Shown: piece after piece, positions 1 through 64,000 of the stretch
Position numbering within the stretch: position 1 is the stretch's first letter
Layout of the letters: the number at the start of each line of letters is the position of its first letter
NCBI GenBank assembly: GCA_947500385.1
Contig: CANMSA010000011.1
Location: forward strand, 124,001 to 188,000
DNA from: an uncultured Flavobacteriaceae bacterium
Lineage (GTDB): Bacteria > Bacteroidota > Bacteroidia > Flavobacteriales > Flavobacteriaceae
DNA: 64,000 bases
Reading direction: 5' to 3'
Translations under genes and position numbers: made by a program
Notes under the pieces: model-generated
What the model was told of the DNA's origin: nothing
Seen by the model: the letters and a program-made list of their open reading frames with translations, nothing else
Database searches by the model: none

Positions 1-2137
1 GAATTTTTGGAGCAAAGGACAGCTTATCCTCGATAACGCGCATGCCACCAAAACCTTCCACGATACTCATCCAGGTACCGGCCATAGAGGTAATATGCAG
101 CCCTTCTTCGACTTCTTTGTTATAATCGTCCAAATCGAGACGCGAGGTTCTCAGGTAAAAAGTATATGCCTGTTGCATCCGATCTAACTTGGCCGCCTGA
201 ATACTATGCACACAAGGGGAAAGAGAAGATTCATGCACGGTAAACGGTTCGTAAAAATCGAAGTGCTTTTCCAGGGTTTCCGTCGTAAACTGATCTTCAA
301 AAAAGTAGAACCCCTGTAAAACATCGGCCTGTTTGATATACGGCGACCTCAAAATACGGTCCCAACTCCATTTCTGATTGATCGGGCGTTGTTTTTTATC
401 TAGGTCGGCAACCGTAATCAGCTCCTTATCCAAAAAGCCATCTTGTTGTAAAAACACCTCGTGCTCCTCAGATTTGGGGAAATACATATTCGACGCGACT
501 TCTGACCACTGCTCTGTTTCAGCAGCTGTTAACTTTGTGATTCCGACAATACGATCATAGTCATCGGCATAACCGTCTTTCACTTTTTGCAACTGTTCCA
601 AGGCATATTCAATACACCATTTCGCTATGTAATTCGTGTACCAATTATTGTTTACATTGTTCTCATACTCATTGGGACCGGTAACCCCCAAAATCACAAA
701 TTGGTTCTTATGTGCAGAGAACGTGGCACGCTGATGCCAAAAGCGGGCTATCCCGATCAAAACTTCCAATCCCATTTCGGGGATATAGGAATAATCGCCC
801 GTAAAACGATAATAATTAAAAATGGCAAAGGCTATGGCGCCATTTCGGTGAATTTCCTCAAAGGTAATCTCCCATTCATTATGGCACTCCTCTCCATTCA
901 TCGTTACCATAGGGTATAAGGCCGCACCATTCGAAAACCCTAGTTTTTCGGCATTCTCTATCGCTTTTTCAAGATGGTTGTATCTGTACTTTAAGAGGCT
1001 CCTGGCCACTTTTTGATCTTTGGTGGCCATATAAAATGGGATGCAATAGGCCTCGGTATCCCAATAGGTACTTCCACCGTACTTCTCCCCGGTAAATCCT
1101 TTCGGACCTATATTCAAGCGACTGTCTTTTCCCAAATAGGTTTGGTTCAATTGAAAAATATTAAAGCGGATACCTTGTTGGGCCTTTACATCACCTTCAA
1201 TGGTAATATCACTCATTTCCCATATTTTGGCCCAGGCACTCACTTGTTTTGCCAGCAGTGCTTCGAAACCCATGGCGGTAACGGTATTCAAGGCCTGCTT
1301 GGCAACCAAGGTCAGTTTATCTTTCGCATGGTTTCTAGAAACGGTATAGCCTCCGAACTTATGCAATGCAACCGTTTCTCCCTTGGCCACGGGTAGCTCA
1401 TATGAATGCGTAATTCGCATTTCACCTTTCTCTTCTTCTTTTGCAACCGCTTGTTTTTCCCCTTCTAAAAACAATTCCGCTTCCATGAACGTACAAGTAG
1501 CAAAGTTGGTCTTCATAGTATGGGCCTCTATAAATGCCTGTGTACCATCTCCCGTAACTTTGGTAGTATTCCAAAACTTATCGTCCCAATTGGTATCATG
1601 ATTTTTGATTCCACTATCCAAGTAAGGAGAAAAACGTACCACGCAACCGGTATTCAAGGGGGTAATCTCGTAGTTGATTGCGCCCACCTCATCAATATCC
1701 AAACTTAAAAAACGGGTGACCTTTACCTTCACTGTTGGGCCACCCTTCAAGGTAGCTTCAAAACTACGTTGGTACCAACCTTCTTTCATGTGAAGTTCAC
1801 GCCTAAAATCTTGTATGGCCTCACAGGTATGTAAATCCAAAACCTGGCCATTAATGGTTACATTGATACCGATCCAATTGGGCGCATTCAGTACTTTGGC
1901 AAAGTATTCAGGGTAGCCATTTTTCCACCACCCCACACGGGTTTTATCGGGATAATAAACGCCGGCTATATAACTTCCTTGAAAGGTAGGTCCTGAATAG
2001 TGTTCCTCAAAATTGGCACGTTGTCCCATGGCACCATTTCCGATACTGAATAAGCTCTCCGAAGATTTTACCTGGTCTTTGTCAAAACCTTCTTCGATAA
2101 TAGACCATGGGTCGGCTTTTATATAATCTTGATTCAT
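1..2137 (-). CDS. GH65 maltose phosphorylase, 3' end outside the window
   Basis: This glycoside hydrolase family 65 enzyme should split maltose with phosphate into glucose and beta-glucose-1-phosphate in the cytoplasm. I translated the minus strand from the ATG at 2135-2137 and found 712 open codons to the window edge; family members are near 770 residues, so about 60 C-terminal residues are missing. The N-terminal beta-sandwich is followed by the (alpha/alpha)6 barrel. The family motif GVTGPNEYENNV is present, and its Glu490 sits where the catalytic acid lies in characterised maltose phosphorylases (Glu487 in the Lactobacillus brevis enzyme). No signal peptide is visible, which fits an intracellular role. 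The next gene upstream on the same strand is beta-phosphoglucomutase, which uses the product. Kojibiose or trehalose phosphorylase are alternatives within GH65, but the maltose locus context favours maltose. Confidence 0.93.
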   Translation of the reverse strand, partial: MNQDYIKADPWSIIEEGFDKDQVKSSESLFSIGNGAMGQRANFEEHYSGPTFQGSYIAGVYYPDKTRVGWWKNGYPEYFAKVLNAPNWIGINVTINGQVLDLHTCEAIQDFRRELHMKEGWYQRSFEATLKGGPTVKVKVTRFLSLDIDEVGAINYEITPLNTGCVVRFSPYLDSGIKNHDTNWDDKFWNTTKVTGDGTQAFIEAHTMKTNFATCTFMEAELFLEGEKQAVAKEEEKGEMRITHSYELPVAKGETVALHKFGGYTVSRNHAKDKLTLVAKQALNTVTAMGFEALLAKQVSAWAKIWEMSDITIEGDVKAQQGIRFNIFQLNQTYLGKDSRLNIGPKGFTGEKYGGSTYWDTEAYCIPFYMATKDQKVARSLLKYRYNHLEKAIENAEKLGFSNGAALYPMVTMNGEECHNEWEITFEEIHRNGAIAFAIFNYYRFTGDYSYIPEMGLEVLIGIARFWHQRATFSAHKNQFVILGVTGPNEYENNVNNNWYTNYIAKWCIEYALEQLQKVKDGYADDYDRIVGITKLTAAETEQWSEVASNMYFPKSEEHEVFLQQDGFLDKELITVADLDKKQRPINQKWSWDRILRSPYIKQADVLQGFYFFEDQFTTETLEKHFDFYEPFTVHESSLSPCVHSIQAAKLDRMQQAYTFYLRTSRLDLDDYNKEVEEGLHITSMAGTWMSIVEGFGGMRVIEDKLSFAPKI

Positions 2138-2228
2138 ATTTTATGATATAAAGCACAAAGGCAGCAGTCCGCTTGGTCCAAAGAAATTCAACTTCGTTGG
2201 ATTTAGCGCTTATACACTTGTACTATTT

Positions 2229-2897
2229 TTAATTCTCAATTAGTTTGTCCAAAAAAGCAACATTAATCTCAGTGAAATCATTGAAATTATAATCGGCTTC
2301 TTGAAGCACCTCTGATGCTCCTATGCCAATACTGACCATTTCAGCGGCATTGGCCGCGGCAACACCAGCTACCGCATCCTCAAAAACAACGCAGTTGGCA
2401 GCCTCGACATTCAGGTGATCGGCAGCTATTAAAAACACTTCTGGATCAGGCTTTGCCTTGGTCACGGAATTTCCATCCACAATAGCTTCAAAATAAGACA
2501 AAAGCTGTACCTTTTCCAAAATTGGTCTTGCATTTTTACTGGCCGAACCCAATGCCATCGGAATGTTCTTCTTTTTTAGGTATTGTAGTACTTTTTCCAC
2601 ATCTGGCAATATCTCGGTTTCATCCATTTTTTTGATGTACTCCAGATAGTCTTCATTCTTCTCAACCAACCAAGCATCGAATTGTTTCTCGGAAACCGAT
2701 AGTCCGCCCATTTCCAATAAAATTTCAAGACATCGCTTGCGGCTTACTCCCTTAAATTTTTCATTATCATCTTTGTTAAACTCTATTCCCAATTCGTCGG
2801 CCAAATTCTTCCAGGCCAAGTAATGGTATTTGGCCGTATCGACAATAACCCCGTCCAAATCGAATATAAATCCGGTTTTATTCATATTTTCTTGCAT
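2229..2897 (-). CDS. pgmB: beta-phosphoglucomutase (HAD superfamily)
   Basis: The 222-residue protein converts beta-glucose-1-phosphate to glucose-6-phosphate, linking maltose phosphorolysis to glycolysis in the cytoplasm. The HAD motif I reads FDLDGVIVDT with nucleophile Asp13 and general acid/base Asp15. The helical cap follows, then the GSAS motif near residue 117, the KPDPE motif and the FEDAVAG motif, all in the usual order. The length is typical of the family. It lies 91 bp upstream of the GH65 gene on the same strand and is probably co-transcribed with it. An internal ATG four codons downstream (at 2883-2885) would remove only MQEN and is equally possible as the start. The pairing with GH65 makes the beta-phosphoglucomutase assignment firm. 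Confidence 0.93.
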   Translation of the reverse strand: MQENMNKTGFIFDLDGVIVDTAKYHYLAWKNLADELGIEFNKDDNEKFKGVSRKRCLEILLEMGGLSVSEKQFDAWLVEKNEDYLEYIKKMDETEILPDVEKVLQYLKKKNIPMALGSASKNARPILEKVQLLSYFEAIVDGNSVTKAKPDPEVFLIAADHLNVEAANCVVFEDAVAGVAAANAAEMVSIGIGASEVLQEADYNFNDFTEINVAFLDKLIEN

Positions 2898-3095
2898 ATT
2901 AGTTCATCTAATCGAGCCCGTTTTGAATACAGCGTATCTGTCCATATCCAAGGGGCTATTTTTTATGTAATGGGAATACCTGTGACGGTAGACCAAGATA
3001 GAACAAACACCGGTCTACACCAAAATTTAGGTATCGTTGAGAAGTAAAGTATACCTTTTGAAGCGGCAAATATAAAAAAAAATCAATTTGAAGTA

Positions 3096-4136
3096 CTATT
3101 TTGTAGAATCTCTTTCGATGACGACCGTTTTTATCACCTTGGTGTCGAAAGTTTCTTCCTCTTCTTCGATTTCTAATTTACGAATCAACATCTTCGCTGC
3201 CGCCCTTCCCATCTCAAGACCGTGCTGGCTTACGGTCGTAAGGCTTGGCCGGGAGTTTTGGGATAGTACGCCGTCGGAAAAACTTACAACGGAGAGGTCC
3301 GTAGGTATATTCAAACCCCTTTCTCTGGCAACGTTCAAGGCCGTTATGGCATAAATTTCGTTGACCGCAAAAATCCCATCGATATCGGGTTGTTGGTCAA
3401 AAATGATGTTCAGTTCTTTTTCGAGTGATTTTCGCAATAGGTCGTCATCCGAAAGATGTTCTATTTTGTAAATCAAGTCCGGGCTGGGATCCATTCCATT
3501 GGCTTGCAAGGCTTCGATATAGCCCTGTGTGCGCAACCGACCAATGTTAATATAATCCTGGGTCGTAAGCAATAATATTTTTTTACATCCGGTATCAATG
3601 AGCTTTTGAACCGCTCTTTTACTGCCTTTTGTATCATCGATGACTACTTTATCACACACTATTTCGTGCGCCACCCTATCAAACATTACGATGGGCATTC
3701 CCTGATTGATAATTTCGTTCAGGTGATGGTAATCCTGTTTGAGCAACGTTTCTTTGGATAACGACATAATGAAACCATCAATACTGCCATTCACCAACAT
3801 TTCCATATTGATGACCTCCTTGTCAAACGATTCGTTCGATACGCCGATAATTACGTTGTATCCTTTTTCACTTGCCACCCCCTCTACACCTGCCATGACT
3901 TTTGCAAAAAAATAGTGGACGATTTCTGGAATTATAAGACCTATCGTCTTGGTTTGCTTGTTTTTAAGGCTTAGGGCAATATTGTTAGGCCTGTAGTTGT
4001 AAAACTTGGCAAATGCTTGAATTTTATTACGGGTATCCTGACTAATTGCTTTGTCGTTATGTAATGCTTTTGACACCGTGGATATCGAAACATCTAGCTC
4101 TCTTGCAATCCGTTTAAGCGTCATTTTGGGTTTCAT
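3096..4136 (-). CDS. LacI-family transcriptional regulator of the maltose/starch locus
   Basis: The 346-residue protein has an N-terminal LacI helix-turn-helix (about residues 5-26, with the VSISTVSKAL recognition region) and a periplasmic-binding-protein-like sugar-sensing domain (about 60-340). It is divergent from susC at 4462 and separated from it by 325 bp. It probably controls that operon and possibly the pgmB/GH65 genes downstream on its own strand. It is clearly paralogous to the regulator at 16891-17913: long identical stretches occur in the hinge (YNYxPNNIA) and effector domain (SFDKEVINMEML, GSIDGFIMSLS). Many flavobacterial maltose loci have a LacI regulator in this position, whereas Bacteroides starch loci use SusR. 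Whether it represses or activates, and its effector (maltose, maltotriose or glucose), cannot be read from sequence. Confidence 0.9.
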   Translation of the reverse strand: MKPKMTLKRIARELDVSISTVSKALHNDKAISQDTRNKIQAFAKFYNYRPNNIALSLKNKQTKTIGLIIPEIVHYFFAKVMAGVEGVASEKGYNVIIGVSNESFDKEVINMEMLVNGSIDGFIMSLSKETLLKQDYHHLNEIINQGMPIVMFDRVAHEIVCDKVVIDDTKGSKRAVQKLIDTGCKKILLLTTQDYINIGRLRTQGYIEALQANGMDPSPDLIYKIEHLSDDDLLRKSLEKELNIIFDQQPDIDGIFAVNEIYAITALNVARERGLNIPTDLSVVSFSDGVLSQNSRPSLTTVSQHGLEMGRAAAKMLIRKLEIEEEEETFDTKVIKTVVIERDSTK

Positions 4137-4321
4137 GGGTGCTTTTTAAAGGTTATTTTAGATACTTTTTGGCATTTACAAAAACAGCGAATATTCTTTC
4201 CAACCCATTCTACTACAAGCGGTTTAGGGTCATTTGAACATTCTGAAACAAGCAAAACACCAAACTTTAAATTTACGACAATCCTAGTTTCGCCCTTTAT
4301 CTAAAAGCTTAAACAAAACGA

Positions 4322-4344
4322 AAAGTTATTCACATGAAAACGTT
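4322..4344 (+). promoter_or_regulatory. Candidate LacI-type operator (box A, copy 1)
   Basis: A 23-bp element begins AAAGTTATT and ends GAAAACGTT. It matches the element at 18133-18155 at 20 of 23 positions. Its right end is centred on AACGTT, the AA-CG-TT core expected of a LacI-family operator, and the 14 bp at 4336-4349 form an imperfect palindrome. It lies 118 bp before the susC start. Binding by either LacI paralogue is inferred. Confidence 0.55.
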
Positions 4345-4388
4345 GTAATAGCTGTCAATCAAACACTTAGCGTCATTTTAACTTAATT

Positions 4389-4402
4389 TTTACATATTTT
4401 CG
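4389..4402 (+). promoter_or_regulatory. Candidate susC promoter -7 region (box B, copy 1)
   Basis: The 12-bp string TTTACATATTTT is repeated exactly before the second susC, with the same 44-bp gap from box A in both places. The TATTTTCG inside it is one mismatch from the Bacteroidota -7 consensus TAnnTTTG. I found no clear -33 TTG. The start codon is about 60 bp downstream. Confidence 0.5.
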
Positions 4403-4461
4403 GCGGCGAGAAGTAAAATAAGGAAAACCATTTTAAATCAACCAAACCAAAAAAATAGATT

Positions 4462-7400
4462 ATGAGAATACCACAAAAGTACCTTCTTTTAGTGCTTTTA
4501 GTTTTTCCTGTCATCTTAGGTGCACAATCAAACGTAAGCGGTACCGTAACCGACAATACGACCGGCGAACCATTGCCGGGTGTAAATGTGATTATTAAGG
4601 GTACCGCGACCGGCACTACCTCAGACTTTGATGGTCGTTACGAAATTGCGGCGAACGACGGGGCAGTCCTACAGTTTTCTTACATTGGTTTCAAAAGCGT
4701 AGAGCTTGTAGTCAATGGCAATATCCTTAATGTAATGCTAGAAGAAGATGCCGCTCAATTAGAGGAAGTGGTCGTCATTGGATATGGAACCACCACCAAG
4801 AAAGATGCTACTGGGTCGGTTACTGCCGTAACGACCGAAGAATTCAATAAAGGGGCTATTGTTTCTACAGATCAGTTGCTTACAGGAAAGGCGGCCGGTG
4901 TGCGAATCACCAGTAATGGTGGAGCGCCCGATTCGGCACCAAACATCCGAATTCGAGGTGGCGCCTCTTTAAGTGCCAATAACAACCCACTGATCGTTAT
5001 CGATGGGGTTCCCATAGACAATACGAACCCTGCAGGAGTCGGCAACCCGCTCTCATTGATAAATCCGAACGATGTGGAAAGCTTTTCGATTTTAAAAGAT
5101 GCTTCTGCCGCAGCTATTTATGGATCTAGGGCTTCCAACGGAGTCATTATTATTACAACCAAAAAAGGGACTTCCGGTGGACCTAAATTTAATTTTTCGA
5201 CCAATGTGACCATCAGCGAGGTAAGCGATAAGATCGATTTGATGGATGGTCCTGAATTCACCAGGTTCATCAATGAATTTCACCCCACATTCACCGGTTT
5301 GCTGGGTGCGGAAAATCCGAATAGTCCCGGTACAAGAACCCTTTACGATACCGATTGGCAAGATGCGATTTACCGCACGGCATTCTCCTCTGACCATAAC
5401 TTTAGTGCTAGGGCGAACCTGTTCAATAAATTGCCAATGCGCTTTTCTTTTGGGTATAACAACACCGAGGGATTGGTAAAAACAAACGACTACGAACGGT
5501 ATACCGCGTCGCTTAAATTGACACCGAGATTGTTCGATGACCATTTAAAAATAGACATCAATGCAAAGGGTATCAGTTCTGAAAAAAATGCGGTTGACGA
5601 AGGTGGGGCACTGGGCGGTGCCGTTAATATGGATCCAACGAAGCCTATTTTTGACAACTCCCCCGGAAATCGGTTTGGAGGGTTCTATCAAAACACCGTT
5701 GTCAATGATGCCAATAATCCTACCCGACTGCTTCTTGACGGGCAGTTTAACCCCTTGGCGCTCTTGTTGCAACGCTCAAGACCCGAAAAGGTGCAAAAGC
5801 TTTTAGGAAATGTAGAATTTGATTATAAGATGCATTTTCTCCCAGAGTTAAGAGCCGTTTTAAACTTGGGGCTAGAAGTATCGGATGCAGATATTGAAGA
5901 GGTATTCAGCGATAATTCATTGGCAACCTATCGTTTTGATAGTACCAACAATGACATCGACACTAACTTTGTTTTTAATCCGGGGGTGAACTACAGAGAA
6001 AAACAGAGTATTACCAACAAGACAATGGATGCATACCTTGTTTACGCTAAAAGCCCGGAAGGCGGTTTCCTAAAAAGCTATGATGTTCAAGGTGGATACT
6101 CGTATCAGAATTTCAGGAACGACGGGAACAAGGAAATTTACCAGTACAACAACGAGACGGGGCGCCGTGAGCTTCAGATCAACGAACAGAACCCCAGTAA
6201 TCGGTATTTTAATGAATTGAACCTACAATCGTTCTTCGGAAGAACCAACCTGAATCTCCTGGACAAGTATCTGATTACCCTCTCAGTGCGGGCCGATGGC
6301 TCTTCCTTGTTCAGCAAAGACAATCGTTGGGGTATTTTTCCCGCGGCGGCCATCGCTTGGAAACTAAACGAAGAAAACTTTTTGAAGGACTCTCAGTTTT
6401 TCTATGATATGAAACTACGCTTGGGTTGGGGACAAACGGGCCAGCAAGATATCACCGGAGCGGTCGGCTTCTACCCTTCTGTACCATTGTTTGAAGTAGG
6501 TTCAAGCACCAGTCAATACCTGCAGGGGGTAAACTTATATTCTGCCAAACCCTTCAATGAAGACCTTACATGGGAAAAGACGACCACCTACAATGCAGGC
6601 TTGGACTTTGGCTTTTTAGAAAGCCGGGCGGTGAACGGTTCTTTTGATGTTTTCTACCGCCAAACTACCGATCTTCTTGCTAGGGTTCCCGTAGCACCCG
6701 GACAAGGACTTACCGATTCCTTTGTGAAAAACGTAGGGGAAACAGAAAGTAGGGGTTTTGAAACAACTCTCAATGTTACTGCAATACAGACCGAAAATAC
6801 AAATCTGGAATTTTTCTCGAACCTTTCCTATAGCAAGGCCGAAGTAACCAATTTGCAAGACGTTAGCCGTATTGTAGCCACCGAATCGGGCATCCCGACA
6901 GGTACCGGGGTCAATATCGGATACCATGCCGTTGGCAACCAACCCTATGCTGCATGGGTGTTTCGCCAATTGTACGACACCGCCGGAAACCCGATTCACG
7001 GAGCTTTTGCAGATTTTAACGGAGATGGCACGGTAGACAACGATGATCGGTATTTTAGACCCCTACGACCTAATTGGACCTTTGGTTTTGGACTTAACCT
7101 TAACTGGAAAAAATTTGATTTCAGCAGTAGTTTCAGAGGACAAATAGGAGGGCAGGTGTACAACTCACGAAGACTTACTTCGGGTTGGGTAGACCGGGCC
7201 ATTCCCCTAAATTCGAATAGCTTGAGCAATGTGCTCGATTTTTACTCGGGGGCCGCCAACTTTAACTTCGTAAATATTCAGGGCAACGTGCCGTTTTCTG
7301 ATTACTTCCTCGAAGATGCCTCGTTCGTGCGATGTGAGAACATTGCCCTTGGGTATACCTTGGATGAAGTCATCAAAGGAACATCGATACGCGTATATGG

Positions 7401-7527
7401 CGTTGTGAACAATCCATTCATTATCACCGATTACTCCGGTCAAGACCCTGAAAACTTTAACGCCATCGACAACAATTTTTATCCGAGGCCGCGGTCGATC
7501 ACTTTTGGACTAAATCTTGATTTCTAA
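4462..7527 (+). CDS. susC: SusC-type TonB-dependent outer-membrane maltodextrin transporter
   Basis: The 1021-residue protein would import starch oligosaccharides through the outer membrane with energy from TonB. A signal peptide ends near residue 21 (VILGAQ). A carboxypeptidase-regulatory-like domain spans about 24-95, and the TonB-box-like EEVVVIGYG lies at 101-109. The plug follows with the SusC signature LKDASAAAIYGSRASNGV (from residue 211), and then the 22-strand barrel ends in an aromatic residue (NLDF). Length and order are normal for SusC/RagA proteins. The stop codon overlaps an upstream ATG of the susD frame by one base, but the likely susD start is about 95 bp downstream. Maltodextrin specificity is inferred from the neighbouring amylases, phosphorylase and SusE-like protein. 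Confidence 0.93.
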   Translation: MRIPQKYLLLVLLVFPVILGAQSNVSGTVTDNTTGEPLPGVNVIIKGTATGTTSDFDGRYEIAANDGAVLQFSYIGFKSVELVVNGNILNVMLEEDAAQLEEVVVIGYGTTTKKDATGSVTAVTTEEFNKGAIVSTDQLLTGKAAGVRITSNGGAPDSAPNIRIRGGASLSANNNPLIVIDGVPIDNTNPAGVGNPLSLINPNDVESFSILKDASAAAIYGSRASNGVIIITTKKGTSGGPKFNFSTNVTISEVSDKIDLMDGPEFTRFINEFHPTFTGLLGAENPNSPGTRTLYDTDWQDAIYRTAFSSDHNFSARANLFNKLPMRFSFGYNNTEGLVKTNDYERYTASLKLTPRLFDDHLKIDINAKGISSEKNAVDEGGALGGAVNMDPTKPIFDNSPGNRFGGFYQNTVVNDANNPTRLLLDGQFNPLALLLQRSRPEKVQKLLGNVEFDYKMHFLPELRAVLNLGLEVSDADIEEVFSDNSLATYRFDSTNNDIDTNFVFNPGVNYREKQSITNKTMDAYLVYAKSPEGGFLKSYDVQGGYSYQNFRNDGNKEIYQYNNETGRRELQINEQNPSNRYFNELNLQSFFGRTNLNLLDKYLITLSVRADGSSLFSKDNRWGIFPAAAIAWKLNEENFLKDSQFFYDMKLRLGWGQTGQQDITGAVGFYPSVPLFEVGSSTSQYLQGVNLYSAKPFNEDLTWEKTTTYNAGLDFGFLESRAVNGSFDVFYRQTTDLLARVPVAPGQGLTDSFVKNVGETESRGFETTLNVTAIQTENTNLEFFSNLSYSKAEVTNLQDVSRIVATESGIPTGTGVNIGYHAVGNQPYAAWVFRQLYDTAGNPIHGAFADFNGDGTVDNDDRYFRPLRPNWTFGFGLNLNWKKFDFSSSFRGQIGGQVYNSRRLTSGWVDRAIPLNSNSLSNVLDFYSGAANFNFVNIQGNVPFSDYFLEDASFVRCENIALGYTLDEVIKGTSIRVYGVVNNPFIITDYSGQDPENFNAIDNNFYPRPRSITFGLNLDF

Positions 7528-7622
7528 TGGAGAAAGGACAATATTATGACATCAAAGCAGGCTTTGATGGCCGAAACAAAAACGCACTCGATAGTAAAGA
7601 AAAAACGATAAATACGAACCAA

Positions 7623-9158
7623 ATGAAAAAGCTATTTGTAACCATTCTGTGTTTTTTTGCAGTATTTCAAAGCTGTACAAATGATTTAGATACCGAGCCT
7701 TTGGTAGAATTATCGCTTGAAGAACTATTGGCGCAAGATCCAGAAGCCGTATCCGGAATTTTATCAAGACTATACGCTTCTTTCGCACTTTCAGGACCTA
7801 ATGGCCCTTCTTCTTCCGACATCAGTGATAATGCAGGTGAATCACCGTTTCTAAGAGGGGTCATTAATTTGCAGGATTTCACAGCCGATGGGATGAAAAA
7901 TAGATGGGGAGATGATGGTTTGGATCAACTTACGACCACCTCGAACTGGGACGAGAACAATAAATTTTTTCGCTACCTGTACAACCGCATCTACTATACC
8001 ATTCCCCAAGCGAACAATTTACTTTCGGTCCTAGGATCGGTCGATGTGGCCAATAAGGAACAGGTGATAGCCGAAGTACGGTTTTTACGCGGACTCGCTT
8101 ACTACTACCTGATCGATTGTTTTGGGAAAGGGGTGCTTGCAACAGAAGAAAACATCGGCGCTTCCGCACCCTTGCCAGAAGCCACACGCGCTGAACTATT
8201 CGCTTTTGTCGAAGAAGAGCTACTTGCGGTAGAGTCCAGTATCTCCCAAGACAATTCCTACGGACGAGCTAACAAAGCAACGGTACAAATGCTATTGACC
8301 AAATTGTATCTCAATGCCGAAGTATATATTGGCGAAGCCAAATACAGTGAAGCGCTAACCTATGTGCAAAAAGTAATCGATGGCGGTGGCTATACCTTGG
8401 CCACCGATTTTGAGAGCAACTTCTCAGGTGACAATCAGGGTTCTCCCGAAATTATTTTCCCCTTGATCGCAGACGCAGTCACCAGTCAGAGTTTTGGGAA
8501 CACTACGTACATTGTAAATGGAAGTTTGAACACCGCTACCATTCCAATCAGTGATTTTGGCGCAACCGAAGGTTGGGCCGGACACCGTTCTACAAAAGCT
8601 TGGTACGGGCTTTTTGGAGACCTTGAAACGACCACCGACGATCGGGCCAAATTATTCTGGACCGAGGGACACAATTTTGAAATGACCGATTACAAAGAGT
8701 GGACCGATGGATACCCTTCCGTAAAGTTTCGCAATTCCGGCTTTAACGAAACATTGCCCGAAACTCCCTTCTCAGGCACCGATTTTCCCTTGTTTAGACT
8801 AGCGGATGCCTATTTAATGTATGCTGAATGTGCCCTAAGAGGAGCGGCGGGCGCAGATATAGGCCAGGCTTTGTCCTATGTAAATACGGTTCGTCAGCGA
8901 TCGAAGGCCGAGAGCATTACGATGGCAGATTTTGACCTCGATTTCGTAATCGACGAACGGGCACGCGAACTAAACTTAGAGGGGCATCGTCGTTCCGATT
9001 TAATTCGTTTTGGCAAGTTCTCAGGAGGTTCTTATATCTGGCCATGGAAAGGTAATACCCAGCAGGGCGCCTCTATACCAGATACTTATAACTTATTTCC
9101 GATTCCGCTTCAGGCATTGGAAGCCAACCCTAACTTAAAACAAAACCCAGGATTCTAA
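7623..9158 (+). CDS. susD: SusD/RagB-type starch-binding lipoprotein
   Basis: The 511-residue surface lipoprotein should form the lid of the adjacent SusC pore and deliver oligosaccharides to it. I chose the ATG at 7623 because it gives a clean lipoprotein signal (MKKLFVTILCFFAVFQSC, lipidated Cys18). The reading frame is open further upstream to an ATG at 7527 overlapping the susC stop, but those 32 extra residues are polar and would bury the signal. The SusD tetratricopeptide-like helical fold is visible: FLRGLAYYYLIDCFG, then the C-terminal RARELNLEGHRRSDLIRFGKF region and the NPNLKQNPGF end, all typical. It follows susC and precedes the SusE-like gene by 16 bp. Confidence 0.92.
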   Translation: MKKLFVTILCFFAVFQSCTNDLDTEPLVELSLEELLAQDPEAVSGILSRLYASFALSGPNGPSSSDISDNAGESPFLRGVINLQDFTADGMKNRWGDDGLDQLTTTSNWDENNKFFRYLYNRIYYTIPQANNLLSVLGSVDVANKEQVIAEVRFLRGLAYYYLIDCFGKGVLATEENIGASAPLPEATRAELFAFVEEELLAVESSISQDNSYGRANKATVQMLLTKLYLNAEVYIGEAKYSEALTYVQKVIDGGGYTLATDFESNFSGDNQGSPEIIFPLIADAVTSQSFGNTTYIVNGSLNTATIPISDFGATEGWAGHRSTKAWYGLFGDLETTTDDRAKLFWTEGHNFEMTDYKEWTDGYPSVKFRNSGFNETLPETPFSGTDFPLFRLADAYLMYAECALRGAAGADIGQALSYVNTVRQRSKAESITMADFDLDFVIDERARELNLEGHRRSDLIRFGKFSGGSYIWPWKGNTQQGASIPDTYNLFPIPLQALEANPNLKQNPGF

Positions 9159-9174
9159 ACTAACTTTTACGATT

Positions 9175-10755
9175 ATGAAAACGATATTAAAAAATATCTT
9201 TAGACTTTTTCTCTTTCTTTTTTTGGGTATCATTGCTTCATGTGAAAATGACGACGTGGTTCCTGCATTCACGCTTCAGCCACCTTCGGAGCAAGTTGCC
9301 TTCACCTCGGCATTCTCAGAAGAGTATGTGCTTTCGCAAGAAACACTTGACAACGTCGCCGAACGTTTCGTTTGGAGCCCCGTTACCTTTGAGGTTCCTA
9401 CTCAAATAGGATATCAGCTAACAGGGTCTATTTCCGAAACATTTGATCGAATCGACTTCGACTCCGGAACTATTTCTGAAACCAATCGAGCAATTGAAGT
9501 GTCAGATTTGATGACCATGGCCGACTCTTTGGGGCTGGATAGAGACCCCACCACTAATTTTGAAGATGGCAGTCCCAATAACAAAGGGCAGGTTTACTTC
9601 AGGGTGACCGCATTTCCGGGAACCGGCGAGGGAACCGATGCTGTGACATCCGTCTCCTCTATTGCCACCTTGAACATCACCTTGGTCGAGGACACTCCAG
9701 ATGGCACACCAACGCCAAATTGCCCTTCCATATGGGTTGTAGGAGCTGGTGCCGTAGACGCAGGGTGGAACTGGGACAGCCCCATCGAATTTACCTGCGT
9801 AGATCAAGTATTCAGTGCGAATATTAACTTGACCAATGATACATTTCGCTTCTTTTTAACCGAGGGCGATTGGGGTTCCGGACAAAATTATCCTTATTAC
9901 GTAGCAGAAGGTTATAGTATTGACGCCAATTTTGAAGACGCTATGGATGGTGATAACAATTTCCGATTTTTGGGCGATCCCGGGACTTATTTATTGACCG
10001 TTGACACCGTAAATAACACCATCGTTTTAAGCGAGGCTACCGGTGAAACGGGCGGAGGCGAAGAAGAAGAGGAAGAAGAGGAGGAAGAAACAACTGCCGC
10101 CATGCTGTATGTCGTGGGAAGCTTCTTAAATGCCAGTGGTTATGGCGACGACTGGACACCCGCCAATGCTGTTCCCATTGCCGCTTCCTCTGAAACCGCA
10201 ACCGATTATGAAGGTTTTGTAAATATGGATGTTGACGGGGCCCAATACAAGTTCTTACCGACCAACGAAAGTTTTGATGGGGATTATGGTGATACCGGAG
10301 ACTCGGACGGATCTTATTCGGCTACTATTGAACAAGAAGAAGAAGTAAACTGTGGCACCCCCGACGGTAACGCCGGCTACTATCTTGTCCGGGCCGATAC
10401 CGAAGCCCTTACCTACTCTTTGGAAAAAACAGCATGGTCGGTAACCGGAAATGCCACTCCGCTAAGCTGGCCCGCAGGTCCTGACGGGACCCCTGGCCAA
10501 GACCATGACATGGTATATGACGCCACATCAAAGACTTGGTCGGTTACCTTGGATCTAGTGGCACAACAAGCCCCTGACAACGGACTTAAATTCAGGGCCA
10601 ATGACGCATGGTCCTTGAACCTAGGGGATAATGACGAGAATGGCTCCCTACAATTTAACGGTCAAAACATTACCGTTCCCGAAGATGGAAATTATACCAT
10701 CACGCTCGACCTTAGCAACCCAAGGGCATATAGCTATACCTTGGTCAAGAATTAA
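9175..10755 (+). CDS. susE: SusE/SusF-like starch-binding outer-membrane lipoprotein
   Basis: The 526-residue lipoprotein (signal to Cys23, then ENDD) probably binds starch on the cell surface together with SusC/SusD. The N-terminal part (about 30-190) resembles the SusE N-terminal immunoglobulin-like region. Three beta-rich modules follow, at about 180-290, 310-410 and 415-526; the first two begin with WVVGAG and LYVVGSF as SusE/SusF carbohydrate-binding modules do. Between the first and second module is an acidic linker of ten consecutive Glu residues (about 299-308), encoded by a GAA/GAG tract near 10060-10089. A rho-independent terminator follows directly, so this is the last gene of the susCDE unit. 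Ligand specificity is inferred from position. Confidence 0.82.
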   Translation: MKTILKNIFRLFLFLFLGIIASCENDDVVPAFTLQPPSEQVAFTSAFSEEYVLSQETLDNVAERFVWSPVTFEVPTQIGYQLTGSISETFDRIDFDSGTISETNRAIEVSDLMTMADSLGLDRDPTTNFEDGSPNNKGQVYFRVTAFPGTGEGTDAVTSVSSIATLNITLVEDTPDGTPTPNCPSIWVVGAGAVDAGWNWDSPIEFTCVDQVFSANINLTNDTFRFFLTEGDWGSGQNYPYYVAEGYSIDANFEDAMDGDNNFRFLGDPGTYLLTVDTVNNTIVLSEATGETGGGEEEEEEEEEETTAAMLYVVGSFLNASGYGDDWTPANAVPIAASSETATDYEGFVNMDVDGAQYKFLPTNESFDGDYGDTGDSDGSYSATIEQEEEVNCGTPDGNAGYYLVRADTEALTYSLEKTAWSVTGNATPLSWPAGPDGTPGQDHDMVYDATSKTWSVTLDLVAQQAPDNGLKFRANDAWSLNLGDNDENGSLQFNGQNITVPEDGNYTITLDLSNPRAYSYTLVKN

Positions 10756-10770
10756 GAATATATGTTAATG

Positions 10771-10799
10771 AAAAAGGCTGTTTTACACAGCCTTTTTTT
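10771..10799 (+). terminator. Rho-independent terminator after the SusE-like gene
   Basis: Stem AGGCTGT / ACAGCCT with a five-base loop, extended by an A-run before and a T7 run after it. It ends 18 bp before the amylase start, so amylase expression needs read-through or its own promoter. Confidence 0.85.
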
Positions 10800-10816
10800 A
10801 ATAATACCGCAAGCTC

Positions 10817-13800
10817 ATGAAAAAATTACTACTCTCTCTAATATGGATCGTAGGCAGTATTGGTTTTTCCCAACAACAAACGGGAACGTTTACCATTGTC
10901 CCCGCCGCCTTCAATGAAACAGATGAGATTACGATTACGGTGGCCGATGTAGACCCCTCACAATGGGGCACATCGGATGTATACTTATGGGCTTGGTACT
11001 ATGACAGCCCAACGGGGAACAATGCCATTAATTCCCCCACCAATGGGGAATGGGAAAACTCTGATGAGCGCCAAAAAATGACGGATAACGGAGATGGCAC
11101 ATTTAGCTTTACGTTAACGCCTACTAGTTTCTATGGCGCCACCGGAATCGCGCGAATAGGCATGTTGGCAAAGGCTAAAAATGGCTCTGGTGATAAAAAA
11201 ACACAGGATAATATCCTGTCGGTCGGTGCCTTTCAGTTGACGTTGGAAAGTCCGTCACAAAACCCAACGATCATAGATTCGGGAGACAATCTTTCGATCA
11301 ATGCAAGCACCTCCCTGCCCGCCGATTTTGTTTTAAAAGCCAATGGCGTTACCATAAACAGCACTTCGAGCGCATCCACTTCTTTTGCCTATGAAGCCAC
11401 CAATATTATCGAAAACACCACTTTTCTATTGGAGGCAACCCACAATGGGGAAACATTGAGTGAATCTTTTAGTGTTGTCATACGCCCCGATGTACAGGAG
11501 GCTCCCGTACCTTCCGGTATGTTAGACGGCATCAACTATGACCCCACAGACGCCACAAAGGCGACCTTGGTGCTCTATGCCCCGAACAAAGAGTTTGTTC
11601 ATGTAGTCGGTGATTTCAACAATTGGGAAATCAATGACAGTTACCTATTACAAAAAGACAGTACCCAAGATCGTTTTTGGATCGAACTCACAGGCCTAAC
11701 ACCCCAGTTTGATCATTTGTTCCAATATGCGGTAGAATTTACCCTGAAAATTGCCGATCCATATGCCACCCTCATCCTTGACGGTTTTGGAAATGACAAT
11801 TTTATTGATGCGGCTACTTACCCAAACATCCCCGATTATCCTGCAGGGCAAAACCAAGCAATCACTGTGCTACGAACTGGAGAAACACCCTATACGTGGA
11901 CGACAACGGACTACGAACGACCCAAAAAAACCGACTTGGTCATCTACGAACTCTTGATTCGAGATTTTGACGAACTGCATAGTTTCGATGCGGTGAACGC
12001 AAGACTGGATTATATCGAAACTTTAGGCGTCAACGCAATTGAATTAATGCCCGTGAACGAATTTGATGGGAATGAGAGTTGGGGCTACAACCCCTCTTTT
12101 CACATGGCGTTGGACAAATATTATGGTACCAAGGATGCCTTCAAGGCATTTATAGATGAATGCCATGCAAGGGGAATAGCCGTCATTATAGACGTGGTAT
12201 ACAATCACGCTACTGGCCAACATCCTTATTACCGTATGTGGAATACAGACAATGGGGGAACCGGTGGACAAGCTTCGGCCGACAGCCCGTTCTTCAACCC
12301 GCAAGCCACCCATTCGTTTAGTGTCTTTAATGATTTTAATCATCAGAGCCAGGCGACCCAAGACTATGTCAACCGTACCGTCACCTATTGGATCGAAGAA
12401 TTTAAGATTGATGGAATGCGTTGGGACCTCACCAAGGGATTTACCCAAAATTGCTCCGCTTCCGACGACAGTTGTACCAGTAGCACCCAAAATGACCGAA
12501 TAGAAGTACTCAAAGGATATGCCGATAACCAATGGGCATCCGATCCTGATTTTTATGTCATCTTTGAACACCTTGGGGGTATTCAAGAAGAAAAACAATG
12601 GGCCGACTACCGTTTGGATGAAGGAAAAGGCATTATGCTCTGGAATAAACAAACAGGCCCCTATAACGAGACCACGATGGGGTATCACGAGAGTGGAAAA
12701 TCGAATTTTGCGGGGGTATCTTCCCAAGAAAAAGGATTTACAAACCCGGCGGCGGTGTCCTATATGGAAAGCCATGACGAGGAACGCCTAATGTTCAAGA
12801 ACCTAGAATTCGGGAATGAAGACGGGAATTATAGCGTAAAAGATCTAGACACCGCTTTAGAGCGGGTAAAAGCTGCCGGAGCCTTCTTTTTTACCGTCCC
12901 AGGTCCCAAAATGCTTTGGCAGTTTGGGGAACTAGGGTATGACGTTTCCATAGATTTTAATGGCCGCGTTGGCAATAAACCTATTCGCTGGGAGTATTTC
13001 GACGTACCGTCCAGAAAAGCAATTTATGATGCATGGAGTGACTTGATACGTCTGAGAATCAATGAACGTATATTCGAAACTTCCGATTTCACGATGGATC
13101 TTGCAGCGGCAAGTGGGTTGAAAAAAATTCAATTGACAGATCCAGACGCCAGCGGTGATGAAATCAAATACGTCACCATTATTGGAAACTTCGGAACTAC
13201 CGCGCAAAGCATCGACCCGTCTTTTCAGGAGACTGGGGTATGGTACGAGTTTTTAGCGGATAATTTAAAGTATATAGTACCCGATGTGAACAAGGAAATT
13301 TCCTTGCTGCCCGGCGAATTTAGAATCTTTGGGAACAACCCTTCATCCTTATTCCCGGATGTGAACCCTCCCGATCAAGATAGTGACGGCGTGGTCGACA
13401 TAGATGACCTATGCGCGGATACTCCCCTGGGAGCTACCGTAGACGTCTCCGGGTGTGCCGTATTTTCGTTACCTTCCGATAATTTTGCCGTTACCCTTTT
13501 CGGGGAGACCTGCCGCTCCAGTAACAATGGTAGCATTGTCCTTACCGCTAACGAAGCGCTAGCGTATACGGCCGTTTTATCTGGAGAGGCTACCGCTGAC
13601 AAAACATTCAGTGACCAAGTTGATTTTACCGATTTGGCGGCCGGCGAATATACCCTTTGTATTACCGTGGCATCTCAAGCAGGGTATCAGCAGTGCTACG
13701 AGCTTTCAATAACCGAGCCCGAAGATCTTTCCGTGGTTTCGAAAATTAATAGTGCTACGAACAAACTAACCTTGGAGTTACAGGGAGGAACACAATACCT

Positions 13801-14179
13801 TATTAGTTATAATGATGAATTTATGACCACCAAAGCCTCTGTAGTTAGCTTAGATCTTGCGCCAGGTGCAAACAAGTTAATTGTAAAAACCGATAAAGAT
13901 TGCCAGGGCACCTATGAAGAAACTGTGGTAATGGCGAGTTCGGTTCGCATCTTCCCAAACCCCATAACGAACAACCGGCTTTTTGTGGCACTTCCTTTTC
14001 AAAAGAGCCAGTCGGTGCAGTTTGAGATACGTTCCTTGGATGGTAAACAAGTACTAAACCAAACCTATGAACAAAGCAGCGCCCAAATCGAAGTAGATGT
14101 AACCTCGCTGGCCAAGGGCATCTACGTCGCAAAACTGACCACAGCAGAAAATAGTACACTTTTTAAAATCGTAAAATAA
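10817..14179 (+). CDS. Secreted GH13 alpha-amylase with CBM48-like module and T9SS sorting tail
   Basis: The 1120-residue protein hydrolyses alpha-1,4-glucans. A signal peptide ends near residue 18 (GFSQQ). N-terminal beta-sandwich regions occupy about 20-225, and a CBM48-like module containing VHVVGDFNNWE is near 261-271. The GH13 barrel follows (about 370-760): region I DVVYNH, nucleophile Asp537 in GMRWD, acid/base Glu584 in VIFEH and third carboxylate Asp654 in ESHDEE. A thrombospondin-type-3-like segment (DQDSDGVVDIDD, near 855) precedes a C-terminal type A T9SS domain (VRIFPNPITNN to KIVK, about the last 75 residues). Export across the outer membrane by T9SS is therefore likely. The stop codon overlaps the next ATG by one base. 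Release versus surface anchoring is not decided. Confidence 0.92.
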   Translation: MKKLLLSLIWIVGSIGFSQQQTGTFTIVPAAFNETDEITITVADVDPSQWGTSDVYLWAWYYDSPTGNNAINSPTNGEWENSDERQKMTDNGDGTFSFTLTPTSFYGATGIARIGMLAKAKNGSGDKKTQDNILSVGAFQLTLESPSQNPTIIDSGDNLSINASTSLPADFVLKANGVTINSTSSASTSFAYEATNIIENTTFLLEATHNGETLSESFSVVIRPDVQEAPVPSGMLDGINYDPTDATKATLVLYAPNKEFVHVVGDFNNWEINDSYLLQKDSTQDRFWIELTGLTPQFDHLFQYAVEFTLKIADPYATLILDGFGNDNFIDAATYPNIPDYPAGQNQAITVLRTGETPYTWTTTDYERPKKTDLVIYELLIRDFDELHSFDAVNARLDYIETLGVNAIELMPVNEFDGNESWGYNPSFHMALDKYYGTKDAFKAFIDECHARGIAVIIDVVYNHATGQHPYYRMWNTDNGGTGGQASADSPFFNPQATHSFSVFNDFNHQSQATQDYVNRTVTYWIEEFKIDGMRWDLTKGFTQNCSASDDSCTSSTQNDRIEVLKGYADNQWASDPDFYVIFEHLGGIQEEKQWADYRLDEGKGIMLWNKQTGPYNETTMGYHESGKSNFAGVSSQEKGFTNPAAVSYMESHDEERLMFKNLEFGNEDGNYSVKDLDTALERVKAAGAFFFTVPGPKMLWQFGELGYDVSIDFNGRVGNKPIRWEYFDVPSRKAIYDAWSDLIRLRINERIFETSDFTMDLAAASGLKKIQLTDPDASGDEIKYVTIIGNFGTTAQSIDPSFQETGVWYEFLADNLKYIVPDVNKEISLLPGEFRIFGNNPSSLFPDVNPPDQDSDGVVDIDDLCADTPLGATVDVSGCAVFSLPSDNFAVTLFGETCRSSNNGSIVLTANEALAYTAVLSGEATADKTFSDQVDFTDLAAGEYTLCITVASQAGYQQCYELSITEPEDLSVVSKINSATNKLTLELQGGTQYLISYNDEFMTTKASVVSLDLAPGANKLIVKTDKDCQGTYEETVVMASSVRIFPNPITNNRLFVALPFQKSQSVQFEIRSLDGKQVLNQTYEQSSAQIEVDVTSLAKGIYVAKLTTAENSTLFKIVK

Positions 14180-14886
14180 TGAAGCGCATTCACTATAGTT
14201 TAATCGGACTTTTTATAGCAAGTTTAGGTATTGGTTGTGGCGGCAGCGATAACGGGGATGACCCTGCTCCTCCCGATCCTGTTACACCACCGTCTGCCGC
14301 TTCCCTCGTATTCCCGGACAACAATACAGAGTGCAACGAGGGCACCATTGTATCGGAAACCGAAAGTGAGGTAACCTTTAAATGGAACGCCGCAGAAAAC
14401 GCCGATAGTTATACCGTACATCTTAAAAACCTAAATTCGGGAAACGAGCAATCTATTTCTTCCCAGAATACCGAATTACCGATTACGATAGAACGGGGTG
14501 TTGCCTACTCCTGGTCGGTAACCTCAAAGGCCAACGGCACCGATGAAACGGCAGAAAGTACCACTTGGAAATTCTACAATGCAGGTCTTGCCGTAGAAAA
14601 CCACCCGCCCTTCCCCGCGGAGGCCTTGTCCCCTAAAATGGGATCTGCGGTAAGTTCCGGACCGATCGATTTAAGTTGGACGGCGAGTGATGTGGATGAT
14701 GACATCAGTTCATTTGACATCTATCTTGATGAGAGCCCAACCCCGACCACTTTGATCGATACCAGTACTGAACCAACACTTACCTTCATGGCAGATTCCG
14801 GAAAGATCTATTACTGGCAGGTAGTTGTTTCGGATGCCGTAGGGAACAAAACATCCTCCGAGGTTTTTCAGTTCAAAGTTAATTAA
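14179..14886 (+). CDS. Lipoprotein with two fibronectin-III-like domains, amylase-coupled
   Basis: The 235-residue protein has a lipoprotein signal ending at Cys20 (GIGCGGSD) and a Pro/Asp-rich linker. Two beta-sandwich domains of fibronectin-III or SusE-like type follow, at about 40-135 (VTFKWNAAENADSYTVHL) and 145-235 (IDLSWTASDVDDDISSFDIYL). Its ATG shares a base with the amylase stop codon, so translation is coupled and the two products probably act together at the cell surface. No catalytic motif is visible. It may be a starch-binding or docking partner for the amylase; that role is inferred from the gene order only. Confidence 0.75.
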   Translation: MKRIHYSLIGLFIASLGIGCGGSDNGDDPAPPDPVTPPSAASLVFPDNNTECNEGTIVSETESEVTFKWNAAENADSYTVHLKNLNSGNEQSISSQNTELPITIERGVAYSWSVTSKANGTDETAESTTWKFYNAGLAVENHPPFPAEALSPKMGSAVSSGPIDLSWTASDVDDDISSFDIYLDESPTPTTLIDTSTEPTLTFMADSGKIYYWQVVVSDAVGNKTSSEVFQFKVN

Positions 14887-15019
14887 GGGCTTCAAAACAG
14901 TTGCTAAAAAAGAGGCATGATGTAGCCGAATTCGCCCATTCTCGTTAAAATCAATTTTACGGTGTGCAGCAGTGTCAGGGACCGAAAAAAGTTGAAATGA
15001 CTTCATTAAAACCATCCAT

Positions 15020-16879
15020 ATGAAAATGCTGCGCAGCCTTATTTTTATACTATCTTTTGGAATGCCGTTGACCTTTATGGCCCAATCGACCATTGAACGG
15101 GTAGAACCTCCCAATTGGTGGGTGGGCATGAAGTACAATGAAGTGCAGCTGTTGGTTTACGGGAAAGAAATAGGTACTTATGAAGCATCTTTGAAAATGC
15201 ATGAAGGTGTCACTTTGAAGGAAGTAAAACGGGCACCAAATCGAAACTACCAATTTTTGACCCTGACGATAGCGGCCGATACAAAGCCTGGCAACATTCA
15301 GTTGTTATTTTCTAGAAAGGGAAAAAAAAGGATCAAATACGACTATCCCATTTTACAAAGAAACCCTGCTCGGAAAACCATAAAGGGTTTTGACAATTCA
15401 GACGCGATCTATCTCATAACTCCGGATCGCTTCGTAAACGGGGATCCATCGAATGATACCATCGAAGAATTACAGGAAAAAGCCGACCGCACCCTTAAGG
15501 GCGGGCGCCATGGTGGAGATGTCGCAGGAATTTTGAAAAGTCTGGATTATATAAAGGATTTAGGGTTCACGGCCATTTGGATGAATCCCATACTCGAAAA
15601 TGACATGAAGGAATACAGCTACCATGGGTATTCCACCACGGATTTCTACAAAGTAGATCCCAGGTATGGCAGCAACGAATCTTTTAGGAATTTATGCCAA
15701 GAAGCAAAAAACAAGGATATGAAGGTCATTATGGATATGATCGCCAACCATTGCGGCTTAGATCATTGGTGGATGCAGGACCTTCCCTTTAACGATTGGA
15801 TCAATCAATGGCCAGAATATACACAGACGAATCATAAAAAAACCGTCATCTTGGACCCTTATGCCGCAAAAATAGACCGCAAGCAATTTTTTGATGGTTG
15901 GTTTGTACCCACCATGCCCGATTTAAACCAGCGCAATGCTTCTATGGCAACATATTTGATTCAAAATACCCTTTGGTGGATCGAATATGCGGGGATTTCC
16001 GGCATACGAATGGATACCTATCCCTATCCCGACATGTACTTTATGCGTGATTGGACCAAAGCTGTCATGAACGAGTATCCCGATTTTAATATCGTGGGAG
16101 AAGAATGGGTGACCAGGCCGACCATCGTGTCGTATTGGCAACAGGGCAAGAAGAACGCCAATGGCTATACTTCCTATTTAAAAAGCCTAATGGACTTTCC
16201 CCTACAAAATGCCTTGGTAACGGCACTGAACAAAGAGAAAACCTGGGCCTCTTCTTGGACAGATCTATACGAGACCCTTGCGCAAGATTATCTGTATCCA
16301 GCACCGAACGACCTGGTCGTTTTTCCCGACAATCATGACATGAGCCGTATTTACACACAGCTGAACGAAGATTTTGATAAGTACAAAATGGCGCTTGTAT
16401 ATACCGCTACGATACGAGGAATTCCACAATTCTACTATGGTACGGAGGTCTTGATGACCAATTCCGGTACCGAAGATCACGGCGTTATTCGCTCCGATTT
16501 CCCGGGAGGTTGGCAAGGGGATGAAATCAACGCCTTCTCTGAAGAAGGCCTTTCGGACAGCCAAAAAGAAGCAAAAGCCTTTGTAAAGAAACTTTTGAAC
16601 TGGAGAAAGACCGCCTCGGTAATACACACGGGCAAACTGCTTCATTTTGCCCCAGCAAACACCAATGAAGTTTATGTATTTTTTCGGTACGATGATACAG
16701 ATAAGGTTATGGTCGTTTTAAGCAAAAACGATGAGGATGTCTCTTTGGACTTAAAACCCTACCAAGAAATATTGGAAACACCGCTAACCGGTAAAGATAT
16801 TCTGAGCGGTAGTTCGTATGTTGACCAGAACGCCATTTTGGTGAAGGCGAACAGTGCGATGATTATTGAATTGCGATAG
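15020..16879 (+). CDS. SusA-like GH13 neopullulanase/cyclomaltodextrinase
   Basis: The 619-residue protein has a cleavable signal peptide (MPLTFMAQ, cleavage near 21) and an N-terminal immunoglobulin-like domain of the cyclomaltodextrinase type (about 25-115, starting VEPPNWWVGM). The GH13 barrel contains DMIANHCG, nucleophile Asp332 in GIRMDTYPYPD, acid/base Glu361 in IVGEEW and Asp440 in PDNHDM. A C-terminal beta domain ends at the natural stop. There is no T9SS tail and no lipobox, so it is probably periplasmic, as SusA is. It would degrade imported maltodextrins, cyclodextrins or pullulan fragments. The 133-bp gap before it shows no obvious operator. It converges with the LacI gene 11 bp downstream. 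Confidence 0.9.
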   Translation: MKMLRSLIFILSFGMPLTFMAQSTIERVEPPNWWVGMKYNEVQLLVYGKEIGTYEASLKMHEGVTLKEVKRAPNRNYQFLTLTIAADTKPGNIQLLFSRKGKKRIKYDYPILQRNPARKTIKGFDNSDAIYLITPDRFVNGDPSNDTIEELQEKADRTLKGGRHGGDVAGILKSLDYIKDLGFTAIWMNPILENDMKEYSYHGYSTTDFYKVDPRYGSNESFRNLCQEAKNKDMKVIMDMIANHCGLDHWWMQDLPFNDWINQWPEYTQTNHKKTVILDPYAAKIDRKQFFDGWFVPTMPDLNQRNASMATYLIQNTLWWIEYAGISGIRMDTYPYPDMYFMRDWTKAVMNEYPDFNIVGEEWVTRPTIVSYWQQGKKNANGYTSYLKSLMDFPLQNALVTALNKEKTWASSWTDLYETLAQDYLYPAPNDLVVFPDNHDMSRIYTQLNEDFDKYKMALVYTATIRGIPQFYYGTEVLMTNSGTEDHGVIRSDFPGGWQGDEINAFSEEGLSDSQKEAKAFVKKLLNWRKTASVIHTGKLLHFAPANTNEVYVFFRYDDTDKVMVVLSKNDEDVSLDLKPYQEILETPLTGKDILSGSSYVDQNAILVKANSAMIIELR

Positions 16880-16890
16880 GAAGTTTTACG

Positions 16891-17913
16891 CTACTTGGTC
16901 GATTCCCTTTCGATCAAGGTAGCTTCAATGACCTCGGTTCGATAGGTTTCTTCCTCTTCATCTATTTCACTTTCGACCCGTTCTATCAACATTTGCGCCG
17001 CGCGTTCTCCCATTTCCTCACCATGCTGGGCGATGGTTGTTAATGTAGGGGAGCAATAGCGTGATAAGATCCCATTGGTAAAACCAATTATAGATACATC
17101 TTCCGGCACACGTAGTCCTTTTTTCTTGGCAAGTCGTAAACATAAAATGGCAAATAACTCATTTACGCAGAGAATCCCGTCCATATCCGTGGTATTTATG
17201 AAATCCTCGATCATATGATCTTCAACCCCCTTGTAAGGTAGCTTTAGTATTAGCTTGTCATCTAGTTTTCGACCATCGTTAATAAGTGCCTTGGTATAAC
17301 CTTCCGCCCGTTGGTTGCTTACATTGAAATAATTCTCGGTGGTAACCAACGCTATTTTTTTTCGACCTTCTTCAATGAGTTTATTAACAGCCTGGTAAGC
17401 GACCTCCATATCATTTATAACAACCTTATCACATGCTACTTCCTCACTGACACGATCAAATAGTACTAATGGAATTCCCTGTTCCGTTACTTCTTTTAAA
17501 TGATTGAAATCCTGCTTTTGCTGCGTTTCCGCGGAGAGCGACATGATAAAGCCGTCGATACTGCCATTGGCCAACATTTCCATATTGATTACCTCCTTGT
17601 CAAACGATTCATCGGAAACACAGACGATTACATTATACCCTTGTTTATTTGCGTATTTCTCAATCCCCCTAAACACCGTCGTAAAAAAATGATGCACAAT
17701 ATCCGGAATAATTACTCCTATATTCTTGGTGCGCTTATTTTTAAGACTGATCGCAATGTTGTTTGGCTTGTAGTTGTACAATTTGGCAAAAGCCTGAACT
17801 TTCTCCTTGGTATCCCTACCAATTTCCTCACTGTTCTTAAGTGCTTTCGAAACCGTAGATATAGAGACCTCCAGTTCCTTCGCGATATGCTTTAATGTGA
17901 TTTTTTGTTTCAA
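16891..17913 (-). CDS. Second LacI-family regulator, paralogue of the one at 3096-4136
   Basis: The 340-residue protein has a LacI helix-turn-helix at about residues 5-26 (ISTVSKALKN) and the sugar-binding regulatory domain. It resembles the first regulator over its whole length, with especially strong identity in the hinge and in the SFDKEVINMEML and GSIDGFIMSLS segments; by eye more than half of the residues are identical. It is transcribed divergently from the second susC, with a 352-bp gap that carries the same two boxes as the first regulator's target region. It lies between the starch genes and the second uptake locus, so its targets may be either or both. Confidence 0.9.
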   Translation of the reverse strand: MKQKITLKHIAKELEVSISTVSKALKNSEEIGRDTKEKVQAFAKLYNYKPNNIAISLKNKRTKNIGVIIPDIVHHFFTTVFRGIEKYANKQGYNVIVCVSDESFDKEVINMEMLANGSIDGFIMSLSAETQQKQDFNHLKEVTEQGIPLVLFDRVSEEVACDKVVINDMEVAYQAVNKLIEEGRKKIALVTTENYFNVSNQRAEGYTKALINDGRKLDDKLILKLPYKGVEDHMIEDFINTTDMDGILCVNELFAILCLRLAKKKGLRVPEDVSIIGFTNGILSRYCSPTLTTIAQHGEEMGERAAQMLIERVESEIDEEEETYRTEVIEATLIERESTK

Positions 17914-18132
17914 ACTATCCCTCTTTACTTCGTTCCGGGTAAATTTAGCTATTTAATGAATATCCTATCATTTTAATTAATTTTTAACTTTAGTTCACTT
18001 TTTTAGGTAAAATGCTAAACAAAAATAAAATGTTATATTTGACCCAAAATTGGCGATTAAACAATTTTCGCCTTGCCAAAATACCAAAAGTTCAATATCC
18101 TATATCCCAAATTATTATTGTCTCAATTTGAG

Positions 18133-18155
18133 AAAGTTATTAACACGAAACCGTT
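18133..18155 (+). promoter_or_regulatory. Candidate LacI-type operator (box A, copy 2)
   Basis: A 23-bp element begins AAAGTTATT and ends GAAACCGTT. It differs from the copy at 4322-4344 at only three positions. The overlapping 14 bp at 18146-18159 (CGAAACCGTTTGCG) are an imperfect palindrome with a central CG, as LacI-family operators have. It lies 111 bp before the susC start. Confidence 0.55.
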
Positions 18156-18199
18156 TGCGTAACCTCTAAAGGGCTGCATATGGTTATATTAACACATAA

Positions 18200-18213
18200 T
18201 TTACATATTTTTA
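18200..18213 (+). promoter_or_regulatory. Candidate promoter -7 region of the second susC (box B, copy 2)
   Basis: The string TTTACATATTTT is identical to 4389-4400 and lies the same 44 bp after box A. TATTTTTA within it is one mismatch from TAnnTTTG. The start codon is about 53 bp downstream. Confidence 0.5.
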
Positions 18214-18265
18214 ACGCTTGATATTATCTCAATTTTAAATTAACTCAACTTTAAATTAACTGTTT

Positions 18266-21200
18266 ATGAAGATTACACTTTTAAAAAGTTTGATGATGGT
18301 CGGAGTCTTTTTGTGCTTCGGTCTATCTCATGCGCAGGAAGTAACAGGTACGGTATCCGATGCCAGCGGACCATTACCGGGAGCTAGTGTTGTAGTGAAG
18401 GGCACTACTACCGGCACACAGACGGACTTTGATGGTAACTTTACCATTAATGCCGAAAGCGATGCCACTTTGGTCATCAGCTACATTGGTTATCTAACCA
18501 GGGAAGTTGCCGTAAACGGGCAAACCTCTATTTCGGTAACCTTAGAGGAAGATGCTCAGCAACTAGATGAAGTTGTTATCATCGGATACGGTTCTACTAC
18601 TGTTAAAGATGCTACCGGTTCTGTTACCGCGGTTACGGCCGAAGACTTCAACACAGGGGTGATTTCTTCACCAGAACAGCTGATTCAAGGTAAGACAGCT
18701 GGTGTGAACATATCACAAAGCAGTGGTGAACCAGGCGCAGGAATCTCTGTAAACATACGTGGTGCCAATTCCGTTCGGGCCAACAACAACCCGCTTTTCG
18801 TTGTAGACGGAATCGCATTATTCGGACAGAGTACCGATGCAGCCGGTACCTCTGGTAACAATGTGAATGCGGCGCAGGGAAGTAATGGTGATGCCGCAGT
18901 AGGTAACCCTTTGAACTTCTTAAATCCGAACGATATTGAAAGTATCAGTATATTAAAGGATGCTTCGGCAACAGCTATCTACGGTTCTCGGGGTGCGAAT
19001 GGGGTAGTAATCATTACCACCAAAAGCGGTAAGGCAGCCAGCGGAGGTACATGGGAATTTTCTTCAAACCTTAGTATTTCAAGACCCGTAAGAAAATATG
19101 ATTTATTGGATGCAGATGGCTTTTTAAACGGTATTCAGCAACAAGGTAGGGATCCACAAGGTGTTAACTTTGGAAGTAACACAGATTGGCAGGAAGCAGT
19201 GCTTAGATCAACCGCTTCTACGAATAATAACCTATCCTATTCTCAGAACTACGGTTCGGGTAATGTTCGGGCAACTTTTGGATACCAAAAGCAGTTCGGT
19301 GTTGTAGAAAAATCTGAATTTGAACGAATTACAGGAAGAATTAACTGGAATCAACGTTTCCTAGATGATAAGTTAAAAGTGGGAATCCAGGCTTCGATCG
19401 GTAGAAATAACCGTCAACAACCACCCTTAGGAGGACGAGCAGGGTTTCAGGGAGATATTTTAGGAGCTGCATATTCCGCGAATCCTACGATTCCCAACAA
19501 CCCGAATTTTGATCCAGGTGGAGGACTTATCAACCCAGCCAACTATCTTGAAAATACTTCCAATATTACCAATACAAACAGGTATCTTCTTAATGGTTCG
19601 GTCGAGTACCAGTTTACCCCTGAATTATCTGCCAAAGTTAATTTAGGTACTGACATCTCGGATAGTGAAAACACCTCTGTTCTTAGTGGTGATCTTTTTA
19701 ATGTTCAAGGTATTTCAGGGCTTGGTGCAGGAACGTACAATTCCCTTGAGAGAGAGAACAATCTACTTGAGGTTACGGTGAATTATAGCAAAGATTTTGA
19801 AAATTCAAGACTTGATGTCCTTGCAGGTTATGCCTTTCAGGATTTCCGCACTTTTGGGTTCAATTCAGCCGCGAGAGGATTCGGTTCTAGCGATTTAAAT
19901 GTGATGGGCGATGACCTTAGAAGTACGGTTAACTCTGCAAAAGCAACGGTAACAGGTGATTATCAGCAGTTTTTCTACGGCTCAGGTGATGGTCAATTGT
20001 CCGTCAACAGGCTTTTTCCTGATCCAGTGACCGAGACAACCGCTTTCCGCTTTAACAGAAGCGTTAACTCCTTGGTTTTTGACAACTTTGATAATACTGA
20101 TGAGTTACAGTCCTTTTTTGGAAGACTAAATTATACTATTGCCGATAAATACTTGTTCACCGGTACGTTCAGGGCGGACGGCTCGTCACGTTTCGGTCCG
20201 GATAATCAGTACGGATACTTCCCATCCGGTGCGTTTGCCTGGAAAATGAATGAAGAAGATTTTGTGGGTGATAGTGTTTCAACCCTTAAGCTGCGTTTAA
20301 GTGCCGGTGTCACAGGTAACCAAGATGGCCTAGGCTACGGAAACTTTGTTATTCGACAACGATGGAATGCCTTAGGTTTAAACAATGTATCACAAGATGG
20401 TAGTGCCATAAATGGAGTTGGTTTGGGCATTGTTTCTGCCTTTAACCCAGCGCTAAAATGGGAAACGACAATCGACTACAATGTTGGTTTGGATTTTGGT
20501 TTCAATGAAGACCGTTTTTCAGGTAGTATCGATGTGTACCGAAAAGATACAAGAGATTTGTTGATTCAGACTCCTCCGGATTTTCCTTCGAACGCTCCGT
20601 TCCGTTTTGAAAATGTGGATGCCAGTGTGATCAACCAAGGAATCGAATTGGCTTTGAACTATGATTTCGTTCGCTCTGAAGACACAGACTTTTCTACGTC
20701 ATTCAACATCGCCTATAATGATAACGAAATTCAAGACTTTGTAGGAGGAATCGATATTGGTCCTATTAACGGTCCGGGCCTTTCAGGTCCTACTGCCCAA
20801 CGTTTTGAGGCCGGTCAATCTTTATTCTCCTATTATTTACCAGTCTTTACCGGATTGGTCGATGGTGTTCCACAGTATGAGACCGAAGATGGTGGATCTT
20901 CTGCCATTCCAGAATTTAAGCAATTTGTTGGAAAAGATGCACTACCTGACATTACGACCGGTTTATCCTTAAATTTCAGACATAAGAACTGGGATGCAGG
21001 TGCATTCTTTGCCGGGCAATTTGGTTTCTATGTTTACAACAATACGGCGAACGCCTTATTTAATGCAGGTCAATTAAACACCTCTAGAAACGTTACGCCT
21101 GATGTAGTGGCCAGTGGTGAATCGCCAGGAGCTTCTACAGAAGCATCTGATAGATTTTTGGAAAAAGGAGACTTTGTAAGGTTACAAAACGCAACCATTG

Positions 21201-21421
21201 GCTACAATTTCCCTCTTAGTGGTGAAGGGTTGTTTAAATCGTTACGATTTAATGTTACTGGACAAAATCTGTTCTTAATCACAGATTATAGCGGAATCGA
21301 CCCAGAAGTAACTGTAAATACCGGTCAGGCTAATGCTGCCGCTTTACCAAGTAGAGCGATCGATTGGACGTCCTTCCCGAATCCATTAACCGTAACTTTT
21401 GGCGTCAGTGCCAGCTTTTAA
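18266..21421 (+). CDS. Second SusC/RagA-type TonB-dependent transporter
   Basis: The 1051-residue outer-membrane importer has a signal peptide to about residue 23 (LSHAQ). A carboxypeptidase-regulatory-like domain spans about 26-95, with the TonB-box-like DEVVIIGYG near 101-109. The plug has the signature LKDASATAIYGSRGANGV, and the barrel ends VSASF. It differs substantially from the first SusC in the barrel, so a different substrate is possible. It is followed 19 bp later by its SusD partner. The genes after that encode VCBS lipoproteins and a haloperoxidase-like protein rather than glycosidases, so the substrate cannot be named. The shared promoter boxes suggest that expression may follow the same sugar signal as the starch locus. 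Confidence 0.92.
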   Translation: MKITLLKSLMMVGVFLCFGLSHAQEVTGTVSDASGPLPGASVVVKGTTTGTQTDFDGNFTINAESDATLVISYIGYLTREVAVNGQTSISVTLEEDAQQLDEVVIIGYGSTTVKDATGSVTAVTAEDFNTGVISSPEQLIQGKTAGVNISQSSGEPGAGISVNIRGANSVRANNNPLFVVDGIALFGQSTDAAGTSGNNVNAAQGSNGDAAVGNPLNFLNPNDIESISILKDASATAIYGSRGANGVVIITTKSGKAASGGTWEFSSNLSISRPVRKYDLLDADGFLNGIQQQGRDPQGVNFGSNTDWQEAVLRSTASTNNNLSYSQNYGSGNVRATFGYQKQFGVVEKSEFERITGRINWNQRFLDDKLKVGIQASIGRNNRQQPPLGGRAGFQGDILGAAYSANPTIPNNPNFDPGGGLINPANYLENTSNITNTNRYLLNGSVEYQFTPELSAKVNLGTDISDSENTSVLSGDLFNVQGISGLGAGTYNSLERENNLLEVTVNYSKDFENSRLDVLAGYAFQDFRTFGFNSAARGFGSSDLNVMGDDLRSTVNSAKATVTGDYQQFFYGSGDGQLSVNRLFPDPVTETTAFRFNRSVNSLVFDNFDNTDELQSFFGRLNYTIADKYLFTGTFRADGSSRFGPDNQYGYFPSGAFAWKMNEEDFVGDSVSTLKLRLSAGVTGNQDGLGYGNFVIRQRWNALGLNNVSQDGSAINGVGLGIVSAFNPALKWETTIDYNVGLDFGFNEDRFSGSIDVYRKDTRDLLIQTPPDFPSNAPFRFENVDASVINQGIELALNYDFVRSEDTDFSTSFNIAYNDNEIQDFVGGIDIGPINGPGLSGPTAQRFEAGQSLFSYYLPVFTGLVDGVPQYETEDGGSSAIPEFKQFVGKDALPDITTGLSLNFRHKNWDAGAFFAGQFGFYVYNNTANALFNAGQLNTSRNVTPDVVASGESPGASTEASDRFLEKGDFVRLQNATIGYNFPLSGEGLFKSLRFNVTGQNLFLITDYSGIDPEVTVNTGQANAAALPSRAIDWTSFPNPLTVTFGVSASF

Positions 21422-21440
21422 TTAAAAAAATTGTTTGATC

Positions 21441-23066
21441 ATGAAAAGAAATTCATTTAAAATTTATTTAAGTTCTTTCCTGTTGGTATTTGTTTTTGCT
21501 GCATGTACCGATCTGGAAATTGAAGAGACAGATTCCTTTATATCAAGTGGATTTGAAGGATTCCAAAATGCAGACGAAGCCTTGACAGGACTCTACCAGT
21601 CCGTTTGGGGCCAATTGGGAGATCAAGCCAATACCTATGCGTTAAGAGAAGTAACCACAGATGCTCTGTTAGTACCGACTAGAGGTGCAGATTGGGGTGA
21701 CAACGGACGATGGAGAAAACTACATCAACATGAGTGGGGCTTGGAAGAGACCGATATCATTACCCCCTTCCAACAATGGACTCAGAACCAGTTGGTAGCA
21801 TCTCAAATTATTGATGCTAGAAGTAATCCTTCTGCAGAGACCGCGGCAGCGGCGCGATTTTTACGGGCTTTTTCAATGTGGATGACGCTGGATTTTTATG
21901 GACAGGTTCCTTACAGGGACACTGAGGCTCCCTCTACAGAGTTACCAACAACGCTCTCAGGACAGGCAGCTGTTGACTTTATAGTCGCCGATTTGGATGC
22001 TGCAATAGCAGCCTTGCCTACTATTGGCGCAGGTAGTGGAGATGACCTTAAATTTGCTTCCAAAGCCAGTGCGCGATTCTTAAAAGCCAAAGTATTGTTG
22101 AACAAGCACGTATACCTGAATCAGCTGGCTGGTGGCGGAGGTTCTCCCGATGCCGGTGATATGGCAGAGGTGATTTCCTTGGTAGATGCCATCACAGCCG
22201 AAAGTTTTGCATTGCAAGATGGTTACTTTGATATTTTTAAAGCGGACTCCGACAGTGAAACGATTTGGTGGGCGGAAACAGCAATTGGAAATAGAATTTT
22301 TAACACCCTACACTACAACTCGCTTACCGAAGGCGGTGGAGGTTGGAACGGTTTTAGTACCCTTTCAGAGTATTACGACTTGTTCGAAGGAGATTCCGAA
22401 AGCAACACCGTTGATTTGGACGAGACCGCACTCGATGGCCAAGAAGAACGAAGAGGTGGTGTACCGCCCTCAGGGCTTCCCTTTACGGGCCGTCCAGGAA
22501 CAGTGGATGAAGATGGTTTCGAAACCGGATCCAACGTCGGTAATGGTTTCCTTATAGGACAGCAATATACGCTTTCAGGTGCCCAGTTAGAAGATCGACA
22601 GGGTAACCCATTAGAATTCTCAAGAGGCTTTGTTGACGATAGCGGTGCTGCCAGCTTAATCAATAACAGCGAGCGTACAGGAATCAGGGTAATTAAATAC
22701 AATCCCCGGTTTGGTGCCTTTGCCCAACACAGTATTCAGTTCAGATATGCGGATGCTTTTCTTATGAAAGCGGAAGCAATCCAGAACAGCGGAGGTGATG
22801 CTACTGCTATGATCAATGAACTTAGAGTTCTCAGAAATGCTGCTCCTCTTGGATCGGTAACTTCACAAGACATTCTTGATGAACGTGGAAGAGAGCTTTT
22901 CACCGAAGGATGGAGAAGAAACGATATGATTCGTTTTGGCCAGTTTCTAAGAACTTGGGAATTCAAAAGCGCAACAGAATCTGGTAATACGCAACGCCTA
23001 TTGTTCCCGATTCCGTTACCCCAATTGTTGGCAAACCCCAACTTGGTTCAGAACCCTGGGTACTAA
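21441..23066 (+). CDS. Second SusD/RagB-type lipoprotein
   Basis: The surface lipoprotein (541 residues from the ATG at 21441) partners the preceding SusC. I prefer the ATG at 21441 (MKRNSFKIY) to the in-frame TTG at 21435, which would add only two residues. The lipoprotein signal ends FVFAAC. SusD features include ARFLRAFSMWMTLDFYGQVPYRD, the C-terminal RGRELFTEGWRRNDMIRFGQF and the NPNLVQNPGY end. A strong terminator follows, so susC and susD form their own transcription unit. The substrate is unknown. Confidence 0.92.
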   Translation: MKRNSFKIYLSSFLLVFVFAACTDLEIEETDSFISSGFEGFQNADEALTGLYQSVWGQLGDQANTYALREVTTDALLVPTRGADWGDNGRWRKLHQHEWGLEETDIITPFQQWTQNQLVASQIIDARSNPSAETAAAARFLRAFSMWMTLDFYGQVPYRDTEAPSTELPTTLSGQAAVDFIVADLDAAIAALPTIGAGSGDDLKFASKASARFLKAKVLLNKHVYLNQLAGGGGSPDAGDMAEVISLVDAITAESFALQDGYFDIFKADSDSETIWWAETAIGNRIFNTLHYNSLTEGGGGWNGFSTLSEYYDLFEGDSESNTVDLDETALDGQEERRGGVPPSGLPFTGRPGTVDEDGFETGSNVGNGFLIGQQYTLSGAQLEDRQGNPLEFSRGFVDDSGAASLINNSERTGIRVIKYNPRFGAFAQHSIQFRYADAFLMKAEAIQNSGGDATAMINELRVLRNAAPLGSVTSQDILDERGRELFTEGWRRNDMIRFGQFLRTWEFKSATESGNTQRLLFPIPLPQLLANPNLVQNPGY

Positions 23067-23089
23067 AAATTCAAATTTTTGTGTTTATA

Positions 23090-23123
23090 AAAAGGCTATC
23101 CATTTTTTTGGATAGCTTTTTTT
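23090..23123 (+). terminator. Rho-independent terminator after the second SusD gene
   Basis: Stem AGGCTATCC / GGATAGCTT (one G-T pair) around a T-rich loop, followed by a run of Ts. It separates susCD from the VCBS operon starting at 23241. Confidence 0.85.
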
Positions 23124-23240
23124 GTAAACCTCTTTATTTCTTACTTTAAACGGGGAATACCGCTTCTGAGAACGCCATATTGGTTACTTTAGTCCTCTGC
23201 CCAACGATGATAATTTGTCTAGTGAACTAGTCTCGAAAAA

Positions 23241-26200
23241 ATGAAAAGGAGTTTTGTACTTTACGTTCCGGTGCTACTGCTTGTTCTTTCCTGTAGCCCA
23301 AAAGCGCCCAAACGTTTTAAAACGGTATCGAGTGAACATTCAGGAATCACTTTTGAAAACAAGCTTACACCTACTCTTAAACTTAACATCCTTACCTACC
23401 TCTATTACTATAACGGCGCGGGTATTGCCGTAGCAGATTTCAACAACGACTCGCTGCCAGATCTTTACTTTAGTTCGAACGAAGGAGCTGACAAACTATA
23501 TGTAAATAAAGGTGCCCTTCAGTTTCAGGACGTCACCAAGGAAGCGAACATTCCAAATCAGAAAGGTTGGTCTACCGGCGTTACCCATGTAGACATCAAT
23601 GCTGATGGTTTATTGGATATTTACATTTGCAAAGCATCAGGTTACCGCGCATTGGAAGGCAAAAACGTATTGTTGGTAAATCAAGGTACGGACGATAACA
23701 ATATTCCAAGATTTAAAGAAGACGCAGCAGCCTACGGCATCGACTTCTCCGGCTTGTCAACACAAGCTACGTTTTTCGATTATGATCTGGATGGGGATTT
23801 GGATCTTTTCCTGTTAAACCATTCGGTTCATCCGAACAATGCCTATGGATATGGCAAGCAGCGGGAAACATTCGACGCGCGCTCTGGGGATCGGCTCTTT
23901 AGAAATGATAATCAACAATTCGTGGACGTGTCTGAAGAAGCAGGCTTGTTTCAAGGTAGAATCGGCTTTGGCCTTGGTCTTGGTATAAGCGACCTAAACC
24001 AAGATGGATATCCGGACATCTACATCGGAAACGACTTCTATGAGAACGACTATTTATATCTAAATCAACAAGATGGCACTTTTCAAGAAGTAATCTCCAA
24101 ACGACCGGAAAAAGTAGGGCATACCAGTCATTATGCCATGGGCAATGACATTGCGGACATCAATAACGATGGCCTTACCGATATTATCTCGGTAGATATG
24201 TTGCCCAGAAACCAAGAAACCTATAAAACCTCGGGGTTGGATTTTCCCTACCCCATATATGAAAACTATCTAAAAAACGGGTATGCTCCCCAATATATGC
24301 AAAACACCTTATTGCTAAATCTAGGGAACACCAATTTCAGTGAAATAGGACATTTATCAGGTTTATCGGCCTCAGAATGGTCTTGGGGCGTTTTATTGGC
24401 AGATTTCGATAATGATGGTCTAAAAGATGTTTATATCTCTAACGGCATCAAAGGTGCCACCAATAATATGGACTTCGTACAGTTCATTTCCAATGATATT
24501 ATCCAAAAAGATATTGACAACGGCATGTCTCAGAAAGACATGTCGCTCATAAACAAATTGCCAGAGGTAAAGGTTCCCAACTACTTCTATCAAAACCTTG
24601 GAAACCTCGCATTTAAAGATGTTACCAATGAATGGTCTACCCCGAAAGCATCTTACAGCAATGGCTGTGTTTATGCCGATTTAGACAACGACGGGGATCT
24701 TGACCTGGTCACCAACAACGTAAATGCAACAGCCACATTATTAGAAAATAAAACAAACACTGAAAATGCCGCTAACAATTACCTGAGTTTTTCATTTAAG
24801 GGGAATCCCAAAAACCCCTTTGGCATTGGGGCCAGAATCATTGCCTACGCCGACACATTCCATATTACTCAGGAAAATTTTACGACTAGGGGCTACCTTT
24901 CCTCAGTGGAACCCGAAATTCATATGGGCCTAGGGCAACATTCATTGGTAGATTCCTTAAAAGTTATTTGGCCAGATGGCGCTTTCCAGACCATAAAGAA
25001 TATCGCCGTAAACCAGAAAATTAAGCTGTACCGTCAAAATGCAAACGGCAATTTCTATACAAACATGTCGTCACCTATCGGTTACCTGGCGAATATTGAT
25101 AGCCTGCTTACCTTCAAACATAAAGATCCCGCAACGACGGAGTTTTTGCGTAACCCGATCGTACCTTGGGCACACACTAACGAAGGACCCCATGTTTCCG
25201 TATCGGATGTAAACAACGACTCTTTAGAAGATCTTTTCATTGATGGCGCGAAAGGTCAGGCATCCCAACTGCTGCTACAAGAAGCATCCGGTTCTTTCGT
25301 TTCAGTGCAAGAATCGCTCTTTTCGTTAGATGCAAAAAGTGAAGACATTTCCCATGTTTTTTTTGATGCGAATGGTGATACCACCCTTGATCTTATGGTA
25401 GTTAGCGGTGGTAACGAATTTCAACAAGGAGTACCCCTACGTCCGAGACTATATTTAAACTACAACGGCCAATTTCAAAAAGATACCATACAATTTCAGG
25501 AAATTTCTGTAAATGCCTCCAAAGTAGACGCTGTAGACTTTGATAACGATGGAGATTTGGATATCACCATTAGTTCCGATCAGGTTCCAATAAAATTTGG
25601 TGAAACGGCGAGACAGTATATCTTCCAAAACGACGGACATGGGAATTTCAAAGATATCACCGATATCGTTTTGAAAGGTTATACCGCTATTGGGAATGTA
25701 AAAGACTTTGTATGGGCCGATATTGATGACAATGGTTACAAAGATCTCATCATGGTCGGTCATTGGATGCCCCCAAGCATCTTCATGAACAATGGACAGA
25801 CCCTTGATAGGGTCGAATTGGATGATCTCCGGGAATCACATGGGCTTTGGAATACGGTTAAGGCGGGTGATTTTGACCAAGATGGCGATATCGACCTTGT
25901 CTGCGGTAATTGGGGACTTAATAGCAAGCTACGGGCCGGTCCAGAAAAACCCCTTACCTTATATAGTTACGATTTTGATGCAAACGGGGCGACCGACCCT
26001 GTCGTAACTTATTTTCATGGCAATACCGAAACGCCTTTCGCCTCAAAAGACGAGCTTGTAAAGCAGATGCCCTATCTGAACAAAAAATATCTTTCGTATG
26101 CCGATTTCGCCAGGGCAAGCCTCACCGATCTTTTCTCCCGAGAAAAATTATCCCGATCGAAAAAGAAAAAAGTCTACGAACTGGCCCACACCTATTTTCA

Positions 26201-26552
26201 AAACAATGGCAAAAAAGGTTTTTCCAAGATTCCACTTCCCCGGATGGCTCAGATTTCGACCGTGCACGATATCATGGCGGAAGACTTCGATAACGATGGC
26301 TTTAAAGACCTGTTAATTGTGGGCAATAGCCATGAAATTAGTACACAATTGGGTAGGATGGATGCCCTTCATGGACTAATTTTGCTAAATGATCAAAATG
26401 GAGGGTTTCGCAAGGCTTCCGCACAAAATTTTGATATTCCAGGCCCTGCAAGAAGCATTGAAAGAATTAAGATAAAAGACGTACAATACTATGTGGTAGG
26501 CATTAATGACGGTGCACCGATAGTACTTAAGAAAAAAGAAGCAAACCAATAA
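23241..26552 (+). CDS. VCBS/FG-GAP repeat lipoprotein with ASPIC/UnbV domain (copy 1 of 3)
   Basis: The 1103-residue protein has a lipoprotein signal (VLLLVLSC, Cys18). It contains many FG-GAP/VCBS blades with calcium-loop motifs of the form DxNxDGxxD, for example DFNNDSLPDLYF, DINADGLLDIYI and DYDLDGDLDLFL. An ASPIC/UnbV domain lies at about 516-585 (FGIGARI to LGQHSLVDSLKVIWPDG), and a second set of blades follows. This domain order matches the CRTAC1-like family. It is probably a calcium-stabilised beta-propeller protein on the outer membrane. No enzymatic motif is seen and its partner or ligand is unknown. Its stop codon overlaps the next ATG by one base. Confidence 0.85.
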   Translation: MKRSFVLYVPVLLLVLSCSPKAPKRFKTVSSEHSGITFENKLTPTLKLNILTYLYYYNGAGIAVADFNNDSLPDLYFSSNEGADKLYVNKGALQFQDVTKEANIPNQKGWSTGVTHVDINADGLLDIYICKASGYRALEGKNVLLVNQGTDDNNIPRFKEDAAAYGIDFSGLSTQATFFDYDLDGDLDLFLLNHSVHPNNAYGYGKQRETFDARSGDRLFRNDNQQFVDVSEEAGLFQGRIGFGLGLGISDLNQDGYPDIYIGNDFYENDYLYLNQQDGTFQEVISKRPEKVGHTSHYAMGNDIADINNDGLTDIISVDMLPRNQETYKTSGLDFPYPIYENYLKNGYAPQYMQNTLLLNLGNTNFSEIGHLSGLSASEWSWGVLLADFDNDGLKDVYISNGIKGATNNMDFVQFISNDIIQKDIDNGMSQKDMSLINKLPEVKVPNYFYQNLGNLAFKDVTNEWSTPKASYSNGCVYADLDNDGDLDLVTNNVNATATLLENKTNTENAANNYLSFSFKGNPKNPFGIGARIIAYADTFHITQENFTTRGYLSSVEPEIHMGLGQHSLVDSLKVIWPDGAFQTIKNIAVNQKIKLYRQNANGNFYTNMSSPIGYLANIDSLLTFKHKDPATTEFLRNPIVPWAHTNEGPHVSVSDVNNDSLEDLFIDGAKGQASQLLLQEASGSFVSVQESLFSLDAKSEDISHVFFDANGDTTLDLMVVSGGNEFQQGVPLRPRLYLNYNGQFQKDTIQFQEISVNASKVDAVDFDNDGDLDITISSDQVPIKFGETARQYIFQNDGHGNFKDITDIVLKGYTAIGNVKDFVWADIDDNGYKDLIMVGHWMPPSIFMNNGQTLDRVELDDLRESHGLWNTVKAGDFDQDGDIDLVCGNWGLNSKLRAGPEKPLTLYSYDFDANGATDPVVTYFHGNTETPFASKDELVKQMPYLNKKYLSYADFARASLTDLFSREKLSRSKKKKVYELAHTYFQNNGKKGFSKIPLPRMAQISTVHDIMAEDFDNDGFKDLLIVGNSHEISTQLGRMDALHGLILLNDQNGGFRKASAQNFDIPGPARSIERIKIKDVQYYVVGINDGAPIVLKKKEANQ

Positions 26553-29500
26553 TGAGAACGACTGCGGCAAAAGAATTGCTAGGCTTTTTTACCCTATTGT
26601 TACTATTTTCTTCTTGTAACGAAAAAACAGCCAGTACCGATACCTTAAAGAATGAGGAACAAGCAACACTGTTCAACGCCCTTTCCCCTGAGAGAACCGG
26701 TATTGATTTTGCAAATACGGTGAAAAACCAAAAAGACTTTAACATCTTCAAATACAGAAATTTTTATAACGGTGGTGGGGTTGCCATAGGCGACATTAAT
26801 AACGACGGGCTACCCGACATCTATATGACCGCTAACATGGGGCCCAACAAACTGTACTTGAACAAAGGAGATCTTCGATTTGAAGATATTTCCGAAAAGG
26901 CGGGCGTAACCGGGAACAAACCTTGGTCTACAGGTGTTACGATGGTCGATGTTAACAGCGATGGCCTTCTAGATCTTTATGTAAGCAATGCCGGTAATAT
27001 GAAAGGTAACAATCATGATAATGACCTGTATATCAACAACGGGGATCTCACCTTTACAGAAAAAGCAAAAGAATACAATCTTGCCGAAACAGGTTTCACC
27101 ACCCATGCGACCTTCTTCGATTATGATAAAGATGGGGATTTAGATGCCTACATTTTAAACAATAGCAATATTCCCGTAAGCAGCCTGGGATATGCCGAAC
27201 AACGGGAAGTGCGCGCACAGGATTGGGAAGGTGTTCCAAAAATTTTCCGAGGTGTAGGCGATATGCTTTTGAGAAATGATGATGGAAAATATGTTGATGT
27301 AAGTGAAGAGGCGGGCATCTATGGTAGTCTTATCGGGTTTGGGCTTGGTGTAATGGTCAGCGATTTCAATGGCGACCTCTTTCCCGACCTCTATGTATCA
27401 AACGATTTTTATGAGCGCGACTATCTATATATTAATCAAAAAGATGGCACCTTCAATGAAGAATTGCAAGATTGGACCGCTCACTTATCATTATCGGCCA
27501 TGGGGATTGATATGGCCGATATCAATAATGACGGCAATGCCGATATCTTTATTACCGATATGCTTCCGGAAGCGGAGGAACGTGTAAAATCAGTAATGGA
27601 ATTTGAGGCCTATACCGTTTTTAATTTAAAGCAGAACAAAGACTTTTCGCAGCAATATATTCAAAACACATTACAATTGAATAATGGGAACGGCACCTTT
27701 TCCGAAGTTGCTTATTATAGTGGTGTCTCGGCCACCGATTGGAGTTGGGCCGGTCTTTTGTTCGATATGGACAATGACGGCCTACGGGATATCTTCATTA
27801 CCAACGGGGTCAACCATGACCTCACCGATTTGGATTTTGTTGATTTTTTCGCCAATGAAATCATTCAAAAAATGGCTTTGACCGGGAAAAAGGAATCGAT
27901 TGATTCTATCATTAATAAAATGCCCATTAAGCCACAACCGAATTTTACCTATCGCAACAATGGCGATATTACCTTTGACAATGTTTCAAACGAATGGGGC
28001 CTAGGCATTCCCAGTCTTTCCAATGGAACGGCCTATGGAGACCTGGACAATGACGGGGATTTGGATTTGGTGGTAAACAACGTTAACATGCAGGCATTCG
28101 TGTATGAAAACCGCACCAATAGCTTACGAAAAAACAATTATATTAAAATAAAATACGAAGGGCAGGGAAAAAATCAGTTTGCCATAGGGACCACCCTTAA
28201 ACTGTACCACGGAACGAACATTGTAGTTCAGGAATTGATTCCCTCAAGAGGATTTCAATCTTCCATGGATTATACGATGACCATTGGTTTGGGTGCTACT
28301 ACCACGATCGATTCATTACGGGTTATTTGGCCAGACGATTTTACACAGCTACTTACCCAAGTGGAGGCCAACCAAACCTTGCAATTGAAACGATCCGCCG
28401 CCACGGAGCCCTACAAAATACCAAAAATCAAGGCCTCAAAACCCTTGTTAGAAGCGATAGAAAACACTCGTTTGCTAGCCCATAAAGAAAATTCGTATAC
28501 CGATTTTGACTATGAAGGGCTGATCTATAAGCAACTATCGCAGGAAGGGCCGGCAATGGCCATTGGAGATATTGATGCCGACGGAAACGAGGATATTTAT
28601 ATTGGTGGCGCGAAAGGACAGGCCGGTATAATTTACAAACATTCCCAAAAGGGTATGGTAACCCCCAAAATGCAGACCGCTTTCGAGAACGATAAATCAC
28701 AAGAGGATACCGCTGCAGCCTTTCTTGATGCTGATAACGATGGTGATCTTGATTTATTGGTGGGCACCGGAGGAAATGAAATAGGGGAGCGTAGCCGTTA
28801 CAGAACCAAATTGTACCTGAATGATGGGAAAGGGACATTTACCAAATCGGGAACACCCTTGCCAGCTACCTTTAAAAATATTTCGGTTATCGCACCCTAT
28901 GACTTTGATCAAGATGGTGATGATGATGTATTTATCGGCTCTAGAAGTGTGGTGGGTACGTATGGTATCGACCCGGATCATTTATTCTTGGTGAACAACG
29001 GTGATGGTACTTTTTCGGATGCTTCGGAACGTTTTGCCTATGATATAAAAGATGCGGGGATGGTGACCAACGCCGTTTGGGCAGATATGGATGGTGATGA
29101 TAAAAAAGATTTGATTTCCGTTTCAGAATGGGGTACGCCACTAATTTTCAAAAACTCAGGGCGTAGGATTTCCAAAATGCCTTCATCCTTAGACAGCCTT
29201 TATGGTTATTGGAATGTGGTCGAAGCCGCCGATTTAGATAATGATGGGGACAATGATTTGATCTTAGGAAACCAAGGAAGCAATGTACACTATAAGACGA
29301 CCAAGGAAAATCCTATGAAAATGTGGATCAACGACTTTGACAACAATGGAACCCTTGAACAGATCATCACCCAAAGTAATAACGGAAAAGACTATCCGTT
29401 GCACCAAAAAAAGGAATTGACCGCTCAGATAGTTTCATTAAAAAAGCGTACGCTAAAGGCTTCTGAGTATGCCAAAAAAACAATTCAGGAGTTGTTTCCA

Positions 29501-29914
29501 GAACAGGTAATCAACCAAGCCATTGTAAAACAGGCGACTATTTCAGAGTCGGTGGTCGCGATTAACGAAGGTGGTGGTAAATTCACAATTAAGAAACTAC
29601 CAAGTAGAACCCAATTATCATGTATTTGTAGTATTAGTTGTGCAGATATCAACCAAGATGGACATACCGACCTCATAATGGGAGGTAATAATTTCGAATT
29701 TAAACCGCAGTACTCTAGACTCGATGCCAGTTATGGAGAGGTGTTGTTGGGCAACGGTAAGATGGAATTTGAATGGCAAGACCATACAAAAAGTGGTTTT
29801 TTCATTCGCGACGAAATCAAACACTTGAAACAATTTAAAGACAAAAAAGGCAATCGCTATTTAATTGCTGCTATCAATGATGCAGAACCAAAGATTTTTA
29901 AAATCGATGAATAA
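26552..29914 (+). CDS. VCBS/FG-GAP repeat lipoprotein with ASPIC/UnbV domain (copy 2 of 3)
   Basis: The 1120-residue paralogue of the preceding protein has a lipoprotein signal ending FSSC (Cys22). The same plan is present: calcium-loop blades (DINNDGLPDIYM, DVNSDGLLDLYV, DYDKDGDLDAYI), an ASPIC/UnbV segment near 529-600 (FAIGTTLKLYHG to DSLRVIWPDD), then further blades and a C-terminal KIFKIDE end. The ATG lies in a TAATG overlap with copy 1, so translation is coupled. The copies are clearly divergent, which argues for distinct ligands or subunits rather than a recent duplication. Function is unknown. Confidence 0.85.
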   Translation: MRTTAAKELLGFFTLLLLFSSCNEKTASTDTLKNEEQATLFNALSPERTGIDFANTVKNQKDFNIFKYRNFYNGGGVAIGDINNDGLPDIYMTANMGPNKLYLNKGDLRFEDISEKAGVTGNKPWSTGVTMVDVNSDGLLDLYVSNAGNMKGNNHDNDLYINNGDLTFTEKAKEYNLAETGFTTHATFFDYDKDGDLDAYILNNSNIPVSSLGYAEQREVRAQDWEGVPKIFRGVGDMLLRNDDGKYVDVSEEAGIYGSLIGFGLGVMVSDFNGDLFPDLYVSNDFYERDYLYINQKDGTFNEELQDWTAHLSLSAMGIDMADINNDGNADIFITDMLPEAEERVKSVMEFEAYTVFNLKQNKDFSQQYIQNTLQLNNGNGTFSEVAYYSGVSATDWSWAGLLFDMDNDGLRDIFITNGVNHDLTDLDFVDFFANEIIQKMALTGKKESIDSIINKMPIKPQPNFTYRNNGDITFDNVSNEWGLGIPSLSNGTAYGDLDNDGDLDLVVNNVNMQAFVYENRTNSLRKNNYIKIKYEGQGKNQFAIGTTLKLYHGTNIVVQELIPSRGFQSSMDYTMTIGLGATTTIDSLRVIWPDDFTQLLTQVEANQTLQLKRSAATEPYKIPKIKASKPLLEAIENTRLLAHKENSYTDFDYEGLIYKQLSQEGPAMAIGDIDADGNEDIYIGGAKGQAGIIYKHSQKGMVTPKMQTAFENDKSQEDTAAAFLDADNDGDLDLLVGTGGNEIGERSRYRTKLYLNDGKGTFTKSGTPLPATFKNISVIAPYDFDQDGDDDVFIGSRSVVGTYGIDPDHLFLVNNGDGTFSDASERFAYDIKDAGMVTNAVWADMDGDDKKDLISVSEWGTPLIFKNSGRRISKMPSSLDSLYGYWNVVEAADLDNDGDNDLILGNQGSNVHYKTTKENPMKMWINDFDNNGTLEQIITQSNNGKDYPLHQKKELTAQIVSLKKRTLKASEYAKKTIQELFPEQVINQAIVKQATISESVVAINEGGGKFTIKKLPSRTQLSCICSISCADINQDGHTDLIMGGNNFEFKPQYSRLDASYGEVLLGNGKMEFEWQDHTKSGFFIRDEIKHLKQFKDKKGNRYLIAAINDAEPKIFKIDE

Positions 29915-32900
29915 GCTAGGCATTCTCTTCCTCCTTTTTTTGGCAATTAGCTGCGACACCCAGCAACCCCGGGTTTTTAGCAATCCAGACGCGGCTATAA
30001 CAGGGATTGACTTTGCCAATACCCTGACCGAAACAGATGAGCTGAATATCCTAGATTATCTATATTTCTATAACGGAGGTGGCGTAGCTATCGGGGATGT
30101 GGATAACGATGGCTTGCCCGACATTTTTTTCTCGGGAAATCAGGTGAAGAACAAACTATACCGCAATAAAGGGAATCTTACTTTTGAAGATATCACCCAC
30201 ACCGCAGGAGTCGCCGGCAACAGCACTTGGAATACAGGCACGGTTATGGGCGATGTTAATGGCGATGGTTTGCTTGATATTTATGTTTGTGCAGTGGTCG
30301 GCATCAAAGGCTTTAATGGGTACAATGAACTTTATATCAACAACGGCACCGATAGTTCGGGCGCGGTTACCTTTACCGAAAGTGCCGCCAAGTATGGTTT
30401 GGATTTTGATTCGTACAGCTCCTCCGCGGCTTTTCTTGATTACGATTTAGACGGGGATCTAGACATGTACTTGCTCAACCATGCGGTACACACACAAGAA
30501 TCGTTCGGTAATGCGGAACTGCGCCGCAAACGGGATTTTCAAACAGGTGATAAACTGCTACGCAACGATGGGGGAAAGTTTACAGATGTAAGTGAAGAAG
30601 CCGGTATATACGGCGGTATAAATGGCTATGGGCTTGGAGTCGCGGTAGCCGACTTTAATCAAGATGGTTATCCTGACATCTATGTAGGGAATGATTTTCA
30701 TGAAGATGATTACTATTACCTGAACAAAGGCGATGGTACTTTCGAGGAAAGCCTCCGAACCTATTTTGGTCATACAAGTCGGTTTTCAATGGGGAACGAT
30801 GTAGCCGATATCAATCATGACGGTTGGCCCGATATCATGTCCTTGGATATGTTGCCCGAAGAAGAAAAAGTCTTAAAAGAGTCTGAAGGAGATGACAACC
30901 CACAGACCCAAAAAATGCGAACCGAACGTTTTGGGTACTACTACCAGTATACCCGAAACATGCTTCATATAAATCGCAAGGGAAAAGCATATCAAGAAAC
31001 GGCTTTGATGAGTGGTGTCGCCGCGACAGATTGGAGTTGGAGTGCCCTTTTTGCCGATTATAATCAGGACGGCGAACAAGATATTTTTGTATCGAACGGT
31101 ATTCCCAAACGCCCGAACAATATTGATTTTGTAGATTTTGTTTCGAACGGACAGATTCAAAAAAAAATAGACAATACGAAACTCGTAGATCAGGAAGCAC
31201 TCAACTTAATGCCTTCGGGAAAGACCCACAACTACGTTTTCCAAGGCACTGGAAGCCTTGGATTTGAGGATCGATCGAGCAACTGGATCTCAAACGATAC
31301 GTTGGTCTCGGGAGCAACGGCAATGGCAGATTTGGACAATGACGGCGATTTGGATATTGTCACCAATAACCTGGATCAGACGGCCTCGCTCTATATCAAT
31401 GAGACCAATGAAAAGGCCAATTATCTAAAACTAAGGCTGCAATTCTCTGCTAAAAACAATTTCGGAATAGGCGCCAAAGTATTTTCCTATCACGACGGTA
31501 TGCTGCAATACAAAGAACTCTACACTGCCCGGGGGTTTCAAGCCTCTTCGGAACCAGTAGTACATTTTGGCTATGGAGCTACCCCCCAAGTAGATTCCCT
31601 CAAAATTGTTTGGCCCGATAATCGCGCCCAAATACTACGAAAGGTTGCTACCAACCAAACTTTAGTGGTAACTCCCAGCGAAACATTCGAATTTGACCAT
31701 GCAACACTTCTCCCGAAAGAAAAGAAGGTTTTTACCAAAATACCAGGTAATTTGGGAATCGACTTTCTACACAAAGAAGATTCCTATATAGATTTCAACC
31801 GTCAAAAATTAATCCCTTATCAAGTCTCCGACCGTGGCCCCGCCATCGCGGTAGGAGACCTAAACGGAGACGGAAGGGACGACGTCTTTTTTGGAGGTAG
31901 CAAATACCTTCCTGCCCAAGTATTTGTTCAAAACGATACCGCTTTTACCCTTTCCTCCTTTCCCAGTATTGTTAAGGATTCGATAAAGGAAGACGTTGTG
32001 GCATTCATTGAAGACCTGGATCAAGATGGTAGGAACGATTTGCTTGTAGGGACTGGTGGTGCCGACTTTTTCCAAGAAATGAAGCCGCTATTGGACTCCT
32101 ATTACAAGGCTTCCGACAGTACATTTCAAAAGGGGGCCTTGCCTGCAAATTTTGGAAACACCTCTGTCATTGCTCCCCACGATTTTGATGGTGACGGGGA
32201 TTTGGATCTTTTTTTGGGGAACCAAGCAGTGTCCAACGATTTTGGGAAAACCCCGGTGTCCGTTCTGTTGCAGAACGAAATGGGGGCCTTTACACCGGTA
32301 CACAATCCCGACCTGCAAGCTGCCGGAATGATTACCGATGCCATTTGGGACGATTTTGATGGGAACGGCACAAAAGACCTCATCCTAATAGGAGAATGGA
32401 TGGCACCTCTCTTCTTTAAAAACACCAATGGCGAACTGGTCAAAACAGAGGTAGGTATTGACCATTTAAAAGGGCTTTGGCAAGCAATCACACCATTTGA
32501 TATTGACCAGGATGGCGATACCGACTATCTTGTCGGGAATTGGGGCAGCAATACCAAACTCAAGGCCAGTGAAGAAAACCCCCTTCAATTGTTTTATGGC
32601 GACTTCGATAAAAATGGGCAAAGTGAAACCATCACCACACAAGAAAAAAATGGCAGGTATTACCCCTTGGAAGGATTGAAAGAAATGGCTTCCCAATTGG
32701 TATTCTTAAAGAAAAAATTCAATACAAATAGTGATTTTGCCGGAAAGGATATTACTGAAATCCTAGATAAGGAATTGTTGGAAACAGCTACTGTTTTAAC
32801 GGTAAACGAACTGCGCTCCGGGGTTCTAAAAAACGAAAACGGACGGTATGTGTTCGTTCCTTTTGAAAAAGATTTACAGACCGCGCCGATAACGGCCTTT

Positions 32901-33164
32901 GCCACCTTTGATTTTGATGGTGACAAAAAAACCGAAGTACTTGTAGGCGGCAACTACTTTGGCGTAAAGCCATATCATGGGCGTTTCGATTCCTTTCCCG
33001 GCGCCTTGATAAATGATGAAAAAAATGTAATTTTGGGCGATGAAATCGGTTTGCGATTTATGAATAAATCGATACGGCATCTTGATATCATCTCCCTGAA
33101 CAACCAATCATATTTGTTGGTGACCATCAACAATGACCAAGCACAATTGTATCAAATAAATTAA
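29907..33164 (+). CDS. VCBS/FG-GAP repeat lipoprotein with ASPIC/UnbV domain (copy 3 of 3)
   Basis: The protein is 1085 residues from the ATG at 29907. I chose this start because it gives a lipoprotein signal (MNKLGILFLLFLAISC, Cys16) and an 8-base overlap with the end of copy 2. The frame is open to an ATG at 29865, but the extra residues precede the signal and overlap coding sequence of copy 2. Blades include DVDNDGLPDIFF, DVNGDGLLDIYV and DYDLDGDLDMYL, and the ASPIC/UnbV segment is near 504-571 (FGIGAKVFSYHDG to VDSLKIVWPD). All three copies share the sequence around GVxATDWSWxxLxxDxxxDG. It precedes the haloperoxidase-like gene by 4 bp. Confidence 0.85.
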   Translation: MNKLGILFLLFLAISCDTQQPRVFSNPDAAITGIDFANTLTETDELNILDYLYFYNGGGVAIGDVDNDGLPDIFFSGNQVKNKLYRNKGNLTFEDITHTAGVAGNSTWNTGTVMGDVNGDGLLDIYVCAVVGIKGFNGYNELYINNGTDSSGAVTFTESAAKYGLDFDSYSSSAAFLDYDLDGDLDMYLLNHAVHTQESFGNAELRRKRDFQTGDKLLRNDGGKFTDVSEEAGIYGGINGYGLGVAVADFNQDGYPDIYVGNDFHEDDYYYLNKGDGTFEESLRTYFGHTSRFSMGNDVADINHDGWPDIMSLDMLPEEEKVLKESEGDDNPQTQKMRTERFGYYYQYTRNMLHINRKGKAYQETALMSGVAATDWSWSALFADYNQDGEQDIFVSNGIPKRPNNIDFVDFVSNGQIQKKIDNTKLVDQEALNLMPSGKTHNYVFQGTGSLGFEDRSSNWISNDTLVSGATAMADLDNDGDLDIVTNNLDQTASLYINETNEKANYLKLRLQFSAKNNFGIGAKVFSYHDGMLQYKELYTARGFQASSEPVVHFGYGATPQVDSLKIVWPDNRAQILRKVATNQTLVVTPSETFEFDHATLLPKEKKVFTKIPGNLGIDFLHKEDSYIDFNRQKLIPYQVSDRGPAIAVGDLNGDGRDDVFFGGSKYLPAQVFVQNDTAFTLSSFPSIVKDSIKEDVVAFIEDLDQDGRNDLLVGTGGADFFQEMKPLLDSYYKASDSTFQKGALPANFGNTSVIAPHDFDGDGDLDLFLGNQAVSNDFGKTPVSVLLQNEMGAFTPVHNPDLQAAGMITDAIWDDFDGNGTKDLILIGEWMAPLFFKNTNGELVKTEVGIDHLKGLWQAITPFDIDQDGDTDYLVGNWGSNTKLKASEENPLQLFYGDFDKNGQSETITTQEKNGRYYPLEGLKEMASQLVFLKKKFNTNSDFAGKDITEILDKELLETATVLTVNELRSGVLKNENGRYVFVPFEKDLQTAPITAFATFDFDGDKKTEVLVGGNYFGVKPYHGRFDSFPGALINDEKNVILGDEIGLRFMNKSIRHLDIISLNNQSYLLVTINNDQAQLYQIN

Positions 33165-33168
33165 AAAC

Positions 33169-34512
33169 ATGAGAAAATTCTTGTTGTTAGTGCTGCCAGC
33201 ATTTCTGGTATTGGCATGTAAGGAAGAAAAAACTGCCGAAGCGATCGAAGTAGGCCCTGAGGCTTTGCATGGTTCAATCGATAGGGTAACCCAAATTATG
33301 ATTCATGATATTTTCAGCCCTCCGGTCGCGAGCCGAATATTTGCATACCCCGCCATCGCGGCATATGAGATTACGGCCTTGAACAACGATGCCTACCTAT
33401 CCTTGGCAGGCCAAGCAACCGGCTTGGAACCAATTCCGAAACCGAACGATGAGCAAGAGATCAACTATCAACTTGCCGCAGTGGTCGCCCATATGGAACT
33501 AAGCAAACAACTTATCTTCTCGGAAAAAGATATGGAGCAATATAGAGATAGTCTCTATACCATCTGGGAAGCTAAAAATAAAGTGCTCTTTGATACATCA
33601 AAAACCTATGGTCTGCAAGTGGCCGAGCATATATCGGAATGGATGGGCAAAGATAACTATGCACAAACGCGTACCATGCCAAAGTTTACAATACGTACCG
33701 AAGATGAAACCCGCTGGCAGCCGACTCCCCCCGCCTATATGGAAGGTATTGAGCCACACTGGAGTAAGATACGCCCGTTTTTGATCGACTCGGCAGAACA
33801 GTTTAAACCCATACCGCCACCGCCTTTCTCAATGGATAAAAAATCACATTTCTACAAAGAGCTTCAAGAGGTTTATGATATTAGCAAAAAAATCGCCGAC
33901 GAGGGAGATGCGTCCGAAGAAATAAAAATAGCGCAATTTTGGGATTGTAACCCCTATGTTTCCGTAACACGGGGACACCTCATGTTCGCTACAAAAAAGA
34001 TTACCCCAGGGGCCCACTGGATCGGAATCGTTAAAATCGCGACCCGTAAAACCGGGAGTGATTTTGACAAAACACTGTATGCCTACACCAAAACTTCCAT
34101 GGCCATAGCGGATGCCTTTATCAGCTGTTGGGATGAAAAATACCGGAGCAACTTAATTCGACCCGAAACACTCATCAACCAACATATAGACGATAGTTGG
34201 AAACCGGTATTACAAACCCCGCCTTTCCCGGAATATACTAGCGGGCATAGCGTGGTTTCCGGAGCGGCATCCATTGCGCTTACAGACATTTTTGGCGAGG
34301 GTTTTGCCTTTGACGACGATACCGAAGTACCCTATGGCCTTCCCATTAGAAGCTTTACCTCTTTTGAGCACGCGGCAGACGAAGCCGCCATCAGCAGAAT
34401 GTACGGAGGTATCCATTATCGTGCGGCGGTAGAGGTGGGTGTCGAACAAGGCAGAAACCTTGGTGCCTATATCATGAACAAGGTGAAGATGACACCAAGC
34501 CCTTCAAACTAG
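33169..34512 (+). CDS. Vanadium-haloperoxidase/PAP2-type phosphatase lipoprotein
   Basis: The 447-residue lipoprotein (signal ending VLAC, Cys17) belongs to the vanadium-dependent haloperoxidase/acid phosphatase superfamily. All signature residues are visible: Lys324, Arg331-Pro332 (KX6RP), Ser358-Gly359-His360 (TSGHS) and Ser409-Arg410 with His416 (SRX5H). In this superfamily these residues bind vanadate or phosphate. The Asp that often follows the last His is not at the usual spacing here. It could oxidise halides or act as a phosphatase; sequence alone does not separate these. It is the fourth gene of a lipoprotein operon and probably acts at the outer membrane or in the periplasm together with the VCBS proteins. 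Confidence 0.85.
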   Translation: MRKFLLLVLPAFLVLACKEEKTAEAIEVGPEALHGSIDRVTQIMIHDIFSPPVASRIFAYPAIAAYEITALNNDAYLSLAGQATGLEPIPKPNDEQEINYQLAAVVAHMELSKQLIFSEKDMEQYRDSLYTIWEAKNKVLFDTSKTYGLQVAEHISEWMGKDNYAQTRTMPKFTIRTEDETRWQPTPPAYMEGIEPHWSKIRPFLIDSAEQFKPIPPPPFSMDKKSHFYKELQEVYDISKKIADEGDASEEIKIAQFWDCNPYVSVTRGHLMFATKKITPGAHWIGIVKIATRKTGSDFDKTLYAYTKTSMAIADAFISCWDEKYRSNLIRPETLINQHIDDSWKPVLQTPPFPEYTSGHSVVSGAASIALTDIFGEGFAFDDDTEVPYGLPIRSFTSFEHAADEAAISRMYGGIHYRAAVEVGVEQGRNLGAYIMNKVKMTPSPSN

Positions 34513-34516
34513 GATT

Positions 34517-35407
34517 ATGAAAAGAAAAATAGGTTTGGTCACCACCATCTTGCTTCTCGCATTTCTTGGCTGGTATCTATTTATAAAACCCTATGATTAC
34601 TTGGTGCGTTTCGAAGTCAAGGCACTCCCGGGAACCATTAATCAAACCGTTAAGTTATCGAATAACAGTATAAAGGGAAGTCGATTTGTGAGTCAAGAAA
34701 ATATTGCCCATTTCACTTATGAAATGAACCACAATGATTCGATTTTTACCTATGAATGGGACATTCAAAAAATCAATGATTCATTGTCAAAAGTTCGGGT
34801 CTATGTAAGCAATCCTGACAACAGGCTTCAAAATCGGCTAAAGATTCCCTTTGCCGATACGCCCTTTAAACTTCGAGCGGATCAAACCCTAAAAACGACG
34901 TTAAAGACACTGCATGAGCATCTGAAGCGCATTAAGGTTTCAATTGTAGGCGAATCTGAAATACCGGATACTTATTGTCTTTGTGTACCTCTAAAGGACA
35001 CGCAACGGAACAAGGCCAATGGAATGATGAAGAACTACTCTTTTTTGAGCAGTATGGTCTTAAAAAATAACCTACAGTTAAACGGTAGCCCGTTGGTAGA
35101 AGTTACCGATTGGCAAGTAGCCAAAGACAGTCTGCACTTTAACTTCTGTAACCCGATCATCAAACCCGATAGTCTACCAGAAATAGCCGGTGTTTTTTAT
35201 AAGCAAGTCAAAGGCCGTAAGGCTTTAAAGGCCATTTATAATGGCAACTATATTACCTCCGACCGGGCCTGGTATGCACTTTTGAACCATGCGGACAACA
35301 ACCAGATCGAAGTGGAAAAAAAACCTTTGGAGATCTTTTATAACAACCCGAGCACAGGTTCAGATGAACTCAATTGGAAAGCCGAAATTTACATGCCCAT
35401 AAAATAA
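34517..35407 (+). CDS. Membrane-anchored protein with effector-binding (GyrI-like) domain
   Basis: The 296-residue protein starts with one hydrophobic segment (about residues 5-23) and then lies outside the cytoplasmic membrane. Residues about 25-150 resemble a START/SRPBCC-like domain (PYDYLVRFEVKALPGTI). Residues about 155-296 resemble the GyrI/AraC effector-binding fold (GSPLVEVTDWQ, AWYALLNHADNNQIEV, PLEIFYNNP). Such domains normally bind small hydrophobic ligands in the cytoplasm. The ATG is 4 bp after the upstream stop codon, so it is co-transcribed with the VCBS/haloperoxidase genes. The domain assignment is by pattern only and no ligand can be proposed. Confidence 0.6.
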   Translation: MKRKIGLVTTILLLAFLGWYLFIKPYDYLVRFEVKALPGTINQTVKLSNNSIKGSRFVSQENIAHFTYEMNHNDSIFTYEWDIQKINDSLSKVRVYVSNPDNRLQNRLKIPFADTPFKLRADQTLKTTLKTLHEHLKRIKVSIVGESEIPDTYCLCVPLKDTQRNKANGMMKNYSFLSSMVLKNNLQLNGSPLVEVTDWQVAKDSLHFNFCNPIIKPDSLPEIAGVFYKQVKGRKALKAIYNGNYITSDRAWYALLNHADNNQIEVEKKPLEIFYNNPSTGSDELNWKAEIYMPIK

Positions 35408-35411
35408 TGTT

Positions 35412-36266
35412 ATGAAGGGATGTTTCTTACTGTTGATCGGTTGTTTTCTCCTGAGCAGTTGTGCCAATTATGGACAGTTGAATTACCTGACCAAACTTCC
35501 AAAAAAGCTCGATGAGAATTCTGGCATCGTTCAAATGAAAGATTCCACGGTCTGGTTTATTCAAGATGGTGGCAATTCTGACAAGCTGTATAAGGTTGGT
35601 TTTAATGGGGAACTACTGCGGGAACTTCAGGTGAAAAATGGTAAAAACAAGGATTGGGAAGACTTGGCGACCGATGCCAATGGCAATGTATACATAGGCG
35701 ATTTCGGGAACAATAAAAGCAACCGAACGGACCTGGTCATTTACAAAGTTCCCAACCCCGAGGTTGAAAAAGGGGATAAGATTGATGCAAAAAAAATAAA
35801 GTTCAAGTATCCCGACCAAGAAAAATTTCCCCCTAAGCGTAAGAAGAAGCAATTCGATTGTGAAGCGATGTTCTATTATGACGCGCATTTGTATCTCATC
35901 ACCAAAAACCGAACCCAACCCTTCTCGGGCATGGCCAGAATCTATAAAGTTCCTGCAAAAAAAGGAAAACATGACGCAAGCTTGGTTGGGACTTTTGCTA
36001 CTTGCCAAGATGAGGCAAGCTGCAGGGTCACAGCGGCCACCATTTCAGATGATGGAAAAACCATCGTTTTGTTGGGCAACGGCAAATTATGGATCTATAC
36101 CGATTTTAAAGGTGAGAATTTCACCAATGGCATTGTAAAAGAAATTGACCTAGGTATTCGAACCCAGTTAGAATCTGTATGTTTTATGAATTCCACCACC
36201 TTATTGTTATCGGACGAACGTAGTAATAACGAAGGTGGTAATCTTTATACCTTTACGCTCCCATAG
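35412..36266 (+). CDS. Beta-propeller-like lipoprotein of unknown function
   Basis: The 284-residue protein has a lipoprotein signal (FLLSSC, Cys17). The mature part shows repeated four-stranded patterns such as SGIVQMKDSTVWFIQDGGN, DWEDLATDANGNVYIGDFGN and FDCEAMFYYDAHLYLITKN, suggesting a propeller of SdiA-regulated or esterase-like type. Two Cys pairs are possible (Cys202/Cys208, near CQDEASCRV). No catalytic motif is evident. It is the last gene of the operon that begins at 23241 and ends 15 bp before a convergent gene. A calcium- or ligand-binding surface role is a guess. Confidence 0.7.
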   Translation: MKGCFLLLIGCFLLSSCANYGQLNYLTKLPKKLDENSGIVQMKDSTVWFIQDGGNSDKLYKVGFNGELLRELQVKNGKNKDWEDLATDANGNVYIGDFGNNKSNRTDLVIYKVPNPEVEKGDKIDAKKIKFKYPDQEKFPPKRKKKQFDCEAMFYYDAHLYLITKNRTQPFSGMARIYKVPAKKGKHDASLVGTFATCQDEASCRVTAATISDDGKTIVLLGNGKLWIYTDFKGENFTNGIVKEIDLGIRTQLESVCFMNSTTLLLSDERSNNEGGNLYTFTLP

Positions 36267-36281
36267 CTTCCCTGCGCAGTA

Positions 36282-37181
36282 TTATATCTTAAAGCGCAGT
36301 GCTGCCCTAAGGGATACTCCCCTACTATCATCGAGTAACAGAATATTATCTTTACTTGCATCTCGTAATTGCACTCTTCGATTCAAGATATAAGAAGAAC
36401 GCACGAATACTTCTAGATGTTCCGAGAAATGGTATTCATACTGTAAACTTCCAAGGATAAGGGACATATTAATACTTTCTGCGGTCTCCTGGGTATCCAA
36501 TAAGAGTCCGTTTTGAATATTCGCCGTAAATCCATCCAATTCCACACTTGCCTTCAATCGATGCTTTTCGGATACGTGATACTGTAAATTGGTTTTAGGC
36601 ACTCCCAGATTATACGACCACTTAGGGCGAAACTTTCGATAATAACTAAGAAAAGGCAAGGGGTACGGAAAACCACGATTTCCTGAATAGGAAAGACCTA
36701 CAATAAGGCGGTACGGTCTTGCAAGCGTACTATCGTCTCTTCGGTCTTGAAGGAACACCAAGTCACCCGATAGCACGGCATCTTCAATTCCAAGTCTTTT
36801 GGCCGATAGATTGGAACTAAAACCAGGTCGAATCCTGGCACCAAAACGCCATTGTTCATTTAGCTTACAAGTAAACCCGATCGTAAAATCAAAAATCTGA
36901 AACCCGTCTATCGCTTGTTTATCAAACGGTCGTTCCCCGTCGCCAAATACCAAGTTTATATTACTGTAGTCCACTCCTAGAAAAAGGTAGCTTCCCTTTC
37001 CGTTCAATTTTACCGGATAATTGATAAGGCCACGCGTTCTTACAAATTCAAAATCAGAAATGGTAGCGGGCAGTATGGTATAATCGATGCGTGCCAAATC
37101 GGAAAGTTGCCCATGCAAGCATTTCGGCATCCACAAAAGAACACAGCAACATAAAAGTGCAGGGCTTTTCCAATAGCTCAT
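36282..37181 (-). CDS. Outer-membrane beta-barrel protein of the DUF6268 type
   Basis: I chose the ATG at 37181 because the resulting 299-residue protein opens with a signal peptide (MSYWKSPALLCCCVLLWMPK, cleavage near CLHG-Q). The frame is open to 37247, but the 22 extra residues are charged and lie before the signal. The mature part shows alternating hydrophobic strands ending in an aromatic or charged C-terminus (ALRFKI), with a likely barrel of 10-12 strands. The best match I can recall is the DUF6268 family of Bacteroidota outer-membrane proteins. Function is unknown. It lies on the same strand as the phosphatase fusion upstream (95-bp gap) and may be co-transcribed with it. Confidence 0.65.
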   Translation of the reverse strand: MSYWKSPALLCCCVLLWMPKCLHGQLSDLARIDYTILPATISDFEFVRTRGLINYPVKLNGKGSYLFLGVDYSNINLVFGDGERPFDKQAIDGFQIFDFTIGFTCKLNEQWRFGARIRPGFSSNLSAKRLGIEDAVLSGDLVFLQDRRDDSTLARPYRLIVGLSYSGNRGFPYPLPFLSYYRKFRPKWSYNLGVPKTNLQYHVSEKHRLKASVELDGFTANIQNGLLLDTQETAESINMSLILGSLQYEYHFSEHLEVFVRSSYILNRRVQLRDASKDNILLLDDSRGVSLRAALRFKI

Positions 37182-37276
37182 AATGTAGCAACGATCATAA
37201 GTGAGAATTAGTCTTTTTAATATAGATACGATCCATAGGTTTGTCAAGGAAAAATCAGTTGACCAACTTTGTTTGT

Positions 37277-40200
37277 CTAAAAACCAAAACCAATTCCGAA
37301 GGTAAACCGCATACCATCATCACTAGCGAACAAAGCGGTTCGAATAGATGCAACATTGGCCGCATTCAGAAAGACGCCGCCCCCATAAGAAGTATGCCAT
37401 TGATCGGAGTCTTCATTAGGCTGCCATACCCGCCCATAATCAAACCCTCCAAAAAGACCGATAGCCGTGGGAAGTATTCCGGTGTTTAACCGTCCTATAT
37501 TGTAACGCAAATCTGTATTTTGGTAATAGGCCTTTTTCCCAGTAAAACGTTGATTTCGAAAACCACGAAGCCCATCTACTCCGCCAATACTGGCAGCTTG
37601 GTAAAACTCATACCCATCTCCAATGGTAAAATGCGCCTTCCATTTTGTAGCAAAAACCAATCGCCCATTCGGAACCAGTTTATGGTCAATGGAAAGAGAG
37701 GGTACAATATAGCCAAAGGTTCTCCCTCCGATATCCAGATTGCTGGTATACCCTACACTTAAGGAAGTCGCCATCCCCATGGTCGGGAATGCAATATTAT
37801 CGCGATTCTCATAGGTGTAGGTGGCATCGGCACCGATAAAACTATTGTTGGTCTCTTCACCGTTCTCTTGGTAAAAGGTATTGATGAACCGATCTTCCGT
37901 TTCCTCTACTTCGATGGATTCATAGGAGACCCCTACTCTTAGTTTTGAACCCAAATCTCCCCGCCACACAAAGGCCGGAGAAAAAGATATGGTCTGTAAT
38001 TTTACCCGATTGTAATTAAGATCCAAATCATCATCTAGATTGATGGTTTCGTTTCCAAAATCAAAAAAGTTAATGGAAAAGTTGGGGCTCGTGAATTTTG
38101 CCGCCAATTCGAGATTCGTATTGCCCCAGAAGTTGGCAAATTCACCCTTATACCCAAATTCGAAACCTGTTGTCGCAAAGTAGAACGCGCCGTTGACCGT
38201 GTGCTGCTGCGTAAACGGATTCTGTTCAAAACCGTTATAGGTGTACGTATTGGTGGCGCCTATCTTAACTCCGTCGTCGGGGTTGAAACCTATTATTGGT
38301 AACAGTTGGTTTGAACTTGCCCTTAGTTGTAAGGGTTGGTACGTATTTAAAACGTAGTCATCGGTACGTTTTACCTTGGCTCTATCACTATTCTCAAAGG
38401 TGTTTTTTTTCGACTTGTAATCGTACACATAGGTCTTGCTACCCTCCCCAATATTGTAAATATCATTATTTTGGCCTCCGACCAATCGTACTTTTATTTT
38501 ACTATTTCGAACGCCTTTTACCTCAAAGCGGTCTACATCGTCTAAACCATATACCCATACCTCCTTTGTTACCTCCGCATGAAAATTCTTTTCGAAGAAC
38601 TTCTTTTTCTTTTTTCCATTGATCGTTCGGTAACCTTTGATACTGGTTTCTGTTGGACTTACATAGGTTATTTCAAACCAATCGTCCTTATCGGTGCCGG
38701 TAACCACCGCATATTTATTTAAAATACCAAAATAGGTTTCTGCCGTTGCAACCAAATCATTGGTACGGGAAAGCAACATTCGTTGAATACCTTCAACCGT
38801 CTCATCTCGCACCTCCTCGGGAAACGCTTCAAAAGCGCCCTCCACCACTTGCGCCGTGAGGTTTTTTTGAATATATCTTGCCTGTTCTAACCATTGTTGC
38901 CGAGTGGTTTCCGACAATATGGCATTATCAAGCACATACGTCTTGGGAGAAGAGTTAAAGCCCTTAACGTTTCGAATATGATCATCATAGCCTTCCATTA
39001 AACGCAAGGCAGGTACCAAACGGGTTGCCAAGCCCATAAAAAACCCATCACCCATTTTCGAAAAGGCCATATCGCGATCCCTGGGAACCGGCCTATAAGA
39101 GATCTTTTTACTTCCCTTTTTCTTAAATCGTGCCCATCGCCACTGATCTACATGGCGATCCCAATCGCCCAATACCATATCAAATAAGCGAGCTCGTATG
39201 TACATTTCTGCATCTACTTCGTATTTTTCATCATCTCTTAAATCCTGGAACATATCATCGGTACTAATGAGCTTGTCGGAATAGCCGAAACTTTTCTGAT
39301 CGCCATGGTTGTCACCTGTATGCTCTTCTATCATATACAACTCATCTCCAAAATTGACATTGAAGTCTTCCAAGGCAGGTTGTTTGGGTACATAATACAT
39401 TACCGGGTTGGTATGATAAATTCCAATAGCATCTGCAAGGGGTCCTATGGTAAACGGTGCATACGGATGACTGCCCGTATAAAAGTCTTCCATAAATTCT
39501 TGCAGGTAGGTATCTTCCAGGTCTTCAAGAATATACTGATCTTGAAAAACCATTGCTTGTAGGTACAATTCAGACTGTTTACGAAGCGCCCTCATCACGT
39601 ACTCCTTTCCACTTTTATCACGAAGGCGCAGTGACTTCGATTGATGGCCGCCCCCTTTTCTAACAGGAGACAGGCCTCCGAACAATGTATCCAAACGAAC
39701 GGTAGGTGCCGTAACCTCCGTACCGTAGTACTTGCGATAGCGGTCTCCCCATAGCGTCTTAAAAAACCCACTTTTGTCTATTTCCTCCGGCGTATAAATA
39801 GATGCTTTGGCATAGGCGTCGAACGGCTCATCATAGCGATTTTCATTAATACCCCTATCTGCGGGCAAGACTTGAGTATTGAAAAGAGGTGTTTTTTCGC
39901 GCGTATCCGATACCCCATAAAAATGAACCGCAGAGGAGCCATCTGTATATACTTCAAGTACGGCATACCCCCTGTTCCCTGTTGAAAATTTACTGCCGCC
40001 CAGCAGTCTTGAAACTCCTTTTTTAGCACCGGAACCGCTTACAATTTGAGGCGTGTTGTTCTCCACGATGTATTGTAGGGTATGTTCATGGCCCGAGGTA
40101 AAAATTACCTTGTCCGAGTACTGGGCCAATGTCACCATCCGGTTTTTGAACTCCCTGTAACGTTTGTTCTGGTCGTCTTCCTGACTTGCACCGGTCGTTT

Positions 40201-40990
40201 TTCTAAGCAGGTTCACTGCCGTACCTAAAAAAGGAAGTGGAATTTTGTTGCTACTGGGGAATAATTGTTGCTTAAAAGAGAATTGCCCCCCGTGCGGACC
40301 GTAACTGACCATGGGGTGGTGCAGTGCGATAAGGGTGGTCTTGCCAATATTCTTTTTAATGGCACCCTCTACCTCTTCCCAAAACTTACCACGACTTTTG
40401 ATCTCGCATTTGTCGTTCATGGTAGGGTGTTTATCCCAATTCGTCAGGTACCATTCTGTATCTATCGCGATAATCACCACCTTGTCATTCACCTTCACCA
40501 CTTCCAAAGGGCATCCATTTTCGGGTAGAAACGGGTTTTTTTGTTCCAGCTTTTTCTTAATATAGTTTTCCTGTCTTTCCAGACCTTTGAGCCCCTTACT
40601 GTACCAGTCATGATTCCCCGGAATAAAAAGCGGTCTTCCCCGATAGTTTTCTAGCGTGTTCAGTTGCGCGTCCAGGTGGTTTTTTGCAGTTTGGTAGGCT
40701 TCTATATCCTCCTTTTTATCCGGTAGGCCGGCCGGATAGATATTGTCTCCCAGAAACAAGGCCGTACTATTCGGGTCTGCATTTTCGAGTTCCTTTTGAA
40801 AAGCTGCCAATACTGGGTTCATACCACCTACTGGAGAACGACCGGCATCCCCGATCAGATAAAAAGTGTGGGAAACTTCTTTGTCTTCGTTTGTCAAATG
40901 CGTTTTCGACCGCTCGCTATACTTTGTTTTGTAGGTTGCACAATTGGTCAAAACAAACGCAAGAATTACTATCAAGGAATATTTTTTCAT
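37277..40990 (-). CDS. Metallophosphatase fused to a kinase-like region and an Omp85/BamA-like barrel
   Basis: The 1237-residue lipoprotein (signal ending VLTNC, Cys17) has three parts. Residues about 40-360 are a calcineurin-like metallophosphatase with GDAG (47-50), GDN (81-83), GNHD (125-128), HH (224-225) and GHEH (300-303). Residues about 440-800 are unassigned, but the order RARLFD, GDWDRH (608-613) and PVPRDRDMAF (635-643) resembles the catalytic loop and metal-binding Asp of FAM20/CotH/HipA-type kinases. Residues about 850-1237 form an Omp85 surface-antigen-like barrel with the VDGLRGFRNQRFTG motif and a final GFGF. It should be an outer-membrane protein displaying enzymatic domains. 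The kinase reading is inference; the two terminal domains are clear. Confidence 0.85.
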   Translation of the reverse strand: MKKYSLIVILAFVLTNCATYKTKYSERSKTHLTNEDKEVSHTFYLIGDAGRSPVGGMNPVLAAFQKELENADPNSTALFLGDNIYPAGLPDKKEDIEAYQTAKNHLDAQLNTLENYRGRPLFIPGNHDWYSKGLKGLERQENYIKKKLEQKNPFLPENGCPLEVVKVNDKVVIIAIDTEWYLTNWDKHPTMNDKCEIKSRGKFWEEVEGAIKKNIGKTTLIALHHPMVSYGPHGGQFSFKQQLFPSSNKIPLPFLGTAVNLLRKTTGASQEDDQNKRYREFKNRMVTLAQYSDKVIFTSGHEHTLQYIVENNTPQIVSGSGAKKGVSRLLGGSKFSTGNRGYAVLEVYTDGSSAVHFYGVSDTREKTPLFNTQVLPADRGINENRYDEPFDAYAKASIYTPEEIDKSGFFKTLWGDRYRKYYGTEVTAPTVRLDTLFGGLSPVRKGGGHQSKSLRLRDKSGKEYVMRALRKQSELYLQAMVFQDQYILEDLEDTYLQEFMEDFYTGSHPYAPFTIGPLADAIGIYHTNPVMYYVPKQPALEDFNVNFGDELYMIEEHTGDNHGDQKSFGYSDKLISTDDMFQDLRDDEKYEVDAEMYIRARLFDMVLGDWDRHVDQWRWARFKKKGSKKISYRPVPRDRDMAFSKMGDGFFMGLATRLVPALRLMEGYDDHIRNVKGFNSSPKTYVLDNAILSETTRQQWLEQARYIQKNLTAQVVEGAFEAFPEEVRDETVEGIQRMLLSRTNDLVATAETYFGILNKYAVVTGTDKDDWFEITYVSPTETSIKGYRTINGKKKKKFFEKNFHAEVTKEVWVYGLDDVDRFEVKGVRNSKIKVRLVGGQNNDIYNIGEGSKTYVYDYKSKKNTFENSDRAKVKRTDDYVLNTYQPLQLRASSNQLLPIIGFNPDDGVKIGATNTYTYNGFEQNPFTQQHTVNGAFYFATTGFEFGYKGEFANFWGNTNLELAAKFTSPNFSINFFDFGNETINLDDDLDLNYNRVKLQTISFSPAFVWRGDLGSKLRVGVSYESIEVEETEDRFINTFYQENGEETNNSFIGADATYTYENRDNIAFPTMGMATSLSVGYTSNLDIGGRTFGYIVPSLSIDHKLVPNGRLVFATKWKAHFTIGDGYEFYQAASIGGVDGLRGFRNQRFTGKKAYYQNTDLRYNIGRLNTGILPTAIGLFGGFDYGRVWQPNEDSDQWHTSYGGGVFLNAANVASIRTALFASDDGMRFTFGIGFGF

Positions 40991-41047
40991 ATCACTGGCC
41001 TATAGTTCAGAATTTTGTAATTTGGAGAATTCTAATAACAGTAGATT

Positions 41048-42232
41048 ATGTCGAATTTTGTTGAAAAAACGAAACTTTTTGCCACCGATTTGTTGACCAA
41101 CAAACTCGACCCAAAATTTCTTTATCATAATCTTCGCCACACCCAACGTGTCGTTAAAAATACTAAAGAATTACTGGACTTCTACAAACTAAATGAGAAA
41201 GAAGAAGAACAGTTGCTAATTGCATCTTGGCTCCATGATACAGGTTATACAAAAGGGCATGAAAACCATGAGATGCAGGGCTGTGATATTGCAAAAGATT
41301 TTTTAACGGGTTTGGGGTACGGTTCGGAAAACATACAGTCTGTTACCGATCTGATCATGGCGACCAAAAGGCATTATGAACCTAAAAGTTTGTTGGAAAA
41401 AATTATACGCGATGCCGATTCTTCCCATTTTGGCAACGACACCTATTTTGAAACTACCGAACATTTAAGAGAAGAACTTGCCTTATTAGGGATTGCGGAT
41501 TTCAACCAAAGCCAATGGCGAAATGAAAACATAAAAATGTTCGAGTCGGAACAGTGTTTTTATACGGAGTATGCCCAAGAACACTGGCAACCTGTTAAAA
41601 GGAAAAACCTAAAGAAGCTTAAAAAAGAACGAAAGGCGGAAAAAGAAATCGCTAAAAAAGAAAGTCTTAAGGCCAAATATAAGAATGAAAGCCCGGATCG
41701 TGGTATCCAAACCCTCTTCAGGGTAACGCTTAAAAATCATTTGACGCTAAGTGATATTGCCGATACAAAGGCAAATATTCTACTTTCGGTAAATGCGATC
41801 ATCATCTCTGTAGTATTGTCAAATTTGATTCCAAAACTAGACAATCCATCCAACGGATATTTGATTTACCCTACGGTAATTTTTGTGACGTTCAGCGTTA
41901 TTTCGATGATTTTAGCGGTATTGGCTACCCGCCCCAATATCACGAGTGGCCAATTCAACAAGGAAGATGTAAAAAACAAAAAGGTAAACCTGTTGTTTTT
42001 TGGAAACTTTCATAAAATGAGCCTCCCCGACTACGAGTGGGCCATTCAAGAACTGGTAAAAGACAAGGAATACATTTATACAAGTCTCACCAAAGACCTT
42101 TACTTTTTAGGATTGGTACTCAATAGAAAATATAATATTCTACGGTGGACATATACCATCTTTATGATTGGCATCGTAATCTCGGTCATCGCATTTGCAG
42201 TTGGTTTTCAATACTATGGCCCTGTACGATAA
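41048..42232 (+). CDS. HD-domain protein fused to a Pycsar-type membrane effector domain
   Basis: The 394-residue protein has an N-terminal HD phosphohydrolase (about 1-180) with His27/His31, His63-Asp64 in WLHDTGY and Asp122 in RDADSSH, the usual metal-binding order. A highly charged Lys/Glu-rich linker follows (about 183-215). The C-terminal part (about 220-394) matches the Pycsar effector transmembrane family (formerly DUF5706), with the conserved DIADTKANILLSVNA and three transmembrane segments (about 245-262, 273-294 and 367-388). In Pycsar antiphage systems such membrane proteins respond to cyclic CMP or UMP and impair the membrane. No pyrimidine cyclase is encoded nearby. The fusion might hydrolyse the signal and gate the effector, but it could also be a housekeeping HD protein. 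Confidence 0.82.
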   Translation: MSNFVEKTKLFATDLLTNKLDPKFLYHNLRHTQRVVKNTKELLDFYKLNEKEEEQLLIASWLHDTGYTKGHENHEMQGCDIAKDFLTGLGYGSENIQSVTDLIMATKRHYEPKSLLEKIIRDADSSHFGNDTYFETTEHLREELALLGIADFNQSQWRNENIKMFESEQCFYTEYAQEHWQPVKRKNLKKLKKERKAEKEIAKKESLKAKYKNESPDRGIQTLFRVTLKNHLTLSDIADTKANILLSVNAIIISVVLSNLIPKLDNPSNGYLIYPTVIFVTFSVISMILAVLATRPNITSGQFNKEDVKNKKVNLLFFGNFHKMSLPDYEWAIQELVKDKEYIYTSLTKDLYFLGLVLNRKYNILRWTYTIFMIGIVISVIAFAVGFQYYGPVR

Positions 42233-42259
42233 TCAGGAAGTTTTATGCCTTTTCTAGGC

Positions 42260-44638
42260 CTAAGCTTTTAATTCGGCCATTAAATCCGCATAGGTATACG
42301 TTTTCTCTGACTCCTTGTTTTTCTTATACAGTATTTCTGCCCGAATCGCCTTTAAACCGGCAACCCCTTGCAGTCCTTCTAACTCGACAATTTCAATTTT
42401 ACCGGTAAAGTACCCTTTTGACTTTAAAAATTTGATGTACCGCAAGTATTCTAACTCGTCGCTTTTTTGAGAGTACACAATAACCATCTTTCCCGTCTGG
42501 GTAAGCCGTTCGCTGGTTCCTTTGACGAACGATTTGTCAATACGCTTTTTTATGATCTCATATCGCGCATTATAGGTACCGTCGACATCAAACTGTTTTT
42601 CATCCATTCGGAAACGAATAGAAAGAGAAGTGTTATACACCAATATTAAGGAAGCTACATCCAAGGGTACGGGAAGGAACGGCTTCAGGGCGTAGTGTGT
42701 GTTTTCCATTTCGCACATCACCTGTAGTTGCCACAATCGCAGATTATTCAGATACAAGGCATCAAAAGGAACATCCTGGGCGATACTGGCACCTATATAC
42801 ATATTGTGCTCGATTCCATCTGTTTTGAAACGTTCAAAAAAATGGGGAAACATCACTTGGGCATCTTCTTGTTTTTTATCGATTAAAGAAGCTAACTTTT
42901 TATTGATCGTCATGACGCTTTCATCATAATTTCTGCGATGGTCGTAGTAACTATTGGTGTCGGCATTGATCTGTGCTTCGTATACCTCAACGCGTTTTAG
43001 GAGTTCTTCATCAATTTTTTTCAGGTGCTTGAAAACGGGATTGATTTCTTCATTTACAAAATTGAAAATGGCTTGCTCACTATTGGTATGCAAGGTTTCC
43101 TTAACCGCGTCTATATGAGAGTCCACCCTAAAGATAAGTTCCTCGTAAATCGGCAGTTTCGTTTTGGAGAAAGCCGAAGAAAGTACCGTATTTACTTCGG
43201 AAAGTTGAATCATTAAATCGCGTTGTATGGCGACATTCCTTGCCTGGGAAGAATCCTTTATATCAATTTGGCCGTACAAGGGGTTCACATCTTTGAAAAC
43301 AACCTCTTTAAACGAAGGCTGTAGCCCCTGCAGACTATCCTTGATAAAGTTTTTTGCCTCTTCTTGAAACTTCCAATAAACCGAGGAATGTACCGAGGTA
43401 CATTCGTTTTGGATAACCGCATCGATCAGGTTTTCTTCTTCTGCCTTGGAGCGCAACACGGCCGTTACAATAAATGGCATAATATCTTCGAGCTTGTTGG
43501 CATTTACACTATTAAGCTCGTTTTTGTTCGGAGAGCCCAATTCAAGCACCCCCAAAAGCTCCCCACTATCGGCTATTGGGGCGAAAATCGCACTCTTGTA
43601 TCCTGCTTCTTTTAAGTTCTTGTAGGGAGCTAGGCCATCAGACATGTCAAAATATTTATCCACGTCGGATATAGCGAAAAACGAATTGTCCTTCATCAGG
43701 GCCATATACGAACCGGGACAAAGGGCCTCTTCACATGAAACCGATTCTTTATCCCCTAGAATAATACTTTCGATACCGTTGCCATGTACACACTCAAATT
43801 GATCTTGCCGCGTATTATACGCCACAAAACCAACGGTCACACTTTTGAGATTCAGAAACGATCGAAACGTTTCCTGCAATTCTCCCATGAAACTATCGTC
43901 TTCTTGCTTTTTTTCATTTGCAATAAGCGCCGATTTGATTTCGGAAATCGAATGCTCGGCCGTAACATCGAACATATTGGAAATTACAAACCCTTTGGAA
44001 ACAAAACTACCGGGCGGAATTTTTTCCTTCCAAAGTTGCAGATCGTCATAGTTTTCCAATAACTCCTCTATGTCAGCCGTAGATAAGTCTTTCGCCTTGT
44101 CGGTCGCGATGATCTCGATAAAATCCGCATTGTACAAAATGCGATAATGGCGCATTACGCCATGACTATCCGGAATATCATAAAACATGGGCTTTTTAAA
44201 ATCTACGGGATACCCGTAGTGCATCCCTAAGATAATGGTACACCCAAGGATGTAGAACATATGATCCGACATTGTTCTCAGCTCAGGCTTGAAAGCCTCG
44301 CCCCCGGCATCTTTCAATATTTTTTTAAACCTTTTGGAAGAGTTGAAAACGGTATCGTCAAACGGCAATGAAGCGGTCTTGATCTCGTTGTCGGTTAAGA
44401 CCTCCGAGAACGTATCCTGAAGAATTATTCGAATTACATCTTCATGTTTTTTCAACAATTCAGGATCGGTAAAACCTTCCCTTAATTCAGGAAATGGCGC
44501 TTGCGCCTTTAAAACACGTTTTGCTTTCTTGGCCAAAAACTCATCTTCACTTTTGGCCATAAGGTCATACTTCTCGAGCAATTTGTTAAAACTGATGAGT
44601 TGTAGTAAAGGAGTCTCTTTCTGCATGTTGTTCTTCAT
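42260..44638 (-). CDS. GAF-domain protein
   Basis: The 792-residue cytoplasmic protein has no signal peptide or transmembrane segment. A GAF sensor fold is visible at about residues 255-390 (KSVTVGFVAYNT, then SAIFAPIADSGELLGVLELGSP). Helical regions flank it, with coiled-coil-like content at about 500-620. A C-terminal alpha/beta part is near 640-790 (VIVYSQKSDELEYLRYIKFLKSKGYF). No kinase, cyclase or DNA-binding motif is seen. It converges with the HD-Pycsar gene, with a 27-bp gap. Proteins of this size and plan occur in other Flavobacteriaceae, but I do not recall a function. Ligand and output are unknown. Confidence 0.75.
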   Translation of the reverse strand: MKNNMQKETPLLQLISFNKLLEKYDLMAKSEDEFLAKKAKRVLKAQAPFPELREGFTDPELLKKHEDVIRIILQDTFSEVLTDNEIKTASLPFDDTVFNSSKRFKKILKDAGGEAFKPELRTMSDHMFYILGCTIILGMHYGYPVDFKKPMFYDIPDSHGVMRHYRILYNADFIEIIATDKAKDLSTADIEELLENYDDLQLWKEKIPPGSFVSKGFVISNMFDVTAEHSISEIKSALIANEKKQEDDSFMGELQETFRSFLNLKSVTVGFVAYNTRQDQFECVHGNGIESIILGDKESVSCEEALCPGSYMALMKDNSFFAISDVDKYFDMSDGLAPYKNLKEAGYKSAIFAPIADSGELLGVLELGSPNKNELNSVNANKLEDIMPFIVTAVLRSKAEEENLIDAVIQNECTSVHSSVYWKFQEEAKNFIKDSLQGLQPSFKEVVFKDVNPLYGQIDIKDSSQARNVAIQRDLMIQLSEVNTVLSSAFSKTKLPIYEELIFRVDSHIDAVKETLHTNSEQAIFNFVNEEINPVFKHLKKIDEELLKRVEVYEAQINADTNSYYDHRRNYDESVMTINKKLASLIDKKQEDAQVMFPHFFERFKTDGIEHNMYIGASIAQDVPFDALYLNNLRLWQLQVMCEMENTHYALKPFLPVPLDVASLILVYNTSLSIRFRMDEKQFDVDGTYNARYEIIKKRIDKSFVKGTSERLTQTGKMVIVYSQKSDELEYLRYIKFLKSKGYFTGKIEIVELEGLQGVAGLKAIRAEILYKKNKESEKTYTYADLMAELKA

Positions 44639-44857
44639 TCTCTAAACCTTAGACGTTTAACCAAGTATAAAGTTACAAAAGAAACGATCAAATTTTGTTA
44701 AAGTAAATCATATGTAATTGTCCTATTTTTACTGATATTTATTACATTGAGCACTGCGTACCTCGTTATGCACAGTGACGAAGGGCGATGACCGATAAAA
44801 TGCCCATCACCGTACCATCGCAATTGCCCAAAATGAAAGTTTAATCCACTTCGACAA

Positions 44858-45751
44858 ATGGCTTCAAATCATCGACTATCCAATGCATATAAAAAAGCCA
44901 AGGTCCTGCCGTTCGACGATACTTCGAAGTTCATTCTCTTTAGTGACTGCCACCGGGGAGATAATAGTTTTGCCGATGACTTCGCCAACAACCGGAATAT
45001 CTATTTTCATGCCTTACGGCATTATTTCAAGTCGGGCTTCCACTACTGTGAATTGGGCGACGGTGATGAACTATGGGAAAACCTATCGTTCAAACCCATT
45101 CTAGACGCCCATAAGAATGTGTTCAAATTGCTACGGGAATTTCATTTGCAGCATCGGCTGCATATGATTTGGGGAAATCATGATATGGTCTACAAAGATC
45201 CAGCCTTCGTGGAACAAAACCTTGGGTCTTATTTCGATCAGGTCGAAGGTTGTGAGAAAGATTTGCTCAGTGGTATTACCTACCATGAGGGCATTGTTTT
45301 AAAACATCGAACCACTGGCCAGGAGCTTTTTCTTGCCCATGGCCATCAGGCAGATTGGTGGAATTATTCATTTTGGCGATGGGGTCGGTTTCTTGTGCGG
45401 GTACTTTGGAAACCCCTGCAGGTTTGGGGTATTGCGGACCCTACTAGTCCGGCTAGGAATTACAAGGAGCTTATAAAGGTAGAACGTCGCATTAAAAAGT
45501 GGATTTTAAAAAACAACTTATTGATTACCATCGTTGGCCATACCCACCGACCTCGTTTTCCTGAACCGGGCGATATTCCGTTGTTCAACGATGGCAGTTG
45601 CGTGCATCCTAGAAGTATTACGGGAATCGAAATTGAAAATGGAAGCATTACACTCATCAAATGGCATATCGAAACCTCCGACGATGGTACCTTAAAAATT
45701 GTACGCTCGGTATTGGAAGGGCCTAAAAGGTTGGACAACTACCGACCATAA
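44858..45751 (+). CDS. Cytoplasmic calcineurin-like metallophosphatase
   Basis: The 297-residue protein has the metallophosphatase motifs in order: SDCHRGD near 29-35, GDGDELWEN near 67-75, WGNHDM near 104-109, AHGHQADW near 160-167 and VGHTHRPRF near 228-236. No signal peptide is present. The arrangement resembles LpxH-like and UDP-sugar diphosphatase members and also stand-alone serine/threonine-type phosphatases; the substrate is not decidable. It stands alone: the next gene is convergent, with a terminator-like hairpin between them. Confidence 0.85.
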   Translation: MASNHRLSNAYKKAKVLPFDDTSKFILFSDCHRGDNSFADDFANNRNIYFHALRHYFKSGFHYCELGDGDELWENLSFKPILDAHKNVFKLLREFHLQHRLHMIWGNHDMVYKDPAFVEQNLGSYFDQVEGCEKDLLSGITYHEGIVLKHRTTGQELFLAHGHQADWWNYSFWRWGRFLVRVLWKPLQVWGIADPTSPARNYKELIKVERRIKKWILKNNLLITIVGHTHRPRFPEPGDIPLFNDGSCVHPRSITGIEIENGSITLIKWHIETSDDGTLKIVRSVLEGPKRLDNYRP

Positions 45752-45832
45752 ATACTTCTTAATTTTAGAAATCTTGTCTTGGAATTGCGAAATAGAACAT
45801 ACCCATTGGCAATACTCAAGAGCGGTATTTTT

Positions 45833-45866
45833 GCAAATAAAGCCGTTGAGAAATAATCCCAACGGC
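45833..45866 (-). terminator. Candidate terminator downstream of the GH11-like gene
   Basis: On the minus strand a perfect 7-bp stem (GCCGTTG / CAACGGC) with an 11-base loop is followed by TTTATTT. It lies about 50 bp after the stop codon of the gene ending at 45917. The T tract is weak. Confidence 0.5.
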
Positions 45867-45916
45867 CGTATCCTAGCTAATTGAACGTTCTAAAGCCTAT
45901 AATTAGCCCAATAGGT

Positions 45917-46723
45917 TTATCGTAAAATTGCCGTAAGGTTCCCAGAAGTCGGATTGCTATAAGACCGTACCTCGGTTCCAAACACCTGATATGCGGCCGG
46001 TGTACCCAACCGATTATTCGCTCCCCAATTGGTATATCCATTGTTTTTCCAAACATTCACATGTGTAGACATATTGATCGTATTGTCATTATTCATATTC
46101 CAATTTGGTTGATTTTCTCTGACACTGATATATTGCCAAAAGTAACAGTCGGTACAAACAGCACTGGGTAATTTAGGCATCCGCTTTCTGTAGAATACAT
46201 ACCAACGACCATTTGCCCTATATCTTTTTACCCTTTCGTAGTCACCATCACCTATAAAATGGTTCCCTTTTTCAACAACATAGTACTCAACTGGTGGGTT
46301 GGTGGTCCAACCATATACCCCGGCAAAGTCAACTCTCCCTGATTTACCTTGAAGCCTGTACTTAATATTCTTTCCGATATTGTAATTTGGGTTCCCGTTG
46401 TTATTAATAAACCAACCTTTACCACCCACCATATTCTTGGTGTTTTCCCATTCCATTTTAAACTTTGTATTGGTCGGGAAAGACATATTCGCCTGCCCAT
46501 CTACGAGCCAAATGGTCGACCAACGACCATTGCTGTTGTTTTTATCTCCCCTATTTCCATCGGCGGTTCCGGGCACATACAAGTCAGAGTCATTTCCTTG
46601 GGCTTTTGCCACAACAAGGTCGGAAGTTGCTTCAGGCGTTATCGATTCCGCACCTTCTTCCTTACTACAACTTAAAAATGCGACGAGCAATAAACCCAGT
46701 GCTACTAATTTTAATCTTTTCAT
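45917..46723 (-). CDS. Divergent GH11 xylanase-like lipoprotein
   Basis: The 268-residue protein has a lipoprotein signal (AFLSC, Cys19), an acidic spacer and a beta-jelly-roll domain (about 65-265) matching glycoside hydrolase family 11. Matching segments in family order are MVGGKGW (98-104), FAGVYGWTTNPPVEYYVVE (133-151), YRKRMPKLPS (178-187, thumb region) and FWQYISVREN (195-204). The nucleophile candidate Glu146 and the acid/base candidate Glu251 (in FGTEVRSYSNPTSG) are both kept. It would be an endo-xylanase tethered to the membrane, but sequence around the thumb (Cys190 and Cys193) differs from classical xylanases, so another glycan is possible. It stands alone, with no xylan locus nearby. 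Confidence 0.78.
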   Translation of the reverse strand: MKRLKLVALGLLLVAFLSCSKEEGAESITPEATSDLVVAKAQGNDSDLYVPGTADGNRGDKNNSNGRWSTIWLVDGQANMSFPTNTKFKMEWENTKNMVGGKGWFINNNGNPNYNIGKNIKYRLQGKSGRVDFAGVYGWTTNPPVEYYVVEKGNHFIGDGDYERVKRYRANGRWYVFYRKRMPKLPSAVCTDCYFWQYISVRENQPNWNMNNDNTINMSTHVNVWKNNGYTNWGANNRLGTPAAYQVFGTEVRSYSNPTSGNLTAILR

Positions 46724-47073
46724 CTTTTAATGGTTTTAGTGATTAATAATATGTTGTTCCAATTGATGGTTTTGACCTTACCAACTATCCTAAGTGAGAT
46801 AGACGTTGTTTAGTTTTTTTTGAATATTTCTCACTAAAGGAGTTATTTTTTTATAGGTTAATCAATAAATCGTTTTTTTATTTGCCAAATATCTAATTCA
46901 AAAGTAATTAGGGCATGGGTGACCCTATAGCAGAAATGGGGCAAAATGTAGTACTATTGTCGCGTAGTTTTAGCTTGTAGGATTTTTCGCAACAGATGAC
47001 TTAGACAATGCGCCAAATGTTACATCCTAAGAGAAATTGTATATTTATCCCACTAACTATAAACAGCGGAACA
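46724..47073. promoter_or_regulatory. Divergent intergenic region before the GH11-like and coiled-coil lipoprotein genes
   Basis: The 350-bp AT-rich region has no supportable gene. An inverted repeat, AGTGAGA (46793-46799) with TCTCACT (46829-46835), lies about 70-110 bp upstream of the GH11-like start and may be an operator. A -7-like box is listed separately at 47040-47047. Confidence 0.5.
47040..47047 (+). promoter_or_regulatory. Candidate -7 promoter box (TATATTTA)
   Basis: TATATTTA is one mismatch from TAnnTTTG. With its flank (AAATTGTATATTTA, 47034-47047) it is identical over 14 bp to 50534-50547. It lies 26 bp before the ATG at 47074 and supports that start over the one at 47008. Confidence 0.45.
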
Positions 47074-47727
47074 ATGCTAAAAAAATCACTGACACTCCTT
47101 TTTTTATCCTTACTACTGGTCTCGTGCTGGAAAAATAAAAGCCCGGAAGATTTAATACGGTTAAAAGATCAGTTTAAGTCGCAGGTATCGACTTTTGAAA
47201 AAAGGAAAGAGACGGCCAACAATAAAGTTTCGAAAGGGTTGGAATCTTTAAGCGCTTTAAAAAGTGCGCTCGAAGACACTAAAAATGAAGACAAAGAGTT
47301 CGCAAAGGTATACGGTGATTGGGAAAAGGTAAATAGAAGGGTAGAGAATTTGAACAAAGAGTACGAAGACCTAAAAACGAAGGCTTCCAATTTATTCAAT
47401 GCCATGGAAACCCAAACCAATAGCCTCAGTGATGAGACTAGCAAAAAGACTCTTTTGGGAGCAATCGAAAAAGCCCGCACCAAATACAATGGTACCCTTT
47501 CAAACACCTCCAAAGCCATTGAAAAGTTACGTTTACTGCACGGTGATGCAGTCGAAGTGGTAAAAGCATTAGAGGTTGCCGCGGCACTCAATTCATTCGA
47601 TAACATCAATGATCAGATGAAAAGTATTGAAGGCAGGGTCGACGGCATTATGCAAGAACTGAATGTTGCGGTAGTCGAAAGTAAAAAACTATACGAAAAG
47701 AAAATCACCGAACTAGGAGCTGAATAG
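47074..47727 (+). CDS. Coiled-coil lipoprotein of unknown function
   Basis: The protein is 217 residues from the ATG at 47074, where a lipoprotein signal begins (MLKKSLTLLFLSLLLVSC, Cys18). The frame is open to 47008, but that extension lies upstream of the promoter-like box. The mature part is almost entirely charged heptad-like helix (for example NRRVENLNKEYEDLKTKAS), predicting a long coiled coil. It has no catalytic motif. It may be a periplasmic or surface spacer or scaffold; the sequence gives no closer assignment. It is followed after 91 bp by the PIG-L gene on the same strand, which has its own -7-like box. Confidence 0.7.
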   Translation: MLKKSLTLLFLSLLLVSCWKNKSPEDLIRLKDQFKSQVSTFEKRKETANNKVSKGLESLSALKSALEDTKNEDKEFAKVYGDWEKVNRRVENLNKEYEDLKTKASNLFNAMETQTNSLSDETSKKTLLGAIEKARTKYNGTLSNTSKAIEKLRLLHGDAVEVVKALEVAAALNSFDNINDQMKSIEGRVDGIMQELNVAVVESKKLYEKKITELGAE

Positions 47728-47806
47728 TACATCCTAGCACCCGAAGCGTATAAAATAGTAGCAGTTATTGCCAAAGTCGTATCGCATTTTTGTAGCTCTT
47801 AATACC

Positions 47807-47814
47807 TATATTTA
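47807..47814 (+). promoter_or_regulatory. Candidate -7 promoter box before the PIG-L gene
   Basis: TATATTTA lies 4 bp before the GTG at 47819. If it is a real -7 box, the transcript would begin at or near that GTG, so the GTG would be almost leaderless or the ATG at 47864 would be used. Confidence 0.3.
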
Positions 47815-47818
47815 GGGT

Positions 47819-48661
47819 GTGCTGCGCTCAAAAGACTACTTCCTAAAATTACTGTCGAGGCTTATGCCAAGTATTGCATTGGTATTCTTTGTGGGCTGCA
47901 ACCCAAAAAAAGAACTCCCCAAGGAGACTATTTCAGATTCCAAAGCTCCCAAAACCATTATGGCCATCTTCGCCCATCCTGACGATGAAACCACCGTAGG
48001 CCCCGCACTGGCAAAGTATGCTACGATCCACGATGTACACCTGGTAGTGGCCACCGATGGTAGATATGGTATAAACGATCATTCTGGCATTCCGGCCGGG
48101 GATTCTTTGGTTGCCATTCGAAAAAAAGAAACTGCATGCGCCTGTAGGGAATTGGGAATTAACCCTCCTCATTTTTTAGAGGCCAAAGATGGGCTTGGAC
48201 TAAATGGAAAACATAACTTTTATGTGGAAGCGGCAGATCTGAAAGAACGTATTCATGCCAAAATTGAAGAACTCAAACCAGATATCATTCTAACTTTTGG
48301 CCCCGATGGCGATACGGGGCATCCGGATCATCGCATGGTCGGACTTTTTATTACAGAGATTTTACTTCGGGAAAATTGGGCCCATACCATTGATCTTTAT
48401 CACTTTGGTTGGACAAAGGAACAGACGGCTAAATTCCCGGAGGATTGGGGGCTTGGCAATGTACACCCAAACTATTTGAATACCACCATTCATTTTACCC
48501 CCGAGGAGGAAGAAAAAGCATTTTCCTCTATGCAATGTCACGAAAGTCAGTTTACCAAAGAAGCCTTTTCTGAATGGATTGCAGCCGAACGGGCCGACAC
48601 CACCAATGTATTGTACTTTCGCAAGTTTGCCCTAGACAATACACTTCTTGATACTTTTTGA
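47819..48661 (+). CDS. PIG-L family N-acetylglucosamine deacetylase-like lipoprotein
   Basis: The protein (280 residues from a GTG start) has the PIG-L/LmbE motifs AHPDDET (His53, Asp55, Asp56) and HPDHR (about 168-172). These bind zinc in deacetylases acting on GlcNAc conjugates. With the GTG start the N-terminus is a basic stretch, a hydrophobic core and a lipobox-like FFVGC (Cys27). The in-frame ATG at 47864 would leave only 11 residues before that Cys, which is short for a signal. I keep the GTG but the start is uncertain. The TGA stop lies 12 bp before the next ATG. The substrate is unknown; exported members of this family act on small N-acetyl conjugates or glycans. Confidence 0.8.
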   Translation: MLRSKDYFLKLLSRLMPSIALVFFVGCNPKKELPKETISDSKAPKTIMAIFAHPDDETTVGPALAKYATIHDVHLVVATDGRYGINDHSGIPAGDSLVAIRKKETACACRELGINPPHFLEAKDGLGLNGKHNFYVEAADLKERIHAKIEELKPDIILTFGPDGDTGHPDHRMVGLFITEILLRENWAHTIDLYHFGWTKEQTAKFPEDWGLGNVHPNYLNTTIHFTPEEEEKAFSSMQCHESQFTKEAFSEWIAAERADTTNVLYFRKFALDNTLLDTF

Positions 48662-48672
48662 CCAGAGTACTT

Positions 48673-49065
48673 ATGCGCAACAGACGTGTTCATCTTCTAC
48701 TCACCTTTTGCACCATCGCTGCTGGTCTTTTTTCCCGTACTTCCTATATTCCAGCAATAATCTATCCCTATCTTGGTGATGCGCTATACACCCTTATGCT
48801 CTATTTTCTTCTAGGTTTTTTAGTTCCCAAATTGTCTTCTATCAAAACAATGGGCATCGCAATTGGTCTGTGTTTTGTCATAGAACTGGGGCAACTTTAC
48901 CAAGCCGATTGGATACAAGAATTGCGGGCAACGCTGCCCGGAAGATTAATTTTAGGGCAAGGGTTCTTATACAGTGACCTTGTTGCCTATGTCATAGGAG
49001 GAGTAGCTGGGTACTTTTTGGAAACAAAACTGATATTGCGTTCTTCGCAGTATTCAAAAAAATAG
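48673..49065 (+). CDS. DUF2809 small integral membrane protein
   Basis: The protein is 130 residues from the ATG at 48673; a TTG five codons upstream overlaps the previous stop and is less likely. Four hydrophobic segments are visible, at about 8-24, 36-52, 57-76 and 98-118. The pattern matches DUF2809 (VanZ-like): FSRTSYIPAIIYPYLGDALY followed by VIELGQLYQADWIQELRATLPGRLILGQGF. The function of the family is not known to me. It is probably co-transcribed with the PIG-L gene. Confidence 0.8.
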   Translation: MRNRRVHLLLTFCTIAAGLFSRTSYIPAIIYPYLGDALYTLMLYFLLGFLVPKLSSIKTMGIAIGLCFVIELGQLYQADWIQELRATLPGRLILGQGFLYSDLVAYVIGGVAGYFLETKLILRSSQYSKK

Positions 49066-49153
49066 GTTCTTTTGATCAATTTCCAAAAGGCCCATCTACA
49101 CCCATATTCCTAGGGACCTAGCGGAAAACGGCATCACCCTTGCGAGGTATATC

Positions 49154-49168
49154 GATCATTAAATGATC
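49154..49168. promoter_or_regulatory. Perfect 15-bp palindrome upstream of aquaporin
   Basis: GATCATT-A-AATGATC is a perfect inverted repeat around one central base, followed by a further CGATCAATG half-site (49178-49186). It lies upstream of the -7-like box at 49198-49205 and 80 bp before the aqpZ start. It may be an operator; the regulator is unknown. Confidence 0.4.
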
Positions 49169-49197
49169 AATATAAAACGATCAATGTACTTTTTCAC

Positions 49198-49205
49198 TAT
49201 ATTTA
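49198..49205 (+). promoter_or_regulatory. Candidate -7 promoter box before aqpZ
   Basis: TATATTTA is one mismatch from TAnnTTTG and lies 42 bp before the ATG. The same octamer is found at 47040, 47807 and 50540. Confidence 0.4.
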
Positions 49206-49247
49206 AACCACTAACACATTAACTATCAATAACTAAACACTAGTAAC

Positions 49248-49940
49248 ATGAAAAAACTTATCGCAGAATTTATTGGAACTCTTTGGCTGGTACTTGGAGG
49301 TTGTGGAAGCGCAGTACTGGCGGCGGGATTCCCCGAACTAGGAATTGGCTTCGTGGGCGTTTCGCTTGCCTTTGGTCTTACCGTGGTCACCATGGCATAT
49401 GCTATTGGCCATATTTCAGGATGTCACTTAAACCCGGCTGTATCCATTGGTCTTTGGATGGGAGGTCGTTTTCAAGCAAAAGAATTGGTACCATATATTA
49501 TTGCCCAGGTATTGGGTGGTATAGCGGGTGCCGGTATTCTCTATTTGATCGTTACCGGTAAAAGTGGTTTCGAAGGCATTGGAGGTTTTGCTGCCAATGG
49601 ATATGGTGAACACTCACCAGGTGGGTATTCGATGCTATCCGCGCTGATTACCGAGGTGGTGATGACCTTTGTTTTCTTGTTCGTTATTTTGGGTGCAACC
49701 CATTCGAAAGCACCGAAATACGTGGCGGGCCTCGCCATTGGTCTTTGTTTGACACTTATACACCTTATCAGTATTCCCGTAACCAATACTTCTGTAAACC
49801 CTGCAAGAAGTACGAGTCAGGCCTTGTTTGCAGGTGATTGGGCGTTGAGCCAGCTTTGGTTGTTTTGGGTAGCTCCGATTCTCGGTGCCATCTTGGCCGG
49901 GGTAGTGTATCGTTACCTGTCTCCGGAAACAGAAAATTAA
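49248..49940 (+). CDS. aqpZ: Aquaporin Z
   Basis: The 230-residue inner-membrane channel has both NPA motifs: HLNPAVSIG in the first half and [12 protein letters not shown] in the second. Six transmembrane segments are visible. The sequence [19 protein letters not shown] is typical of AqpZ rather than of glycerol facilitators, so it should carry water for osmotic balance. The length is normal. It is a single-gene unit with a promoter-like box and a strong terminator that ends 5 bp before the next gene. Confidence 0.95.
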
Positions 49941-49945
49941 AACAA

Positions 49946-49996
49946 TAAAAACTGCTCCCCAAGAAACAACAACATTCGTTCCTTGGGGAGTTTTTT
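49946..49996 (+). terminator. Rho-independent terminator after aqpZ
   Basis: A perfect 9-bp stem CTCCCCAAG (49955-49963) / CTTGGGGAG (49982-49990) is followed by six Ts. The loop is 18 bases. Confidence 0.85.
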
Positions 49997-50001
49997 GTAC
50001 T

Positions 50002-50460
50002 ATGAAGGCAAACCCTCGATTACAGACATTTTTAACTCCTTATGATGAGGAGATTCAAGAACTGTGCTATCGGTTAAGGGATTTTGTCGTAGCATTGGTT
50101 CCCGAAGCAAATGAGCTAATTTGGGATAACTACAACGCGGTGGCCATTGCTTATTCAAAATCCGAGCAGTTAAAAGACGCTTTTTGTCATATCGCTGTCT
50201 ACGGTAAACACCTAAATTTCGGTTTCAATCGCGGGTCGGAACTCTCCTCTGAAAGTCTACAACTTAAGGGACAAGGAAAGTTAATAAGGCATCTTACCGT
50301 CAATGACTGGGACACTTTTCCAAAAGAAAAAATACGACCCCTTATTTTTCAAGCTCTTGGCATATCTGAAATGCGAAACCCTAAATTACAGGTGGCCAAT
50401 GCCCATCCCAAGAGCATGGTCATGTCGATTTCAGACAAGAAGATTAGGCCAAAAAAATAA
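50002..50460 (+). CDS. DUF1801 (YdhG-like) domain protein
   Basis: The 152-residue cytoplasmic protein has the DUF1801 pattern: FLTPYDEEIQELCYRLRDFV, LIWDNYNAVAIAYSK and GKHLNFGFNRGSEL, then a basic C-terminus (DKKIRPKK). The fold resembles small phosphorylation- or iron-related proteins, but no function is established to my knowledge. It starts 5 bp after the aqpZ terminator and is followed by 109 bp before the D-amino acid operon. Confidence 0.8.
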   Translation: MKANPRLQTFLTPYDEEIQELCYRLRDFVVALVPEANELIWDNYNAVAIAYSKSEQLKDAFCHIAVYGKHLNFGFNRGSELSSESLQLKGQGKLIRHLTVNDWDTFPKEKIRPLIFQALGISEMRNPKLQVANAHPKSMVMSISDKKIRPKK

Positions 50461-50539
50461 CTCATTTAGTACCTGTTACCGATTTTAAGGCATACTATCC
50501 CTCCTTATTCTTCAAAGGATCATACTTCGGTTAAAATTG

Positions 50540-50547
50540 TATATTTA
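50540..50547 (+). promoter_or_regulatory. Candidate -7 promoter box of the D-amino acid operon
   Basis: TATATTTA, with the 14-bp flank shared with 47034-47047, lies 22 bp before the GntP-family ATG. Confidence 0.45.
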
Positions 50548-50569
50548 ACCGACCTAATAAACCCAGCCC

Positions 50570-51886
50570 ATGCCACTTGCTATTGTTGTCCTAGGAATTA
50601 TTCTTCTTTTTATCCTCATTGCCCAATTTAAGTTAAACGCTTTTATTGCTTTTATAATCGTCTCGCTCTTTGTAGGGGTTGCCGAAGGCATGCAAGTACT
50701 GCAGGTTGTAGAATCAATACAAACAGGGCTTGGAAAAACCCTCGGTGGCCTTATCATGATTCTTGGACTGGGTGCCATGCTGGGAAAATTAGTGGCCGAC
50801 AGCGGTGCGGCGCAAAAAATCACCACAAAACTCGTTGCTAAATTCGGAAAAAAGAACATTCAATGGGCCGTTGTGCTTACTGGCTTTATCGTGGGTATTC
50901 CTATGTTTTACACGGTTGGTTTCGTTATTTTGATCCCGTTAGTTTTTACCGTAGCCGCGGCTACCGGCTTGCCATTAATATATGTTGGTTTACCCATGCT
51001 CGCTTCCTTGTCCGTCACGCACGGGTACTTACCCCCTCACCCTGCCCCTACCGGTATAGCGGTGATGTTCAAAGCAGATATTGGAAAAACCTTGTTGTAT
51101 GGTATTATCGTGGCCATCCCGGCAATCGTTGTAGCGGGACCATTATTTTCAAGGACCATTAAAAACATAAAGGCTACGCCTTTGAAGGAATTTTTAAACC
51201 CCAAGGTACTTACCGATGAGGAGATGCCCAGTACTTTTACTAGCATCGTGACAGCCTTGCTACCCGTAATCTTGATCGGAATTGCGGCAATATTGAATGT
51301 ATTGCTCCCTGATGGAAGTATGGCAAAAGAAGTAACCAGTGTCTTGGGAAATCCTGTGATAGCCATGCTTATCTCTGTTTTAGTGGCAATTTGGACTTTG
51401 GGCCTTGCCCGTGGTAAAAAAATGACAGCGGTCATGAATTCCGTATCTAGTGCTGTTGCAGGAATTACCATGGTCTTATTGATCATCGCAGGAGCCGGGG
51501 CCCTAAAAGAAGTCCTGATCGATAGTGGCGTGAGCGAGTATATTGGGAACATGCTAAAAGGCTCCAGTATTTCGCCGCTTATTCTGGCTTGGCTTATTGC
51601 AACGGTGATCAGAGTATGCGTTGGGTCGGCGACCGTTGCAGGGCTTACCGCGGCCGGTATTGCTTTGCCCCTTTTGGCGGGCTCCGACGTAAGTCCGGAG
51701 CTGATGGTTTTGGCAATTGGATCCGGAAGCTTAATGCTTTCTCATGTAAATGACGGAGGCTTTTGGCTGTATAAAGAGTATTTCAATCTCTCTGTAAAAG
51801 ACACCCTTAAAACTTGGACGGTTATGGAAACCACTGTTGGCGTGATGGGGCTTTTAGGCGTGCTGGTACTAGATGTCTTTATTTAG
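50570..51886 (+). CDS. GntP-family proton symporter, probable D-serine/D-threonine permease
   Basis: The 438-residue membrane protein has about 12 hydrophobic segments and matches the gluconate:H+ symporter (GntP) family, which includes gluconate, fructuronate and D-serine (DsdX) permeases. Family motifs include LGAMLGKLVADSGAAQ near 69-84, HGYLPPHPAPTGIAV near 150-165 and GSLMLSHVNDGGFWLYKEYF near 385-405. It leads a run of four genes, the next three being RidA-like, a D-threonine aldolase/D-serine dehydratase-type enzyme and an M19 dipeptidase. That context argues for D-serine or D-threonine rather than gluconate as substrate. Substrate choice cannot be proven from sequence. Confidence 0.85.
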   Translation: MPLAIVVLGIILLFILIAQFKLNAFIAFIIVSLFVGVAEGMQVLQVVESIQTGLGKTLGGLIMILGLGAMLGKLVADSGAAQKITTKLVAKFGKKNIQWAVVLTGFIVGIPMFYTVGFVILIPLVFTVAAATGLPLIYVGLPMLASLSVTHGYLPPHPAPTGIAVMFKADIGKTLLYGIIVAIPAIVVAGPLFSRTIKNIKATPLKEFLNPKVLTDEEMPSTFTSIVTALLPVILIGIAAILNVLLPDGSMAKEVTSVLGNPVIAMLISVLVAIWTLGLARGKKMTAVMNSVSSAVAGITMVLLIIAGAGALKEVLIDSGVSEYIGNMLKGSSISPLILAWLIATVIRVCVGSATVAGLTAAGIALPLLAGSDVSPELMVLAIGSGSLMLSHVNDGGFWLYKEYFNLSVKDTLKTWTVMETTVGVMGLLGVLVLDVFI

Positions 51887-51946
51887 AAGTTGTCGGAAAC
51901 AAGACCAAGTCTTTGTAATAAGTCTATAAACCTTAAATCAATTCAT

Positions 51947-52411
51947 ATGAACACACCTTCTAAACGCATTCAAGAGTTGGGCTTGGTCTTACCACCGGCT
52001 CCCCCTCCCGCCGGTTTGTACAAACCGGTACTGGTCGTAGAGAATTTTCTCTATGTGTCTGGACAAGGTCCTATGAATACCGACGGCAGCTTGTTTACCG
52101 GGCGTGTCGGCGACAATCTAAACCTGGAAGATGGGAAACGTGCCGCACGACAAGTGGCCTTGACCATGCTAGCCACGATTACGACCCATTTTGGGAACAT
52201 CGACCGGATCAAACGTCTGGTAAAAACACTGGGGATGGTGAATTGCACTCCCGATTTCAGCGACCAACCGTTGGTAATTAATGGATACAGCGAGCTCATG
52301 GCCGAAGTCTTTGGTCCAGATCATGGGGTGGGTGTACGCAGTGCGGTGGGGATGATGCTACCAGGGCAAGTAGCCGTTGAAATTGAAGCAATGTTCGAAC
52401 TTCATACATAG
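51947..52411 (+). CDS. RidA/YjgF-family deaminase
   Basis: The protein is 154 residues from the ATG at 51947. The frame is open to a TTG at 51890, but the leading residues lack the conserved start. RidA proteins release ammonia from reactive enamine/imine intermediates made by PLP-dependent dehydratases. The C-terminal pattern GVGVRSAVGMMLPGQVAVEIEAMFEL carries the Arg and Glu expected in the active site, and FLYVSGQGPMNTDG is also present. It is 6 bp before the D-amino acid enzyme gene, which produces exactly such an intermediate if it acts as a dehydratase. Confidence 0.88.
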   Translation: MNTPSKRIQELGLVLPPAPPPAGLYKPVLVVENFLYVSGQGPMNTDGSLFTGRVGDNLNLEDGKRAARQVALTMLATITTHFGNIDRIKRLVKTLGMVNCTPDFSDQPLVINGYSELMAEVFGPDHGVGVRSAVGMMLPGQVAVEIEAMFELHT

Positions 52412-52417
52412 GCCATT

Positions 52418-53530
52418 ATGAAAGATTCCAATTGGTATACCCTTAACGACCCTTCTAAAATCACTTCCCCTTCCTTGCTGCTCTACCCTGAAAGAATAGA
52501 AGAAAACATTCGTACCATGATTTCCATGTCGGGCGGATTTTCAACGCTCAGACCACACATCAAGACCCATAAAATGGCAGAAGTCATACAAATGCAGCAA
52601 CGGCATGGTATTCAAAAATTTAAATGCGCCACCATCGCAGAAGCCGAATTACTAGGACAATGTAATGCGGAAGACGTGTTGTTGGCCATGCAGCCCGTAG
52701 GTGCAAATATGGAGCGTTTCTTTGCACTGAAAGATCGTTATTCCGCTACCCGTTTCTCGACCCTGGTAGACAACGCCACTTCCATAGATCAGATTGCCAA
52801 AGCAGCTACTACAAAAAATACCCCCGTAGCGTTGTATCTTGATATTAATAGCGGTATGAACAGAACGGGTTGCAAACCAGATGAAAATGCCGTCGCATTA
52901 TATAGAAGTATGGAAGAACATTCTCATGTACAAGCTATGGGATTGCATGTATATGATGGCCATATTCGAGATACAGATCTTAGAGAGCGTACCCAGCGGT
53001 GTGAAGAAGCTTTTGACCAAGTGGTAAGGTTGAAGGCAGCTATTAAGAAAAATGGTATCATCGTTCCCAACCTTATCGCGGGAGGATCTCCCTCGTTTCC
53101 GATTCATTCCAAACGAAGTAATGTAGAGGCAAGCCCGGGAACCACTCTCTTCTGGGATGCGGGATATAGCGCCCGTTTTCCCGACATGCCTTTTTTACAG
53201 GCCGCAGTTTTGTTTACGCGCATCGTTAGCAAGCCAGCGGAAAATATTATCTGTTTTGATCTCGGCCATAAATCGGTCGCTCCCGAGATGAACTTCCCCA
53301 GAGTACAACTGCTGGGGTTGGAAAATAGTGAACAAATTGGCCAGAGTGAAGAACATCTTGTGGTAAAAACAGATCGAGCGAATATGCTACAGGTTGGCGA
53401 TGGGTTTTATGCGATCCCCATGCACATATGCCCCACAGTTGCAAAATATGACGAAGTATTTATCATCGAAAACAAACAACTGACCGATATCTGGAAGGTT
53501 GCCGCCCGAAACCAAAAAATAACCATTTAA
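52418..53530 (+). CDS. D-threonine aldolase / D-serine dehydratase-type PLP enzyme
   Basis: The 370-residue protein has the alanine-racemase-like fold III barrel with the PLP lysine Lys49 in RPHIKTHK, then SGMNRTGCKP and IAGGSPSFP, typical of the D-threonine aldolase/D-serine deaminase group. Near the C-terminus His336 and Cys338 (MHICPT) are at the zinc-site position; a His-x-Cys pair is described for eukaryotic D-serine dehydratases, whereas D-threonine aldolases usually differ. A D-serine dehydratase-like activity therefore looks a little more likely. It follows ridA by 6 bp and overlaps the M19 gene by one base (TAATG). Confidence 0.88.
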   Translation: MKDSNWYTLNDPSKITSPSLLLYPERIEENIRTMISMSGGFSTLRPHIKTHKMAEVIQMQQRHGIQKFKCATIAEAELLGQCNAEDVLLAMQPVGANMERFFALKDRYSATRFSTLVDNATSIDQIAKAATTKNTPVALYLDINSGMNRTGCKPDENAVALYRSMEEHSHVQAMGLHVYDGHIRDTDLRERTQRCEEAFDQVVRLKAAIKKNGIIVPNLIAGGSPSFPIHSKRSNVEASPGTTLFWDAGYSARFPDMPFLQAAVLFTRIVSKPAENIICFDLGHKSVAPEMNFPRVQLLGLENSEQIGQSEEHLVVKTDRANMLQVGDGFYAIPMHICPTVAKYDEVFIIENKQLTDIWKVAARNQKITI

Positions 53531-54594
53531 TGTTCATTTTTGATGCTCATTTAGACCTTTCCATGAATGCCATCGACTGGAACCGCGACCTAAGATGGTC
53601 TGTTGAAGCCATTCGCAAAAGTGAATTAGGCATGACCGATAAACCAGACCGTGGAAACAATACCGTTTCTTTTGAGGCAATGCGCAAGGGCAAAGTAGGG
53701 CTGTGTATGGCGACCCAAATTGCACGCTATGTAAAACCAACAAGTTCATTACCCGGGTGGAATTCCCCAGAACAAGCTTGGGCCCATACACAAGCACAAC
53801 TTGCTTGGTACCGAACCATGGAAACCGAGGGACACCTTACGCAGATTAGGAATCTTGAGCAGTTAGAAACACATTTGTCCCTTTGGGAAAAGCCTCCCGA
53901 ACAATTGCCCATAGGGTATATCCTAACTTTGGAAGGAGCCGATAGTATCGTAGACATCGGTTATCTTGAAAAATCGTACGAGCAGGGGCTCCGTGCTATT
54001 GGACCCGCACACTACGGGCCGGGCACCTACGCCCATGGCACCAACTCGGAAGGAGGTATCGGAACAAAAGGGAAATTGTTGTTGAAAGCGGTAGAACGAC
54101 TTAATATTATTTTGGATGCCACACACCTGTGCGACCAAAGTTTTTGGGAAACGATGCAGGTGTATAGTGGCCCCGTGTGGGCCAGTCATAACAATTGTAG
54201 GGCTTTGGTAAATCATAACCGCCAGTTTTCAGACGAACAACTAAGGGAACTTATCAATAGAAAAGCTATTATAGGGGTTGCCCTTGATGCCTGGATGATG
54301 GTACCCGATTGGAAGCGAGGGATTTCTACTCCACAAGAAATGGGGCTCACTTTGGAACGAATGATCGATAATATCGACCATATCTGTCAATTGGCCGGAA
54401 ACGCAGATCATGTCGGAATCGGTACTGATTTAGATGGTGGTTTTGGAACGGAACAATGCCCAAAAGACATCAATACGATCGCGGATCTTCAAAAAATACC
54501 CGCTTTGTTAAAGGCACGAGGGTACACCGAAGCGGAGATTGTGAAGATTATGCACGGGAATTTCCTTCGTTTTCTCAAAAGGGTTTGGGGATAA
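53530..54594 (+). CDS. M19 membrane-dipeptidase-family peptidase
   Basis: The 354-residue protein belongs to peptidase family M19 (renal dipeptidase). Metal ligands are visible: His7 and Asp9 in DAHLDLS, Glu near 135 in LTLEGAD, and His in DATHLCD and SHNNCR. It ends with the GIGTDLDGGFG segment. M19 enzymes accept dipeptides with a D-residue at the C-terminus, which fits the D-amino acid operon. It has no signal peptide, so it should act in the cytoplasm. The ATG overlaps the preceding stop codon (TAATG), so the four genes form one operon. Confidence 0.9.
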   Translation: MFIFDAHLDLSMNAIDWNRDLRWSVEAIRKSELGMTDKPDRGNNTVSFEAMRKGKVGLCMATQIARYVKPTSSLPGWNSPEQAWAHTQAQLAWYRTMETEGHLTQIRNLEQLETHLSLWEKPPEQLPIGYILTLEGADSIVDIGYLEKSYEQGLRAIGPAHYGPGTYAHGTNSEGGIGTKGKLLLKAVERLNIILDATHLCDQSFWETMQVYSGPVWASHNNCRALVNHNRQFSDEQLRELINRKAIIGVALDAWMMVPDWKRGISTPQEMGLTLERMIDNIDHICQLAGNADHVGIGTDLDGGFGTEQCPKDINTIADLQKIPALLKARGYTEAEIVKIMHGNFLRFLKRVWG

Positions 54595-54702
54595 GGGGTA
54601 CATGCGATACGGTTTTCGTGCCATTAGTCGAATTTAACAGGGATTTATGCCCCTATGGCAGGGTATTTGTTAATTTTATAAACAATTAACGACCAAGAAC
54701 TT

Positions 54703-55359
54703 GTGATTCGATCTTTCTCAATCTTTTTGCTATTTGTACTGATATCCGTTCACGGGATCGCTCAGTCGGACATTCCTACATCAAAACCTTTGAAAATCGA
54801 AACGGCCAATAAGCTCGATGTAAAGGGGCAGCAGAAAAAAGGAACTTCCCTTAAAATGCCGTCGATCGTAGGCAACGATCCTGAAATAAATTTCAAGGAT
54901 TCTCTTGGAAGAAAACCGGTAAAAATGTTGCCGGATAGGAAGTTGGTTCAGGCCGGCACCGGTATGAAAATAGACCCTAAAGTGGGTCCGCGGCCCGGTG
55001 ACAAAGAAGGCTCTTCGAACTTTTTTGGCAATATGTACCTAGGCGACATTAAAAGCAACGGAAAATTCGTTGGAGTCGTCTGTCGTGATCATGAGTATGT
55101 GGATGGCGACCGGGTAAAGATATCCCATAACGACATGGTTATTGACCCCAATACTTTACTAACAGGGAGCTTTAAAGGAGTGAATATTGATTTGCAAAAA
55201 GGCTTCAACCGACTCGATTTTGAAGCCTTGAACGAAGGATCTTCCTCTCCCAATACCGCCCAAGTAGATGTATACGATGACAAAGGACAGTTGATATACT
55301 CAAATAAGTGGTTGCTGTCCGCGGGGTCAAAAGCTACCTTGATCATCACCAAGGACTAG
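54703..55359 (+). CDS. Secreted protein of unknown function
   Basis: The 218-residue protein starts at a GTG (no in-frame ATG precedes the signal) with a signal peptide to about residue 21 (VHGIAQ). A Lys/Pro-rich region (about 25-105) precedes a compact beta-rich domain (about 110-218) containing NMYLGDIKSNGKFVGVVCRDHEYVDGDRVKI and ending with KATLIITKD. There is no lipobox, so it is soluble in the periplasm or secreted. The C-terminal domain resembles a small carrier or secreted adhesion fold, but I do not recognise a family. The 108-bp gap before it has no obvious terminator. It converges with the acylase gene. Confidence 0.7.
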   Translation: MIRSFSIFLLFVLISVHGIAQSDIPTSKPLKIETANKLDVKGQQKKGTSLKMPSIVGNDPEINFKDSLGRKPVKMLPDRKLVQAGTGMKIDPKVGPRPGDKEGSSNFFGNMYLGDIKSNGKFVGVVCRDHEYVDGDRVKISHNDMVIDPNTLLTGSFKGVNIDLQKGFNRLDFEALNEGSSSPNTAQVDVYDDKGQLIYSNKWLLSAGSKATLIITKD

Positions 55360-55404
55360 TATCAATACCAATCTTTCCCCAACTTCCTTCTTAAAGATAA
55401 GACC

Positions 55405-57612
55405 CTATCGTTCCTCCCCTGGTTTGTAGGTTTCCTTTGCCCTCTTTAGCACGTCTTCTTTATAGTACGCTACCTCCTTAAAATTCTTATCGGCATACCG
55501 CTGCGCTTGGTCATTAAAATGAGGCGCGGACGGATCCCCGCTTTGCCCTCCTGCAAGCATACTTTTCGCTTTCACCCTATCTCCAAACTCGACTACGGCG
55601 ACAAAACTATTGCCCCGTGTACCGTAAATCTTTTTAGTGTTGTTCGTATAGCGGGCACCATAAGCGGCCAAGGCCCCCCATCGTCCGGAGGCAAAACCAA
55701 TAGGAATGCTCGGTTTACTATCGTCAAAAGCCTGTCGAATAGCACCATTGAGCCGTTGATACCGATGCACTTCGCCCCAAGGAATATTCCAAGTTCCAAA
55801 ATCGGCGACCAATTGATCGACTACCTCTTCAAAAATACGGATACGTTCGCCAGCAGGGGAGCTATTCCCAAAGTATGTAAGCAGTTTCATAGTACTGCGA
55901 TTGTCTGGCCGTACTCCGCGTTGCAGCATGGCCGTACCATAAAAATGCGCCAAGGTCATGGCAACCGATTCTTTCCCGGTTTTAAAGTCCCATTCACCCA
56001 AGGCCTTTATCGGCGCTAACAATTTTGGGTTTTTATCGTCATAGCGCTCATACGCCTTGATCAATCCAGGAATCAACGCTTCAAATGCCGGCAAATAGGG
56101 GTCGTGGGCCAATTCTATTAGGCTATCCAAGGTATAGCCAGACCGATCCTTTAACAAGGAAATGGCGTGCACCCCGCGAAAATTCTCCCTATCGATCGAC
56201 ATGTAGTTGGGATAGTCCTGTTTTTTGGGACTAAACTCCAAAGCCGCGGTATAAGGGGTCGAGTTACAATTTTGAAGCCATCCATTTTCAGGGTTCAACA
56301 AAAGAATATTCTCGTCTACGGTATGCAAACCCTGCCAGTCAGTTTTTGGATCGTAACCGTTCACCGGCTTCGCATAATCGAAAATGGTGTCTCTTTTAGG
56401 GATAAAATTGCCATGAAAATAGGCGATGTTTCCTTCTGCATCCGCATAAACGGTATTATTGCTCGAATTGGTGCGGATATTCATCATTTCCCGAAATCCT
56501 TGATAGCCCGACTGCTTGGTTCTAATAAAAGACTGTTCCAAGGCCCGAACGGGATCCCACATCATGGCGGAAGCGGTCCATGCGCCATCGACTTTATGGG
56601 TAATGGGCCCATGGTGGGTGCGGTACATGGGAAAGGACTTGTTTTCAAAACCCTCATCCGTTTTATATTTCAAGGTGACGGCCGATTTTTGTAAGGGCCG
56701 TAGTTCTTCCCCGTATTGGTAGAGCGCCTCCCCGTCAATAGTAAGAATATTTTCCTTGAATTCATCCATCACATCGGTGTAGGTAGAGGTATGCATCCAG
56801 CCCGTTTTTTCATTGAATCCTTGGTATACAAAAAACTGGCCCCAAGTAACCGCTCCATATGCATTAAGCCCTTCTTCACTTACAACGTGTACCTCACCCC
56901 GAAAATAAAAAGAGGTATGTGGATTGATCAAGAGCATTGCATTGCCAGATTGTGTCAGTTTTCCCGCAATGGCAATTCCATTGGAGCCCTGTGGTTCTGC
57001 CATTTCGGCCTCCTCTTGTATTTTTAGTTTTTCAGCCTTCGGAATTTCCATAGAACCCTCATAAAAGGCCTTTATCTTCTTGGTTGAAATCCGTTCGATA
57101 TCTCCCCCAATAGAACCTTCACTAAAGTACATGGGCATCCAGGGTTCAAATCTGGTAAGAAGTTTGGGCGTTACTTCGGGATGCGAGTACAGGTAATAAT
57201 TAATCCCGTCTGCAAAAGCATCGCATAATTTCTTCAACCAGTCGGGACTTTTCTCGTATTGTTCCTTCGCTTCCTCCTCGGTCATAAAAAGCCTGGCACG
57301 CAAATCACTGTAAAGTGCATCACGACCATCTACTTCCGCCAATCGGCCGGTAGCCCATATGTAATTCTGCTCCACTCGGTTGAAATCGTCTTCACATTGC
57401 GCGTACAACAAACCAAAAACAGCATCCGCATCCGTCTTGCCATAAATGTGGGGAACACCAAAATCATCGCGAATGATCGTTACATTTTTTGCCTGATCCT
57501 TCCATGCATCCTCTTCGGTATTGTGTTGCGCCTCGGTCGTGCAAGAAAGGACTAAAAAAACAAGGAACATGGGGAGTGCCATAAAGCGTGTAATGAAGCT
57601 CATAAATCTCAT
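55405..57612 (-). CDS. Exported penicillin-acylase-family Ntn hydrolase
   Basis: The 735-residue lipoprotein precursor (signal ending VFLVLSC, Cys24) matches the penicillin/acyl-homoserine-lactone acylase family of N-terminal nucleophile hydrolases. The alpha chain precedes Ser210 in the PQGSNG motif, where autocleavage Gly209-Ser210 would expose the nucleophile. In the beta chain, residues such as NPHTSFYF (about 230-237) and NTVYADAEGNIAYFHGN follow the family pattern. Members hydrolyse amides such as penicillin G, N-acyl-homoserine lactones or other N-acyl amino acids, so quorum quenching or scavenging is possible. It stands alone and is divergent from the G8 operon. Confidence 0.88.
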   Translation of the reverse strand: MRFMSFITRFMALPMFLVFLVLSCTTEAQHNTEEDAWKDQAKNVTIIRDDFGVPHIYGKTDADAVFGLLYAQCEDDFNRVEQNYIWATGRLAEVDGRDALYSDLRARLFMTEEEAKEQYEKSPDWLKKLCDAFADGINYYLYSHPEVTPKLLTRFEPWMPMYFSEGSIGGDIERISTKKIKAFYEGSMEIPKAEKLKIQEEAEMAEPQGSNGIAIAGKLTQSGNAMLLINPHTSFYFRGEVHVVSEEGLNAYGAVTWGQFFVYQGFNEKTGWMHTSTYTDVMDEFKENILTIDGEALYQYGEELRPLQKSAVTLKYKTDEGFENKSFPMYRTHHGPITHKVDGAWTASAMMWDPVRALEQSFIRTKQSGYQGFREMMNIRTNSSNNTVYADAEGNIAYFHGNFIPKRDTIFDYAKPVNGYDPKTDWQGLHTVDENILLLNPENGWLQNCNSTPYTAALEFSPKKQDYPNYMSIDRENFRGVHAISLLKDRSGYTLDSLIELAHDPYLPAFEALIPGLIKAYERYDDKNPKLLAPIKALGEWDFKTGKESVAMTLAHFYGTAMLQRGVRPDNRSTMKLLTYFGNSSPAGERIRIFEEVVDQLVADFGTWNIPWGEVHRYQRLNGAIRQAFDDSKPSIPIGFASGRWGALAAYGARYTNNTKKIYGTRGNSFVAVVEFGDRVKAKSMLAGGQSGDPSAPHFNDQAQRYADKNFKEVAYYKEDVLKRAKETYKPGEER

Positions 57613-57887
57613 TTATTTTATTGAAGTAATCTACACTTTTTCAATTTATCCCGATAAATAGGTACTGCTAAAGATAAGTTTTATTCATCGATGAGCCCCA
57701 AGACACAAGGAGCTTATCGACATATGGTATTTTTGAGCGAATTTTAAAAAAGTGCATTTCATCGAAAAAAGGTAGGGTTCCCCAAATTACCATTGTTATT
57801 CACATATTATATTGAATCAAAAAACGTTTGTCAACATACGGAAAGAAACAAGATACTCCCCAAGTATCTAGAACTTAACCAAAAGCT
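57613..57887. promoter_or_regulatory. Divergent region before the G8-domain operon
   Basis: The 275-bp gap holds no gene. A perfect 8-bp palindrome AAACGTTT (57822-57829) lies 58 bp before the first G8 gene, and the sequence GTTATTCACAT (57795-57805) is identical to part of box A before the starch susC. These may be operators; the match is short. Confidence 0.4.
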
Positions 57888-60590
57888 ATGAACAAGAACT
57901 TTCCCCTAATCGGCTCATGGTTCCTATGTGTGTTATTTTTTGCACAAATAGGACTTCATGCCCAAGAAAACTGGTCGAACCCCGCCTCCTGGGCAAATGG
58001 TCGCGTCCCCATGACTAACGAGGATGTCACCATCCCGGCCAACAAGCAAATAGTACTGGACGTATCCCCTTCAAACATTGGCAACCTTCTTATTGAAGGC
58101 AGTCTCATTTTTGATGAAAAAGACCTTTCCCTTACCGCTAAGTCTATTTTAATAAAGGGCCTATTGCAAATTGGTACCGCTGCGCTTCCCTTTCAAAACA
58201 AGGCCACTATCACCTTAAACGGCCCTAAAAGCGATGACCCCCTTTACGGAGGACGCTTCTTAAGCACTATCGAGGGTGGCTCGCTTCAATTGTTCGGCGC
58301 TTCGGCCGCCAAGTTAAGCTGGGGACAGTTGGAGGGAACTGTGCAGCCCGGAGCGACCAAAATTGTTTTAGACCGGAATACAAACGGTTGGGAAGCAGGC
58401 GATAAATTGGCAATCGCGCCAAGCGGGTATGACCCTTTTGAGGCAGAAGAAGTTACCATCACGGCGGTTAACGGAAACGAGATTTCGTTTACACCAGCCT
58501 TACAATATCCACATTACGGGGAACTTCAAACCTATGAAGGCAAAACTTTAGATGAAAGAGCAGAAGTAGGCCTTTTAACAAGAAATATTAAGATACAAGG
58601 CGCGGCCGATTCCGAGGAACTTCGTTTTGGCGGGCATATTATGATTCTCAATGGTTCAGGGCCTATCAGCGTAGAAGGGGTAGAATTCTTTAAAATGGGG
58701 CAACCGGGAAATGAAGGCCGATATAGTTTCCATTGGCATATTGCCGGAGACCGCGAAGGTGATTTTGTTCGAAATACGAGTATTCATCATGCGTTACAAA
58801 GAGGTGTAGTACTGCACCGTACCGATAACGTAGTAATTGAAAATGTGGTAGCCTATCATATAAAAAACCATGCCTTCATTCCCGCGGAAGATGGCAATGA
58901 GGTAAACAATACCTTCAAAGACAATTTGGCCATGTTAATGCTACGGCCAGACGACGGTTTTTTCGCTTTCCCGGTGGAAGGGAAAGAAACCAAGCAAAGC
59001 CGGCAAGGTGAGCATAGGGTCGCGGGGTTCTGGTCGAGAAATCCGCATAACAATCTTATCGGCAACCACTCCGCCGGTTCTGAAAGGGGTGTTGGCTTTT
59101 TCTTTGACGGTTTTGCCAAAGACAGGATTTATAAGGAATTTGATGTACTTCCCAGAGAAATTGTTTTTAAGGACAATGTAGTACATTCTTGTTCGGTACC
59201 TGGTGCGAATAATAATGCGGTCACCAATGTCGCTACCTACGGACAGGTTGGGCATGGCCATGGTTTGTTTATTGATGGTTTCAAAAATGGGGACCTGATG
59301 TGGAAATTCAGCGATTTCACCGCGTATAAGAATGCCATGAGCGGGGTATGGAGCGAAATGCTCAATGCCACTTTTAGTAATTTTATTTTGGCCGATAATT
59401 CATCTGCTCTAATGTCCTCCAGATCCTATATCGAAGATGGTATCATCATCGGCCGATCAGAAAATACTATTGGAGGCCCCAATAGGGTTTTACGGGATGG
59501 CCATAAACGTGCGGGGTTCTATTCCATTGCTCAAGGAGGGCCAAAACAACCCAAATTTAAAAACGTCACCTTTGTAAACATCAACGCTGCAATAGGGGAT
59601 GAAGATGTTGCCGCCGCCGTCGTCGGCGAATCGGGCCATTACGGTGAAAACTATTTTGAAGGCATCAAACTCATCAACTCGCAGCCCATTTACATGCGTA
59701 CCAAAGGCTCCAAGAAAGATAGACCAACAGGGTCTTTTATATTGGACAAGGATGGTAGCTTAACCGGGTACGGGAAGCCAGTGATTGTAGTGCATGAAGC
59801 CTCTACCCTCATAAACGACAGTGCCATCTATCATGAAGATTGGCGCGCTTATGTGCTCGATGCCCAAAACATACTTCAGTTACAATTCGGAGATATTCCC
59901 TTTTACTTGGATATTAACTTAATCGATGAGGACAATACGCTTATCGGAGCCTTGCAATCGGGCAAAACCTTTCATTTTGGGGTAACGGGCAAAAACAGTT
60001 ATCAATTCCAAGGAGAATGGTCTGTTGATGAGGACGGCCAAGTCATTCGAATGCGAAGCATTCTTGAGCAGCAAGGCGACTGGGCCACCGTACGATATCC
60101 CTATCCATATAATGCGGTAAAACTCTTAGACGAAAACGAAGTCGAAATTGTTCCGGTTGCATCGCGCTCCGAACTGGATAACCAAAACAACACTTCTTAC
60201 TTTTTTGATAAGAACAACAAAGAAGTAGTAGTAAAGTTGGTGACCGGTGGATCTGGCGATGCGTATGCCCGAATAATTGCGGGCGAGGGAATCGACGTAG
60301 GTGATGGTATTACCAATGCCGAAAATTTTGAGGATGTTGTCAATGTTCGCATTACCCCTAATCCGCTGACGGAAACCTCTTCGTTAAACTATACATTGCT
60401 TAAAGAGCAATTTGTAGGGGTGGGACTGTTCGATGTTACTGGCCGAAAAATCAAAACGCTGTATGCGGAACAACAAGATCCTGGTAATCATACTATTCCG
60501 TTGGACAATCTCAATCTGCAAAGTGGTATATACCTAGTAAGCTTTCAGCTTGCCGATCAAAACATTGCAGTAAAAGTAATCAAACCTTAA
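57888..60590 (+). CDS. G8-domain/parallel-beta-helix protein with T9SS tail, CEMIP/TMEM2-like (copy 1)
   Basis: The 900-residue protein has a signal peptide to about residue 25 (GLHAQ). A G8-type domain (about 40-165) contains GNLLIEGSLIFDEKDLSLTA and GLLQIGTAALPFQNK. A right-handed beta-helix region (about 230-650) contains HWHIAGDREG (282-291), VVLHRTDNVVIENVVAYH and GFWSRNPHNNLIGNHSAGSE. A C-terminal type A T9SS sorting domain (about 821-900, ITPNPLTETSS to VIKP) ends it. The helix motifs resemble, from memory, the core of animal CEMIP and TMEM2, which degrade or bind hyaluronan. It should be exported and may act on an extracellular polysaccharide; that function is inferred. Confidence 0.85.
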   Translation: MNKNFPLIGSWFLCVLFFAQIGLHAQENWSNPASWANGRVPMTNEDVTIPANKQIVLDVSPSNIGNLLIEGSLIFDEKDLSLTAKSILIKGLLQIGTAALPFQNKATITLNGPKSDDPLYGGRFLSTIEGGSLQLFGASAAKLSWGQLEGTVQPGATKIVLDRNTNGWEAGDKLAIAPSGYDPFEAEEVTITAVNGNEISFTPALQYPHYGELQTYEGKTLDERAEVGLLTRNIKIQGAADSEELRFGGHIMILNGSGPISVEGVEFFKMGQPGNEGRYSFHWHIAGDREGDFVRNTSIHHALQRGVVLHRTDNVVIENVVAYHIKNHAFIPAEDGNEVNNTFKDNLAMLMLRPDDGFFAFPVEGKETKQSRQGEHRVAGFWSRNPHNNLIGNHSAGSERGVGFFFDGFAKDRIYKEFDVLPREIVFKDNVVHSCSVPGANNNAVTNVATYGQVGHGHGLFIDGFKNGDLMWKFSDFTAYKNAMSGVWSEMLNATFSNFILADNSSALMSSRSYIEDGIIIGRSENTIGGPNRVLRDGHKRAGFYSIAQGGPKQPKFKNVTFVNINAAIGDEDVAAAVVGESGHYGENYFEGIKLINSQPIYMRTKGSKKDRPTGSFILDKDGSLTGYGKPVIVVHEASTLINDSAIYHEDWRAYVLDAQNILQLQFGDIPFYLDINLIDEDNTLIGALQSGKTFHFGVTGKNSYQFQGEWSVDEDGQVIRMRSILEQQGDWATVRYPYPYNAVKLLDENEVEIVPVASRSELDNQNNTSYFFDKNNKEVVVKLVTGGSGDAYARIIAGEGIDVGDGITNAENFEDVVNVRITPNPLTETSSLNYTLLKEQFVGVGLFDVTGRKIKTLYAEQQDPGNHTIPLDNLNLQSGIYLVSFQLADQNIAVKVIKP

Positions 60591-60623
60591 TCTCTCCTCC
60601 TACTTAACCAAAACAACGATCCT

Positions 60624-63329
60624 ATGAAAATCCTTAAAGTAGGCATAAGTCTAGCATTGATACTGGTAATTTCCAGTACGGGGCTAGCACAAGAAAATTG
60701 GTCCAGCCCAAATAGCTGGCCTTCTGGAAACGTACCACTAGCGAATGAAAATGTAACCATTCCACCCGGTAAAACCATTTTACTCGATGTATCCCCTGCC
60801 GACTTGGGGGACCTTTTAATTGAAGGAAGTTTGATCTTTGAAGACAAAAACCTATCCCTTACGGCCCAAACCATTAAGGTAACGGGCTTGCTTCAAATAG
60901 GAACGCCCCAAAATCCTTTTCAGAACAACGCGGTAGTTACCCTAACGGGCCCCAAGGTAGACGAAGAAGTATTCGGAGGGCGTTTTCTTACAACGCTCTC
61001 GGGCGGATCTATTCAGTTGCATGGTGCAAGCGCCACCAAATTAAGTTGGGGACAATTAGAGGGTACGGTACAACCAGGAGCTTCTAAAATAACCCTTGAT
61101 AAAATGCCTGTTGGTTGGAAACCAGGGGATAAAATTGCTTTGGCTCCAAGTGGTTATGATCCCTTCGAAGCAGAAGAGCTCATCATCACCGCAGTGAACG
61201 GTAGGGATATCTCATTTAGCCCCCCACTACGGTTCCCACATTATGGAGAACTACAAGAATATGAAGGCAAAATACTAGATGAACGCGCCGAAGTAGGGAT
61301 GCTCACCAGAAATATTAAGATTCAAGGAGGAGCAGATTCTGAAGATATCAAGTATGGAGGGCATACGATGATCTTAAACGATTCGGGTCCAATTCATATA
61401 GAGGGGGTCGAGTTTACAAGAATGGGGCAACCGGGAATCGAAGCTAGGTACAATATGCATTGGCATTTGGCCGGGGATCGCGAAGGGGATTACATCAAAA
61501 ATTCCAGTATTCACAATAGCTTGCAACGCGGCGTTGTACTGCACCGAACCAATAACGTGCTGGTCGAAGATGTGGTTGCGTTCAATGTTCGCAACCATGT
61601 ATTTATTCCGGCGGAAGACGGTCCGGAAATCAACAATACGTTTCGACATAATTTGGCGATACTGGTGCGAAAGCCCGAAAAGGGCTTCTTCGCCTTTCCG
61701 AGAGATGGCGGGGGAGGAAGTAATCAAGGAGAACAACGTGTAGGGGGCTTTTGGATGCGAAACGTTCACAATAACCTGATCCATAACCATGTAGCAGGTT
61801 CGGAACGCGGTACCGGGTTCTTTTTCGATACTCGTGGGCGGAGTCGGGACTTTCGCGATATTGACCTGCTCCCTAGGGAAGTCGTTTTTGACGGTAATGT
61901 GGCCCATTCTTGTTCCGTTCCTGGAAATTTGGGGAATGAAGGTGTTTCCAACACGGCATTATATGGGCAAGTAGGCCATGGCCATGGCTTTTTCATGACC
62001 AAGTTTCAAAATGGAGATCTTATGTGGACCTTTAATAACTTTACGAGTTACAAGAACGCAATGAGCGGGGTATGGACTGAAATAACCAATGTAACGCTCA
62101 ATAATTTCATATCGGCAGACAATGCTATTGGGCTTTTGTCATCGGAATCATTCGTTGAGAACAGTCTAGTAATAGGACGATCTGCAAATACCATCGGAGG
62201 AAAGAATCGCCATTTGCGTCATGGTGACCGGAGAGCGGGTTATTATTCGATTGCCCAAGGAGGACGTAAACAACCAAAACTATCAAACGTTACTTTTATT
62301 GACATCAATAAAGATATTGAAGAAGGAAAAGTTGCAGCGGCTGTGGTCGGAAGTGGCGGGCATCGGGGAAAAAACTTTTTCAAGGGGATTCAACTGAAAG
62401 GGGAAACTCTGCCGGTTTGGATGAGCACCGGTGGCTCAAAGGGACGCGATGACAACTCTTCTTTTCTGTTGGATGAAGATGGCAGTCTTACAGGATATGA
62501 TAGGCCGGTACTGATAGCACACCCCTATTCTTCTTTCAAAAATGATGCAATTGAATACCGCGATGAATGGCAGGCATATATTGTAGAGGCCGATGGTGCC
62601 ATGCAACTCACAATGTATAGTATCGGGTTTAATTTAGAGCAAGAGGTATCCTTGATACGTGATTTTGATAAACTTCGAATACCCAAACAACAATGGGCGC
62701 ACCAACGGTATTTCAACTTTTTTGGAAAACAAGGATATACTGTGCTCGGGCAATGGGACATGGATGAAAAAGGGAACGCTTTGCAATTGCGCAGCGTACT
62801 GGAAAAAGAAGGGGAATGGACCATCCTAAAACACCCTTTCCCGTATACCGGAATCGAAGTGCTCGATAAGGAAGACCAACCGATTGCCGAGGTAAAAAGC
62901 CTGGCTGAACTCGAAAATGCACAAACGAATGCCTATTATTTTGATCCACAGCAGGGAGCCGTATATCTAAAAATGGTAACCAATTCAGAAGGGCTAGCCT
63001 GGGTAAATCTGATTCCACAAGGGGAAAAAACGGGAAACAACTTTGGCATCGAATACGGCGATGTGCGACAATTTGTTTTGGACGCACGGGTATACCCCAA
63101 CCCTATTACCGCCGATTCCAGATTGGAATATACGCTCTTGCAAGACCAAACTGTCGCCATTTCCATCTATGACATACTTGGGAGAAAAGTAAAGACATTA
63201 TTGGTAGAAGAACAAGAAGACGGCTTGCATAGCATTCCTATTGGGCAATATATGATGCAGTCGGGCACTTATATTTTGGACATCAACTTTTTGGTGAGTT
63301 CCTTGCCTATTAAAATTATCAAACCATAA
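60624..63329 (+). CDS. G8-domain/parallel-beta-helix protein with T9SS tail, CEMIP/TMEM2-like (copy 2)
   Basis: The 901-residue tandem paralogue of the preceding protein shares most residues in its N-terminal half by eye. A signal peptide ends near residue 22 (TGLAQ). A G8 domain carries DLLIEGSLIFEDKNLSLTA, and HWHLAGDREG is kept in the helix region with VLHRTNNVLVEDVVAFNVRNH. The T9SS sorting domain is at the end (VYPNPITADSRLEYTLLQ to KIIKP). The key motifs are intact in both copies, so neither looks decayed. It lies 33 bp after copy 1 and is probably in the same transcript. The two may act on different chain lengths or work as a pair. Confidence 0.85.
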   Translation: MKILKVGISLALILVISSTGLAQENWSSPNSWPSGNVPLANENVTIPPGKTILLDVSPADLGDLLIEGSLIFEDKNLSLTAQTIKVTGLLQIGTPQNPFQNNAVVTLTGPKVDEEVFGGRFLTTLSGGSIQLHGASATKLSWGQLEGTVQPGASKITLDKMPVGWKPGDKIALAPSGYDPFEAEELIITAVNGRDISFSPPLRFPHYGELQEYEGKILDERAEVGMLTRNIKIQGGADSEDIKYGGHTMILNDSGPIHIEGVEFTRMGQPGIEARYNMHWHLAGDREGDYIKNSSIHNSLQRGVVLHRTNNVLVEDVVAFNVRNHVFIPAEDGPEINNTFRHNLAILVRKPEKGFFAFPRDGGGGSNQGEQRVGGFWMRNVHNNLIHNHVAGSERGTGFFFDTRGRSRDFRDIDLLPREVVFDGNVAHSCSVPGNLGNEGVSNTALYGQVGHGHGFFMTKFQNGDLMWTFNNFTSYKNAMSGVWTEITNVTLNNFISADNAIGLLSSESFVENSLVIGRSANTIGGKNRHLRHGDRRAGYYSIAQGGRKQPKLSNVTFIDINKDIEEGKVAAAVVGSGGHRGKNFFKGIQLKGETLPVWMSTGGSKGRDDNSSFLLDEDGSLTGYDRPVLIAHPYSSFKNDAIEYRDEWQAYIVEADGAMQLTMYSIGFNLEQEVSLIRDFDKLRIPKQQWAHQRYFNFFGKQGYTVLGQWDMDEKGNALQLRSVLEKEGEWTILKHPFPYTGIEVLDKEDQPIAEVKSLAELENAQTNAYYFDPQQGAVYLKMVTNSEGLAWVNLIPQGEKTGNNFGIEYGDVRQFVLDARVYPNPITADSRLEYTLLQDQTVAISIYDILGRKVKTLLVEEQEDGLHSIPIGQYMMQSGTYILDINFLVSSLPIKIIKP

Positions 63330-63373
63330 AATAAGCGTTTCTTTTTTCAGTTGTAGGTATATAGTCCCTTTAA

Positions 63374-64000
63374 ATGGTTCGTAAAATTGTATGTATTGTA
63401 ATGGCCTATGCGGTATGGCTTTGTTGTATAACGACCCTATTGGGGCAAAGTCGCATACCAACAGAAAAGGTTGGTTCCAAAACAACAGTACTTACCGATC
63501 TTGTTGTTGAGAAAGGAGAACTTCTAGAGCTAAAGGTAGATTCTTTGTTGAGCCAGAGAATTATCGTTAAGGGAACTTTACGCGCCTATGACAAAGCTAG
63601 TATGGTAATCGTAGCAAATCAAATCGAGATAGATGGGGGTCGCTTCGAAGTCGGCACCAAAGAGAAGCCCCGTACCAATAGCTTTATGCTTTTATTAAAT
63701 GGGACATCTTTAAACCCGGGAAGCCTCATTGTAAAAAATAAGGGGCAATTGGTATTGAATGGTGTGGTAGCAAACCAAAACAAAGCAATCGATTTTGATA
63801 AAATGGAAATCGATAAGATTCCCATTCCTTCTAGACTGCTCACCGTCACCACAAACACGGTCGATCAATTCGGTTTTATCGAAATCGAAGAGGCGTCCAA
63901 GGTATCTCTTAGCGGTGTTCTGTTCCAAAATCTGGGCATAAAGGAAACCAAACCGGCCCTATCTTGGTTTGGAAAAACGCCTGCCGGCGCGATGCTTGAA
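63374..64000 (+). CDS. Third G8-type secreted protein, 5' part only
   Basis: The first 209 codons of a gene cut by the right edge begin at the ATG 63374. A signal peptide (LLGQS) is followed by a region resembling a G8 domain (IVKGTLRAYDKASMVIVANQIEI, then GGRFEVGTKEKP) and beta-helix-like strands (LVLNGVVANQNKAIDF). It is more distant from copies 1 and 2 and is probably the third gene of the same operon, 44 bp after copy 2. The C-terminus and any T9SS domain are not visible. Confidence 0.75.
   Translation, partial: MVRKIVCIVMAYAVWLCCITTLLGQSRIPTEKVGSKTTVLTDLVVEKGELLELKVDSLLSQRIIVKGTLRAYDKASMVIVANQIEIDGGRFEVGTKEKPRTNSFMLLLNGTSLNPGSLIVKNKGQLVLNGVVANQNKAIDFDKMEIDKIPIPSRLLTVTTNTVDQFGFIEIEEASKVSLSGVLFQNLGIKETKPALSWFGKTPAGAMLE

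Follow-up and report, generated by a model that had tools for sequence, protein, structure and literature searches.

The literature disagrees on whether human TMEM2, a known relative of CEMIP, is an enzyme: catalysis is affirmed in one paper (PMC10474455) and denied in another (PMC10276149), while the crystal structure report (PMC10206443) compares the protein with chondroitinase B, records no activity and calls the location of the active site an open question. For mouse TMEM2, the GG domain is described as important for hyaluronan cutting (PMC10276149).

Pfam already includes bacterial members of this family, and we found the domain in a control genome of Deinobacterium. Relatives were detected in 133 bacterial stretches, with a wide but patchy distribution. 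An initial annotation, which had presented such bacterial proteins as undescribed, is thus right only in part; among the results listed in a literature search of incomplete coverage, we saw no functional study of bacterial CEMIP/TMEM2-type proteins. We report here the analysis of one such locus in an uncultured marine member of the Flavobacteriaceae.

Results

Two tandem CEMIP/TMEM2-type genes

The window, a stretch of 64,000 nucleotides, carries towards its end two intact open reading frames, separated by 33 bp, whose products share 55-56% identity. Their features are:

57888..60590 (stop included), + strand: gene A (P0001), CEMIP/TMEM2-type, 900 aa, intact ORF
57987..58331, + strand: G8 domain of gene A, aa 34-148 (Pfam 92.2 bits, E 3e-26; same place in a second profile search)
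58626..59195, + strand: CEMIP_beta-hel domain of gene A, aa 247-436 (Pfam 147.5 bits, E 6e-43)
60351..60584, + strand: T9SS type A sorting tail of gene A, aa 822-899 (TIGR04183 34.4 bits, cut-off 23)
60624..63329 (stop included), + strand: gene B (P0002), CEMIP/TMEM2-type, 901 aa, intact ORF
60714..61058, + strand: G8 domain of gene B, aa 31-145 (Pfam 97.2 bits, E 8e-28)
61353..61916, + strand: CEMIP_beta-hel domain of gene B, aa 244-431 (Pfam 148.1 bits, E 4e-43)
61458..61466, + strand: HWH of gene B, aa 279-281 (from the sequence)
63090..63287, + strand: T9SS type A sorting tail of gene B, aa 823-888 (TIGR04183 30.5 bits, cut-off 23)

In both proteins a G8 domain (PF10162, curated cut-off 22.9 bits) is followed by CEMIP_beta-hel (PF24606, curated cut-off 27.3 bits), each above its cut-off, which places A and B in the CEMIP/TMEM2 beta-helix family. 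The two paralogues of about 900 residues that the initial annotation had proposed are therefore real, and its HWHxAGDREG motif is present in both. Its suggestion of export by the type IX secretion system (T9SS) is likewise supported by the TIGR04183 tails; the Pfam Por_Secre_tail profile is barely above its cut-off of 27 bits (27.9 for A and 27.5 for B). An N-terminal signal was recognised by eye in both proteins, and SprA, the sole T9SS component searched for, is encoded in the host genome (SprA_N, E 3.5e-131), so that A and B qualify as T9SS type A cargo, with a tail on the protein and this component of the system in the genome. An extra CEMIP-type copy of 877 aa stands by itself on contig 15 of the same genome.

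Kinship with TMEM2

The proposed kinship with CEMIP and TMEM2, compared here on the animal side with TMEM2 alone, was borne out by sequence, profile and predicted fold. A sequence search reached human TMEM2 (8c6i) with an E of 2.6e-33. The predicted structure (pLDDT 86.6), for which 50 of the 77 loci and two window rows were aligned, contains the TMEM2 core: 8c6i was far ahead in Foldseek, with an E of 5.9e-35 against 7.4e-11 for the runner-up, and TM scores of 0.68 when normalised to the length of the query and 0.49 when normalised to that of the target. As the rmsd is large (18.7 over 1223 columns), this agreement concerns the core and is not a superposition of the whole chain.

Glycan lyases, glycosidases and phage tailspikes/depolymerases make up most of the 50 Foldseek matches listed, with beta-helix lyases (K1 capsule lyase, 7w1c/7w1d) coming after 8c6i. 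A and B could accordingly be imagined as polysaccharide lyases that cleave a uronate polymer by beta-elimination, like chondroitinase B and the ulvan lyases, ulvan being made of GlcA/IdoA-rhamnose-sulfate repeats (PMC8511951). We regard this as improbable: according to PMC10206443, chondroitinase B binds Ca2+ through two acidic ligands, of which TMEM2 retains just one without any suitable substitute, and neither the window genome nor that of Polaribacter aestuariivivens has a GH88/105 over the cut-off.

Residues 152-157 of the query face residues 165-334 of the 8c6i chain, and no Pfam match to the GG/lectin-like domain 1 was obtained; the segment expected of an animal hyaluronidase between G8 and helix is therefore missing from A and B. 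Homology to CEMIP and TMEM2 would suit degraders of hyaluronan or another animal glycosaminoglycan (GAG), but the domain lacking here is the very one reported as important in mouse (PMC10276149), no GH88/105 exceeds the cut-off in the host genome and the genes found next to distant relatives suggest sulfated polymers that contain rhamnose, making such a specific role very doubtful.

The window proteins are not the nearest bacterial kin of TMEM2, since the top scores with the TMEM2 segment belong mostly to Erythrobacteraceae. In a tree of 99 rows, 96 of them distinct (second copies of L036, L037 and L039 left out), TMEM2 sits on a long and uncertain branch. For these two reasons we claim no direction of transfer.

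Conserved residues of a candidate active site

Alignment with TMEM2 identified the following candidate positions in gene A:

58731..58739, + strand: His282-Trp283-His284, candidate active-site H-x-H, aligned with TMEM2 His468/His470
58815..58817, + strand: His310, candidate active-site residue, aligned with TMEM2 His503
58887..58901, + strand: Glu334 to Glu338, candidate active-site segment, its two glutamates aligned with TMEM2 Glu526/Glu530

Among 98 bacterial sequences (77 found by pattern, 19 found by HMM without patterns, and the two of the window), His282, His284 and His310 are each kept in 97 of 97 scored, Glu334 in 98/98, Trp382 in 93/93 and Glu338 in 95/97. TMEM2 has the equivalents of all six. 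Conservation across the 77 pattern-found loci is partly selected, because the scan of genome contigs relied on patterns containing HWH and GGH. The 19 HMM-found sequences escape this selection, although the two sets have some proteins in common (e.g. L016 and L092); there the three histidines are each conserved in 18/18, Glu334 and Glu338 each in 19/19 and Trp382 in 16/16, while neighbouring residues vary more (Gln272 13/19, Arg305 13/18, His328 13/19). Eight same-genus HMM matches (L011-L014, L017-L020) were kept out of the alignment. Gene A, gene B and the contig-15 copy each retain 14 of the 14 residues checked.

We infer that His282, His284, His310, Glu334 and Glu338 lie together on one face of the helix as a single pocket, presumably surrounded by Tyr279, Trp382 and His250 and by the less constant Gln272, Arg278, Arg305 and His328; strand alternation suggests that the conserved residues point outward. 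Judging from sequence, the residues common to bacteria and humans may mark the location of the active site.

A degenerate putative partner gene of the same fold

A third gene starts 44 bp after gene B:

63374..64000, + strand, continuing beyond the window (L005:6375-8702): partner gene, 775 aa of which the N-terminal 209 lie here, divergent G8/beta-helix paralogue
63497..63766, + strand: G8-like region of the partner gene (38.8 bits, and 39.3 bits at the same place in a second search; cut-off 22.9)

Read past the window, it is full-length and free of internal stops. The initial annotation had noted the start of a third G8-type gene; the G8 is there, but the gene is not a third CEMIP copy, as it has no CEMIP_beta-hel match and, in an alignment with CEMIP-type sequences, does not keep the candidate pocket. 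With a G8 match and neither a PF24606 nor a T9SS-tail match, it is better described as a divergent relative. Profile comparison with the CEMIP type (E 3.6e-31) establishes homology, and the top match of its predicted fold is again TMEM2 8c6i (E 2.2e-13). The partner lies 3' of a CEMIP-type gene in seven of the eight named loci of the clade, the eighth stopping at a contig edge, and also in G625; in Aquimarina (L042) it overlaps the preceding CEMIP-type gene by 4 bp. The association is not obligatory, as a partner-type gene (L134) occurs in genome G696, where PF24606 gave no match. Most likely, the partner is a binding or scaffolding pseudoenzyme that cooperates with the active copy.

Gene neighbourhoods

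Of the 133 relatives, 80, corresponding to 77 loci, were retained for analysis, ambiguous residues being rendered as A in the neighbourhood work. A sulfatase lies within 6 kb at 12 of the 77 loci, in three lineages, against about 1.6 genes expected from the sulfatase density of the window genome alone (13 genes from 15 matches, two split pairs each counted once), the loci not being independent. In nine other Flavobacteriaceae loci sulfatases adjoin CEMIP-type genes, and most of these loci also hold GH78/GH106/GH43/GH3-type genes, rhamnosidases being present at most of them. In two other lineages a sulfatase accompanies part of the copies: only 3 of 8 loci in Granulosicoccaceae, and only one of the listed loci in Erythrobacteraceae. 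The flavobacterial loci L099, L105, L107/L140, L138 and L139 gave no seed match to CAZyme, sulfatase or SusCD genes in the stretches examined.

Next to the window operon no CAZyme, sulfatase or SusCD was seen; the closest SusC tested ends 36 kb upstream, the intervening ORFs being partly annotated by profile. As far as annotated, the operon is thus not a polysaccharide utilization locus, as some relatives' loci are by the same neighbours, and its clade is separate in the tree from the sulfatase-associated ones. The downstream ABC transporter and the upstream penicillin acylase and D-amino-acid genes were set aside, because the Aquimarina and Allomuricauda (L043) loci lack these clusters within 6 kb.

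GH88/105 matches exceed the cut-off in six of the seven genomes with sulfatase-locus members, two of them only weakly, which agrees with lyase activity; Polaribacter aestuariivivens (G707; completeness not stated) has no match despite its sulfatase-locus copy, and the window genome has a single weak match below the cut-off. Feeding of this host on uronate via lyase products is therefore disfavoured. The GAG-like polymer of the initial annotation remains plausible in view of the sulfatase/rhamnosidase loci of distant relatives, but no such genes were seen beside the window operon, its genome has no GH88/105 over the cut-off, and hyaluronan itself is unsupported.

Discussion

Our favoured reading, which we consider reasonably probable, is that A and B are secreted depolymerases of anionic polysaccharide with a pseudoenzyme partner. 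Exported through the N-terminal signal and the T9SS tail, these predicted right-handed beta-helix enzymes of CEMIP/TMEM2 fold would probably act outside the cell, cleaving a polysaccharide of anionic type (sulfated, uronate or both) by means of the His282, His284, His310, Glu334 and Glu338 pocket. The partner, of the same fold without the pocket, would bind or scaffold alongside the active copy. Hydrolysis is weakly favoured over beta-elimination.

T9SS cargo is frequently attached to the cell surface. A and B might then be non-catalytic adhesins or glycan binders serving attachment or matrix building, the conserved residues holding a metal or a sugar that is left uncleaved. The absence of visible catabolic genes around the operon, a partner that retains the fold without the pocket, and the failure of one laboratory to see TMEM2 activity (PMC10206443) all fit. 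We nevertheless find this unlikely, for three histidines and one glutamate invariant from Chloroflexota to humans are typical of catalysis, and distant relatives sit in degradative loci.

Returning to depolymerases, we tentatively propose, while rating it somewhat below an even chance, that catalysis throughout the CEMIP/TMEM2 family takes place at HxH-His-Glu-xxx-Glu (TMEM2 His468, His470, His503, Glu526, Glu530), a site that may depend on a metal and that predates animals. Bacterial members would then break down sulfated/uronate polymers at the cell surface, the GG domain of animals would be an addition for handling the substrate, and the window would show an enzyme-pseudoenzyme pair fixed in one clade. 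If true, this would both establish a so far uncharacterised bacterial depolymerase family and locate the catalytic site in a human family of medical relevance. Being minimal, without the animal accessory domain, and with some loci hinting at the substrate class, the bacterial homologues offer a tractable system, and the residues they share with human TMEM2 a short candidate list for both.

Among known systems, the TMEM2/CEMIP2 ectodomain is the best match by sequence and fold, with the same G8 and beta-helix core and the same GGHxM, RYxxH[WF]H, HxT, GH, ExxxE and N signatures. A and B differ from it in bearing a T9SS tail, with no transmembrane anchor seen, in adjoining a putative pseudoenzyme, and in lacking about 170 residues (lectin-like domain 1 / GG) between G8 and helix. 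Fibrocystin/PKHD1 also has G8 followed by beta-helix repeats (PMC13424714), but it and PKHD1L1, likened here by description and not by sequence, are large multi-domain receptors. The sulfatase-locus proteins of Flavicella, Algibacter, Polaribacter and Nonlabens share the pocket residues, that of Flavicella also G8 and CEMIP_beta-hel, and those of Flavicella and Polaribacter the T9SS tail; unlike A and B, they belong to other clades, are longer and adjoin sulfatase and often glycosidase genes, and the partner gene was not matched in the stretches examined. Finally, phage tailspikes and beta-helix lyases such as K1 capsule lyase have in common with A and B a parallel beta-helix glycan-active fold, but, unlike TMEM2, match them far more weakly in structure and not significantly in sequence.

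Gene run at the end of the window

Three genes on the same strand close the window:

57888-60590, + strand: gene A, 900 aa
60624-63329, + strand: gene B, 901 aa
63374 onward, + strand: third gene (hereafter the partner), 775 aa, full length at L005:6375-8702 of the assembly

They are separated by gaps of 33 bp (gene A to gene B) and 44 bp (gene B to the partner). Genes A and B each exceed the curated cut-offs for a G8 domain, a CEMIP_beta-hel domain (PF24606) and a T9SS type A tail, and SprA, the sole T9SS component searched for, is present in the genome; the tandem G8 paralogues of about 900 residues and the T9SS export signals described in the initial annotation are thus borne out. Its third G8-type gene stands in part, as reading past the window gave a complete protein for which profile searches returned a G8 match and neither a CEMIP_beta-hel nor a T9SS-tail match. 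The fourth G8 gene of the genome, an 877-aa CEMIP-type copy, lies alone on another contig (contig 15).

No sulfatase, CAZyme or SusCD-type neighbours were seen beside the operon, which is preceded by a penicillin acylase and a D-serine-dehydratase-type group and followed by an ABC-transporter-type ORF (by eye). The divergent penicillin acylase, just before gene A (55405-57612), was identified by Pfam (PF01804) in the window and at L040; its cluster is represented at all of L036-L040 and, by sequence start only, in genome G625. Before it, 50570-54594 encodes a GntP permease, a RidA-like ORF (by eye), an alanine-racemase/D-serine-dehydratase enzyme and a dipeptidase-like ORF (by eye), read as a compact D-amino-acid or dipeptide cluster of which several genes recur in genus loci. 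The window also holds a starch-type utilization locus (4462-16879: SusC, SusD, SusE/F-type and cyclomaltodextrinase genes) and a 1099-aa FG-GAP/ASPIC-UnbV repeat protein (29865-33164), with adjoining ORFs of similar length at 23241 and 26552.

Structural relationship and candidate site

A sequence search of solved structures with gene A as query was significant for a single entry, 8c6i, the ectodomain of human TMEM2 (E 2.6e-33); the sole other row had E 0.97. The AlphaFold model of gene A (pLDDT 86.6, pTM 0.82) has the same structure as top Foldseek match (E 5.9e-35; TM 0.68 by query length, 0.49 by target length), with the runner-up, a capsule lyase, 24 orders of magnitude behind. Since the whole-chain rmsd is large (18.7), our claim is limited to agreement of the core, which the predicted structure does share with TMEM2, as had been proposed.

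The alignment used to score conservation comprised the TMEM2 segment and 98 sequences from bacteria: a pattern scan supplied 77, HMM searches 19 and the window two. Because the scan patterns included HWH and GGH, the HMM-found set was also counted separately.

Table. Conservation of candidate-site residues (gene A numbering); denominators are the sequences having a residue at that position.
Gene A; TMEM2; all bacterial; HMM-found
Tyr279; Tyr465; 97/97; 18/18
His282; His468; 97/97; 18/18
His284; His470; 97/97; 18/18
His310; His503; 97/97; 18/18
Glu334; Glu526; 98/98; 19/19
Glu338; Glu530; 95/97; 19/19
Trp382; Trp584; 93/93; 16/16

These residues form a candidate site common to bacteria and human TMEM2, as judged from the alignment. 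Less constant in the HMM-found set are His250 (18/19), Arg278 (17/18), Gln272 and His328 (13/19 each) and Arg305 (13/18); all 14 residues checked are kept in gene A, gene B and the contig-15 copy. The HxH pair, His310 and Glu334 are kept in every scored HMM-found row; this extends, where residues exist, to the weaker-matching CEMIP_beta-hel proteins of L015, L024, L025 and L131-L133, which branch as a deep sister group. In the gene A model, His282 and His284 lie on strand 281-288, His310 on strand 307-313 and Trp382 on strand 379-383, while Glu334 is immediately past strand 330-333 and Glu338 in the next turn. We read these predicted strands as consecutive rungs of one sheet, and, judging by the way they alternate with hydrophobic neighbours (F281/W283/I285, V307/L309), the site residues would face outward.

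A putative partner without the candidate pocket

The partner belongs to the same fold family: its profile matches the CEMIP-type profile across 679 columns (E 3.6e-31), and for a model of its L036 orthologue (pLDDT 81.3) the top hit is 8c6i (E 2.2e-13). The pocket positions were compared in nine sequences, namely seven orthologues, the window's own and that of genome G696, which read SSSSHNLSK at His282, FHQYVYAFT at His284, DDADDDTDD at His310, APSPGPNPM at Glu334 and GGAGGGAGG at Glu338. Lone histidines occur in one orthologue each at 282, 284 and 328, and the full set in none of the nine. Asn 346, 393 and 430 are kept in all nine and are presumably structural. No earlier description of this putative pseudoenzyme partner was found in the searchable literature.

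The partner follows a CEMIP-type gene in seven of the eight loci L036-L043 (L041 stops at the contig edge) and in G625, a pairing that spans Croceitalea, Aquimarina and Allomuricauda besides Pelagihabitans and its genus group; at L042 the pair overlaps by 4 bp. In the tree, the CEMIP-type genes of these loci fall into a single clade (SH-aLRT 99; 11 rows, with L041 and the copy of G625 among them). Only one copy precedes the partner in G625, Pelagihabitans pacificus, Croceitalea, Aquimarina and Allomuricauda, and we therefore take the A/B tandem to have arisen by duplication within the window's genus; the gene A lineage has support of 100 in a tree built without the second copies of its relatives. 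Strong partner matches (E < 1e-100) occur in three of 299 sampled family genomes: that of the window, G625 and G696. G696, tested directly, has no PF24606 match; its lone partner-type gene (L134:9115-11562, 815 aa) has thioredoxin-reductase-like and nitrilase-like ORFs nearby (by eye).

Distribution and gene neighbourhoods

PF24606 was found in 7/60 relatives (including 4/9 other genomes of the genus), 13/299 family genomes and 5/395 phylum genomes, the window genome being counted within each total. A scan of one-per-species genomes gave 133 encoding stretches, and the 77 loci listed fall in Bacteroidota, Pseudomonadota, Deinococcota, Chloroflexota, Planctomycetota, Verrucomicrobiota, Acidobacteriota, Gemmatimonadota and Actinomycetota.

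Sulfatase-bearing settings were seen at nine Flavobacteriaceae loci (Flavicella, three in Polaribacter, Nonlabens, two in Algibacter and two further), most of them with genes for rhamnosidases or other glycosidases, assigned by Pfam or similarity. In Flavicella sediminum (L092 contig), two tandem CEMIP-type copies and genes for sulfatases, SusC/SusD, GH43, GH3, a 3-keto-disaccharide hydrolase, GH78 and GH106 all fall within about 60 kb. The flavobacterial copies at L099, L105, L107/L140, L138 and L139 have no sulfatase or glycosidase match within the stretches fetched. Members of the sulfatase clusters occur no further than 6 kb away at 12/77 loci (8 Flavobacteriaceae, 3/8 Granulosicoccaceae and 1 Erythrobacter, the last four confirmed by Pfam). 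The sulfatase density of the window genome predicts about 1.6 genes for the same flanks, a crude control as the density comes from one genome and the loci are related. Ulvan repeats, in the accessible text of PMC8511951, consist of GlcA/IdoA and sulfated rhamnose, and the contents of these loci would fit ulvan-like or rhamnan-sulfate polymers. A 592-aa protein without Pfam match (L108:6115-7893) has relatives in L056, L070 and L076; in all four compact loci the type recurs between GH78-type and sulfatase genes.

Putative function and comparison with TMEM2

The CEMIP-type proteins probably have an enzymatic function. The initial annotation envisaged a glycosaminoglycan-like polymer as target; hyaluronan is an unlikely natural substrate. 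No GH88/105 match reaches the cut-off in the window genome (one match, 20.3 bits versus 26.6), so the host is unlikely to use the known route to grow on unsaturated uronides. Such matches occur in 6/7 genomes with sulfatase-locus copies and are missing from Polaribacter aestuariivivens, which has such a copy; their lack in these two genomes weakly favours hydrolysis. As the window clade is separate from the sulfatase-associated copies in the tree, transfer of a substrate class to it is an assumption.

Among the matches listed by our searches of the accessible literature, none was a functional study of CEMIP-type proteins from bacteria. Three 2023 papers, as far as their accessible text goes, disagree on TMEM2 catalysis (PMC10206443; PMC10474455; PMC10276149), and the accessible part of a 2026 review describes the CEMIP mechanism as incompletely defined (PMC13113925). 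Genes A and B are real homologues of this disputed human family. Human residues 165-334 are unmatched in the sequence alignment where gene A passes from 152 to 157, and the lectin-like/GG domain present in TMEM2 is absent from the bacterial protein. In the accessible text of the respective papers, it is in this lectin-like/GG stretch that the activity-changing substitutions R265C, D273N and D286N (PMC10206443) and the activity-changing mouse positions His248/Ala303 and GG domain (PMC10276149) fall.
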